A stretch of 64,000 bases of DNA from Phyto melanocephala. Taxonomy: Eukaryota > Arthropoda > Insecta > Diptera > Rhinophoridae. Of the stretch, positions 1-64,000 are shown piece by piece. Position 1 is the stretch's first letter. Each line of letters opens with the position of its first letter. The stretch spans positions 108,284,515 to 108,348,514 of the forward strand of contig OW799237.1 in NCBI GenBank assembly GCA_941918925.1, written 5' to 3'. The notes below the pieces were generated by a model, which saw only the letters and a program-made list of their open reading frames with translations, did no database searches and was not told the origin of the DNA. Made by a program: the position numbers and the translations under genes.

Positions 1-650
1 TAATATTGAATTTTAAAATGAAAGCACGTTTATATGCGCTTTAAAAAGGCTTTTCTTTGATACAGTAATCAAAGTAAATAATTTAATGAAAAATTGTACA
101 TATTATGTCTTACCATGAAGCAGGTTTGTAAATGAAACATTACAAACTTTCTATTCGTAAGTCTTTCATTTAAAAAACACGCATTTTGTGTTAGAAATGT
201 TTTCCCTTACAAACATGCTTTATTTGAAGCAGATGCCACGCCATTTCTTGCCTAAATGTTCATTTGGGTGTCAAAGTTGCTCTTGCAAAATTTTACTACT
301 CTAATCGATATCGTTTTCCAAATATACGAATTTTAGTATTTAATTCATGTGGCCACGCCCATTTTTTACCCAAATGTTCGTGTGGATGTCAAAGTTTACC
401 GTACTTAATTTGAAGACTCTAGCTGCATTAACTTTCGTGATATATAATATTTAATACTTATTCTTTAATAGGGCGTGGCACCCCGCCCACTTACAATTTC
501 AAACCAATGTATAGCCTGTAGTTCCTTCCAGACATACAGAAAGATTCTGTGAAAATTTCAAGGAAATCGGTCCAGCCGTTTAACCGTCTATAAAGCACAA
601 ACAAACATACATACATACAAACATACAAACACACATTGATTTTTATATAT

Positions 651-655
<5 letters not shown>
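1..655. repeat. Repeat with two imperfect ~120-bp internal units, ending TATATATATAGAT
   Basis: Two imperfect units of about 120 bases, each starting with GCCACGCC (near 235 and 353), are followed by GGGCGTGGCACCCCGCCCAC (near 472). Next come a segment GGAAATCGGTCCAGCCGTTT, an ACAAACATACATAC-rich tail and the end motif TTTTATATATATAGAT. The same order of parts appears at 18158-18902, so both are copies of one family. The left end is not clear and may lie outside the window. Confidence 0.6.
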
Positions 656-688
<33 letters not shown>

Positions 689-698
689 CGATAGATAA
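652..698. repeat. (GATA)n microsatellite
   Basis: About eleven tandem GATA units directly after the end of the preceding repeat. Probably grown from the repeat's terminal TATAGAT. Confidence 0.9.
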
Positions 699-3629
699 GA
701 TGTTGGTAACTAAAAGGGAAATTATGGTAACTACAACGCCATTGACGTTAACATAAATCTGTGGCTTAAAGCTAAAAGGGCCAATGTCACTTTTTTGCTC
801 TTTTGAGTTAATCATTGCATTAGATTTGTTTTCTTGCTCTATTTCATTATGGTAAAACAGCTAAAGTCATTCTTAACACAGAACAGCTTCATAAATAAAA
901 TGCTGCCCAATGTCACTATGAAAGCTTCTATAAAAGTAAGAGTACAATTCTAATTTTCTCAAAAGTAAATATTGTGTCATTGGCCCTTTTAGCTCCAAGC
1001 CACAGAAATATATTAATGATTAATGATATAATACAATAATGATGTTATTTGAAATTTTTTTCTTAATTATGGAAACTGCTCTAGGCATGCATGGAGCGGT
1101 TTATCACCCGTTATAATCTCTTAGAAGAATTTTATTTTTTATAGTACCACATATTTTATATACAATACGTTTTATATTAGAAACGTTTCCCATTCGGGTA
1201 AGTACTATAGTTCTTCCCCCTCCTCTCCTATCTGTTTGATACATATAATTTAATCATTTTAATATTTTTGCGTTATTTGAGGCATTCTTTCTTTATGGTT
1301 TTTTAATGTTTGCAAAAATTTGCTAGTTATTTATCACACAGTCAATCGAAAGATAAAATTAAATTAAGTCGTTTTGCAAGTGTACATACATATAAACTTT
1401 ATGTGAATGAAATTGTTTTTATAGTTCCTATGAAACAAATTTAAGTAAAATTTTATTTTAGATTTTACTGAACATTAAGAGAGCATTAACAGTATAAAAT
1501 CAACTGATAGTTTTATATTAAATTCTTTAAAAAAATTATTTAATAAAATATCTAGGGAGCAATTATTTGTATAAGTTTTATATATTTTATTTGAAAACAT
1601 CTTAAATGATTCTGACTATTTTTAAGGGGGTAATAATATTATTATTATTTTTTGTTTTTAATCAGACTAATATTTTTATTATTTATAATATGAAATAAAA
1701 TTTTCGGAAGTAAAACACTGTAATCAACTGGAAATTACAACATTTTTACTTTTATAGACTATCAAAGTAACTATGATTAACCACAACTGCTAGTAGTTAG
1801 GCAACAATACAGTTACATTTCTTCGTCCGTTAAATTAAGATCACGGATGTCATTAAATGTAAAAGTGGTAAACGTTTTTGTTATGAAGTTATTTTTTATT
1901 TTTAGAAATGGTAATAACTAGTAGTCTATGGAAAATCTTGTTGTACAAAACCTTAAATGCTACTAATGTCACACTTGCTACAAAAATATATTTTTTATCA
2001 TTGAATTTGATAATTATTTTTAGTAAGAATTTAAAAATAAAAACAAGTAAAACAAATAAAAAATTGTATGTGCTGGGTATTTATATCTGAAAATATCAAG
2101 CGAAAAACATTTAATTAAATATTGACAGCTTTCAAAAATGTGCCGCAAGCAGTATAATGTAGACAACCTGCCACATATTTTCAAGCACTGTTTCCACACA
2201 CACACATACTTGTGCTTCAACATCGTTACAAATGGTAAACAAATAACGAAATACACCTTAAAAACAATAATGCTGTATCGGACAGACGTATGGACTAACT
2301 GACTCTCCAGTTAACAAATAAATATTGTAAAGCAGTCGTCAAAACAAAATTTCCAGCCAACAGCCGACAGCCAATAAAGTTGGCTATTGTTGTCTGCTTT
2401 TGGCTTAACAAGTTTGTTGCTTAAGTCTTTCGTTTTATATATTATTTAATTTTTATTTTTTTTACATTTGTTTTTCGTTTTTTTTTTAATATTGAGGCAA
2501 TCGCATGCCGCAATGCGTTTAAACAGAGTTTAAACTAAGCCAAACAATTTCACAACTAACTAAAATTACAGAATTTCTTTGATAGTTTTCTAATATTTTA
2601 CTAACAGCCATAAAATGGTTGCACAACAATTGGCTGCTCAAAAACAAAACAAACAGGATTATATTTGAAAGGGGCTTCAACTAAAAGCAGTTGGATATTT
2701 GGTGGTTTATATAAAAAAAAAATAAAATAAATATAAAAAATAAAAAAATCAAACCCTCACTTGTTTCTGTGTTATGGCACAGCGGTGGAGGTGGCAAATG
2801 AATGTATGCTGTCTTTCTACAATCATTGGCTCATAAATCTTTCATATGTGTACATCGTACATTATTATTATGTGTAATAGATACATGCCACTACAAGTGA
2901 AATAATAATGGTTTGTAAATATAGGAAATGTCATTTAAGTCGACCTGGAGATCAACTACAATATTTAGACGAAAGATGTTTATTAAAAAAATTCACCACA
3001 AATTTTCCATTAAAAAAAAGGAGAGTTTGCAACAGAAACAAAATAACTTGAAGAAAACTTTTTACAAACAAAGTTTTTAGCAAAAGGGTTAAATAAATAG
3101 AAAATTTATTAAAAAAATGATGACAAGAAAAACATTTTTAGTAAAAATTTAATTTATCAAAATAAATTTGTAGAAATTTTTAACAGATAAGGCATATTCA
3201 TACAGGTATATGCAACGGCGAATTAATACAACAAAGCAACTTTTTCTCTCAAGGCCAATTCGCATATCAGGGATGGAAAAGTTGTTAAGTTACGTTTAAT
3301 TTAATAAGATTTAATTAAAAAACGAATATATATTTATGAAACACATTTTAAATTATGCAGAAGCAACAAACATACATAAATTTAGCACATTTCTTTAAAA
3401 AAAATACACTTAAGCTAATTGTTTAATACCGAAGCCAAAATCACATTTTCCTTCCCTGCACTAACAAATAAAATCAAGGCAAATTCAACCAATTTTGACA
3501 AAAAGTTTTTCCATCATCTGGGCTAATAATTTCACGTGTATGAATTCGAAAAGATAATAATTTTTAAAACAGATTTTTGTTATAATTATTCCGTCCAAAT
3601 TTGAAGTATTAAGGGTCAATGGAAATCGC
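699..3629. other. AT-rich stretch with no recognised gene
   Basis: No open frame with coding character. A strong splice-donor-like GGGTAAGTAC occurs at about 1197-1206 and could belong to a non-coding 5' exon of the FAR gene, but there is no other support. Nothing else was recognised. Confidence 0.4.
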
Positions 3630-3985
3630 TACAGTAAGATAATCCAAAGCTTTTTATGGAAAAAATTGATGATTTAGAGGCAGAAAATATGTGGTTTCAA
3701 CAAGATAGTGCCACTTGTCACAAATTAAAAGAAACAATGGATATTTTGAGAGAAAAATTCGAAATCGCATTATTTCTCATGTGAATTGGTCACACAGATC
3801 GAGCGACCTTAATAATAAAGTCTACAGCAATAATCAGCAATAATTTGGAAAAGCTTCAAAATAGTATTATCGAGAGATTTCAACTATTAAAAACAGTTTA
3901 TTGAAAAACGTGATTGAGAATTTTTGTTAAAAGATTGGCAGCCTACAGAGCCAATACTGAATGTCACTTGACCGTCAACATTTTT
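3630..3985 (+). mobile_element. Mariner-like transposase remnant
   Basis: The + strand reads MEKIDDLEAENMWFQQDSAT followed by CHKLKETMDILRE, matching the mariner-like WFQQDGATCHTA region around the second catalytic Asp. Later in-frame stops and drifted frames show it is dead. No terminal repeats were found. Confidence 0.7.
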
Positions 3986-4256
3986 TCATTTATAACCGGA
4001 AACTATTTGTAATAAATATCTAATAAAAAAACCCTTTTTTTTAAATTAAAATAATACCTCTAATTTGAACGCTTTTTGTTATAAATATTAAGAACTTATT
4101 AGGCAACTAAAAAGCAAATTTATAAAAAATTTTTTTTAATTAAATCATAAAGATTTTGATGGAGAAATTAATAGAGAACCTATCAATTGAAATTCCATCG
4201 TAATAACTAATATTTTAATTTTTAAAGCATCTATTCACATAAACAGATATTAAATA

Positions 4257-5058
4257 CAGGGTGTCCGCCAGGAAGATATACAACTCGCAGTAATTCCATT
4301 GTAATCCTGGCTGTATGCGATGTGTCTTGTTGAAACCACATGCTAGTCAAGCTCAAAGCATGCAGTTGTGGCGTTAAAAAGTTTTCAATCATATCACGAT
4401 ATTGCTCCCCATTGACAGTTATCGTTACGCCGTTTTCAGTTTCCAAGAAGTAGGGTCCAATAATTCCCCCTGACCAAATTGCACACCAGACTGTCACTTT
4501 TAATGGATGCAATGATGACTGATGAATAATTTGAAGGTTTTCCATTGTCCAGAACCGGCTATTCAATTCAAATGAAAATTTGCTTCGTCACTCATTATAA
4601 TTTTTCCATTAAAATCGGGGTTATCATGGGCAAGCTGTCATATCCTATTGGCATATGCACGACGACGTAAATGGTCTTCTTTGAAGACGAAGCTTCTGAG
4701 CAAGCCTTGAATTGAGATGGATGGACACTTTCTTGAACAGCAGTAATGTTTTCAGTCAAACTTTCAGTACGTTATGGTCCATGCTTGGGCCTATCAGCTA
4801 CAGTCCCTCATTCTTCGTTATCATTCACTAACATGATAAACAGTGCGTCTTGTTGGCACGTTGTTTCTCCCAAAAATTTCACGTAACTTTCTCCGCGTCA
4901 CAGTAAAAAAAATGTTTTAACAATCAAGACACGTTGATTTACCAAATATTTTTCCATAATAAATTTGCTATGTCTCTACTACTGTCTCTACGACTGCCAA
5001 ATATGAAGTGTCAAAATGGCGGTAAAACAAAGTAGTATACCTTTCCAGCGGATACCCG
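4257..5058 (-). mobile_element. Mariner-like element with terminal inverted repeats, internally deleted
   Basis: The left end is GGGTGTCCGCCAGGAAGATA and the right end, reverse-complemented, is GGGTATCCGCTGGAAAGGTA. Both are flanked by TA, the mariner target site. The - strand frame at 4231-4566 encodes WTMENLQIIHQSSLHPLKVT, WCAIWSGGIIGPYF, VTVNGEQYRDMIENF and MWFQQDTSHTARIT, typical of this transposase family. At 802 bases it is too short for an active copy. Confidence 0.8.
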
Positions 5059-5200
5059 TACTTAAAAAGAATTTGTTTTGATAGTAAGTTACCTTGTTTA
5101 TACTTGTATGTATGTTGCTTAAAAATTAAAAAAATATATATTATTGATCTATAGACTGTAGTTGAACAATTTTATCATTCGACTTGTTACATTTTTAAAT

Positions 5201-5977
5201 ACACACAAAGAAAAAACATGGTTTTAGTAATCATAATCGAAGAGCAACATACTATAATTGAAGTGTATGATTGAGGTTTAATCATATAATGCTTGCAAGT
5301 TATTAATATGTTTAATTAAAGTATCATAGACTAATCATATTATGACTACAAATGATACGAAAAATGTTTGTTCTTTTTAAAGGAAAATTATTGTTTTCTG
5401 TTATTATTTGTAAAACGGTATATAGAAGATTTATTGATTGTACTCACCTTTCAAATTACACTTTTTTCTATATCAATATTTTCTTAAATTTTTTCGTTTA
5501 TTTTTAAGATTTCTTGAATTTTTTTTTTTTAATTTTTGTATATTTTTCTTCACAAGTTAAAGTTTTTAAATAATAAAAATGTTTTCAATAAGAAGAATAA
5601 CAGTGGAAAACAAATTATTATTAACAGATATCATACATTGATTGCTTTGTAATTATACTGTTGTTGCACAAAATATTTAAAGAATATTTGTAATTTTAAA
5701 TGCTTTTAAATATAAAGTTAATTTTGCAAAGCCATCATAACATTTTTGTTATAATAATTTTGTAAGTCATACTATTTTTACTGGACATCCATGTCGAAGT
5801 TTTTATGAAAAGTAAAAATTAAATGATAAAATTCAAAAAAATGCTTGATTGTCGTGACGAAATAAATGATAAAAGAAAATAAAAATAACAATAACAATTA
5901 CTTTTTTTCGAGCAACAAATATTGTTACAGAGAATAAAATATGACCGTCGTGATCATGTTTTTTTTTGCATGTGGGT
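5201..5977. mobile_element. Putative short inverted-repeat element (MITE)
   Basis: The left end CACACAAAGAAAAAACATG and the reverse-complemented right end CCCACATGCAAAAAAAAACA are similar, and both continue to a shared TCATA. The interior is non-coding. Target duplication is not clear. Confidence 0.45.
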
Positions 5978-6344
5978 AAAAAAAAACACAGGCAATCGTG
6001 CTCTTTCGCATATATCTGAGCTCGTAATGTGCCACATATCTGACTTTAATAATAAAATTTTTCGAAATCATACCTGACAATTAATTTAGCGAACCCCCTG
6101 CACACTTCGTAGTGCAAAAAAGAAAATAAAAAAATTATTTCGAATTCATTTCAATCAGTGATAAATTGCTTTTATTGTAATGCTCTGTGGCAAACAAATA
6201 TTCGAAATGAATGCAGTGTTCACTTAAATGGCTATAAGTCATGAACCAATACACATACAGAGACCATTTATACATCTGAACTGTAAGTTGGGGTTCAAAA
6301 AAAATGATTTCAACATACACAGCGATAGACAGACTTGGAACAAT

Positions 6345-6885
6345 TAATTCTTTTATCTATAATACTATGTTCACACACGTGCCTTAATTGTCAATTTATA
6401 ATATTATCGCAATTAAAGGCCTTATTGAGCTCAATTTACGATACTAAAAATTATTGTTAAATTGAGCAATATATACTTAATTGTTTCACTTATTGTCTAA
6501 AACTCGAAACACAACTCTTGAGAAGTATGTTCAGTGAGAAGAAAATTCTATAGGTGGCATTTCTAATGTCAAACAAATAAAAATACAAAAAATAAAAATT
6601 TAAGAAAATGGAAAATTTTTGATGAAAATTTAAAAACAAATGTTTAAATAAATTCAAATACATACATATAAGTATATATGTATATGTATATGTATAAATA
6701 TAATTGTAAATATATTTTATCAACAGGAAAAACGCTGAAAAGAAGGCATTATTTGATTTGGTATCAATACATCGTATTTTTACAGCTATCAAATGCTAAT
6801 GGAGTAAGATAAATTGAGTATTATCTTGCTCAATCAACACTTAATTGAAACAATTAAAAATATCTGTCTGAACAATGTATAAGAA
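6345..6885. mobile_element. Putative inverted-repeat element (MITE)
   Basis: The left arm (ATACTATGTTCACACACG, then TTAATTGTCAATTTA) resembles the reverse complement of the right arm (ATACATTGTTCAGACAG, then TTAATTGTTTCAATTA). The interior is AT-rich and non-coding. Confidence 0.4.
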
Positions 6886-7428
6886 TATTCTTTATAGGGT
6901 ATAAATTACAAACGGAATGATAATCTTCTATATACCGTTTTACACTCTAGTGTGAAGGGCATAAAAATAATATTTTGAAGCCTTTCAGTGTTAGTTGCTG
7001 TAACACAAACTCTAATTGAATGATTTATTTCAGATTTCCCCTTTTACAAGTTCTCTTTTTTTGTAGAAAAATATAAAAGTCCAAAAGTTACTGTAAATGA
7101 GGTCAAACGATAATTTTAGCTTATTGCCATAACAACTTGTTCGTCTATGAGTGGTTTGTATTATTTAGTCCACAAATTGAAACAATTATTTTAATTATTT
7201 GAGTCAGTATAGAAACAACAATTTTAACTTGTTTATTTGCCACTTAGTTGCAATAATTTGCTAATTTATAATTTACAATTGTATTCCATGTCTGTATGTA
7301 CTTAAAGTTGAATGCGCCTTTTTTTGACATCAAAGTGATCATTACGAGTATTATTATTGTTTACACCAGAATGGTTAATACTATCATTTATACTATTGCA
7401 GTTATAAGTTACACTAGTACTTGCCACA

Positions 7429-7512
7429 AAAAGAGAAAGAAAAAAAAAAAAAGAGAAAAAGAGAAAAAAAGAAAAAAAGACAAAAAAAAAAAAAAAAAAA
7501 GGAAAAAAATGA
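7429..7512. repeat. Purine-only A/G low-complexity tract
   Basis: A run of about 80 A and G bases (AAAAAGAGAAAG-like). The lysine-rich frame through it is an artefact of composition. Confidence 0.85.
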
Positions 7513-8007
7513 ATGGAAATGTGTAGTTGCTCAATTGTTCATAAATAAAAAGAAAATATTTATTAGCTAATTTTGCTGTTGTTGTTTGTTGTTATTTATA
7601 ACGTTTTGTTGCCTCAGCTGTAAAAAAGATTGTTGCTCTAATCGAATAAATAAATATTGTTAATGTTGCTTTTTTTTATTTTATTTTTTTATTTTATTAT
7701 GTGTATGCAGATAAACATGAATATTTTTGAGTTTTGAAAATTTGCAATTTCTAGTAATCTGGCTGCATAGACTGGAAAACGTTAACAGTGGTTGAGAAAC
7801 GAAAAATAATGAAAAGAGTTTTATAATAAAACAAAATGTGTATTAAAAGTAGAGCATTTTAAAACAAGCAAAAATAAAACCATAATCACTTAAAATTTTT
7901 AGTTACTTAAAATTAAACTGAAATTATGAAAAAAAGATTTTTACCAAAAGTGTTGTATAAATAAAAATATTTTTTTTTTAATTTAAAAGAAAAAAAAAAT
8001 ACATATA

Positions 8008-8677
8008 CAGTACCAGTTCACTTAACGCAACCGTCGATAAGCTCAACTCCTCGATTATTGCAACTCGTAAATTCTTTGCATTGTTGACTCAGTTAACGCA
8101 ACTTATAAAAAAAAAACCTCAGTTATCTCAACTTTTCTCCCAAAATGATCAATTGGTCATGTGCATTTACATATTTTTTATTTAGATTTACCAAGAATAC
8201 TGAAGCATGCGTGTTGCACTTGTTTTTTGTAGATATGTACTCAGTTGAAAGAATCTCTTTTCGTGATAGGTTGTTCAATTTACATTGAATAAAATGCCGG
8301 TGATTACAAAATTTTTAAAACTTTCAATTAAACAAAAAAGTGATATTTGTTGCAAGCTTGAAGAAAGAGTCATATCTGTAAAAGTGATTTGCGATGAATA
8401 TAAAGTGCACAAGTCAACAATATCCAGAATTAAAAAAACTGAAGCTGCAATAAAAAAAAACAAGTTGCAAATGCTGAATTAGACCAGGCAATCGTGTTAC
8501 AAGAAGAGCTTGTGAATATCCCAAAATGGAAAATTATTTGTACAAGTGTTTTATGAAGCCATATTAAACCATAAAATAGAATTTGCGCCCTAAAAAATTG
8601 AGACTCGGTCATCGCAACAACCTCAGTTTTCGCAACGGCCGAAATTTCTATTAGTTGCATTAAGCGAGGTTTCACTG
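8008..8677 (+). mobile_element. pogo/Tigger-like element with HTH fragment
   Basis: Terminal repeats are CAGTACCAGTTCACTTAACG on the left and CAGTGAAACCTCGCTTAATG as the reverse complement of the right, each flanked by TA. The internal frame 8285-8482 reads LSIKQKSDICCKLEERV and CDEYKVHKSTISRIKK, the CENP-B/pogo-type helix-turn-helix N-terminus. It then stops, so only a 670-base deletion derivative remains. It ends about 230 bases before the FAR start codon. Confidence 0.85.
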
Positions 8678-8913
8678 TAGTTTCATAGAAATATTTTTCA
8701 TAACAAAACTATGTAATTTTTAGAAAACTGTCTATGCCTAACCACAGTACCATTCAAAGCCGATTAATATTTATTTCAAAACTTAATAGTCAATTTATTT
8801 AAACATAGTGCAGGTGTTGAAAATCCATCTAAAATGAACTTTGATCTCTTAAGATAATCTGCAAAAACAGTATTTGATGGTATTTTTTATTTTTCATTTC
8901 TTTTAGCTAAAAC

Positions 8914-9692
8914 ATGCCGGAATTAACTCCCGTACAAGAATACTATAAAGGCAAAACGGTGTTTATTACCGGTGCCTCTGGTTTCATGGGTAAAGTGTTG
9001 TTGGAGAAACTGTTGTACTCGTGTCATGAGCTAAAGGAAATCATTATTATCTGTCGTCCCAAAAGAGGCAAGACTCCTGAATCACGTTTGGAAGACATGT
9101 TTAAACTGCCGGTATGTATAAAAAAAAAAACACACACACACACTACTTTTTAAATTTTAAATATGTACATTGTGGTGCGGCTTTTAGATTTTCCAACGTA
9201 TCAAAGAGGAAAGACCTCATGTTTTGAAAAAGGTAACCATTTACCAAGGTGACGTTACCTATGAAATGTTGGGCTTATCTGGCGATAATCTTAAGCATGT
9301 CAGCGACAACACTAACATTGTCTTTCATATGGCAGCCACTTTGAAATTGGAGGGCAATTTAAAAGACGCCATTGATATGAATTTAGCTGGCACGAGACGT
9401 GCTTTAGATGTGGCGAAACAAATGAAAAATTTGGAAGCTTTTGTTCATCTATCAACTGCTTTCTGTAATTGTGATCAGGAAGTGATGTACGAGAAGGTTT
9501 ACGATTTCCCTCACAAGCCTGAAGATCTAATGCGTTTGGCCGAATGGATAGATTTAAAAACATTGGAGAATATTACGCCGGATTTGTTGAAACCCCATCC
9601 CAACACTTATACGTATTCAAAACGTTTGGCTGAGTTATTCATACGTGATCATTATGATACCATGCCAGTGATTATTGCTAGACCAAGTATTG
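8914..9692 (+). CDS. FAR shared N-terminal half (exons 1-2): Rossmann fold and active site
   Basis: Exon 1 is 8914-9111 (66 codons, phase 0, donor GTATGT). Exon 2 is 9188-9692 (acceptor TTTTAG, donor GTAAGT, phase 1). The start is fixed by an in-frame TAA at 8908-8910, just upstream of the ATG. A splice-like TTTTAG ends at 8906, so a non-coding 5' exon lies further upstream; I could not place it. Visible motifs are the nucleotide-binding glycines TGASGFMG (G20, G23, G26), the NIVFHMAATLKLE strand, and the catalytic YxxxK in TYTYSK (Y207, K211). The piece ends at IIARPSI, inside the NAD_binding_4 domain and after all catalytic residues. It therefore cannot be a complete enzyme alone and needs one of the downstream modules. 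The reading frame is fully open and strongly FAR-like. Confidence 0.93.
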
Positions 9693-12600
9693 GTAAGTGG
9701 ACGACAGATGATTTTATTAAGTTTTTTAAGAAAATAAAAGCAAAAGCAAAAACAAAAAAAAAACTTGGGAGCTTTAGCATATGGAAATATAATTAATTTA
9801 ATAACAAATGCAAGAAATAAAACTGCTACATTTATGCTTGGCTTAAATTAAACAAAAAATAAAAAAAATTAATTTAAATTATTTTCTTTTTTTATGGCAT
9901 TTTTTCCGTAAATAAAGTTATGCTTGATAAACAGATTTTACACTGAGAAAAAAAAAACATAAAGCAAATGTATATTCATTTCTCGTTTCATTTGGCTAAA
10001 CATACTTTTACTTCTATTTTCATCAATATGACTTAACACAACTATTAGCGATATTTTACGACATGTAGATGAAGTAGGTAGAATTTATTATAAATAGTTA
10101 ATCACAAGGTTTCATTTTCATTTTCTTATGCATCTCTCACTAGATACGTTTTTACAAAAGCCTATTTTTCGTTTCTTGTTTAAATGTTTAAAAAATACTT
10201 ATACCATTTTATCAAATTTTTTACTTAGTGCTTACCTGGAGGTCAATTGTTGTTATACGTATAAATAACATTTATATCTATAGCTTAATAAAAACAAAGA
10301 GAGTATCTTTAAAGAAAAAAAAAACAAAATATTAAAAAGAAATGAGTTAAAAAATTGTTTGTGTGGCTTTAAATTCGTTATATTCATCTACAGCTCACAA
10401 AATTTTTGAATTTTTAAATTTTTATTGCATGTTAAAAACCAGAAAAATTTAAAAATGCGATTTCGTTAAAAACCGATATAAACTCTTTCTATATTAGCCA
10501 TCGATATATTAAAAACTAAAGTCCGTATTCATAAAAAATATTTTTTAAGTTTATTGATAGCTTATTTGACAAATTTCTCTAATTTATGAATACGGCCCTA
10601 ACATAACTAATTGACATTCATCATCGCACAATCCAAAATTCAAAAAGCTAGAGGCATGAAATTTTTCTCCTCTGACCTCTAGATTCACTAATAGGAAATT
10701 TTTTGGCGATTCTATTTTTAAAGGGGTAAAAACGGGTAAAATCGGTAACCTTATATCTACTTAATTAAAAATGATACAGATTAACTTGGAAAGCTATTGT
10801 AATAAACCTAAAAAATAAACTTGGTATCCGGCCTATTTTTGAATTTTTAACCACTAGAGGCGAAAATGGGTAAAAACTATGTTTTGGTACTTTTTTGGCA
10901 CCAATTTCCAAGCACATAAACGTAGAAAAAAATTTAACTGTAGAGGTCAAGTCTGATAAAACTTCTTCGCTTTGCGTGAAATTTATAACTTTGAAAAAAA
11001 AGCGTCGGGCAAAAGGTTAATGAGACATTAAAAAGTTGAGAACACTTAAACAGTGTTTATTTACCTATAAAAGCGGTTAGAAATTTTGACCAAAAAATAT
11101 TTGTTATTTTTATTTTAATTAAAATTTACTAAAAGTTTAATAAAATTGTATTATCACATACGAATTTAACACAAAACAAATTAAAATTACAACAACTGAT
11201 TGTCAAAGCGCGAAAAAAGATGAGAGTTGATTAACTTTTCGCTTCGTGCTGCGTTAAAAGTACTTTATGTAACATGTTTCGTAAAAGTATGTATATTTTA
11301 ACTTTGATTTTAAAGCGAATATATAATGCAACGCAAAAGTTTTATCTGACATGGCCTTATTAGTTACTAAGCAAAATATATTAATACGATTTTGGTATTT
11401 TTTAAAAATTCTGCTGTCTAAGGGGTAAAAATTTTCCCACTATTTGGTACTTTTAAAAAAATCTTATATTATATAAAAGCATATTAATTGACTATTATTA
11501 TTAATATGGACTATTATTTAGGTGAAATTTTTAGAAATTTCTAGGGGGACGAAAAAGGTACCTAAAAGGGGAAAATTCGGAAAAATATGTATAATTTCTA
11601 CTTACTAGGCCAATTCGGATAAAAATTTTATTATTTAAAGGTTTCACCTAACATACGAAATTATCTAATTTAGTTATATTTGAAACACATTCACAAACGG
11701 GTAGAAAGTGTAAAATTCCGGAAAACAGTTTGGTACTTCTTTTGAACGTAATTGTTTTAATGCAAAAAAGAGTAGATTTATTTACTTTTAATCATATTTT
11801 ATTGTTAAATATATATTTTTAAATTTGTACCTGGAATTTGTACATTAATATGGAAAACCTAAAATGGTACTTTTTGCCGTTTTTATGGTACTTTTCTGTC
11901 TTTTCTACGAATATGAATCTAGATTTTTTTTAATTATGGACTATTTCTTCAAGTTGAGATTGATAATATATTGGGTTACTCATAAGGTATTTTTTCGCAT
12001 TTCTATGTGGCTTTTTGTAATTTTTTTTTTGTTTGTTTATGAAGCTAGAATTCGAGGTGAGACTAAAATTGATATGGCCAGCCAAAATAGTACTTTTTTC
12101 ATTAAATGTTTTTTTTTTGTATTTTAAATATTTTTGAATGGGCATAGAATTCTTAAACTAGGTACTTTTAATTATTGTCAATTTGTTGATTTTGAAAGCT
12201 ATAGAGAAAAAAAAATTATTTATTTTATTTCTATATACATTGTTGCATTTTCTTAGTTTATGAATCTTAAATTTAAAAACTAAAAAACCTTGATTATAAA
12301 TTATTAAATAAATTAAAAAAAAAAAATGGAGGTAAATAATATTTTTAAAAGAAATAGATAGTTTCCCACTTTGTCCTCAAAGTACTTTCAATTTTTCTAA
12401 TTAATAATAACTAAAGAAAAAAGTTTTCATAAATTAATCGAAATAACATTTAATAATTTAGAAAGAACTGAAACATACAAATTGTTTTTCACTTTATCAT
12501 TTCATGTTCATCTTAGTACATACTTTTGATTCCCTTTGAGTGAAAGTTAAGGTCACCCTGCCCGCATTGCTGTACAATACAATAATAAAGGTTTACGTCT

Positions 12601-15600
12601 TTGTATTGCATTTTAAAAGGGAAAAACACACATGTCGCATATACATACGTAGACATTTTTCGATGTTTGTTTTTATTTAAACCATAAGTGAAGGTTGAGT
12701 GGTTCTCGAGGCATAGAACAATTTATTTCTATAAATATATGTAGATTAACTTAATTTACAACCTAAGTTGTAATGCACTATTGTTTCTACTTTTGTATGT
12801 GTTTATACTATTGTATGCAGGGTACACTTATACAAGGTGGTGGTGCCAGCCCAGCTGACTATTTTTTTGTGTTCTGGAGAATGTCAAACTACATATTAAA
12901 AAAAATTATTTCAACTTCGGAAATTGTCAAACTCCATACATAAAAAAAGAGAGACAAAAATTGCTCTCCTTTATGCTATCACCTTATGTAATTACACCAT
13001 GATTGTATGATTGTTGTTGGTAATTTCTATTAAAACAAATAGAGTTCGGTTTCATATGTTTTTGAAGTTTTGTATTGGATTCATACAGGGATGGTAAATG
13101 AAAATTGTCTGCAGGAACAAAAAAATTATTTTATAATATTTTTGGCTCCTAACATAAAAAATGTATTTTATTTTTTAACTTAAATGTTTATTTATTACCT
13201 CTGCTAAAAAAATTTACTAAAATTTGTATCAAAATACATTTCGCAACTCTGCAGAAGAAAGGTTTGATCAACTTTCCAATTAACATCCAACCTTTACAAT
13301 AGAAATTGCATTTACAAGTAAATAAACCAAACAGGATTTCAATAAATGAAACAAAATACATACATTGAGAGGATGTAAATTGAACAATTTTAAACAAAAT
13401 ACGTATATGTACGTGTAATAAATGTAAAGAAAAGCGTGAAAGTAAAAACTTTTGTTTCCAATTTTCATATTCCTTTATTTTGCATTACAGAACCTTCAAT
13501 ACCTTAGAGTTCCATTTAAATTTTGTTTAGCAAGTAAAACTCAATTAGAAAATATTATTTAGAAGATCCTAAGAGTAAGCCAATGTAAGTAACATTGATC
13601 AAGTAGAAATTTAATTTATTCATAACACAGACTTTTTGAGACGGAAAATTTAATATTATCTAGGACTGTTCATTTGACAGTTAAACGGTTAAACGTCGTA
13701 AAGTGTGAGTACAACAATCCTTTAGGAACATCTACAACAACAATAAAAATCGTAAAGCTTTCAATTTTTTTAAAAAAACTTTCGATAAATTATAAATAAA
13801 ATTTTTAATTTATTCTCTGTTTATAAAAAACGTGTTTCACACAATAAGAAAAGATTTATAAAAAATATTTCTTATATCGACCCCTGTGCGCAAAATTATC
13901 GTATGTTACATTTTTTTAGAAATCGACTTTTTTATGCAAATTGGTTCAATATCCATTTATTCATCTGCTGATGAAATATTATAGCGATAACTGTTTTAGT
14001 TATGGAGATAACACTGTGTACATTTTATAGTATGGAGCAGTGTTATTTACGTTTTTATTTATTTAAAAGTAATAAAAACGCAATCCTGTAAAATTTTGTT
14101 TTTGTAACATACGATAATTTCGCGCACAGGGGTCGATATAATCCTTATTGTGGAGAACTTGATTGGTTAGAAAATGAAAGTGTTAAAAGCTTATAGAAAC
14201 TAATAAGTTTAAGTGTAAATTTTCTTAGCCTAAACAAAACGAAATACTTTACTCTTTGAACAATGATAAGTTTTTTATATCGAGCCCTTACAGCGAAAGT
14301 AACGTAACTAACATATTTTTCCAAATTTACTTTTTTTGTTCTGCTGTCTCCAATACCTCGTCTATTAATTAATTTGAATCGAAAGTAATAATAGTTACAG
14401 AAATACAATCCATTCAATTTTAATGTAAACCACATCCAAATTTTTGTGTGACTGCAAAATAACGTAAGTGACGTTATAAGATACGACATAATTTACGAAA
14501 TAAATAATTTCATAAATTTTAAAGAGCAAACAAAAAATAACACATACGTAAAACTGTAATTTTTGATATAATTACGCTAAATTTTTGTGTCGAGGTGTAT
14601 TTGTGTGAAATGTTTTAAAATCACTGAAAAACGTAATTTCGTAAAAGGTATGAGTTATGGCCTTTCTACTTGTGACCATCGATATGTAACTGTTACTTGT
14701 TAGTTGTATTAATCTAAAGATGAAACCGTAAATAACTTTGTCATTCAACTTCTGATAAAAAGTATTAATAATACAAGCTCTTGTTTTTATATGAAGAATA
14801 ATTGTCAAACTATCTTTAAGATCATTTAAAGGCTGCATTTAAATTTTTAATAAAAAAGAGTTCTATACGAATTGGAACAAAGTCCTGTAAAATTTGGCTT
14901 TAGTGAGTTACGTTATTTTAGCGGTTAAGGGTCGACTTGTGCTTCTTTACCCTAAAAGCTATTAAAAGTTTACACTAAAAAAAATTTTAAAACCTAAGAT
15001 TTAATAAAACAAAAACTATATTTTTAAAGTCGGTATAAATTGATATATTTAATCCCACTAAGAAAATTCATTACCAAAAAGTTTCTCTTGAATCGCTTAC
15101 TTAGTGTTAAGCTGTTCCTAAGAGCCCTTCTAAAACATATGATTTTTAAAGCCATGTCCCATTTCGTCGTCGTCTTTTTGTTTTTTTTTTTTTTTGTTAT
15201 TACTAAGAGCTAATTTCATCCCTTTCAGGAGCAGCTTATTCATGACTTCGTCTAATGCACTGCTTAAAAAAAATAGCACCAAGTAAGAGAGATATAAAAA
15301 AATTCTATTGAAATAAATTTGTTTTATTTTTTCTGCTGTTGAATTAATAAGCAGTTGCACTTTTGTATACAAATAATTTTAGCATTTTCATGTATGCAAT
15401 ACAATATTTAAAAAAATTAAAAAATATTTTTTCGGTGGGATAATATTTTTAAAATTTTATACAAATTTTTTTAAAATTTTAATTTTTTTTAAATTATTAT
15501 ATGCTTACAGTTTTTATGAAAAATCTGTTTTATATAAATAAGTATGTAAAAATTTATTGTAAATATGGGGGGATAAACTTTGAAACTGTTACCACTTATT

Positions 15601-18600
15601 TCTATCTTGTAACTTGAGATCTTGAACAAACATGAAAAAAATTAAAAAATACGTTTAAAATGAGCTAAGGCTTTAAAGACTTATTAAAACTTGTTACACT
15701 AAAAAAGCTTTAACTAAGAATTGCTTACAAGAAATTGCTTTCAATATTGTGTGCGTGTAAAAAAACAAAAAAAAAATATTAAATAAAAATGCTTAAATAC
15801 TAGCGACAACGGAACTTTTGTAAATGCTTTAAAAATATGTGATGAATGTTAAGCACCTGCATATTTTCTTGGCTTTTTTAATTTAATATTATTATTTAAA
15901 AAGTGTTTGTTAAGTAAGAAAAAAAAACAATTAATCTATGTAAGTCTAAACAGAACTTTTGCTTAAATCTATGCTTAAAGAACAGCTTTGCAAATATGTT
16001 TGTGTAAACATAAATAAAACAAATCCTTAACTACAGAACCAGCAACAACAACAGCTTACTTTTTTATAAACACGTGTATATAATCTTAAATGCAAATAAT
16101 GATTTGTGTGTCTCTAAAAACTTAAAGTTGAAGAACTTTTCAATTACACTTGATTAACTGGCTTTACTTGGCATTCCTGCGGGTCATAAAGAAATGCACC
16201 GGCCTCTAAGTGCAGATATTGTTTTATACAATTTTCTTATTAAAATAAAACACTGGCAAAAACTTTTCGCCCGAAACACGCTTAATATGCTTAAAAGCTG
16301 TTACTATTTCTAAAAAAAAACTCTTTTAATAAACTTAGTATCACCATCGGCTTATGAGCCCGTACCCGGCTGGGTGGATAATCTCAATGGACCCACCGGT
16401 CTAATGGTGGGTGCTGGCAAAGGTGTTATACGCTCCATGTTAATCGATGCCTGTCACAAATCCGAGGTAATACCAGTGGATTATGCCATCAATGGCTTAG
16501 TCGTCATTCCCTATGAATTCTGCTCAAATCCACGGTAGTTTTTTTTTCATAATTTTCAACTGATTTCTTAGTACTTAAAACAAAATACACACACACACAA
16601 ACAAATACATAATTTAAACACAAATTTTACAGTCCCGAGGAGGTACCCGTTTACAATATCACTTGTGCTGAGAGACGTAAAGTACCGTGGGGCGAAGTCA
16701 TAGAGTTGAGCAAAAAAATTGGCTATCAATATCCCATGGAAACTGGTTTATGGTATCCAGACGGTTGCATAACCACAAATCGTTTACATCATCAAATTAA
16801 TGTTATTCTCTTTCACTGGTTACCGGCCTACTTTATTGATTTCATATTATTTTTAGTAGGTCAAAAGCGATTGTAAGTTGTTTATGACTTTTTTTTTGCA
16901 TTTTACTTAATTCTTTTATATTCTTTTCGAATTGATTGTTTTAAAACTCTTTTGTAAAAAGAACACTAACACCAAAACAACATGAAACCAAAACAAAAAT
17001 TGTTCGGAGATAATGGTTATTAAGTTTTATTAATTGTTTTAAGTACAAAATATTTAATTGCTGGCAAAGTAAAAAAATCTTAGTCCATTAGGTGTGTTTA
17101 AAAGTTTTTGTTTAAGGTACTGTGTGACCTTTTAAAATCGTGGCTATCTTTTTCCTTTAATACGAAATTTTATTAACTTGAACTGAAAACTACTATCATT
17201 ATTATTGCAGCAGTTTACTTACAAATAAATGCACAGCATGTTAAACCTATTTTTACAATTGTTCAATTCACAACCCCCCATAGTTTTTTTTAAAATGCAT
17301 GCCCTATTCAAAGCGACTGCATATCAGTGCGATTAATATTATTTCATATTATTTTATGCTTTCTTAAAATTTTTGTTGGTAATTTTCATACGAAATAAGA
17401 AATATGACCAAAAGCACGTATTGAATATGTCTTAGACAATTTTAATTTAAATTTCTCAACCATTCACTCTCTTAAAAAGAAACTCAACGGTTTTCTTTTT
17501 TATTGTATAAAACAGTGTTTCCACAACGAAAAACAATTGTGACCAAAATTATTAGATCAAATTTCCAAATAAAAAAAAAAAAAAAAACCCAATCTTCATC
17601 ATCTTATCAAATGTATTTTTTGAAACAAAAGGCGTATCATATTTTGTAATATGAAATATACCACATAGTAAACTCGATATAAGAATATATATACCCTTCA
17701 CACAAAAGTGAAAAAGGGTATATATAGGTTTTTCATTCCGTGTTTTCTACAATTTTCATTTCCGACCCCACAAAGTATATATTTTCTGAAAGCTTATGAA
17801 TAGGGGAGTCGATTAAGCATTGTCAGTCTTTCTGTCTGTCGGTGTGTGTGTATGTTGAAATCAACTTTTAAAGGCCCCCCAACATCTCCTGGACCCGTGT
17901 GAGGTATTAAAATATCAGAAATATTTGGGAGCAGATTGGTTTTGAAAATCAAAAAAATCGCTACATAAACAAGCGAGATATAAGGAAAAATCCACGACCA
18001 CCTCTTTTTTTCACAACAACAATATACAATACATACATACAAGCGAGGTATACTGGTCAGAGTGAACGTGGCATCGAATTATTATTTTTATTATTTTTTT
18101 TAACATACATACAAAAACTCAATTTATAATTTTACAATGGGATGTTTTTATATACATACTAGAAAAGCCCGGCGCGCGTTGCTACGCCCCTTAATGAATG
18201 AAAATGCATTCTGAATTTAAATTAAATATCAAGTGTAAAAAGTTAAAATTATTACCTTTTTTAATGGGCGTGGCACTGCCCACTTTTCTAATCACGAAAC
18301 TGTATAGTCATGACAGCTCAATATGTGTGCAAGGTTTCAGAAAAATCGGTCCAGTGCAAGTACCTAAAAATTATAATTTTTTTATGGGCGTGTCCCCGCC
18401 CACTTTTCTAATAACGAAATTATATAGACATGACAGCTCAATATGTGTGCAAAGTTTAAGAAAAATTGGTCCAGTGCAAGAACCTCAAAAATATAACTTT
18501 TTTTTGTGGGCATGGCCCTGCCCACTTTTTCAATCACGAAATTATAAAGTCATGACAGCTCAATATGTGTGCAAAGTTTCAGAAAAATTGGTCCAGTGCA

Positions 18601-21600
18601 AGTACCTCAAAATTAAAACTTTTTTAGGGGCGTGGCACCGACCACTTTTCTTATCACGAAATTATTTAGTCATGACAGCTCGATATGTGTGCAAAGTTTC
18701 AGAAAAATCGGTCAAGTGCAAGTAGCTAAAACTGATAACTAATTTTTTATGGGCGTGGCCCCGCTCACTTTTTTCCACCCATAAACACTCCCTGGAATAT
18801 GTACAATAACTTGCCAAAGTTTGAGTCCGAACGGTTTTACAGTTTCGGAGTCTATAGCTAACACACACACAAAAACAGAGTTTCACTTTTATATATATAG
18901 ATGTATGTATGTACGTATTTCATATTAATGAGATGAATGGTGATACAAACAATTATTATTGCATAACTACATGTTGTGAAGGGTATATAAAATTCGGTAC
19001 GGCCGACTATAGCACTCTTACTTGTTTTTATTTCTGCTTTTTGTTTTGGAGCGACAAAATATAGCAAATAATTATTTTTTGATTTATTTAATTTCCCATG
19101 TCTGAATAAATCCAATCCAACATTTTATAAACATATGAAATTTTATTGTTTTATAAAATGTTTAACAAAAAAAATATAACCAACAACAAGCATAAAATGC
19201 CGTAAACTAATACAAAAGTAGTACCAAAAGAAGATTTTAAGAGGGTTGTCAACTGTCGAAATACCAATCAATCTTGTGGAAATGCAAAAAAGTAGAGTAT
19301 ATTTTTACACTAACAAATTATAAACAAGTAGAACACTTTTACAACTATGCAAATTTGCAATGACAAAAACACAAGATTGTGAAATGGGCTATTTTTTGTT
19401 TTTTCTTTGCCATAGTGAATATTTTTCTATTGTTTTAAACACTCACATAATCCAGCAACAATTAATGAAAATACAACTCTGAAACAGTTGCTATGTGGTT
19501 TACACAATGCAAGCAAACTTTTTGTTTTGATGCTCTCGTTTGTATTCTGTAATATTCATTTGTTGTTTTGGTGGAAAAAGGCCTTTTAAGCAAAGAGTAA
19601 TTTAATTTTCAAACTCTCCCTAGTATGATTCGCGTACAAAATCGTGTACAAATCGGTTTAAATGTCTTACAATTCTTCACCATGCGTGCCTGGTGTTTTA
19701 AGTCGTATGCCTACGAATCGTTATGGAAAAAATTAAATGACGAGGATAAGAAACTGTAAGGATTTACTTACTACTGCTTGATATTTATTACAAATATGTT
19801 ATTTATTCCAACTAAAATCTGTTTCAACCAAAAAGTTTCAACATGAATATGGACACCGAAGAAGATTTAGAAGAATATATGATATCTTGCATACAAGGTG
19901 GTCGTCAATATCTAATGAAAGAATCTCCCGATACGCTTCCCAAAGCGAGACGCCAATTGAAATTGTAAGAATTCCGTGTTAACTTGAAATTTTGCAATTG
20001 AAATACATTTGAGTTCTAAATTATTTTTATTTCTAAAATTATAGCATGTATTTTCTTGATCGTACTTGCAAAACAGTTTTTGTGGGTCTTATCTGTTATT
20101 GGACTTATAATTTTTTTACACCCATTATGATTGCCTAATATGGATTTCTTTTAAAGTTTAGAAATTAATTTTCTAAATGTTATACATTTTGTTAATTTTA
20201 GTATAATTAAGGCTTAATTCTGCAAGTGGGTTGCTAGTTTTTTAAGAAAAATAATAAAAGAAATATGTATAAATAAATACTAAAGTTTTAATAAAAATGG
20301 TGTCAAAATTAAGTGCGAAAACAAAAATATATGTGTCTAAATTTAAAGTTTGAGAGATATGAGAGGCATGACGCAGATTAAGCGAATCCCTAATATCAAC
20401 TTAAAAAACTTACAGCAAAATTTAAATACAATAATTTTATAATTTATTACATGAATAAAGGCTAAATTAAAAATATGTTTTAATAACTATAAATACAACT
20501 CTTTTCTTAATATCAGAGTAGTTACTAAAATAGCATAAAAATAGTCACAACGTGATTTTCGAATTGAAAGAGTAGACGCAGTAAGGTGACATTTTTACAG
20601 TGAATAGAAAAGTATTAAATTAAAGTTAAAATCCATCAATGCTTTCTAGATAAACACAAATTTAAAGAAAGCACGCAACTTAGTAATGCACAGTGGTTTC
20701 TTGAGAGGAAAATTAAAAAAATAAATATGTAACTTATTATCCGAATTTATCCGAATTCCATGAACAGTACCAAATCGTCTCAACCGTTGCACTATGTGAT
20801 ACCCTGTGTCAAACTTTTGTTGAAATACGTAAAAGAAACTATGAGTTAAAACCTAAAAAAGAAAAAGGAACAAAGTCATAAAAAATTTATATTCATTTGA
20901 GTTAAAAACTATTAGCTATACCCTACCACTGTAAGAGTTTTGTTTTGTTTCTTTTTTGTCTTTAAACACAAATTACCACAAGTAAAAAATCATTTAAATC
21001 GACTTACATGTAAAAAAAAATACAAGCCTCAAAAAAGTTGTTTAAGCCCGTGGTTGAAAATATTTGATCCTCTGCTGTGATCCCCAGCTTTTTTCAGGCA
21101 ATTCGAAATAGTAGTTTAGAAGTTACATTTTTATAACCATTTTTCTTTTCAAAATAAACCACTGTGTAACGGTAATATTAAAACGTTTTTTTTAGTGTAC
21201 ATTTTCCACAAAATTACACACACATACATACATATATGCAAACATACATAATTACTTACACACTTTAAAACAATTTTACTTATTCGCATATACATATGTA
21301 TACATACACCCATACAGTAATTAATACAAACAAACATTTTAACAAAACAAGCTAAAAATCAATTGAAATCAAATTTGACAAAACAAATTAATGTAATATT
21401 AAACATTAAACACACAAGCTTTTTATATCATACTTTAGTTTTAACTATAGTTAATAAAAGTCACAAAAAATCAACACTTTAAATTAAAGTATGAAAAAGA
21501 GCTTTTACACAACTATACATACACACATACATGCATACACATACATAAATAAATACACACATACATGCATACACACGTACATAAATGCACACTTACATAA

Positions 21601-24600
21601 ATATACACACATACATAAAATACACACATGCATATATACATGTAAATACATTAGTGTTGAGAAAAAATCATGGAATTGGAAAAAAAAAGTGTCATCTCCT
21701 TCATTTTTGCAACATGTAAGTGGTTCATAGAGTTTCGTCTTTAAATCTAACGATTTATTTTTTTCAAATAAATTCATTTTGAGTTTGATATTTTGTCTCA
21801 CCCACCAACGACAACACTTCCAAAACCACCAGTATCACCGGCAGCATTTGAGCCCCTACCCGGTTGGGTTGATAATCTAAATGGTCCAACTGGTCTTATG
21901 ATCGGCTGTGGCAAAGGTGTAATACGTTCCGTGTTGGTAGATGCTAAAAATAAAATTGAAGTCATACCGGTTGATTATGCCATAAATGGTTTGATTGTTA
22001 TACCCTATGAGTTTACCAGAACCAAAAAGTAAGCTTTCTTTTAGTGTTTAATACAAATTGAAGTTTTGTTTAAAAATAATTTAAATTTTTATTTTAAATT
22101 AGACCTGCTGAAATACCAGTTTATAATATAACCAATGCTGAACATCGCAAAATGTTGGGCGGCACTGTCATCGAAATTAGTAAACGTCTTAGTAAGGATT
22201 ATCCATTTAATGCTGGTCTTTGGTATCCTGATCCTACCATTACAACGAATAAATATTATCATCAGTTTAATGTCATCATGTTTCATTGGTTACCGGCCTA
22301 CTTATTAGATTTTCTTATGTTGATTCTGGGACAAAAAAGATTGTAAGTATGAAAGTTTTTAATTTTCTTCAAAAAAACTAGTCAAAAAGGTTAATTTGTG
22401 ATTGAAAAAAAGATTTCATGCATCCTGTTAGGTAATCTGTTACTTTGGAACTTTTTTCCTACAATAAGTCCTAAATTATTTAAAGCAGTTAATAGGGAGC
22501 ATATTTTTTACAACTGACTTGTCCAATTTGTAACTTTTACTAAAACAATTGAATTGTTTTAGTAAAAGTAATGTTTTGTTTGTTTTGTTATACCCTTCAC
22601 ACAGTGAAAAAGGGTATATATAGGTTTGTCATTCCGTGTGAAATTTCTACAATTTTCATTTCCGACCCCATAAAGTATATATTTTCTGAAAGCTCATGAA
22701 TAGGGGAGTCGATTAAGCCCTGTCAGTCTGTCCGTCTGACCGTCTGTCCGTGTGTATGTCGAAATCAACTTTTTGAAGCCCCCCAAAATCGCTTGGACCC
22801 GGGTGAGGTATTAAAATATTAGAAATATTCGGGAGTAGATCGGTATTGAAAATCAGAAACATCGGTTCATAAGCAACTGAGATATGAGCAAAAATCCACG
22901 ACCACCTCGATTTTTTTTTCATAAAAACAACATTACAAAAACAACATACATACATACAAACTTGTATATTGGTTAAAGTAAACGTGGGATCGAATCCCAG
23001 CTGAGCCAAAAAAAATTTTTTTTATTTTTTTATATTTTTTTTTAAATTTTTTTTTTAATACTTTTTTTTTTTTGATTTAATATATTATTTATATTTTTTT
23101 TTATTTTTTTTTAATATTTTTTTTTTAATTTTTTTTTAACTTTTTTTTCAAATTTTTTTTAATTTTTTTTATATATTTTTATTTTTTTTAACATACATAC
23201 GTTAATTTTTAATTTTACAATGGGATGTTTTTATATATGTATGTTTTTTATATATGTATGAAGGTTTTTAATATGAGATGAATGGTGATACAAACTGCTG
23301 TTATTGCATGACTACACGTTGTGAAGGGTATATAAGATTCGGCATGGCCGAATATAGCACTCTTACTTGTTTTTTATATACTAACACTAAAATATAGTGA
23401 TTGAAAGTAGAATGAAATAGAATACATAACATTTAGAACATTTTGCGCAGCTCTTTAGTATGCATGCAATAATGAAAATACTATTCAAAGTGTACTGAAA
23501 ATATTATAGAAACAAATGAGACAAGAACCCAGACAAGAAATTTTAACTATGCGTTTTGTTTCATCACAAAAAACAGCAACAGCGATCTGCTTGTTTTAAG
23601 GCAAACATACAACTGAAATTATAGTTTAACACTACTATTTGTACCTAGTGTGTTTTGTTAAAAGTCGTATTGTGTATGTTAAAATCACGAAAAGTGCTCA
23701 GCCTACGACGGCATAGCATAATGAAGGCTGTTTTAAAGCCTGTTTAACCTCAAATTTCTCTTCATCTGACAACTATTTATATTATAAAATGAATACCTTC
23801 AGAATTTTTATTTCAATAACAGTGGTTTAATTACAAAAAACATTGAGTTGCATTTTTTTCTTGGCAAATTTATTCACTTTTTTGAATAAATATAAAAAAA
23901 AATATAAGTTTGCAGAAAAACATAATGATGCTACTAATTACATTTAATATTTAAAAATAAAAAGAGAAGAGTGGAATTAATATCGTCATTACTTATACCA
24001 TAGTTTCTAGTCTCGATCATTTTTATTTGATGATAGTTGTAATATAGCATAAAGATGCATCTCGCTACTGTACCTTAGACTTTACTATCCCCAGAGAAAA
24101 CATTCGAATGTTGTTAAATAACATGAACGAGATGGCTTGTCAAATTTTTATATCAATTAATTTATAGTATCGCTTGCACACCACATGTCTGCAATACTAA
24201 TATCTCTCATAATCTCATAATTAAATACAAAAGGATCCTTTTCGAAATGTAATCACCTTCTGTTGTTAGCCCATGAACAGTATTTTAAATATTGCATATA
24301 AAATCGAAAATGCAAAAATTATATTTTAAAGTAATAACGACTGAAAAAAAAATAAATCTTAAAAATTTGTTTTGACGGGTAACTCCTTTTTATACTCGCC
24401 ACCAAAAAAATGGTGGGGGTATATTCATTTTGTCATTCCGTTTGTTACACATCGAGATATCCATTTTAGACCCCATAAAATATATATATTCTGAATCGGG
24501 GTTTGATTTAATAGCGATCTAGCTATGTCCGTCCATCTGTCCGTCTGTTGAAAGCACGATAGAGGTCGCACCGAAAAAGCTAGAGGGCTCTAATTTTGCC

Positions 24601-27600
24601 AGAATCTTTCTTATAGACAAGGTTTGTAAGGTATTGAAAATGGGCTAAATCGGAATATTTAGAAGAGAGTTATAGCGCGTAATGCAAGAGTAGGTCGAAA
24701 AAAACGTGTCCTTCGAACATCGAATAAAATACAATTGTGTCCAAACGCATTAACGTACAGTCATGAAGCTTCGAATATATATTTCTCGGGTCAAGACAAT
24801 ATTTCTTCCTAAAAATTTTATGTACGATTTTGATATTTTGCACACTTTGCTTTTTAGTGAGAGGCTTTGTTGTAACGGAAAATCAATGTGACACGCCCAC
24901 TTTTACGCCCACCTCCCATATAATGCTTTATCTCAAATTCAAATAATTTCTCAATGAATAAAGATTTTGTAATAATAAAGGACTATATTGAAACATTTAA
25001 GTTGTATTCATTAGCAAAAATAACTTTGACACGCCTACTATAACGCCCACTTTTCACGAAATTTAAAAGTTCATAAAACCGATAATATTAGAGGTATGAT
25101 GATGAAATTTGCTACATATAAACTTCTAATCAATGTAATTGTTATGCCAAACAATTTAGGTGACACGCCTACTTTAACGCCTACCTCCCATATAACGGTT
25201 TATCTTAAATTCATGTAATTTCTCTATTGACAAAGTTTTTGGAAAAATAAAGGACTATATTGAAATATCTAAGTTGTATTTATTAGCAGAAACTTTCTTG
25301 ACATGCCTACTTTAACGCCCACTTTCATTGAAAGACTACACTTACAAAAGCATTTTAGTAGCATATCGAAGTTATAAAGGGTGCTTTAATTTTAAGGGCC
25401 GATGTTGATTTTGAATAAAACACAAATTATTTAGGAAATTATTATCATTTTTTCTTATTACGATAATATTTGTATGGTTCAATTATGTAAGGAACAAAAT
25501 ATCGGCCAAATGGCACAGCCAAATATAGTGCTCTTACTTGTTTATTTATTAATATGTACAATTTAATATTGTATTTAAACTTAACCACCTTAATGCATAA
25601 TCGTCTCTTAATCTCCTTATTTATTTTAAATATTAATAACCATAAAAATATTTTTTGCAGCATGATTAAAATACAGAAAAAAATTGCTACTGGTCTAGAG
25701 GTTTTACAATTTTTTACTTTGCATGCCTGGTATTTTAAATCAGATAATTATGGTAGCCTCTGGGAAAACTTAACACCAAAAGATAAGAAAATGTAAGTCT
25801 GTTTAAAAGCAGTTTTTTATTTAAATAATTAATTGAGGAACTGGTAAATTAATTTTTATGTTTATTTTTAAGATTTAACATGGATATGGATATCAATGTA
25901 ACTGAAGAGGAATATTTAATAATTTGTTCGAAAGGAGCTCGTCTCTATATATTGAAAGAGAAACTGGAAGATTTACCAAAAGCTAGGCTTCATTTCAAAA
26001 TGTAAGTAAATGCAACAAATACAACAATGAAAACAAACTTTTTTTTATCTATTTTTACCCAAGGTAGATTAATAATAAGGTACTCGTATCCAAGTTGTAG
26101 ATAAATTTGTCTTTTTGACGCAATTTCTTCAATGAATTCTCCTTTTATTAGAAAACAATGAAATTCATTTTATTTCGATACATTTTTTTCATAAAAAAAA
26201 AATATAAAAAAGATTTGGGAACCCAATACAAATTGCAGACAATTATTTATAGGTTCAAAAGAAAATAAAATAAGTAGACTCGCGGTAACAAAAACACTGC
26301 CTTACGTGCGCACCGGATAAGATGAACATAACTTTTTTACACTGACGTAAATACAGTGAGAAAGCCTTATAACGTGAACAAATTTGTCGGTTATCCAAAT
26401 CGTTTTCATAAAAAGGGGTATCCCCGTAAATGATTTCATAGGTTTAGTTTAGTGCGCGCTGCTGATTTATATTGATCTAATCTAAAGTTTTTCGTGAAAA
26501 ATGTCACAAAAACTACCGAAATTCTAAAGTTGAACTTCCTGTGATTGGAAAGGTAAAAAATCCTCGTTCTTTTAGAAATTTTGAATCTCATGTCGCCTAC
26601 AATAGCTCCAAATCGTAATGGATGACAGCTGTCACTTTTGAAAATTGGTATAACTATTAATGGACGCTATTGGCTATTGAAATTCAACTTGGCAACGTCT
26701 TGAAAAGAAAATAATAGCAAAATGCTGGCTGAACATTTTTAGCTCTTTAGGAGATGAAGAAGACTGTGAAGAGGATATCCCGTTAGCTTTTTTAGAGAAA
26801 GAATTTGTTCAGCAATTAAAATTTTAAAATTTTAAAGATAATCCAAAAAAAGGTAACAAATTTTTTTCATTTTGTCTTAACGTACTTTTTTTTTATTAAC
26901 ATATGAATTTGAGTTAAATCACATGTCTAATTTATTTGGAAATTATAAAGAGTTACACCTTCGTCAACATGAACAACTTCGCAAACTTGAACAGGCTCGG
27001 TTTTTAATAGTTCACGTTACCGCAAGTCTACTGTAATTTAATAAATTTGAATTTGTTTAATTTAAACAATTTTTATTTTACGTGAAAGTTGTTGAAATCC
27101 TTTAATAAACTCTTATTTTTTTTTAATTTCAACACCCTTTTAATTATAAATATACAAGTAATATTATAAAAATGTTCTTTTTGTTTTTCAGTCAATACGT
27201 GGTGGATAGAGTGTGCAAAACTTTAATTGTTGGCTGTTTCCTTTACTATCTTTCCAAGTGGACAGGCATTTTATCCATGTTTTAAATAACTAAGAAAAAT
27301 ATTATTAAGTATTATTTTATTTGGCTAGATTGTTTACATTGAGCAAGTTTTCTACGTTTATTGGCAGAGAGAGAGAGAGATAGAGAGAGAGAAAGATTAA
27401 GAAAGAGTTTGGAAAAGAGTAAAAAACTGTGTACAAACTAGCGTGTATTCAAAACATTTATACAATTTACAAATATGACAATCAAACCAACATAAATCAA
27501 ACTGATAAAACTTGAATTTTCCGAGTTTACGTAAAAAATAGAATTTTGCTCAATGTAAACTGATAACTTTAGATTATTTTTTATATGTTAACATGAACTT

Positions 27601-30600
27601 TTAAATTTTTGTGCAGGGTCAATGTAATAAATGGTTTTATTTTCAATGTCAATGTCTAAGTGTTTTGATTTTATATTATTCAATTTGGAATTATGAACAT
27701 ATAATTAAAATATTCATAACTTCTAACATCTAGTGACTCCAGCTTATCAAGAACCTTTACCAGGTTGGGTGGATAATTTAAATGGCCCCACCGGAGTTAT
27801 GATAGGAGCTGGCAAAGGCGTTATTCGTTCAATGTTATGCAATGGAGAATTAAAATCCGAAGTCATACCTGTAGATATTGCTATAAATGGTTTAATAGTA
27901 ATTCCATACTATGTTGCGCAATTCAAAGAGAGGTAAGTTTATGTTTGAAATAATTATTTGTATCTGGTAGCATGTAGTTATGCATTGCCTTTAACTGTTT
28001 GTTCAATTCAATTCAAGACCCGCACATTTGCCGGTTTTTAATTTGACTGTGCACGAATCTCAGAAACAAAGCTGGAAATGGATTATGGACAAGGGACGAG
28101 AATATGCTGAGAAATATCCCTTCGAAGTGGGCTTATGGCATCCGGATGGTAATATGACAAGTAATAAATACTATCACTGGCTATGTGTGGTTCTGTTTAT
28201 GTGGCTGCCCGCTCTTTTGGTGGATATTTTATTAACCATATTCCGCCAAAAAAGATTGTAAGTTTAAATGTTTAAACTTATATTCCCAAAATGAAATAAA
28301 AATGTTCTGTTAAATATCTTTCTTAGCATGATACGAGTACAAAAACGCATTGCAATTGGTTTGGAAGTCTTGCAATTTTTCACTACAAGAGCTTGGGATT
28401 TCAAATCGAATAATTTTCGGGAACTCTACAAGTTATTAACGGCTGAAGATAAGAAAATGTAAGAACATGTACATGGTAACAATCGGTATTATTGCAGTAT
28501 TATTGTAGTTAAAGGAAGTTAACAATATAAACACTATTCTAATATTTATTTTATTTGTACAAGTCAAACAATAAAATTAACTAATTTAACATCATAAAAA
28601 CTACTATGAAGTAAGTGAAAAACAAGCAAACAAAAATTTAAAACATTTTTGCAATTTAGTTTTTATTAGGGTAACCTTTGTTTTCTTATGCTTCCTAAAG
28701 TCGTAATTACATCGAATCAACCAAACGTTTTGTCATAGAGCCTTAATGTTGATTTAAAAAGAAGGGCTCTAAAAGCTCAATGGCAGATATACACGTTTGC
28801 CCAATTAGCTTGTTGTGCGCTAAGTTAAAAAAATTTATAATGCCTTCGATTTCATAGGATTTGGGTCAACCCATATTATGTTCGTCACCTTGCCAACACC
28901 AGTAATTAAAATTTTTTTGACGTATTCCTTCATTTCTCAAACTTAAAGTTAATTTTCTAACCTCTGAAATGGTTTACCATTCTCTAAACTGATGGTCTTC
29001 AAAAATTTGTCGGCTTCATCGTAACCGGCCAGGTCCTAAATCTTGGGTTTGAAACCAACTAAAATAATGTAATATATCGTGAGGTTTGATTTAAAATGTA
29101 AAATAAAACACATAAATTTAAAAGTAAACTTTAACTTTTTATTATCCGTTATAAGAACAATTTATGGCATTTACTTTTTGAAAATAAAATTATGTGAATG
29201 TTGGGCACGACTACATCTAAAGCAGTCAATTTAAAAGGTCCAATTTTGAGTGACTCGTTCGAACATAGCGACTGGTATCTTAACGAGTATTGTTGACTTC
29301 CAAAGTGTCAATCGTAGCTGGGTTATACCTGAAGACCTAAGAAAAGAAAATAGTTCAAAGGTGTTATATCGCACAGTCTATGTGGCCAATTTTCCGTAGG
29401 AAAACGTGGATTAAAGTCCTCGCCACAATGATATCTCAACAAGTCCATTGTTTCACATTTTATATGGCTTGAAGAACCGTCTTGTTGAAACCAGAACTCA
29501 CCGAGATAATGCTATTGAATTTCAAGAAGCACAAAGACCGTTAAGATGGTGCGATAATGATAACCATTGACAGTAACACTTTGATTCGGCTCATTATTAA
29601 AAAAAATAGGAGCCAGTGATAAAACCAGCCCGTGGTATTTTTCGACTTGCTCATCAGCCCATATACGGAAATTTTATTTATTTATTAACGTATTCATTGG
29701 AAATATAAGCATCAGTAGGTTGATTATGCGCACCGTAAGTTCCTCAAATCGCACGAAAAACACTTCTCACAGAACGCTAAACAGAACCGCATGAGTAATT
29801 TGAAGACGCTGGTATGGTGTGGGTCTTTCATGATGACATGCCAAACGATGCTGAACAAATATGATAAAGCATTTTAATATGAGCCAAAAAGATCCTTTGA
29901 AAATTCAAACCTCATGTCGAATCACCCGATATAATCACCAAAATAAAATTGTTTTGTTGTTTTTCCTTAAATCTACCGAAAATTAATTTTTTCCGCTTCA
30001 AGACAACTGACGTATTTAACTTTTGTATCAATATAAGTTGTCAAAGATTTTTACGTAAACAATTCTAAATCCAAAAAGGTATATTAAGCAAAATGGCGGA
30101 TTACATATTATTTTTAAGTCCACGATGGCGCCTGAAAAAAATTCAAATTAAGCTTTTTCTTCCAATCCAAGATGTCCAACACAACAGAATTTCAAGTTTT
30201 ATCGATCCCCCAAAATATAGGTATTAAATTGAAGAATACTTAAATAAAAAAACTCTAAATTCAAGATGGCATATGAAACAAAGTGACTTTAGTCTGATCA
30301 ACGCCGTATAGTAAAATTAAAAATACCAACATATTGTGTAAAGGCTATACAAAATTGGGTAAGGGCGTATATAGTACTTTTTCTTCTTGAAATACCATTT
30401 TTCTCCTGCAACTTGCGACCTAAGAACACACTTTATGAGTTGCTCAAAATAATTGCAAAATTTTTTGTTATTTTTTATTTTAATTCTTTTTTTTTCTAAA
30501 ACTTTTTTATCCACATACTTTTTCTAGATTTAAAATAAACACTGAAGATATTGATGAATCAGAATATTTAAAGTTTTGTATTTTGGGTGGGCGACAATAT

Positions 30601-30865
30601 GTTGTTAAGGAACCATTATCCACTTTGCCCAAGGCACGTGTACAACACAAATGGTAAGACTATAAAAAAATTAAATGTTTCCTGAATTTTTTAAAATTTA
30701 ATTAACAACTCAAACCCTATTTATTATCGAAATATCTTCTCTTTACATTGCAGTATGTTCGTCTTGGATCGTGTTTGTAAAACTATAATCTGTTTTAGTT
30801 TTCTCTATTGGCTGATCTCAAAACTTGGAGTTGTAGGCTTTATTAAAGACATAATGGCTGATTAA
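8914..30865 (+). CDS. Fatty acyl-CoA reductase locus: one shared 5' half, three alternative 3' modules
   Basis: This is the whole-locus view. Fatty acyl-CoA reductases convert fatty acyl-CoA to fatty alcohol with NADPH, usually at the ER or peroxisome membrane, for waxes, cuticular lipids, tracheal waterproofing or pheromones. Exons 1-2 (8914-9692) are present once. Three tandem five-exon blocks (A 16339-20138, B 21833-27285, C 27734-30865) each encode the remaining C-terminal half with its own stop. Exon 2 ends in phase 1 (ATT G|) and every block opens with the two bases needed to complete a Val codon, so each can be joined directly to exon 2. Predicted products are 497 aa (A), 497 aa (B) and, if its frameshift were absent, 503 aa (C), matching the usual insect FAR length of about 500 aa. 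From memory and unverified, Drosophila CG30427 is the closest relative I can think of and may have a similar arrangement. The join of exon 2 to B or C is inferred; no transcript was seen. Confidence 0.8.
10517..10602. mobile_element. Small palindromic MITE (GGCCGTATTCATAAAAAATA family)
   Basis: The ends GTCCGTATTCATAAAAAATA and TTATGAATACGGCCCTAA are inverted. A longer copy of the same family lies at 52274-52396. Confidence 0.6.
10944..11357. mobile_element. Putative inverted-repeat element in FAR intron 2
   Basis: The left end GGTCAAGTCTGATAAAACTT and the reverse-complemented right end GGCCATGTCAGATAAAACTT are similar over about 30 bases. The interior is non-coding. Confidence 0.5.
13872..14141. 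mobile_element. 270-bp MITE with near-perfect 39-bp terminal inverted repeats
   Basis: It starts TTATATCGACCCCTGTGCGC and the reverse complement of its right end starts identically; the arms differ at one base in about 39. The high arm identity suggests a recent insertion or a maintained hairpin. Confidence 0.75.
14277..14938. mobile_element. Larger relative of the preceding MITE, dispersed family
   Basis: The left end TATCGAGCCCTTACAGCG and the reverse-complemented right end GTCGACCCTTAACCGCTA pair with an internal AACGTAACT. An internal block, reverse-complemented, containing AGTAGAAAGGCCATAACTC recurs at 50955-51010 and 56852-56910, so this is a dispersed family with at least three copies in the window. 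Confidence 0.55.
15000..16330. other. AT-rich intronic sequence, nothing recognised
   Basis: Last part of FAR intron 2 before module A. There are no open frames of coding character, no inverted repeats seen and no match to the repeat families elsewhere in the window. Confidence 0.5.
16339..20138 (+). CDS. FAR 3' module A (five exons, intact)
   Basis: Exons are 16339-16534, 16633-16872, 19624-19755, 19836-19964 and 20045-20138, all with GT-AG borders, read codon by codon with no internal stop. The first exon completes the Rossmann half (VSPSAYEPVPGWVDNLNGPT, then GKGVIRSM and EVIPVDYAINGL). Exon 2 carries ETGLWYPDG and the hydrophobic start of the FAR_C domain (HQINVILFHWLPAYFIDF, about residues 352-369). 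Exons 3 and 4 continue FAR_C (IGLNVLQFFTMRAW; CIQGGRQYLMKE; LPKARRQ). Exon 5 is a short hydrophobic tail ending in a TAA stop. Joined to exons 1-2 it gives 497 aa. Intron 2 of the block (16873-19623) has been enlarged by a DINE-1-like repeat that itself holds another repeat. A poly(A) signal follows at 20253. Confidence 0.9.
17690..19027 (+). mobile_element. DINE-1/Helentron-like repeat, interrupted by another repeat
   Basis: It starts TATACCCTTCACAC, carries CCGACCCCACAAAGTATATA and a GTCT/GTCC-rich run (TCTTTCTGTCTGTCGG), and ends GAAGGGTATATAAAATTCGG, then CTCTTACTTGTTT. A GTCY-type microsatellite, subterminal inverted TATACCC/GGGTATA and a 3' hairpin are features I associate with DINE-1/Helentron non-autonomous elements. 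A foreign repeat (18158-18902) splits it. Confidence 0.7.
18158..18902. repeat. Nested repeat with five ~120-bp tandem modules
   Basis: It begins at GAAAAGCCCGGCGCGCG and ends TTTTATATATATAGAT. Inside, units starting GGGCGTGG (or GGGCATGG) lie at 18266, 18386, 18508, 18628 and 18751, each with CCCACTTTT, CATGACAGCTC, TATGTGTGCAA and AAATCGGTCCAGTGCAAG. Because the period is close to a multiple of three, a 175-aa open frame with a repeating 40-residue pattern appears at 18198-18725; I regard it as non-coding. Confidence 0.75.
20253..20258 (+). terminator. Candidate poly(A) signal for module A
   Basis: AATAAA 115 bases after the module A stop codon, with a second at 20272-20277. Its presence before module B suggests that isoform A ends here, which would couple 3' end choice to splicing. 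The assignment rests on position and hexamer only. Confidence 0.5.
21185..21650. repeat. ACAT-type microsatellite tracts between FAR modules A and B
   Basis: Two stretches (about 21215-21330 and 21520-21645) rich in ACATAC, ACACAT and GCATAC repeats. Open frames through them are composition artefacts. Confidence 0.8.
21833..27285 (+). CDS. FAR 3' module B (five exons, intact)
   Basis: Exons are 21833-22028, 22103-22342, 25661-25792, 25873-26001 and 27192-27285. Sizes and phases match module A exactly, and no stop interrupts the frame. Key segments are VSPAAFEPLPGWVDNLNGPT, GCGKGVIRSVLVD, FNAGLWYPDP, FNVIMFHWLPAYLLDFL, IATGLEVLQFFTLHAWYF, LPKARLHFK and a C-terminal hydrophobic stretch ending ILSMF. 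The first exon is about three-quarters identical to module A by eye. The acceptor (CCACCAG, 21832) is preceded by A/C-rich rather than pyrimidine-rich sequence, so it looks weak and may be regulated; the open frame continues upstream to 21793. No Rossmann half lies in the 1.7 kb after module A. Introns carry a DINE-1-like copy (22589-23372), a second larger type (24391-25543) and a pogo-like element (26271-27033). Confidence 0.88.
22589..23372 (+). mobile_element. DINE-1/Helentron-like repeat (full length)
   Basis: This is the cleanest full copy: TATACCCTTCACACAGTG at the start, CCGACCCCATAAAGTATATA, a GTCTGTCCGTCTGACCGTCT run, a T-rich middle (22999-23210), and an end with GATTCGGCATGGCCGAATAT and CTTACTTGTTT. 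It sits inside the second intron of FAR module B. Confidence 0.75.
24391..25543 (+). mobile_element. Second, larger DINE-1-like type with internal duplication
   Basis: It starts TATACTCGCCACC, has TAGACCCCATAAAATATATA and GTCCGTCCATCTGTCCGTCT, and ends TATAGTGCTCTTACTTGTTT. An internal segment starting GACACGCC is repeated after about 272 bases (24890 and 25162). It differs from the other family by sequence but has the same layout. Confidence 0.65.
26271..27033 (+). mobile_element. Decayed pogo/Tigger-like element
   Basis: The left AGTAGACTCGCGGTAAC pairs with the reverse complement of the right end, CAGTAGACTTGCGGTAAC, and TA follows the right end. A short frame near 26755-26825 reads DEEDCEEDIPLAFLEKEF, like the acidic C-terminus of this transposase class. 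It lies in the last intron of FAR module B. Confidence 0.65.
27366..27393. repeat. (GA)n microsatellite in the 3' UTR of FAR module B
   Basis: GAGAGAGA run with one TA interruption, about 80 bases after the module B stop codon. Confidence 0.8.
27626..27631 (+). terminator. Candidate poly(A) signal for module B
   Basis: AATAAA in the only 448-base gap between the module B stop (27285) and module C (27734). It is followed by T/G-rich sequence. It would allow isoform B to end before module C. Confidence 0.55.
27734..30865 (+). CDS. FAR 3' module C (five exons, frameshift in exon 4)
   Basis: Exons are 27734-27932, 28018-28257, 28327-28458, 30528-30654 and 30754-30865. The first three are open and typical: EPLPGWVDNLNGPTGVMIGA, VIPVDIAINGLIVIPY, FEVGLWHPDG, LCVVLFMWLPALLVDILL, IAIGLEVLQFFTTRAWDF. 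Exon 4 starts in the expected frame (YLKFCILGGRQY) but has one extra base at about 30598-30601, so the conserved continuation (VVKEP, then TLPKAR) lies one base out of frame. As written, translation stops at TAA 30607-30609, giving about 451 aa instead of 503 and losing the last 50 or so residues. Exon 5 is open in the pre-shift frame and ends DIMAD. All splice sites are intact, so this is either a young disabling mutation, an allele, or a sequence error. Module C is the most diverged of the three. Confidence 0.82.
28700..29045 (-). pseudogene. Unidentified decayed coding-like segment
   Basis: The reverse strand reads DLAGYDEADKFLKTISLENG in one frame and EGIINFFNLAHNKLIGQTCI in another, with stops and frameshifts between. 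The residue pattern looks like once-coding protein rather than noise, but I do not recognise the family. It lies in intron 3 of FAR module C, next to a mariner-like remnant, and may belong to a transposon or an inserted foreign sequence. Confidence 0.4.
29240..29900 (-). mobile_element. Mariner-like transposase remnant
   Basis: The reverse strand gives GEFWFQQDGSSSHIKCETMD and then FPTENWPHRLCDITPL, which correspond to the WFQQDGAT...RSCDLTPLDYFLW part of mariner-like transposases. Frames are broken. It is in intron 3 of FAR module C. Confidence 0.65.
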
Positions 30866-31130
30866 TTTGCTAAAATTTTCTTATTATATTTCTTTTTTAA
30901 AATACTTTTTATAATACTCTTGTTATTTGTAAAAGATTTGGTTTGCATTTTTTTATTTACACAAATGTAGTTAACAAATTGGAAAATTGACTTTGGCACA
31001 AGTTAAGATTAGATCAGATCCTTATGATCTCTTGTTTTAAATATAATTTTATCCTAGTATATACATAAATATATTTTTGTTATTTGTTTTGTAATACTAC
31101 ATACATATTTGAATATATTGTAATATTGTT

Positions 31131-31136
31131 AATAAA
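31131..31136 (+). terminator. Poly(A) signal at the end of the FAR locus
   Basis: AATAAA 266 bases after the module C stop, followed directly by a GT-rich stretch (GGTGGTGTTG), the usual downstream element. It is the best-looking cleavage signal of the three modules. Confidence 0.6.
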
Positions 31137-31917
31137 ATAAGGTGGTGTTGTAACATTGAGACACAAAAATTATAAAAATATAAGTGTTCAGGAAAAAGTT
31201 TTTATTAATTTTTATTTTAAAGTCCACAGCGATTTGTATTTATAACAAACATCTATATAATTAGCAAAATATTAGGCAAAATATACTTGCCAGGTCTTAG
31301 CAGCTGCCAATTACTTGTTAGTTTGTAAACATAAGCTGTTTATGCATTTTTTTTTGTTTATATAACTACATATGTTTTCCTAAGTAGTTTTATTACATAA
31401 TTAATTTAAACCGTAATACACATGCTTTTAATTCGACATGTCGTATTACTTCATTGGCGTAGCTACAAATTTATTCTGGGAGTGGCAAAAGTTTAAAAAT
31501 ATTTTTCTGTTGGTGAGGGAAAAATCTTTAACTGAGTTAATGTTCTATGTATGTGTATTCAATTTAAAATGTAAATTTTTTTTTAAATTCTTGCAAAAAC
31601 AATTCTCCTACCAGAATGGTCTAGTTACGTCAATGTATTACTTTTAGATAATATAAACCAACCTTAAACATCATTCCAGTTAGTAGCGGTGATTAACTTT
31701 TTGTTATAATTGGCAGTAATTTTTGACAATATCATTGATTATAAATTTGATAGAAAAAAAAAATGGTGATAAATAAGAGCTTTAAGTATTTTTTATCCAA
31801 ACACCTCAAAGCAGGCAATACATTTTTTCCATTTGTACTCGATAAATAATGTTGTTGTCATTTAATATCTTAAGGTATGATCACACGATTTGCCGCAATG
31901 TACCAATTATTGATTTA
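31137..31917. other. Intergenic sequence after the FAR locus, nothing recognised
   Basis: AT-rich, no coding-like frame and no repeat family seen elsewhere in the window. Confidence 0.5.
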
Positions 31918-32858
31918 TATAAGGGTATATATTGGTTTGTCATTCCGTACGAAATTTCTACAATTTTCATTTTTGACCTTATAAAGTATATATTTTATTA
32001 AAGCCTATGAATAGAGGAGTAGATTAAACTCTGTCAACTTTTTGAAGCCCCCCAACATTGCCTGGACCCGAGTGAAGTATAAGGCAACTGCACATAACGC
32101 AACTGCAAAACCCGCTTTACCGACATATTTAGCTAAAGGCAAACATTGAAAAAAACTTGTGGTAATACGTGCAAAAAATACAGGAAAAACAGATATTTGT
32201 AAATTTCGTACTAACTCAATGATATATATATGAAATAATAACATTAAAATTCATGTTGGCCGCCACTACAAAATGGCGGACAATAAATTTATATATGGGT
32301 CAAATCTGGTATTTTAATATGTAACTTCTTTAACACCCTCAATATTGGTATCAAATGAAAGGACTTGACCAGTAGAATACAGTAAAATATTAAAAGCTGT
32401 AAAATCCTAGATGGCGTCTAAAACAAAATGGAGGATAAAATTTTTTTAATCCCATCAATATGGGTATCAAATTAAAGTGCTTGACTAGTAGAATACAGTT
32501 AGCTACGTAATAATTCAAAATCAAGAATGGCGTCGGAAATAATAATTAAAAATGTCGTATAACATGACGTATAGGTTAAGCTACGATGTGGGATTATACT
32601 TATGTACATGATGGTGAAGGGTATTATCAGATTCAACACGACCGAATATAGCACTTTTACTTGTTTTAATTTTTTTTTATATTTTTTATTTTTTTGAAAA
32701 ATATGTACATACGTAAACTCAATTTATATTTTACAATGGGATGTTTTTATATACGTATTTCATATGAGATGAATGGTGATACAAACAATTGTTATTGCAT
32801 GACTACACGTTGTGAAGGGTATATAAGATTCGGCACGGCCGAATATAGCACTCTTGTT
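31918..32858 (+). mobile_element. Composite: one DINE-1-like repeat split by another
   Basis: The 5' part of the common type (GGTTTGTCATTCCGTACG, then GAAGCCCCCCAACATTGCC) stops at about 32080. A different segment with GGCCGCCACTACAAAATGGC ends at 32665 with its own CTTTTACTTGTTT. The 3' part of the common type then resumes and ends at a hairpin (ATTCGGCACGGCCGAAT) near 32833. Confidence 0.6.
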
Positions 32859-33588
32859 TTTTTATGTGAGAGATTTTTACAGCTGATTCGTAGTATCACG
32901 ATATACATACATAGATCTACTAACTAAACCATAGCCCTTTGTAGTTAGGTATCCTTGAAAACCGTATGTATGCAGGTAAATTACTGAGAATAACAATATC
33001 GCAACAAAAAAATATTTTGAAACCTAATTTTCTAGACTATGAGGTGAGGTTGTAAACGCATGTATTAAGTTTAAAAGAGTAATAACCAGAAGTCGGATTT
33101 TAATGAACTTAATAATATGAAGTTATTTGATAAATAATAACAATAAGGATTTACTTGCACGTTTTAATGTAATTTTTTCTAGAATTTAAAGTAATTAGTT
33201 AAATATTCTATTCTACATTATTAGCTAAAGAAGCTACCCAATGTGGTAGTCATATATTGACTCAATATAAGATTATTTTTTATGTAAAAAACTGATCTAT
33301 TAATATAAATAAAAAAGGTTGAACATCCTATTCTACATTTTAAAACTACAAATTTTTACCTTAGCTTACAAAAATTAGTCATACAGTTGAAAAAACGTGC
33401 AGGAAGTGATACAAAAAATTTATAACAGACCTATAAAAAGTTTTGTTCGTAGTTAAAAAACTATAAAAAAACTTTAGCCTTCATTTTTGATACGGACATA
33501 ATTTTTGTAAAATTTTTTTTACTTAGATTTTTCCTAAAGAGTTTCTAAAATGTTAGATACGCCTTTTTATTTCCTTAACCTCTGTTGC

Positions 33589-34567
33589 CAAGGGTATATA
33601 TATACATATATAGCTTCATTATTCCATTTGTAATTTTTTGCAATATTAATTTTTGATTCCACAAGGTATTTGTTTACTGAAAGCTTCTGAGTAGGGGAGT
33701 CGATTGAGCAATGTCCATCTGTCCGTGTGCTGGTTGAAAACCCCCCTCATGTAGTACAGATCTGTATGTAGTGTCAATCTTTTGCGAAAATCCGGTAATA
33801 AATCGCTATTAAGATACAGTACAATCACTTTAAAACTTTCTGAATTATGAGCAAGTAAACACGACTGCCTCTGTTTTTTTAAATTTTTTTATTATAAACA
33901 GGAAATTTTCGACCGTTTGCTAGTATTCGTAGATATGATATGCCTCTAGAGCTATTGGTGGAAAAATCGACACTTTTGAGCGAAGTTATAGGCAAAACTA
34001 AATTGCAAAAATATATACTTTTTTAAGTATATCAAAATACTAAAGCTTTTAAATAACCTTTGGACTCACTAAAGTCACTAAAATATAGGCCAAAATCTTG
34101 AAAATTACTGCTGAGAAAATCTGACAAATCATTTAGAAACTAACTGAGATATAAGCACTAAAATAAATACAAATGCTTCGGTGTTGTTACTCAAATCTAC
34201 AAACGAAGATTGAATTTTTCAGCTTTTAGACAGAGAGGAGCGATGTGGGTATCAAAAGAAAGGTTTCGACTAGCAGAATATAAAAAAATTTAAGTCCATG
34301 AGGGCCGCTACTGTGAGAAAACGAACACCCTTCATCTCTCACAAAATTTTTAACCCATCAACATGGGTATCAAATTAAAGGTCAAAGTACCCTTAGCTAT
34401 GTAAAAATAAAAAATTTTAGATGTTGTCGAAAATAGTAATGTAAAATGGCGAACAACATTAAATCTAAAATGTGTGCTACGATACGACATAGTTGTTGAA
34501 CTAATGTACATGATAATGAAGGATACTAACAGATTCGGCACCGCCGTATATAACATTTTTATTTGTT
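33589..34567 (+). mobile_element. Diverged DINE-1-like repeat
   Basis: It contains AGGGGAGTCGATTGAGCAAT and CTGTCCGTGTGC near the 5' end and ends with AGATTCGGCACCGCCGTATA and TTTGTTT. The internal sequence matches the second segment of the composite upstream (for example CAACATGGGTATCAAATTAA). Confidence 0.55.
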
Positions 34568-35514
34568 TTTTTTCATATTTTTTTGATATTTATTTATTAG
34601 TAGGAACGGACATCGAAGCTGGTTCCAAAATAAATGTTGGACAGTTTTAATTTGAGGATATATTTTTTAATATTGCTGTTAGTGAACATAATTCTGAATT
34701 TTCCTTTTTGTTGCCTCAGCAACAAAAAAACACTAAGTTTTTAGTGTTTTTTAAATTGTTTTTGCTTTTAATTTTCTCTAAGAATACGGTAGTATCTCGC
34801 AAAAAAAATTACCCTATTAAAATGTTAAAGCCGCAATCAAAATCTTCTCCGTACCAAATATTGTCAAAATCTATTTAGATCTTTTTGAGTCAATAGAATT
34901 CAGAAAAAAAATCAAAAACTGGTCTTTTCTATTCTGGAGCGTGTTAAATATCCTTTAAAGGCATCTTTTTTATTTGTAAGAAGTTTTTGATATTTTTGTT
35001 TTTTACTACTTATTTGCTACAAAATTATTAACTGTTAGGTCATCTTAAGAAAGTTTCACATGCATTGAAGAATATTGCAATAAACACAATTATTAAACTT
35101 TAGTATATTTTAATTATGATTTAGGTATGTAAGAGAATGTGCTAATAAATGCAATTTATTTTGAAATTTAAAATACAAACAAACGTAAATGTTTACATTC
35201 AAATGTTGAAAGGCAAAAAAAAAAAAAAAAATATGACAACTCGCTTAGAACGTTTGTACGTAAGTGGGCAAATATTGATCAACAATAAAACGTAAGTATG
35301 TAAATAAATTAGTATTTACTTTGTAATCGACTATCTTAAAAGGGAAAACAAAAACTACTGAACGAACAGACAGAAAGACTCCCTAAAAATAGTAACTTTC
35401 TTAATGTAAAGTGTTAATAAAAATAATAATAGATATTTAATTTAAATGAACTGTGAAAACTTTTAAAATAAACATTAGTGCCGATAAATACAAAAAAAAA
35501 AATTAGACTACTAT
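34568..35514. other. Intergenic AT-rich sequence, nothing recognised
   Basis: No coding-like frame; a poly-A tract of about 17 bases near 35215. Confidence 0.45.
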
Positions 35515-35822
35515 ATGCAGCCGCGCCGAATCTGATAATACCCTGCATTATTATGTACCATATTTTACAAATAAAACTCTATTCTACAAATCAACCCTTT
35601 TGTTTGATAACCACATTAAGTTAAGGAAAAAAAAATTATCCGCCACTTTATTTTATACTCTATCTTGGACTTAAATTTTTCATAGTTAACCGTATTATAC
35701 AGGTCAAGTTCTTTCCTTTGAGAAGGTTTAGGAGGGTACATTTTTAATTACCATGTTTGACCCATACATGTATATTGCAAGCCATTTTGTAGTGGCGGCC
35801 ATCATGAATTTAATGTTTTTTA
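35515..35822 (-). mobile_element. Reverse-oriented DINE-1-like fragment
   Basis: It begins GCCGAATCTGATAATACCCT and ends near GTAGTGGCGGCCATCATGAA, the reverse complement of the 32240-32650 segment. Confidence 0.55.
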
Positions 35823-35924
35823 TATAGTATTTTATATAAGTACTGATTGTCAAGCCCTTTAATTTGATTTTTTTTTCAGCTTTGGGCGTTCAAATTAAAA
35901 ATTAATTTCGAGAACTTCGTGATT

Positions 35925-36535
35925 GTTTTGTTTACAATCGGAAGAATTGGGCGCAAATTTCAGCAAACCGATTCTGTAGGAAATGTAAAAATACCTGTTC
36001 ACGCTCCCCCAGTTCGTTATGAGGAAAACATTGCTGTTGTTCAAGATAATGTGGATAATAGCCGTAAAATTCGACTCGTCGTCTTTCCCAATGAATTTTG
36101 AATAAATATTTGAATTTACACGCTTACAAGGTTTAATTGACTCAAAAGCTGAAGTTCGCTGACCATTTCAAGCGTCGTCAATACGCCGTATGGTAAGACG
36201 TAAGAGTAAAGTCACCTTTAAAAAAACATCTTCACTGACGAACTACACTTTACACTTTAGTAGATTCATTAACAAGCAGAATTTCCGCACTTGGGCAAAT
36301 GTAAGCCCACGAGTGATTGTTGAATAGCCGATGCATCCACAAAGAGTGACTGCTTGTTGCGGTTTATTGGCCGGCGGCGTCATCGGGCTGTACTTCTTTG
36401 AAAATGACGTCGGCCAAGCAGTTATCGTGAATATTGTTCGCTACAGCGAGATGATAACGGATTTCTTGTGGTCAGAAATTGAGGATATGAACCTCGATAA
36501 TATGTAGTTCCAACAGAATGGTGCCACTCGCCAGG
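35925..36535 (+). mobile_element. Mariner-like transposase remnant
   Basis: The + strand gives YEENIAVVQDNVDNSRKIRL, then GLLAGGVIGLYFFENDVGQA, VIVNIVRYSEMITDF and FQQNGATRQAA, in the correct order for a mariner-like transposase, with stops and frame breaks. It is cut off at its 3' side by a DINE-1-like repeat starting about 36541. Confidence 0.75.
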
Positions 36536-36540
36536 CAGCC

Positions 36541-37290
36541 AACCCCATAAAGTATATATGTATTTTCTGGAGCAAATTAACCAATGTCCGCCTGTCCGTG
36601 TGTATGTTGAAATTAACTTTTTGAAGCCCACATTTTCCCGACCCGTGTAAGGTACCAAAACATTAGAAATATTCGAGAACAGATTGGTATTGAAAATTAG
36701 AGAAATCGGTCTATATACGACTGCGATACATATGATAAAAAAAAACCTAGACCACCTCGTCTTTTCACACCAATACAAGCTGGATGAACGTAGGTTCGAA
36801 TACCAGTTAAGACAAAAAAAATTGTTTTTTATTTTTATTTTTATTTGGTTGTTGGGTTTAAGCTGGTTTATATGCATTTCACTGGTGCTTATGCCAGATC
36901 ATCAGTAAACCTTTACCCAAATTCTTGAAAAAGTTTAAAATTTTTATAAGTTATATTTTTAAATTCTCATTAACAAAATGAGAATTCAAAAATAAAACAA
37001 AAAAACTATAAAAAACTTTTTCAAAAACCCAACCAACAATTTTTCAATTTTAATTTATTTTATTTTTCTAATTCTAAGTTTTTTATTTTGTTTTATTTTT
37101 TTTTCTTTTATTTTTTTTTTATTTCTTTATTTTTTATTTTCTGTTAATATTTTTAATTTTTTTTTTATTTTTTTTAACATACATTAAACTTAATTTGAAT
37201 GGTGACACAAACAATTGTTATTGCATGACTACACGTTGTGAAGGGTATATAAGATTCGGCACGGCCGAATAAAGCACTATTACTTATTTT
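36541..37290 (+). mobile_element. DINE-1-like repeat (5'-truncated)
   Basis: It starts at CCCCATAAAGTATATATG, carries CCGCCTGTCCGTGTGTATG and a T-rich middle, and ends with AGATTCGGCACGGCCGAATA. The 5' TATACCC end is missing. Confidence 0.65.
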
Positions 37291-38879
37291 TATTTAATTT
37301 TGGTGCCATACTTTTTAATTAAATATTCTGTTAATGTAGCCCTAAATAAATAATTATAAATTATACAAGTCCTTTTTTCATTTTACTGACTTTGGGCTAG
37401 TTTTTCACCCCAATGAAAAAATATTTAATAATCCTAAATAAATTTTAAATTACCCCAACTTTTCGTGTTGTTGTAATTTTATATACATATATTTTTTTGT
37501 CATATTACGTAGCGTCCATTTTTACCACATCTGCTTTTTTATCGTTTAAGTCACCAAACTATACTTTATAAAATTAAAAAAAATATTTTCTTAACAGTTG
37601 AGGCATAAAATCAATAATATTTATTAGCAAATAGAAATGTCAATTAAAGAATAATAGAAACGATTTATGATAAATATGCAAACTTAGAAGTTTTCTAGAA
37701 AAATGCGTCAAAACTGAAAACAACGTCTGTATTTTGTAAGTATATTTTTAAAGACAAGAGTAACAACTTTCGGACGAATGTCAAAGTCATGTATATTTAC
37801 ATATGTATGTACATATATTAAGTTAGCTGAACGCGAACCGCATTATTGGTTTCAACTAAATTTTGGTATTGTTTAAGAGTTTATTTCTGAAAAAACATTA
37901 AAAAAGATTCCTGACCCGAACGCTGTTTACAATCCATTTAAACTGCCGCCAAAATAAATGTTCATGTTTTCGGCCGAAATAAACTTGAAATTAGGGATTT
38001 CCCACAGATTTTGACAGTAGCTGTATTTGCTCATTTTATTATACATATTTGACGAAATTAAAAATTAAAGAAAAAAATTAAAAGAAAAACCAAATATAAT
38101 AAAATTGGTCACCTTTGAAGCAATTTGCCGGCGTAAGAAATAAAAATAAATCTATTGCAGAGTTCACCCCGTATAGCGAATATAGCGTATAGCGCTCCTA
38201 GATCAATGAAACTTGGCAAAAATATGTGTTATAATCATAGGTTGACAAAGCTTAAAAATAATGAAAATCGAAAGAAGTTTTCCTAAGAAGACCTAATCCT
38301 GCCTCTGAAAAAGCTTTTGTTTAGCAAATTCATCTTTTATCGTCAGCATAAGTTTATGGATAAAGCTTATTAAGTAAAATTAGAAAAATAAAACAATTTC
38401 CACACATCACAGAACAAGAATTGACTCCAAACCGATTTGCAAATTGTAAGGTTTGTACACTGTCAATGCTTTAATGAAGTTACGTGATGTGAGGCGCGAA
38501 AACTGTTACTGAAAACTATTATTAATTAATTTAGTTTTTGAATTTTAGTTCAAATTTTTTTTTGCCATTGCCTTTGATATTCTTCTTTTATTCAAAGTAA
38601 GATAAAGTTTAATAAAGTTCAGAAAAATAGACAGAGAGACAGCCAGTTCTAAAAAGTGTTTTTATGTTCTACACCATTTTATCTTAATACGCTTTCCGTA
38701 GGGGCCTTGATGCTACATCAATGTTACTTTACCCTAGTGTTTCTATCAGAAAAAAAATAATATTTGTAAACTTACTGCCTTGTTATTGCCTTTTTTAATT
38801 CAATATGTCTTGCAACTATGATTAGAAAGAAGAGAGAAGCTAAAAAACCAATTTAAATTTACTTAGTTTGCTTGTATCG
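37291..38879. other. Intergenic sequence, nothing recognised
   Basis: No coding-like frame and no repeat shared with the rest of the window was seen. Confidence 0.4.
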
Positions 38880-39074
38880 GTCCAGACGAGATAGATAACT
38901 GACTCTGGGTGTAATGTTGTGAGGATGAGAAGTAAGCAGCTTCTGGGATTTGACAGGAAGCGGCTGAAGGACATTGTAGCTAAGCTGACTGCAGTTTTGG
39001 CAATTATACCAGGAAAATGAGAATACCCTATAATGACTTGTGTAAAAGCTGTCTAGACGAAGAGGAGAAATAAA
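38880..39074 (+). mobile_element. Non-LTR retrotransposon (LINE) C-terminal remnant
   Basis: The frames give LGFDRKRLKDIVAKLTAVLA and, after a shift, MRIPYNDLCKSCLDEEE. This is the RNase H-to-zinc-knuckle region seen at the end of I/R1/jockey-type ORF2 proteins (LC..C..EEE..HLL.CP). Short and broken. Confidence 0.55.
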
Positions 39075-39080
39075 CTATTG

Positions 39081-39683
39081 GGGGATTCACAATAGTGTCA
39101 TTAAATCATACTTATGTCCTATAATAATAGCATGAAAAATTAAGACTATTGTGAACAACCCTTCATAATTAAGTGTGCTATTTTGAATTTAAATCAGCTG
39201 ATAGAAAATAATTATAAAAATAAATATTTGGCTAAATTAAAATATTTCTTAATTCTAATCCATGAATTTATTAAATTAGATCTTACCACAATATTTTTCA
39301 TTTTTCAGTTTTGCCGCAAATCACAAATAAATTAAATTTTGTTTGATAAACTAAAACAGCAGAGTCCTTAGCCGATCTTATTTGACGCCGTCAGTGATTT
39401 GTTATCGAAAATTAGCAACTGCGCTTAAATTTGGATGTCGGCCCGATAAAATTATACAATGAACGGCGACGGCTTACAAAAACTATTGCGGCTTGGCTTA
39501 GCCAGCTTAGCCGTTTAGCATAGGTCTCTGCTTATTAAATACTACAGCACAGTAAACATAGCGTACAAAATTCTATTATTATAACACTTTTTGTTTGAAA
39601 AGCAACAACAACATTTTTAAACCATTGTACATTTTTAGAACAATATGACAATATGACATGATAAGACACCTTGTGAATCACCC
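39081..39683. mobile_element. Inverted-repeat element, about 600 bp
   Basis: The left end GGGGATTCACAATAGTGTCA pairs with the reverse-complemented right end GGGTGATTCACAAGGTGTCT. The interior is non-coding. It is inserted directly after the LINE remnant. Confidence 0.5.
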
Positions 39684-40010
39684 ATATATATGTATAACTT
39701 CCTATAACACTGTCCGGCGCTAAAGTACATAAAGAAGATTATTTTCGGGACCTGCAGACTACATAGCCATAGTCAGAGATGGCAACGCTAAGTCTTGCAG
39801 AAATTTCAACTTTGAAAAACCAACAATGTTTAGAGAAAATTTTCTAGGAAACGTTAAAAACTGTTTAGGAAATAGTTGGAAAATTTGCCTCACCTGCCTT
39901 ATTGTTCAGACTTTGCCTTGTCAGACTTCTTTTTGTTTCGATCGATGCAGAATTCTCTCGCTTCACTTAGAATCATTCGAAATTGACATTCGAAAGGCCC
40001 CTGGGGCTAA

Positions 40011-40125
40011 ATTACGGCATTCGATCACGATTGAAATTTTACTCGAACGATCGAGTTTGCTGTGCTTTAGGTATAGAGATTCTAATAAGAATTATCAAAT
40101 TTCGATTACGTTCGAATGCCGTAAT
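40011..40125. repeat. 115-bp hairpin
   Basis: The ends ATTACGGCATTCGATCACGA and, reverse-complemented, ATTACGGCATTCGAACGTAA pair over about 28 bases with few mismatches. This explains the two overlapping open frames near 39826-40215, which I do not accept as genes. Confidence 0.6.
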
Positions 40126-41099
40126 TCGCCGCCAGTTCTTTTGGTGCGGAATCCATACGTTGCCAGAAATATGGGAAAAAATTATTGCCGACAATGGCTG
40201 ATATTTGATATTTGATATTTATTTTTTTATTTTTATTTTATTTATTAAGAAATCTGTCACTGGTGTACGAATATTAAACAAAAAAAATCGGCATTTTTAA
40301 GTTTACACCCAACTATTTATAAGAATTCATGTACCAATTAGATTTAATAAATCATTTTTTTTTACTATTTAATTTAGATTTATAATATGACGTGTTAAAT
40401 AAATCCAAAATATACACTGCAATCAAAATTTGGAAAAAAAATGTTTAGACACAATTTTTAACACTTTTATACGTAAAGATAGATATGCTATCAAAAGTAG
40501 ATATACTATCAGAATAGTCGGCAAAAAAATTATAAAATGTAATTAAGTCATTACATGACCTTTCTAATAAAAGTAATCTAGTTACTTATCGTAACTTAAC
40601 ATAAATCGATAAACCGAATTGAACATTATCTGACCTTCACTTAAGAAATATGGATTTATGAATACATTTTATTGAATAATGCTGCATATGTGTGTCTGAA
40701 ACATGTATAATCTGAAAATATTTTCGTTTACGCCCAGTAGTTCCCCAACGACTACGTTAATCCTCCTAAAATGCTAGGACAGTCGAAAGCATGCAAACGT
40801 TTATAATTTGCATGAGTATAAGTATGTATGTGTAAATAAAAGACAAAATCTATTGACATATATCGACTACACGTTAGATCGATTAACCAACCGAATGCTG
40901 TTGTATGCACTACCGCTCCCAACAAACCGCTTAACAAATACACACCAATACTACAACAGCTAACTACTCATAATCACTACAAATGTAATATAAACACTTA
41001 CTAACTTAGTACGCAAAAGGTAAACATTTAATAGAGATTTAGAGAGTACCCTTTTCCTACACCCGAATCCGTGCATGAATTTAGAGGCCCAGAAACGTT

Positions 41100-41107
41100 T
41101 ATAAATA
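41100..41107 (+). promoter_or_regulatory. TATA box of the P450 gene
   Basis: TATAAATA, with a likely transcription start about 30 bases downstream (near 41130). This leaves a 5' leader of roughly 120 bases before the ATG at 41250. Position relative to the start codon is the main support; no Inr consensus was certain. Confidence 0.55.
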
Positions 41108-41249
41108 CAAGTGTTGCGGTCTAGAAGTTAACATTTCAAATTTTACTTTTAACGGGCGTGTGCATAACGAACCTAAAGTGAAACATTTAAAAACAAATAT
41201 CTAATCATAACGGTTTAAAGATAATTCAAATAAATATTTCTAAAGCAAA

Positions 41250-44200
41250 ATGTTTATACAAAAAGTGGTGAGTTTTGATACAGTATCTTGCAACTTGAAA
41301 ACAAAGTGCTAAAGTTTTTATGCAAATCTTAAAATCAAATTTATTTACATAATTTACTTCAAAAGTAAAAAAAAAAAATTAAAAAAAAATTAGTACAAAA
41401 ATCATAATTAAACTTCCCATCATGTAACCTTAGACACAATTAATATCAGTAATGAAACAAAATATCTGATATATAATAAAAAAATAAATAAATATATAAG
41501 TATTTGTATCTATCATACAAATCAACAAGTAAATAAAATGAATAAAAAAATAATCACAATCCTCATTAGTGGGCAAGTGTTAATTTTAAAAATAAATATT
41601 AAAAATAAACTTAAATAGGAGCGGAAGCATTATATACAAAATTTTTTCGAATACAAGTACATAAAAAAATACAAATTTTAAAGACATCTTAAAACAACCT
41701 TTAAATCTATTCAATAAACAAAATATATTATTATTATTAAATATATGTATGTACATCGAAGAGTATTTATAGGTTTTGGTAAAAATTATTAAAAAAAAAA
41801 AAAAATTTAACACCAGCAACCAAAAATATGTGCATAAATATCTACATAAGTACATAACTATATATTTATATAGTCACATTGTATTCCTAAAAATCACCTT
41901 GAAAGTATATAATTAAATTGTGCAATATTGCCAAAGTATCTTGCAGGTCGTCGTCGTTTTATTTTGTTTGAAAAAAGTGAATTGCTATATTTTCACTACG
42001 AGAATGTTTCAATGCATCAGTAACTTAAAACGAGAAAGTAAAAACTTTTATCTTTAACTTTTGATCAAGAAATAAAATAAAAAAAACTTTCTATAAATTC
42101 TTCCATAAAGATTAAATTAAAAAAATTTTTCGGATACATATCCTTTTTATTTTTTTTTTTAAATTTTCTATACTTTAACGTCCATTACTATGAGTAACAA
42201 GAGCTTATCTATCTGCATCTTCATAAACTTAACATTTTATATTCTGAGTTGTTAAAAAGTTAATCTGTCTGTGAGTGTATTGAAATCAATTTCCATCATG
42301 AAATATTATCGTATGCAGGTACCCTGTAATGATCTGGCCAGATTTCATTTACCTCTTAATAGATACGACTCTTTTCAACCACCAGTTTACATAGCATTTT
42401 CGCCATATATTTAGTGTCGATACAGCTGTTTGGCCGGTCATTACATGCCACCGAAAATTTTTTTGAATTTTGTAAGCAGTTCCCCCACAAAAACTATAAT
42501 TTTTTAATTAATTTATTTTATTTACTTATTTTAATAGTATTTTTTTTTTATATATATTTCTGCCTAGGTAAGGTTAGGTTGAAAAAAAGGGGCACTAAAA
42601 GTGCAAACCCATGACAGGTATACACGTAAAATGCCTTTAATAAAAAACAATATTTTCTAGATAAAAATCGACTAGTTCGGGAACCCAGTCCTCTCAATTT
42701 AATTCCTTATGGATCCCAGCTTGAGTTTCTTAGGTTTTCCCAGTTCGAAATAGTATCCATGTAAAAATTTTCACGTCTCATACGCCCAAACGCAGGACAA
42801 TGACAAAGGCAGTGTTCCAAGCCATAACCTCAGCCTGAAAAACAGTGTTGTGGTCTGTTTATTTACTTCTGTTTCGGTTCATGTCATTCAAGCCCATTCC
42901 TTTTCGGTCACCAATCTTTGACCCGTACGTATAAAGATCGCCGTCTTTGGTAATTCTTACCCTAGTTACTTCATTCCATTCTTCCGGTATTATAGTGATG
43001 CAGTTAATTCTTTTATATCTCAGTGGCCTTTTGCCACATGTTACCTATGTGATATTGCACATTGATAAAATATTTGATATTCTCTGGTATTTGGTCTTAT
43101 TTTCTCTTGCCAGTTATTTGACCATTGCCATTAATCTAGTAGCAGCCTTCATATTTCAGCAGAATTGATAGTATATTCTCAATAGTCATTGTTGATGTGG
43201 TTCTCATGGCACCGCATGAATCTTTTGAAGAGATTTAATTTACCTTCTTTGCTAAGGATGTCCGAGGATGTATCGAGTCATATGTTATGGCCGGCCATAT
43301 TTCACCTTTACTTGCTGCTTCCGTTTTTGGTAGGGTAGGGTAGGGTAGAAAGGGTTGAAATTAGCGCTATATATTGCATTACAAAAACCAACTAATTGAG
43401 ACATCGCATATAAAAATCATGTCTTCTAGAAGTGCTCTTGAAAGCAGGTAAATACTAAATAAGCGATTTAACATAAAAAGGCACAAATTTATTTCACTAT
43501 TAATTTTTCAGCTGTTCACCAGCTGCTATTTTTTATATGTCAAAATTTCATACACTCTCTCTATTCTCCTATAACTTACGATTGTCAAACTTCATATAAA
43601 ACAAATGCTATCACAAAATCCTCTCCAAATTGCTATCACCTAATATGATTACACCATATACCTGATTAGTAAATAAGTCTTCAAGTCAATTTTATTTTGA
43701 CGTATAAATTTTTTACCTTTTGGAAAACTGTTTGTTATTTTATATTTTAAAAAATAAAATATAAAAAATTGTAGTTATATTTTATAAAATTTTTTGTAAA
43801 CAAAAATGTTTAAATGTTTCTTTTAAACTGAAAAGGGGAAACCGATATGTTGATACATGGGCGAATCTATCATCATTTTTGAAGTAAGTAATCTCAAATA
43901 ATTATTATTAGTTTTTGATTGTTTGTAATCGTAATCAATTATTAATTAGGAATTTTTTTTATTAATCATTACGATTCCTTTTTAAATGTATCGTAATCAC
44001 AGTTCAACTGTACTGGTTAAAAGTATCGATTAGTATCGAATAATCAATTGAAAGAAGTCTTAAGTGGCATGCAGTCGAAGCTGATAGAAATGAAAACCAA
44101 AGCAGCACTAAACGGTCTTAAGATAAGCATAACCAAGACAAAAGTCATGAGAATTAATACCACATATACAAATAGCTTTTCACTGCAATAACGGCAGATT

Positions 44201-47200
44201 GAAAGGTTCAGTCTTCTTTGCTACCTGCAAAATAACAACAAACGGAGGTTCCAAAAAAGACATTGAGAACCGTATTAACAAAGCCCGACAAGCCTATGAC
44301 CATTAACATTCAGTGTGGGACTTACAGCTCTATACTTAATAATAATAAACTTAGTTGCTTTGTATATGGAATGCAGCTCGCTGCAATTTCAAAACAATTC
44401 AGGTTTTTGTACATCGATGTACATGATTTTTTGGTCAACTACCCTTAGCAATGCCCAACTATGGGTATTAAATGGACAGATTCCAGTCGAAATTGAAATA
44501 TGAATACTGAAATAAAGGTGAAACCGCAATGCCCAATTCATTCCTGGCGTCGACAGCTGGACATTGAAACGTGAATAATAAATAAAACGTGTAACAAACT
44601 GAAGTGATATGCAGCAGACTAAAGAAATTAAAATGCTATCATTGAGGCCATATGCTTCTTATAGAAACAAAAGTAATTTATATATAATGGGTGTCCCAAA
44701 AATATCGCAAGACTTAAACGGTGTCCCAAATCAATGCAACATTTTAAGAATGTCCCAAAATTTTAATGTCAATTCGACAGAAATTCATATTAGCTGTTAA
44801 ATTGTTTTTTTTAGGGTTGCCAACATTTAACAATTTTAACTGCACAAATAACGACATAATCAAATCTGGCGTTAACTTTGGAACACACTCAAAATCATGT
44901 GATAATTTTGGAACACCCTTTGTATTAAGCAATAAAAGCAGTAGTAGAACTTGTCTGCACTAATAGCAGCACCTCAATGTGTCTTAAGTCTTTTTATACA
45001 TATTTTTTTGGTTTAATCTTAAGTCATTGATATGTGTCTTAAGTCTTTTAGTATATTGGTTTGGATTTGTTTCTTAAGTCCTTGATATATTCCATTTCTG
45101 TTTGAGTGAAATTCTGAGCTTATTTCTTTGACGTTAAACAATAAGGTCTAAAATCAAAAAATTGCAGTTTGATTGGAATTCACTCAAATTCCTGTCTCTT
45201 TCACTTGGTATCAGTAACTGCAGTTTAGCACAACTGCTCTTAAGACAATAATTCCGAAAAATTTATATTTTGTTTGACATTAAATAAAAACTACTGATTC
45301 TGTTTTAAAACAATTTTGCCTGACTACAAAGTTTTAATGTGCAGTGCGAGTAAACATTTTAAATGCGTTTTGTTGTAGCAAAATTTCTACTCAAAGCGAA
45401 TGCTATGTATCTGTTAAAAATATTAAACATGTTAATTTGAAAAACATAAAACACAAGAAATTATTTTTCATAAAATCTCCTAAAGAAATGATATGGTTAG
45501 TAGATAGGAAAAGTAGGTGTCGGAAGCTAAGAGATACTTTTCCTTAGATAAAACAAAAAACAGAAAGAATTAGAAATTAAAATAATATATAAAAAATATT
45601 GAATTTGAGAACTTATGATTTAAGGAATATTGTTAATATTTTAATTATGGTGTATTGTAAACTTCGATTTCTTGAAAAGTTTTAAAGTTAGATTTGTCTA
45701 TACAAATTACGAACAAGAAACTATTCAAGGCATATTCATAACATTACGATTAAGAAACACTTGTATTTTGTTTTTGTATATATGTCTGCATATGTCGCAC
45801 AATTTTTTTTTTTTAATGTTGATACTTTGTTAAAAACCTCAATGTAAAAGCTTTATATTCTCGTATTGTTATTATACCCTACACAGTGAGTATTTGTCAC
45901 ACCGTTTTAAATTTCTACAATTTTCATTTCCGACCCCATAATGTATATATTTTCTAAAAGCAATGTCCGCCTGTCCGTCTTTCCGTGTGTGTGTGTGTGT
46001 TGAAATCATCTTTTTGAAGCCCCCAGACATTTTTAAGACCTGTGTTAAATACCAAAATATCAGAAATATTAGAGGGAGATCGGTATTGAAAATCAGAAAA
46101 ATCGCTCTATAACTGAGATACATATGATGAAAAAACCTAGACCACCTCGTCCTCTCACACCAATACAAACTGGAAGAACGTAGGTTCGAATCCCAGTTAA
46201 GACAAAAAAAATTTTACTTCTTTTTTATTTATTTTTTTTTAAATATTTTTTTCGTATTTTTTTATTACTTTTTTTATTTTTTTTTTATTCTTTTTTTTTT
46301 ACTTTTTTTTAACATACACTACACGTTTGAAGAGTATATAAGATTCGGCACGGCCGAATAAAGCAACTTATCCCAAATTATTTATTGTACACAAAAAATA
46401 AAAAGTTAATTTTGAAGAGTGCAGACATACTATTAAAAAAAACTTGGTACTACTTGTAAATGCTTAAAAAAAAAACAATCAGCCGATAGGATACGAGTAC
46501 CTTGAAACTATTTAAAATATTTGTGTAAAACCTGCCTAAATTACTATTTATGTTATACTTTACAATTTTAAGTCCTTTACGGCGTAAATACATATCTACG
46601 AGTATATGATTTATTTAAAAAAAAATGCTATAGTAGTATGAAGATATTAAGATATTATTACCATTATTCAATAGTTTAACCTTAAAGAAATTTATTTTAA
46701 AAAACCTTTTTTTTCTTCTTTTTTGTTTGTTTTATAAACATATAATTTGTAATAAATAGTTTTGAGTAAATATTTAACTAATACGTGACAAATATAGATG
46801 TTGTATCTTATATTTAAAAAGTAAATTGTGTTAATGATTTAATTTTGTTTTTAGTTTTGTGTTTCTTCTCATAATTATGACAATTGTCATTTATTATATA
46901 ATACATGAGTATTACAATGGCTAAACGTGTTTGTGGCTAGTGTTAATTTCTTTTTTTTTATGTGCATATTTATGTATATGTAAAGTAAGCAGACGCAAAA
47001 ATAATTAATTATTAACTTGTTGTATGTGCATGTTAAATCGTAGAAATATTCTCCCTCCTTCATTTGACAAATCGTTAATTTCTAACAAAAGCACAGAATT
47101 TATTCGTACCCTTATATTTTTTATTCATTATTATCATTTTTTTTTTCGTAAAACATAAATTATTTAACAATATTTCCACTTTGTACTTATGTATGTATGT

Positions 47201-50200
47201 AAAGCAAATTTGTTTATCTCGCAATAGCAATTCGGAGAAATATTATATGAAAATAAGCCAAAGAAGGAATAAATTTACTAAAATGTTATACTTTAGAGAA
47301 TTTGACAGTCAAAGTTCCGACTATATGAAAGAAAACACACATGTAAAAGTCTATATTCGACCATGCCGAGTCTTATATATCCTTCACCAACATGCGTGTA
47401 GGTATATGAAATTTTCAAAAATAACCCCATCATTATGCGGTATTGAACACACTTAATGATCCAATAGAATTCCGACGTACCGTTATTTTCCATATACTCT
47501 AGTCACTACTCGATGGAGACCCTACACGACTATTATACACGTTTTGACAACAATATATGTAATCGTTAAAACACGAACACTTGCCGTTTAATTACAATTT
47601 CTTGTTTAAAAATTATATGGTCCACGACTGCATAATTTAGGACTACGCTGTAAGTATTCCATTTAGCTAAAATGGACCACGTCATCCAATATTATCTGTA
47701 GGGTAGAAACCAAAAAGTTGCTACTCTACTACAGTCAAATCCCGATAATTCGTAACCCGATAAATCATAATTCCCGATAATTCGTAATAAACTGTCGATC
47801 CCTTGAAAAAAACTCGTTAATTCGTAAAATTACCATACATTTTGGTCCCCTCGCTAATTCGTAATTTTTTTCATATAAAATCTTCCCTACCTCTTATTTA
47901 ATCGTAATTGTTTGATTATAATTTTTAATAAAAACAACAAAAACATAGAAAGAATGCTTAAAGCTGACAATATAGAAAGTTATGACGACGACAATGATGG
48001 CAACAACGAAGTTCCCTTAATGACGAATAAAGATGCAAAATTGACAATTAATAAATTAAGATTTTATGTCTCCAACCATAATGTGAACACGGACACGCAC
48101 AACATCCGTGAGAAAATTCTGAAACAAATGCAAATCACTCATTTTGTTTTAATTAATTTTAGATAATGTATATATGTACATTATTTACTTTAAGTTAAGA
48201 AAATGAATTTGTCAGTTTTATTTTTATTTTATTTTATTGTTTTTTGTTTGCTATTAATTTTACGCTAAGTAAATAAATTTACTAGTTTATTTTACGTTTT
48301 TATTTTATTTGTTTTGTATTTTATTTTTAACAACTGTTTTTTATGTTTATTTTTATCGTTTTAGTAAATAAATTGAATTTATTTATTTTATTTTAACACC
48401 GTTAAATTAAAACCACGCTAAATCGAAAACCCCTATAATTAGTAAGAAATGGCCGGTCTTTTGCGATTACGAATTATCGGGATTTGACTGTATTAGTAAC
48501 AGTGCTATAGTGAGTCAATTGAACTTTGTAAGTGTGTTAATACAAATCTTTATTCAAAATTCGCATAAGGAATGTTCGTTAGAAGTTCTTTTGTTGGGCA
48601 CGACTATCAGTGAAGGTTGGTGGCTCCTCTGTCACACTATCGCGAACAACAGAAATGTTTTCCGCTAGCATTTTCATTCACATTCACCCAATTGCCATTT
48701 AAAAATTTAAATTTGAAAATGCAATAAAACAAAAACGGTTTGAAGTTTTGCCAAATAAATTTTTTTGTTGTGAAGTACAATTGTTTCAAATGCTCAATTG
48801 TCTCTGGTTTATCTGCATAACACTTATTTTTAACGGTGTCCCACAGGAAATAGTCGATTGATGTCAAATCGCAGCTTGTTGACGGCCAATTGACAATTGA
48901 CCAATTAAGTGGCCATCAAATGTTGTACACAATAAATCGATTATAACATAAGATGTCTGGCAAGTTGCACCATCCTGTTTAAACCAAACATCGTTCACAT
49001 AAATACAATAAAAAGCGGTTACAACAAAATGGTTATCATAGTTAGATAGTTGTCTCCATTGACCGTAATGGTTGCGCCTTTCTCAATTTCAAAGAAATAT
49101 GGGCCAGTAATGTCATCGCTTCACAAGTCGCAATAAACAGTCACTCGTAATGGATGCATTGCCTTTCGTAAGACTACGTTTAGATTTTCTGAGCCCCAGA
49201 AACGGAAATTTTTCTTATTAACGTACACATCAATATGGAAATGAGCTTCATTTAAAAAGATTAATTTTTTTTTGCCATATTAATTTTCGTGCAATATTCG
49301 ATGAATTTTTGTTTGTTTTGGAAATAAACTTTAAATAAATCCCAAGCGTAAATCGATTCTTTTCGTTTAGCAGAGATAATATACTAAATTTTGTAACAGA
49401 ATAGAATGACAACTATTGCCAGATTATAAATAACAGCTGGTTCAAATTTAAACCAATAGATGGCCCAACATAAAGGGTATTAAAACCATAATAAATCCAG
49501 ATTATTTATCAAATGAATCAATAAGTTTCGTTATAAACACATCTTTTTTAAGCTTTGAAAAATGCAAATTACAACATATAAAAGTAAATTTTAAAGTCTG
49601 TAAGGAAATTAAAAAAATACACCGGCAAAATATGAAGAAATATAAATATTTAAAAAAAATTATGACGACCTCTACTTGTATAAATAAACAATATTTTTCC
49701 TCAGAAAAATAAGCACACGTTGTAAAAATTTTGCACTTTTAATTAACACTTTATTTAATATGGGCAATATAATTTTGCAAATAAAGTTATGAAATAATAA
49801 AACATCAAACAATACGACAATTAATTCAAATGTGTATTCCGTAACTAAAAAATATTTCTTAAACAAATATTAAATTAAAAACGCCAATTTAAAATAATAA
49901 CTTTAACGAATAATTATACGGTTCACCAAATAGTTGTAATCTAAAGAAATTTAAAAAAAAATTATGCGTGTGTTATAAGCATTTTATTTATTTATAAACT
50001 TAATTTATTTGCAGTTTGAAAATGCCTCTCAATCAGAACTATGGAGCTTTTTTACATTGTCACTGTGCATATTTGTTATCTATACATTTCGGGGTTACTT
50101 AAAAACAGTGTTTTTATCATTTAAGTTATCTGGTCCAGCACCATTACCTCTATTAGGCAATTGTTTGCTTATCAAAAAAAAGGATTGTAAGTGATAATTT

Positions 50201-53200
50201 GATTTTACTTTCTCCTTATATATACTTTTTTTTATTTTATTTTCTACTAGTAATGTGCAACCATGCCGCAAACGCTTTCAATTTATATGGTTCCTTAATA
50301 CGAGTTTGGGTATTTTTATTTCCATTTTTTGTCGTTCTTGAGCCGGATGACTTACAGCTGATATTGTCTTCCAAAAAGCATACCAACAAAGTGTTTATCT
50401 ATCGTTTAATGCATAATTTTTTGGGCAATGGATTAATAACGAGTAGTGGCGACAAATGGCATAACCATAGACGTCTAATTCAGCCAACATTTCATTTAAG
50501 CATTCTGGAACGTTTTATCGGTACTTTTGCCGATGCTTCACAGGCTTTGTACGAAACTTTAGATGAAATTGGCACACAAGAAATAAATATAGCAAAATTT
50601 GTTAATAATTGTGTAATAGACATACTAAATGGTAATTTTAAAAATTGTTTAACAAATATAAATTAGTACTTTCTAATAAAAGTACACGAAAAAGTCCTTA
50701 ATATTGCTAAAGTACTTATTAGTAACACTCTTTAAATTTAAATTTCAAATACAGCTCTAGAATTACGGTAATAATGATGTTATCAAAACAGGGTTACCGT
50801 GAGGAATTTTGAAAAAGTGATACCAAGGGTGGTTTTAGAAAATAAAAGTCACACACACTTTTTAATGCATTTTAGGTATAACAACATAAAATTACAGCTT
50901 AAACAAAACATTAAACAAAAAAAGGCATTCCTTGCAAAAGCCATTTTAACATACATATCGATAGAGACAAGTAGAAAGGCCCTAACTCGTATTTGTTTAC
51001 GAAATTGAGTTTTTCCAATACATATCACACAAATACACAAAAATTCAACGCAATAATATTAAAAATAACAGTTTTACAAGCAATTTTACAAAAGAAATTA
51101 CATTATAATACAGCTTATATTATGTTTTAACCTTTTCCTGTAAAGTTACAATTACTTTTTGTAAAAGCCAATTTTCCTTTGACCAACGATATACATTTCA
51201 CATACATGGGTGTACTGCAGTAAAATATATTTCAGAAAAAAAAACTTTTACTGGTACTGTAATTTAAATTTTCATTGGCATTGCAATTAAATTTTTACTG
51301 ATACTGAAGCTGAAAAATGGCACTAAAAATTTCAGTGAATTTTACTGAAGCAAATTTGAATAAATAGTAAAAATGTACTGTTACAACAATTAACAATTTT
51401 TCAATTTATCGTCTAAAGGAAGAATTTCTATTGTATCGGTTGTGTTGTTAAACCTCAATTGATTTTAATCTTCAGGCAAATAAATCAGGAGTGGGAAGGC
51501 TAGAGAGTTACAAAAAATATTTAAAAAAAAAAATATATTAGTAAAACTTTTTAACGCATTTAAAAAATATTAAAATAATTTGATTAAAAAAATTTTATAT
51601 ATTTATTATTTTGGGAGGAAAAAAAATATAATTTTTTTTTGCACAAAATGTTCATTTCCCATTCCTGTATGAATCTATAACAACACTTTTAAAATATATG
51701 AATTGAAGTTGTATTGTTAAACAAAATGTTTTCATGGAAATAACCAAAAACAGTCACACAATACTGTTAACACATACAAAATGACACCAATAGCACAATA
51801 CAACTAGGGTTGTGAATTGACTTAATAACGTTAGAGACTTTTTTATAAAATAGAAATTTGCCAGACTAAATCGCGACAAAATTAAAAAAGTCGCGAAATT
51901 AGCTGAAAATTAATTAGAAAAAAGTCTCACTAAAAGTCACAGACCAATAAAAAATGTTAAATTGGGACTTAAGTCGAAGAGTGGTAACCCTGTACAGAAA
52001 AATATAGAAATAATGCGTTGCGAATGTCCGTTATCTTTGTACACACATCAACTAATCACTGTAGTAAAAGATATATTGTGTGTATATAATTATTAGGACC
52101 GTTCGCTTACTTTTCCAATAAAGTTAAGTAACTGAGTAATTTAAAAAAATTACTCACATAAGTAAAAAATGTTTGCAGTAAAAAGAACGCGAACGAAAAA
52201 TTTGTAAAATATTGTAAATCAATCCAAAAAGCTGTTCGATTCCAACTCTACTACTGTTATATCAGATAATTATTAAGGGTCATATTCATAAAAAATATTT
52301 TGGGTTTTTTAAAGGCTTATTTGACAGATGTTGTAGAGAAATTTGTCAAATATGCCTTCAATAAACCTAAAATATTTTTTATGAATACGGCCCTAAGTCA
52401 TTTGTAAAATAATTTGAAAAGTATAATTTTCAGTAAAAGCAAATAATTAACGTGTTTTTGCTAAGAATTTTTCAGTTATGAAACAACATGTAAACCGTTT
52501 TTTAAAATAGAAAAAAACATTTTTTTATTACAGAGGCGGTGTTAGGGGTACCAGTGAAGGAAAAGAACAAAAAGGATATGGAACAATCACCTTTTAGGCA
52601 GTAAGTATTTGAAATAAAAACGGGGTTTTAAATTGTTTTCAGAGAATAATTAGACTAAATTTAAAATTTTATGTAAGTTCAAAATTATATTTAAACTTAA
52701 AACAAGTAAGAGTGCTATATTCGGCCATGCCAAATATTATATACCCTTCACAACGTGTAGTCACGCAATAACAATAGTTTGTATCACTATTCATCTCATA
52801 TTAAATACGCACATACATATAAAAAACATATATATGTATGTATATAAAAACATCCCATTGTTAAATTATAAATTTACGTATGTGTGTTAAAAAAATATAA
52901 AAAAAACAATTAAAAAAAAAAGAAAATTTAAAAGAAATAAAACAAAATAAAAAAAATTATATAATAAAAATTAAAAAAATAAAAAAATAATAAAAATATA
53001 AATAATAAATATAATAATTATTTAGTTTTTTGGCCGTTTTTATTTTAAATATTAACTAAAATTATTCAAGCTCAAGGTCTTTTTATAATTCAAATAATAT
53101 CCTTAATATTTATTCAGGAAATATTTTTTTTTATTTCCTGAAGATTCTACACAATATATAAATATAAAATAATAAATAAAAAAAAAATTTAAAAAAAATT

Positions 53201-55339
53201 AAAAAAAAAATTTAAAAAAAAATCAATAAAAAATATTAAAAAAAAAGTAAGAAACAAATAAAAAAAAAATAAAAAAAAAATTAAAAAAGTAAAAAAAAAT
53301 AATAGAAATATAAATAAAATATATAAAATAATAAATAAAAAAAAATTTTGGGCTGGTGTTCGATGCCACGTTTACTCTAACCAGTATACCACGACTGTAT
53401 ATATGTATGTTGTTGTTATACCCTTCACCTGTGGTGCACAAGGGTATATATAGCTTTGCCATTCCGTTTGTAATTTCTACAATTTTAATTACTTCCTCAA
53501 CCTCAACCTTAAAAAATTAAATTTTTCAGGAGAGAAAAAAAAACGGTTCATCTTTTTATACTTCGGTGTTTGGTTAAAAGTTTAAATGCAATTATTAAGG
53601 AATTGATTGTATTTATGTATATTAGTAATAATTTACTAATGTTTTTTAGTTAAAGCATAAAACAATCGTTTGATATGAAAAAGTCAAAACCGTATTTTTT
53701 AAGTTACGAGGTTGAGAAAGTAAGGCATCGATATACCCTTTTTCACTGTGTGAAGGGTATAAAAATTCTTTGTTTTAGTTCTTAGAGCAGGTCAATGTCA
53801 GTAATGCATTTTGATCTTTTTTTGTTTTATTGATGATATATTAGGGTCAAAATAAATTTTATAGGGTACAAAATATTTTATTAATATGGTTTTTTTTCAA
53901 CAGAAACAAATGCTAACAACATTATTTATTATTTATGTACATTAAGTGAATTCACAAAGTTTCGTATATTTTCAATAATTTTAAAATTTGAAATCATTGT
54001 CACAATTCTTGTGAATTCATCAATTGTAAATTGAAGTAAATACATTTACTATATGTTGTTAAAAAAAAGTACAGTCACAGTGAAAAAAACACATTTTATA
54101 TAAAATTTCAATTTTAATTCAAATAGTTAGGTGAACTTTGAACCGAAAGAGACAAATTATATTTTATAAAGTAACACAGAGCCATCAAACATTAAAAAGT
54201 ATCACAAATGACCCGATTGTGACACATTAAGCATCCCCTCTCCTAACGGTTTTCATTAAAAAATATAATTAAGTTTGTCTCTGTAGATTACTTTTATTTT
54301 TTTTTTAATTTTATTTTTATGACAATTTGTTTTCAATTGTTCAAATTTTCAATTTTCAACTTGTTTTTTGTACATTTTTTTAATTTAAAAATGAAGTTAA
54401 TACAAAAAAATATTGTCGTATATACAAACTTACATATTTTTTTCCTTTCTTTCCTATTTTAGGGGCAAACTATTAATGCCTCAACGTTTTTTACAACCTT
54501 GGCTATTGTGGGACAGTATCTATCACCTGACGAAACTTGCTTCCGATGAACTTAATCAAAAGAAGCGTTTACACGAATTCACACGAAAAATGATTGCAAA
54601 ACGTCGTGAACTGAAAAGTAACAATAACGAAACTGATAAAAAATGCCTTTTGGACTATATGATTGATATATCCGATAACAATCCAGATTTCACAGAAGAA
54701 GATATAATCAATGAAGCCTGTACATTTATGTTAGCTGGGCAGGATTCCGTAGGAGCAGCAGTGGCATTTACAATATTTCTATTAGCTCAGAATCCTGATT
54801 GTCAACAGAAATGCGAAAAAGAGATTGAAAAAATTTTTGGAAATGAGAATCGAGCACCGACTATGCAAGACTTGCGGGATATGCGGTATATGGAGATGTG
54901 CATTAAGGAATCATTGCGCTTATATCCCAGTGTACCATTGATAGCACGCAAATTAGGTGAAGATGTTCGTTTGGCTAAATATACTCTGCCGGCTGGCAGT
55001 AACGTTTTCATATGTCCTTATGCTACCCACCGTTTAGAACATATCTATCCTAAACCAGAAATTTTCGATCCAGAACGTTTTACACCGAAAAATTCAGAAA
55101 AAAGGCATCCTTATGCATTTTTGCCTTTTAGTGCAGGACCACGTTATTGTATTGGCAATCGTTTTGCCATAATGGAAATGAAAACAGTTATTTCAAGATT
55201 ATTACGTAGTTATTACATTTTGCCGGTACCAGGAAAAACTGAGTTTGAAGCCACATTTCGTATAACTCTAAGGGCATCAGGAGGTTTGTGGATACGTTTA
55301 AAGCCAAGAGATCATAAAATTACAAATTTTAGTTGTTAG
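41250..55339 (+). CDS. Cyp4aa1: Cytochrome P450, CYP4AA1 type (five coding exons)
   Basis: A membrane-bound heme-thiolate monooxygenase. Coding exons are 41250-41267, 50015-50186, 50251-50631, 52534-52600 and 54463-55339; frames join exactly to give 504 aa. The six-codon first exon (MFIQKV, donor GTGAGT, phase 0) was chosen because exon 2 has no in-frame start after its TTTGCAG acceptor and because I recall the Drosophila protein also beginning MF just before a similar FE junction. Features in order: ER signal anchor (about residues 15-32), proline hinge (LSGPAPLPLLGN), C-helix (KWHNHRRLIQPTF), I-helix (FMLAGQDSVGA), K-helix ExxR (KESLR), PERF, and the heme loop FSAGPRYCIGNR with Cys about residue 442. 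The I-helix has Ala where most CYP4 enzymes have the heme-linking Glu. Substrate is unknown. Candidate poly(A) signal at 55546. Confidence 0.9.
42707..42835 (-). mobile_element. LINE C-terminal remnant
   Basis: The reverse strand reads GLEHCLCHCPAFGRMRRENF and stops shortly after at NSSWDP, typical of the HLLCxCPA zinc-knuckle tail of I/R1/jockey-type elements. Flanking sequence (42590-43330) is probably part of the same decayed copy. Confidence 0.5.
43490..43672. repeat. Short repeat related to 12825-13010
   Basis: Both end GCTATCACCTwATrTrATTACACCAT and carry TGTCAAACT with CATAC nearby. Likely two decayed copies of one MITE; the left ends are poorly conserved. Confidence 0.4.
44050..44595 (+). 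mobile_element. LINE reverse-transcriptase remnant
   Basis: The frames give LKISITKTKVMRINTT, then KKDIENRINKARQAY and NAQLWVLNGQIPVEIEI. These match, in order, the LKINxxKTKVMRI, DIxNRIxKAR and C-terminal segments of RTE/CR1-like reverse transcriptases. Several frameshifts and stops. Confidence 0.65.
44689..44918. mobile_element. 230-bp MITE with GTGTCCCAAA motifs
   Basis: The left end GGGTGTCCCAAAAATATCGC and the reverse-complemented right end GGGTGTTCCAAAATTATCAC match. GTGTCCCAAA or a close variant is repeated inside each arm (for example at 44721 and 44751). Confidence 0.65.
45873..46369 (+). mobile_element. DINE-1-like repeat
   Basis: It starts TATACCCTACACAGTG, has CCGACCCCATAATGTATATA and GTCCGCCTGTCCGTCTTTCC, a T-rich middle, and ends at AGATTCGGCACGGCCGAATA. 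Closest to the copy at 36541-37290. Confidence 0.65.
47336..47640 (-). mobile_element. Reverse-oriented DINE-1-like 3' fragment
   Basis: It begins TCTATATTCGACCATGCCGA followed by TATCCTTCACC, the reverse complement of the usual 3' end. The rest is diverged. Confidence 0.5.
47732..48490 (+). mobile_element. pogo/Tigger-like element with well-kept termini
   Basis: The left CAGTCAAATCCCGATAATTC and the reverse-complemented right end are identical for at least 24 bases, and TA flanks both sides. The internal frame 47912-48166 (DAKLTINKLRFYVSNHNVNT) resembles the C-terminal end of a Tigger/jerky-like transposase. 759 bp, so internally deleted. Confidence 0.85.
48600..49290 (-). mobile_element. 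Mariner-like transposase remnant
   Basis: The reverse strand gives GPYFFEIEKGATITVNG, DVWFKQDGATCQTSYVI and MTSIDYFLWDTVKNKCYADK, the expected order for this family (catalytic Asp before YFLW). Frames are broken. Confidence 0.75.
50632..52533 (+). other. P450 intron 3 (1.9 kb)
   Basis: It holds a copy of the dispersed family also seen at 14277-14938 and 56850-57465 (here about 50930-51200, with AGTAGAAAGGCCCTAACTCG) and a 123-bp palindromic MITE at 52274-52396. Otherwise AT-rich. Confidence 0.55.
52274..52396. mobile_element. Palindromic MITE, same family as 10517-10602
   Basis: It runs TAAGGGTCATATTCATAAAA to TTTTATGAATACGGCCCTAA. Arms pair over about 50 bases (TTTGACA / TGTCAAA near the centre). 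Confidence 0.7.
52699..53763 (-). mobile_element. Reverse-oriented DINE-1-like repeat with insertions
   Basis: Its 3' end is at 52699 (AAACAAGTAAGAGTGCTATA) and its 5' end at 53763 (CACTGTGTGAAGGGTATA). The middle is A-rich (52900-53340). A second TATACCCTTCACC start in + orientation (53418) and a 240-bp inverted-repeat insert (53488-53727) complicate the right part. It lies in P450 intron 4. Confidence 0.55.
53488..53727. mobile_element. 240-bp MITE nested in the DINE-1-like repeat
   Basis: The left ACTTCCTCAACCTCAACCTT pairs with the reverse-complemented right ACTTTCTCAACCTCGTAACT. Confidence 0.5.
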
Positions 55340-55545
55340 AGGCAAACAAAGGACTTAAAGAATTTTTAATAAGTTTTATAATTTAATTTTAAATTAGATT
55401 TAAATATTTTCGTTTATATATTAAGGAATTAAAAAAAACAATTAAACATAACTTTAGTCTAAATTGCTCGGAATGTAGCCAACCACTTGCCGTGTAATAC
55501 TAATTTCACATGATCAGCCTAACAACTCCACTATGACATTATGAT

Positions 55546-55551
55546 AATAAA
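55546..55551 (+). terminator. Candidate poly(A) signal for the P450 gene
   Basis: AATAAA 207 bases after the TAG stop. Another lies at 55780-55785. Assigned on position only. Confidence 0.45.
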
Positions 55552-55989
55552 AATGTTTACACATATTTTCACTTTGAAACAAAAGACATGTTAAAATATC
55601 TATTTCTATTTTTTTTTTAAATTGTTAACCGATAATCCCGATTAAAATTTCATGTATTTCAGATTTAGAATATTTGGAACTAAGCACATCATAGTTAATT
55701 GTTACTATAAGTCACATGTCTGTATGTACATACGTACTAATGTGTATAAATATGTACTTAGTTTTTTTGTGACTGCATAAATAAAAAACTTAAAACTCAT
55801 ATTTTATTATGAATGTTTATGTTGGATATGGTTTAAGAAATTATTGATAGTTGCTCAATAACGTGTGTTGTATCGTTTTATAAATATACTTATGTTGTAA
55901 AAATATTAAACATTGTTGGTTTTTATTTTTATGTTTTTAAATAGTTTTGTTTTACAATATGGGTAATTCCATGTCAAATCAACCAATAC

Positions 55990-56075
55990 TTACGGACAGA
56001 CTTCTCTAACCCTTCATGTTCAATCAGGTTTAAGTCAGATGATTGGGGTGGAGAATTAAGTTGCTTTAAAACATA
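55990..56075 (-). mobile_element. Tc1-like transposase fragment
   Basis: The reverse strand reads LNSPPQSSDLNLIEHEGLEK, the NxPPQSPDLNPIEHLW signature around the last catalytic region of Tc1-like transposases. Only this scrap remains. Confidence 0.75.
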
Positions 56076-56849
56076 ATTGAGAAGTAAGTCCCAAACAACG
56101 TGAGCAGTTTCCTTCCGCTTTTAATTCCAACTAATTATTTTAAATTAATAATAATTTACGAAAAAATTTAGGTTTAGATAGATTTAAGTAAATTGTTTAC
56201 AAAAGTTTAGTAAGAAAAAAAATTATTTTCGTTGTATAGTTTCCATTTGTTTTATTACCCTTTTGTATGTTCAGTGTATTATACGCGCTTATAGTTAGAA
56301 GTATTGTGTTTTTACTATTAAAGATATGTAAAGATTAAATAACTTTATAACATTTTTCTGTTCTACTATCTTTCTGATAATTTGGTGTATAGTTTCAACG
56401 TTGTTGTATATTGCTTGTAAAATTAAAATATACAGTTACTGTATTCACAAGGTTAGTGCACACAAATGTTCTAAAATAATAAAATAAAAATTTTGCTATC
56501 GGACCAAAATTGTCTGTAAAAGCGGCAAAAATCGTTTGCTTTGTCCTTCCACATTTAATCAGTTTAGATATATGTAGTTGAATCTGGTAAGTAGTCCATT
56601 AGTAAAAATGGTAAGTTATGTGCTATACAAAACATAACAAGGTCGAGTTTCGGAATTTGTAACCTGTTGACTTTGACTTTGTTGTTCGTTATTGCAAAAT
56701 CTTTCTATTCTGTTTTTTGTGACCTTCATAACATTAAATGTGTAATGGTGTTTTTTTATGAATCTTAAAATGGCCACTGTATCTCAATTATTAATAGGCT
56801 CCCCAGCCAAATATACAAAATAGAAAAAAATTCCTAATTAAATCACACA

Positions 56850-57465
56850 AGAATATCGATGGTCATAAATAGAAAGGACCTAACGTGTCGAAATCGAGTT
56901 TTTCAGTAATTCCCAGCAAAAAAAATTGGAAGTAGTGCAGAGCGAATTACATTTGAAAGACTTCGAAATTAACTGTGTATAAGCAATAATTCTAAATTAC
57001 TCCCTATATGCGAAGTAATTTGTCATAAATGGTATGCTTAAAAATGAATGCAACATCATGCATAATATCTTATACAATTCATGTAAACAAACAAAATTAA
57101 CTCATGTAACAGCGGATGCTTTTAACCATATGTATATGCATGAGTTGTGTGTACTTGTTAAAATAGAGTTCAGTTTATTAAAATATTCATGTAAACAATT
57201 TATCTCCAATATCACGCTAATGTTAAAACTATTAGTATTTTAACCTAAATTTAATCACTTCGTCACCAGTTGAGCCCTTGCAAATTCACTTTTTTTCATA
57301 GATTTTTTTGCTGAACACAAATACGCCTCGACACCAAAATTTAACGCACGTACATATACAAATAACAGTTTTACAAGCAACTTTACAAAAAAAGTAACAT
57401 TATGATAATGCAGTTTCTGTTTTTACCTTCTGTAAAGCACAGTTGTGGCGAACGATATGTAATCG
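56850..57465. repeat. Third copy of the dispersed family of 14277-14938
   Basis: It shares ATATCGATGGTCA, AGAAAGGACCTAAC and AATAACAGTTTTACAAGCAA with the copies at 14277-14938 and 50930-51200. Non-coding. Confidence 0.5.
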
Positions 57466-57663
57466 CAATAAGCAGAAAATACCAATTAACCAAACACAAA
57501 TACATATACACATACATATATAGTAAGGGCATAAAATAATTTAGGAGTTTAAGTGTAAATGCATTTTTAGTCTGGGAAAAATACGAAGCTCATAAAACAA
57601 GAAATTCTAGCAACGAGCAATTCTTACTCTAAAAAATCTCTCAAATGTCAATTGAAAAATCTT

Positions 57664-57728
57664 AGGAATTCCGTGTAAAATTTCTACAATATTTATAGCC
57701 GACCCCATAAAGTATATATTTTCTGACA
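57664..57728 (+). mobile_element. Short DINE-1-like scrap
   Basis: ATTCCGTGTAAAATTTCTAC through GACCCCATAAAGTATATATT, the 5' region only. Confidence 0.6.
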
Positions 57729-58770
57729 TCTTTATTTGACTATTAGCATTTTATTTAAGTAAAGGTAATAGTAATACATGTGGTGAATTCATAAGGTAGA
57801 TAGGATACGTACTTTAGGTTTTAAAATTTAAAAATTACTTAACATTTTAGAACAAGTAAAACAATATTTTTACACGATAAATATAAAAAATTATAACATT
57901 GTAATAATAATGTGTAATAGTTTGTATGATTACATCCCATTTTCCTTTTACACTCATTTGACTTATTTAAATGTAAAACAAAAATGAGCTAATAATAATT
58001 TATTGAAGATTCTTAAAAAGAAAATACACTCATCGTCTATAACCTACCTGTATAATATAGACCGCGCCGCTTAATATTTTTAATCGGCTTGGTTCTTTGC
58101 ATTTATCGTCATCAATTTTGCATTTATTACTTATTTTCTACGTCGTTGAATGGTGGGAAAAGTAAAAAAAAAAGTTTTAATAGACAAGTGCAATTATAGT
58201 ACAATATATTAACTAAAAAAGTAGAATAAAAAATAAAAGTTTTTGGTAAATTATTCGAAAAGGCAAAAAATGTAATAAATAAAAATTGTTTATCTATTGA
58301 AAAAGTCAATAAAATAAAAACAATTGAAAAGCTCACTAATAGTGGCACTCTTCACACTTGTGTAAAATCGGTATAGTAAAAATATGAAATAAACTGAGTG
58401 CGGGAGTACAGAAAAACTGGAAGAAAAAACTTTGGTGGCGTCCACTAACAAACGTTAAGAAAGTAAAAATATCCTTAACAAATAAGAAAAACTGCACAAG
58501 ATTGTTGTTTAAACTAAATGAAAAAATATAGTTGGTAGAAAATTATGTAAAAAGGAAAATTATTTAAAAATAACTGTACTTGTAGTGAGATGTCAAAAAA
58601 TAAAAAAAAGCAATAAATATATACATACATATATAAAAACCGCTAATCTTGATAATAAAGAAGCAACAATAATCGGAACAAAAAATAAACATTAAGTAAA
58701 TGGACAAAAGGATTTTGACTTGCACAACTTTTGCGTATGTGTGTTTTATTTAAAAACTAATATAAAATTT
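57729..58770. other. Upstream region of the F-box gene
   Basis: No other gene seen. A slightly GC-richer patch near 58060 (GACCGCGCCGCTTAATATTT) could belong to the promoter, but no TATA box or initiator stood out. Confidence 0.35.
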
Positions 58771-61700
58771 ATGGATTCAATGGATTCAAATGATAACTCA
58801 ATAGGTAAGGAGGATGCTAGTGGTTCCGAAATGGATATTAATGCCGTACAATGTATACCTATAAAGAATAATGCTCATAAAGACGGAGTAAAAGTTGGTT
58901 CAAATATAAACGTGCAAAAAGAACAAAAGTCTCCAACAGATAACGAAGTAGATAATGTTGAGTGTACAGATGAACAGGAGGATCGAGACACCTCTTTAAA
59001 CAATGTTAATATTGAAATGAAAGTGCTAGTTACTACAGAAATTAATAAGAATGCAGGCATTCTAGAAAAAGAAACACAAAAGCATGCACCCATCTCTCAG
59101 CTCACGGTAGACGATAAGTATATTACGTCCAAAACCATAGTAAATGAGTTACCTGCCTCAATACAATTACCAACTAGTTTATCCTGTAAAAACAACGAGA
59201 AGACCGAATCATCATGCATATCTTCTCCTAATGCTTCCACTCCCAGCTCCACACCTCCCTTATCGACAGTAGTTGGCTTTATTGCCCTAGGGCACGATCA
59301 TTTGCTTGTAAACTCTTCAGCTATATCGACCCCCGCAGGTAATAGCACGCCCAAACAATCTCTGGAATCTGTGCGTCAAATCCCGTCTGCAAACATTGCA
59401 TCATCTGTGGAAAACAACTCTATTCAACAGCCAATCAATGTGGTCCGCAATGGCACAATACCGACTGCTGGTAAACCTCTGCTCTCAACGATGAGTAAAA
59501 AATTAGAAAGATCCGCAAAGATAACACGTACACGAAAACCAAGGTCTACGGTAGCTATGTATGAGAGTGAGGTATAGTAAAATATGGTTTTGATTTAATT
59601 TTAAGAAGAGCCTGTTTTGCCAGCTCTTATATTTCTTTTAATCAGGTTTCACTGGAAAAAAGGTACACAACTTTTTTATATTTTTTAGATAAGTCAAAAT
59701 AAAATTGGCATTAAATTGTGCATAAAGAAGTCAGATAGTTCACAGAATACAGCTGCTGCTATGGCAGCCGTAGCCAGACGTATTTATAAATCTGGGACCT
59801 CAACGACAAGAAGTCGTAAAAGTTCAAGAACTGTTAAACAACGCGTAAAACTCGTTGACGATGAAACTGATGAAATGGATTATGAACCTAAACGTAAAAA
59901 AGAACGAAACACGAAAAGACAAACAAACTCTGCCACAAGTTTGACAACAATGAATCATGATGAACAAAGAGAAGCAATAGAACAAACTATATGGGGATCA
60001 CAATTACCAGAACCAGTACTTTTTAAGGTTAAAAACAACAAAGTGTTAAATAAAACTCATTTCATAGTTTTATTATTTATTATTTTATAGATTTTTAAAC
60101 ATGTTGTAGAAAAGGAAGGATGCCTTCCAACCCTTTTTCGTTTGGGTAGAGTATGCTCACTGTGGCGTCGAGTTTCTTTATCGCCCACTTTGTGGCGAAT
60201 CATGGATTTGAGTACGTGGATAAAGGAAAAATATCGCACAGAGCTCAAATTAAAATGGTTTGTAGATAATCGTTGTAGTTGCTGTACAGAATTGAATGTT
60301 TGTAAGTATTGGTAATTATTTCCTTTCTCAAAGAATATAATAAATTTTATATTTTCAGCAAGTTGGAAGGTTTCTGATATCAATTGTTTTTTGTTAAAAT
60401 TGTCTGTGGGTGCACCGAATTTAACTAGCATCACTTTATCGGGTTGGAAAGGTTTCACATATGACCACTTAGCGTATCTGGTTGAAAATATGAAAAAACT
60501 CGAACGTTTAGACTTAAGTTCCGTAAATGTAAGTAGTAGGTAAAAAAACAATCTTATTGGAATTCACATTTACATGATTTTAAAAGGTTGAAATGAATGC
60601 AAGTAAAAGTGCTGTTGGAGCACAATCTCTGTGCAATGCTATGCAAGCAATGGGCGAACGTTTAACGCATCTATATTTGGCGCACAATCGTTTAGCTGGC
60701 ATACCACAATTAGTCAATGTTTTATCGGTAATTAATTATATGTAATTACGTTAAATTTTCAAACCCTCATTTATCAAAATTTCTTTTCAGACTCATTGCC
60801 CCAATTTAGTTCTTTTAGATTTATCGAATGTTACAACTCAAGCCACTTCTCATGGCATTTTACATATAGAAAAATTACAGCAAGGCTGTTCAAAACTAAA
60901 AGTTTTGCGTATTACAAATTCTCATATAACCTTAAGTACATCTTCTTTACAAGAAATGGTAATAGCACGTTAAATTTTTGATCATAAAGTATTATAATTA
61001 ACTTGAATCGATTTTATTTAAGATGGATTCGCCTGGTTTTCCAGAGCTTGAAGAGTTATCCGTTGCCGTTACCGATGAGTCACGTGTCATTGGTGATGAA
61101 CATATTCAACGTATTTTAAAATCATCATCGAAATTGAAACTGTTGGATGTTCGTGGCTGTGCCCGTTTGACCCATGAAAGTCTTATACGTTTACCAGCGT
61201 GGGATATAAAACATTTGTTTTTATCAGGTTGTTCGGTTACTAGAGATATGGGGTAAGTTGTTATCGCAACTATTTGTTGTAACCAAGTTTATTCTAATAA
61301 TATTTTAATTAAAAAAAACTGTTGCGATCTCTAAACATATTAATTGTTAGTGTTTTTTGTTTCTTTTTTAATATTTTTTTTTCAATCTTTTACTAACATA
61401 TATTGTTGATATTAAATAATTATTAAATAAATAAAAATAATTGTTTTGGTTTTTAAGTTTTGTAAAATTTGTCTAGCAACACATCTTTCTATCAAAATCA
61501 GTTAATTTGTATGAAACACTGAATTTTTCACTTTAGATCTGGTCTTGAATTAATTGCTTCAAAGTGGGCTCATAGTCTAATTGAATTGGATCTTGCTTGG
61601 GCAAATGTGCAACAACCTTTAGATAATGCTCTACGTGCATTGGCCGACAAAGGCGCCGAGTCACGTTTAGCGTAAGTTAAAAATTAAAAAAATTATATAA

Positions 61701-62071
61701 ATATATTTTTAAAATTTATAATATGACAATTCTTTTTTACATTTTTCAGACATCTTAATTTATGTGGTTCATCAGTATCCGAAGATGCTGTTAAAGAGAT
61801 TTTAGCCAATTGTCCTTTAATGAGCACAATAAATTTGTCATCTTGTCGTGGTTTACCTCGAGGCGTTAAACGTCAAATGCAAGGACCTCAAGAGCTCAAT
61901 GAATTGAGAGACGTTTTAAAAGTTCAGTTAAAAGTCAAATTACCAGAAACTGCAATAGGCACAGCAACACAAACTACTGCTCCAAATAAAGTTATAGCTA
62001 CGTCTTCATCGTCGTCAACTGCGGCAACAGCCAGTGCAAATACAAATGATGGTGATGGCATTAGTCTGTAG
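58771..62071 (+). CDS. FBXL6: F-box/leucine-rich-repeat protein, FBXL6-like (nine exons)
   Basis: F-box proteins connect substrates to an SCF (SKP1-CUL1) ubiquitin ligase. Coding exons are 58771-59571, 59689-60027, 60091-60301, 60359-60528, 60587-60727, 60791-60958, 61023-61252, 61537-61671 and 61750-62071, giving 838 aa; all frames join without stops. The first 360 or so residues are Ser/Thr/Asn-rich and probably disordered, with acidic and basic runs (DDETDEMDYE, EPKRKKERNTKR) that look like a nuclear localisation signal. The F-box starts at WGSQLPEPVLFKIF (about residue 366) and includes RVCSLWRRV and LWRIMDL. LRR-like repeats follow (LERLDLSSVNV, LTHLYLAHNRL, LVLLDLSN). LKLLDVRGCARLTHESLIRL and SSCRGLPRGVKRQMQG resemble vertebrate FBXL6 closely, which sets the assignment. 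The tail is Thr/Ser/Ala-rich. The substrate is unknown. The ATG at 58771 is the first Met in an open frame. Confidence 0.88.
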
Positions 62072-63174
62072 TAGTATTTATTAAAAAATATCTAAAAAAT
62101 TATATACATATTTTTTTAACACTTTAATTTTTCGACAAAATAAGCTATATTTGTAATAGCTTTTTTAAATTTTAAATTTATTTTTAAAATTAATGCCTTA
62201 TTGTGAGATGCTGTATTTGAAGTTTTAGATTTTCGTCTTCGATGATGGCCAAAATTAAAAAAATAATGTTTTGTAGACACGATAAGTTAATTCGCAATAA
62301 CGCTGATATTTTTTAATATTTCCATTTTTTAAACTACATATATGGAAACTATTTTTGTATTATTTTATTTTCAACATGTGTTAATGTTCTTTTTTTATAT
62401 GGCTTTAAAATTATTTAATTAATATTTTTCGAAATTTAATTTTTTTGTCTTTTGATATGTTTTTATTTGTTAAATATTCATACCTTTAATTTTTGTGTAA
62501 ATCATTCACTTATAATACGTAAATTTCCCCCATTCAACTCTCCCAATACAACAAAATAAAATTTATATATACATACTATATATAAAATCTGTTTATAGCA
62601 AAATTTTAAATTTTAAAAATTTAAAATTCAAAACAACATTTTAATAAATCCCGTAACAATAAAACTGCAAAATCTTACTAACATTACAGATTTAAGCAAA
62701 ATTTTTTTTACTATATTATTTAATGCAAACGTTTTTTTTCCCCCTTTAATTAAAAAAATATTTTTACTAAAAATATTTTTAAAAAAATAATACAAGAAAA
62801 CAATGTAATTTATAAAAAAATTATATTTTGTTGCATTAAAAAATTATAATGATTTTGTTTTAATTTGATATTCTTTTTAATAATGGCACGAGTAATTCGT
62901 TCGAATTATAGTCAATATACGTGGCAGAGTAATAGTTGCAACTAACAATGTAAAAAAAATCAAAGCGTATTTATGCCGCTATTACGGTTCACTGAATCAG
63001 TTTGGTCGTCGATAATGCATTTGCATTGACGTTTTCAATTGAAAACGACAATAAGGGTATTTATAACCATGTTATTTTTAACAACAATGCTATCATGTTT
63101 GTGTTCTAAATGTTATATGATATCAGGTTTTTATTATTTAAATTAGGAAATTTCTTAATAGTTTGTGTTTACCT
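62072..63174. other. 3' flank of the F-box gene
   Basis: Very AT-rich. It contains a perfect 18-bp palindrome, CGTTTTCAATTGAAAACG, near 63031. No gene recognised. Confidence 0.45.
62555..62560 (+). terminator. Candidate poly(A) signal for the F-box gene
   Basis: AATAAA about 480 bases after the stop at 62071. The 3' region is so A/T-rich that other hexamers occur (for example near 62643), so the choice is tentative. Confidence 0.35.
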
Positions 63175-63640
63175 ACAGTGGCAATCAAAATTGCTGAAAT
63201 CCCAAGTTTTTTGGAGTGCGTGTAAATAATCAAAAATAGCATAATAATGCCACGCCCATTAATAAGGTTTATTTTTCAACCATTTTTATTTGTTTTTTTA
63301 TATCAATTTCGCACACACCGAGTTTCCATTAAAGTACAATCTAATAATTAGAAAAGTAGGCAGTTCACGCCACATAATGTCAATATAAGTTTTCAACTAG
63401 TACCTTGATAAATGTTGTCCCACTTTTTACACCAATAGAGTTCATATCATAATAAAATTATAGTAAAATGGCAGTGCCCTTTGCATACAAAGAGATCCAG
63501 TAGCGATAAAATTTTTTGGTTAAAAAAGTGGGCAGCGCCATGCCCATAAAAATTAATATTATAATGTCTACACTTAAACAGTTATTCCTTTAAACCACAT
63601 AGGTATAAAAGAAAGTTTTTAAAAGAAAAGGCATTTTTTA
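63175..63640. repeat. Repeat fragment of the GCCACGCCC / GTGGGC family
   Basis: It contains ATGCCACGCCCATTAATAAG near 63247 and AGTGGGCAGCGCCATGCCCA near 63527, spaced like the modules at the window start and at 18266-18760 but more decayed. Confidence 0.4.
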
Positions 63641-64000
63641 CACATTAAATTATTTTTAATTTATCTGTAAACAACGTTACAGTAAATGACAGCGTAAAAA
63701 CTTATTGCCTATATTTTTTCAACGAACAATATTATTTGGAATAAAAACTTATTTAAACTTATAATTTAACTAATTATGTATATAAAAATGCTTTTTAATT
63801 AATACAGCGCGGATTTCATATGCAAATATTTTCTACGAAGAATTTTATACGAATGCGAAAGTCAAACATGCGAATAGAGTTCATTTACATCTCACCACAA
63901 AGGGAAAAATGTCAATGTCTATAAATATAAGCAGCATTTCTGAAATTTATTACAAAATATTCAAAAGCATTTTTAAAATAAATAAGATTTAATTTATGGT

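Follow-up and report, generated by a model that had tools for sequence, protein, structure and literature searches.

One front half joined to one of three alternative back halves (blocks A, B and C), giving three full fatty acyl-CoA reductases (FARs), is very probably what this locus of Phyto melanocephala encodes, as the orthologue of Drosophila CG30427. The layout is already known from Drosophila; the additions made here are the sharing of the front half in other flies, the separate lineages of the blocks, a small set of hybrid gene models and an apparent offshoot gene in muscids.

Gene layout

Exons were assembled from splice sites on the 64-kb stretch of DNA analysed here (the window), and all lie on the forward strand. 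The front half is formed by two shared coding exons. Exon 1 (8914..9111) carries the start codon and the GxxGxxG NADP motif; exon 2 (9188..9692) carries the remaining Rossmann core with the YTYSK active site, and ends in phase 1 at ARPSI. Behind them stand three five-exon blocks in tandem. Block A is composed of exons at 16339..16534, 16633..16872, 19624..19755, 19836..19964 and 20045..20138; block B of exons at 21833..22028 (with a very T-poor acceptor tract and a GT donor at its 3′ border), 22103..22342, 25661..25792, 25873..26001 and 27192..27285; and block C of exons at 27734..27932, 28018..28257, 28327..28458, 30528..30653 and 30754..30865. In each block, the third exon encodes FAR_C and the fifth includes the stop codon. 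The exon lengths are 196, 240, 132, 129 and 95 nucleotides in A and identical in B (the last figure counts one base past the stop in both), and 199, 240, 132, 126 and 112 nucleotides in C. All three blocks are entered in phase 1, and all of their inner junctions are phase 2. The spliced frames of the front half with A, B or C are open throughout (497, 497 and 503 amino acids, respectively). The gaps between blocks measure 1,694 bp (A–B) and 448 bp (B–C).

This assembly agrees with the coordinates of the first-pass annotation, which had described a catalytic half present once and a back half present three times in tandem, with entry phase 1 and exon sizes conserved: the three back halves are all intact, their computed exon lengths are near-equal and their entry phase is the same. 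The gaps of 1.7 kb and 448 bp had been reported as free of N-terminal exons, and a tblastn search with the front half finds none there. Each module had also been credited with its own stop and its own poly(A) signal. The stops stand, but the signals do not: AATAAA occurs downstream of each stop, but at a window-wide density of 3.4 per kb the hexamer is so common that it is no proof of poly(A) sites or transcript ends.

Between pairs of blocks, divergence at codon positions 1, 2 and 3 is 0.34–0.40, 0.21–0.26 and 0.57–0.60, respectively, a pattern that marks the blocks as constrained coding sequence. Intron 2 of A and intron 2 of B are 83% alike over 411 bp; we rejected this likeness as a trace of block duplication, because it comes from a mobile element, other fragments of which also lie in the window. 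Like a cluster of mutually exclusive exons, the locus has adjacent homologous exons of similar length and phase, but its blocks form the 3′ end of the gene, each closing with a stop codon, and no shared exons lie downstream.

Probable division of labour between the front half and the blocks

All three products exceed the cut-offs for NAD_binding_4 and Sterile/FAR_C. Across 40 aligned FARs, G20, G23, G26, Y207 and K211 are invariant, and all five lie within the front half; the window's own front half contains both GxxGxxG and YxxxK. Judged by these domains and motifs, the gene product is a fatty acyl-CoA reductase. The position of the block boundary was read from a predicted model of the Calliphora vicina C isoform, not of the window's own protein (pLDDT 90.7), the closest PDB structure to which is rice DPW with NADP (7eoz; TM 0.74–0.75 by query length). 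In this model, the boundary (residue 234/235) falls directly after the strand formed by residues 227–232, behind the helix that bears Tyr207 and Lys211, and in our reading this is the point at which the chain exits the nucleotide-binding core. The block also contains a hydrophobic tail, judged by eye. Given the boundary in the model and the location of the invariant residues, the cofactor-binding and catalytic residues are constant, while the lobe facing the acyl chain would be swapped together with FAR_C and the hydrophobic tail.

Residue 268 distinguishes block B. In the cleaned protein tree (described below), every A row (9 of 9) and every C row (19 of 19) has Met there, whereas 18 of the 19 B rows have Val and the other has Ile; eight further positions are block-specific at the 90% level in the same rows. 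Among the rows dropped from the cleaned tree, Val recurs in both B rows and Met in one A row and two C rows; the exceptions are Ser in Musca autumnalis C and Leu in three muscid single genes. Val at this position looks derived, because Met is found in both rows from Hermetia and in nine from mosquitoes and sandflies (three read by pattern, eight by eye). In D. melanogaster, a predicted substrate site has been described at which isoform B has Val and the other two, A and C, have Met (Finet 2019, PMC6546124; this and all later statements from that paper draw on parts of its text). From the pattern, that site is probably residue 268 here. The Met/Val difference and the eight other residues point to blocks that may differ in acyl substrate or in membrane site.

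A single front half in the genome

The genome was covered as a 740-Mb assembly of nine contigs by six-frame searches without splicing, and the counts given are lower bounds. In tblastn of the window, neither the complete front half nor either of its exons had a second match below E 0.2. Against the genome, the front half matched both of its own exons (99% and 93%), and all other matches were at most 55% identical. Additional blocks elsewhere were sought by domain: the FAR_C profile has at least 16 genome matches, three of them inside the window, and the NAD_binding_4 profile at least 50. Shared exon 2 stops at profile position 206 of NAD_binding_4. Pieces ending at this position number 11, ten of them outside the window; 11 pieces start at positions 206–209, eight of which occur singly elsewhere and three in the window, behind one front half. 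One front half ahead of three back halves occurs only at this locus in the genome. Hidden front halves for B and C were considered and dismissed, none being present in the window or the genome.

Because pieces elsewhere break at position 206 too, the boundary there is probably an old family intron that the block duplication used. Exceptions are found at C5:76.1 Mb, C1:43.6 Mb and C1:119.7 Mb (contig and position), where pieces span position 206, and at C2:134.8 Mb, where the frame looks open across it. At C2 126.58–126.61 Mb lie three FAR_C matches, each with its own front half, so that at this place whole genes were duplicated.

Shared front halves in other flies

Three protein searches supplied the best 120 each of 1,709, 228 and 442 matches at the chosen cut-offs, or 183 distinct proteins, mostly automatic gene models; 68 of the 183 were used in a first tree of 75 rows in all. 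The window's front half is 97–98% identical to those of Lucilia cuprina and C. vicina. Among the matches listed, 15 of 16 same-species pairs (14 of 15, plus Hermetia) have letter-identical front halves and different back halves. The single exception, Haematobia P0025/P0066, is identical at 163 of 234 positions and represents a different gene. In C. vicina, isoform X1 is the front half with B, and X2 the front half with C; no blow fly A isoform is among the matches listed, the nearest A rows being those of Glossina and M. autumnalis. The proposal that one front half serves three ends is thus strengthened by identical front halves in the proteins of 15 species, alongside the transcript classes published for D. 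melanogaster (PMC6546124).

It is very improbable that B and C are instead decaying copies, or independent genes truncated at the N terminus and driven by promoters of their own. There are gaps between the blocks, and two database models, P0121 (D. arizonae) and P0123 (D. gunungcola), begin near a block and lack the core, but by eye the additional N-terminal residues of P0121 resemble low-complexity sequence. Moreover, the blocks are all intact and constrained, their orthologues persist over the higher flies, databases contain C. vicina proteins in which B or C follows the shared front half, and a product lacking this half would miss the NADP motif and the Tyr/Lys pair.

For one front half joined to A, B or C, we envisage a single primary transcript starting upstream of 8914. 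Splicing from the donor at 9692 would lead into the first exon of whichever block is chosen (A, B or C), the remainder of that block would follow, and the transcript would end past the block's stop. When B or C is chosen, the earlier blocks would be removed as intron; when A is chosen, the message would end early. Each product would be a full reductase, in which the shared half supplies the NADP fold and the catalytic Tyr and Lys, and the block supplies the substrate lobe, FAR_C and the hydrophobic tail. We infer that P. melanocephala makes all three products. They would form a natural trio of enzymes with an identical cofactor-binding and catalytic half and with differences confined to the substrate half; since the front half is identical, effects of the back half on chain length or membrane site would be readable without confounding by the catalytic core.

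Ratios of module to front-half distance are 2.38 for C (78 pairs), 1.82 for B (66 pairs) and 1.49 for A (28 pairs); comparison values are 0.94 for mosquitoes with Corethrella (15 pairs), 1.40 for sandflies with Culicoides (6 pairs) and 1.55 for the muscid single gene (3 pairs). The pairs are non-independent, and the ratios are suggestive of a front half constrained as a result of sharing for B and C only, not for A.

Age and separate descent of the blocks

The cleaned tree contains 58 rows: 19 of the 75 were dropped (long branches, hybrids, near-copies and outgroups) and two from Hermetia were added. In this tree, A (9 rows), B (19 rows) and C (19 rows) each form one side of a branch, with support of 90/97, 100/98 and 100/98, respectively, and each includes Drosophilidae, Tephritidae and calyptrates. 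Both B and C are present in the hoverfly Episyrphus. Because these two fall apart in the tree, the split of C from A and B is older than the hoverfly line; by the same tree, the split of B from A would also predate that line, the case being weaker than for C because A rows form no clade when exons 1–2 are analysed alone. The hoverfly split is Cretaceous or earlier. No hoverfly A is among the matches listed.

A recent triplication, or homogenisation of the blocks by gene conversion in each lineage, would leave near-redundant copies. The near-equal exon lengths would suit such a history, as would a tree of exons 1–2 alone, in which the A rows form no clade and B is nested among them. However, the blocks of the window are just 54–58% identical in protein. 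For whole blocks this history is refuted by the tree and by AU tests on groups chosen after its inspection: grouping the window's A, B and C together is rejected at p 3e-44, and grouping the hoverfly pair at p 2e-35. We give it practically no chance. Each of A, B and C is an orthologous lineage of its own, and the triplication is therefore not recent. An old and maintained design had been suggested at the outset; its great age is upheld by the tree of blocks, in which the lineages are already separate in a hoverfly. In related flies, the layout appears to have been retained since before the hoverfly and fruit fly lines split, three ends having long been kept on one front rather than split into genes, with an apparent split of one end in muscids.

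The rows from mosquitoes and sandflies, one per species, group together outside A, B and C; three of them are numbered as isoforms X2, X7 and X2, their sister isoforms being absent from the matches listed. Two proteins of Hermetia illucens are identical in the front half and 64% identical in the back half. AU tests gave p 0.105 for its own pair as a clade, p 0.055 for A, B and C together without Hermetia, and p 0.026 for C with P0032; with these values, Hermetia was dropped as proof of a triplication before its line.

Probable identity as CG30427 and comparison with known systems

Single exons 1–2, three cassettes and three main transcript classes have been described for D. melanogaster CG30427, a layout that Finet 2019 calls a unique case (PMC6546124). 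The same paper proposes that the isoforms differ in specificity, stating that direct biochemical evidence is lacking, and its table lists the gene as phylogenetically stable, with a viable knock-down and no adult oenocyte signal, so that in these parts of the text no phenotype supports a need for CG30427. The earlier guess that CG30427 may have this layout is matched by a published description, and we consider the link likely. Both genes have single front exons, three tandem cassettes, three isoform classes (predicted ones in the present gene) and the Met/Met/Val pattern, and each block clusters with its Drosophila counterpart. They differ in that the CG30427 cassettes have four exons (PMC6546124), against five here, an intron difference that is not decisive for orthology. 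The fly family is also different, and the published isoform letters need not equal A, B and C as used here. The D. melanogaster protein P0040 (Q8MMC6_DROME, a row without a gene name) falls in clade C. The database names of most rows refer to CG5065, a further Drosophila FAR, and not to CG30427; we file the gene under CG30427 because of its layout.

Drosophila lola and mod(mdg4) have common 5′ exons and alternative 3′ ends, as at this locus, but they encode transcription factors, and their ends are not a whole catalytic lobe. In Drosophila Gr39a, the alternative part is 5′. Gr39a resembles the present gene in joining four large alternative exons to three small conserved ones, exon divergence replacing gene duplication, but each of its alternatives is one large exon, compared with a five-exon block here (PMC2204066, in part). 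Dscam of Chelicerata also has tandem cassettes, but these are 5′ and belong to a cell-adhesion protein (PMC4835542, in part). In the open-licence literature, including parts of PMC6546124, PMC7351493, PMC10126493 and PMC2204066, we found no report of the hybrids, of a block phylogeny outside Drosophila or of the muscid offshoot, although hybrids and offshoot were not searched for by name.

Proposed choice of block and possible cross-block hybrids

Compared with the 12 acceptors inside the blocks, the three at the entries are weaker (p 0.039 for pyrimidines and p 0.024 for T, in a small after-the-fact test). The acceptor of the first A exon has the fewest pyrimidines, and that of the first B exon the least T. 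Weaker entry acceptors are compatible with a regulated choice of block, and the choice would probably be made there. Joining an inner donor to the first exon of the next block puts the product out of frame, because phase 2 runs into phase 1. Forward mixes of blocks stay in frame, because every inner junction is phase 2; by counting, there are 21 forward in-frame paths through the five slots, three of which are pure.

Three database models follow mixed paths. D. pseudoobscura X4 (P0013) is composed of A1–A2 and B3–B5, its exons 3–5 being identical to D. miranda B; D. novamexicana X5 (P0011) is composed of A1–A3 and C4–C5; and D. arizonae P0121 is composed of B1–B2 and C3–C5, without a front half. 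In all three, the switch runs forward and falls at a phase-2 junction that the blocks share, as expected of splicing along a single transcript; by score, P0011 and P0013 are ordinary FARs. These models, together with the in-frame inner phases, raise the possibility that the blocks are unsealed, the early exons of one being also spliced to the later exons of a block downstream to give combinatorial tails. We regard this as doubtful, since the hybrids amount to only 3 of 52 brachyceran rows, automatic gene prediction can create such mixes, and only three main classes are named in the available parts of Finet 2019 (PMC6546124). A little more doubtful still is the wider proposal that the gene is a small combinatorial system rather than a set of three fixed isoforms, with some hybrids in use and successful pairings able to leave as genes, as the front-plus-C gene of muscids apparently did.

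Other irregular models were set aside. P0001–P0004 (754–801 amino acids) carry two blocks consecutively and are most likely prediction errors; by eye, the fifth A exon of the window has no GT donor where the D. miranda model exits. In Episyrphus P0016, the identities of exons 1–2 are slightly higher to A than to B (81/79, 69/65), but both part trees place it with B, and we do not claim it as an A/B hybrid. The fifth exon of several C rows scores nearest A; these rows were not counted as hybrids because the identities are low.

An apparent front-plus-C gene in muscids

A protein of Musca vetustissima, Haematobia and Stomoxys combines a back half that groups with M. autumnalis C (support 100/99; the branches are long and care is needed) with a front half that groups with the muscid main gene (98/97). 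A front-plus-C unit seems, from these groupings, to have become a separate gene in or near Muscidae. The whole-genome front-half search gave no sign of such a separate gene in P. melanocephala. The apparent split-off in muscids supports, indirectly, the front half with C as a working unit.

Evolution of the modules

Module B appears from the sequence comparison to have changed faster in P. melanocephala than its counterparts in Calliphora and Lucilia: in the tree, the terminal branch of WIN_B (the window's module B, 21833–27285) is 0.22, versus 0.009 in Calliphora and 0.04 in Lucilia. The front halves of the same three flies are only 2–3% different.

Four database models of 754–801 amino acids (P0001–P0004) each contain two successive blocks. 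The D. tropicalis and D. miranda models read front+A+B, that of Glossina front+A+C and that of Lucilia front+B+C. These models are likely to be prediction errors, but the D. miranda model represents a cluster of 14 sequences.

Three muscid proteins (P0064, P0066 and P0067) seem, from their sequences, to belong to a separate FAR gene resembling the front half of the main gene joined to a C-type back half. This gene evolves fast and carries Leu at residue 268. A whole-genome search with the front half found no trace of it in P. melanocephala.

Mobile elements and neighbouring genes

The intron separating exon 2 from exon 3 carries copies of a mobile element, 83% alike, in block A (17690–18079) and in block B (22589–22995), and a tandem repeat of ~122 bp (18245–18772) is found within the copy of block A. 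Further pieces occur at ~31.9, 32.7, 33.6, 36.6, 37.2, 45.9, 52.8, 53.4 and 57.7 kb.

Upstream, a short plus-strand frame matching the CENP-B N-terminal domain (8270–8482; E 5e-5) ends ~430 bp 5′ of the FAR start codon; it is probably the remnant of a pogo/Tigger-like element. A 118-residue minus-strand frame (4231–4587) has no Pfam match but resembles a mariner-type transposase fragment.

Downstream lies a cytochrome P450 gene, of which two plus-strand exons match PF00067 (50157–50666, E 5e-13; 54401–55339, E 4e-74). They are followed by two long plus-strand open frames (58696–59577 and 59689–60090), Ser/Thr-rich by eye and without a Pfam match, which are perhaps exons of a single gene, and, 3′ of these, by a frame with a sub-cut-off LRR-like match (61727–62071).
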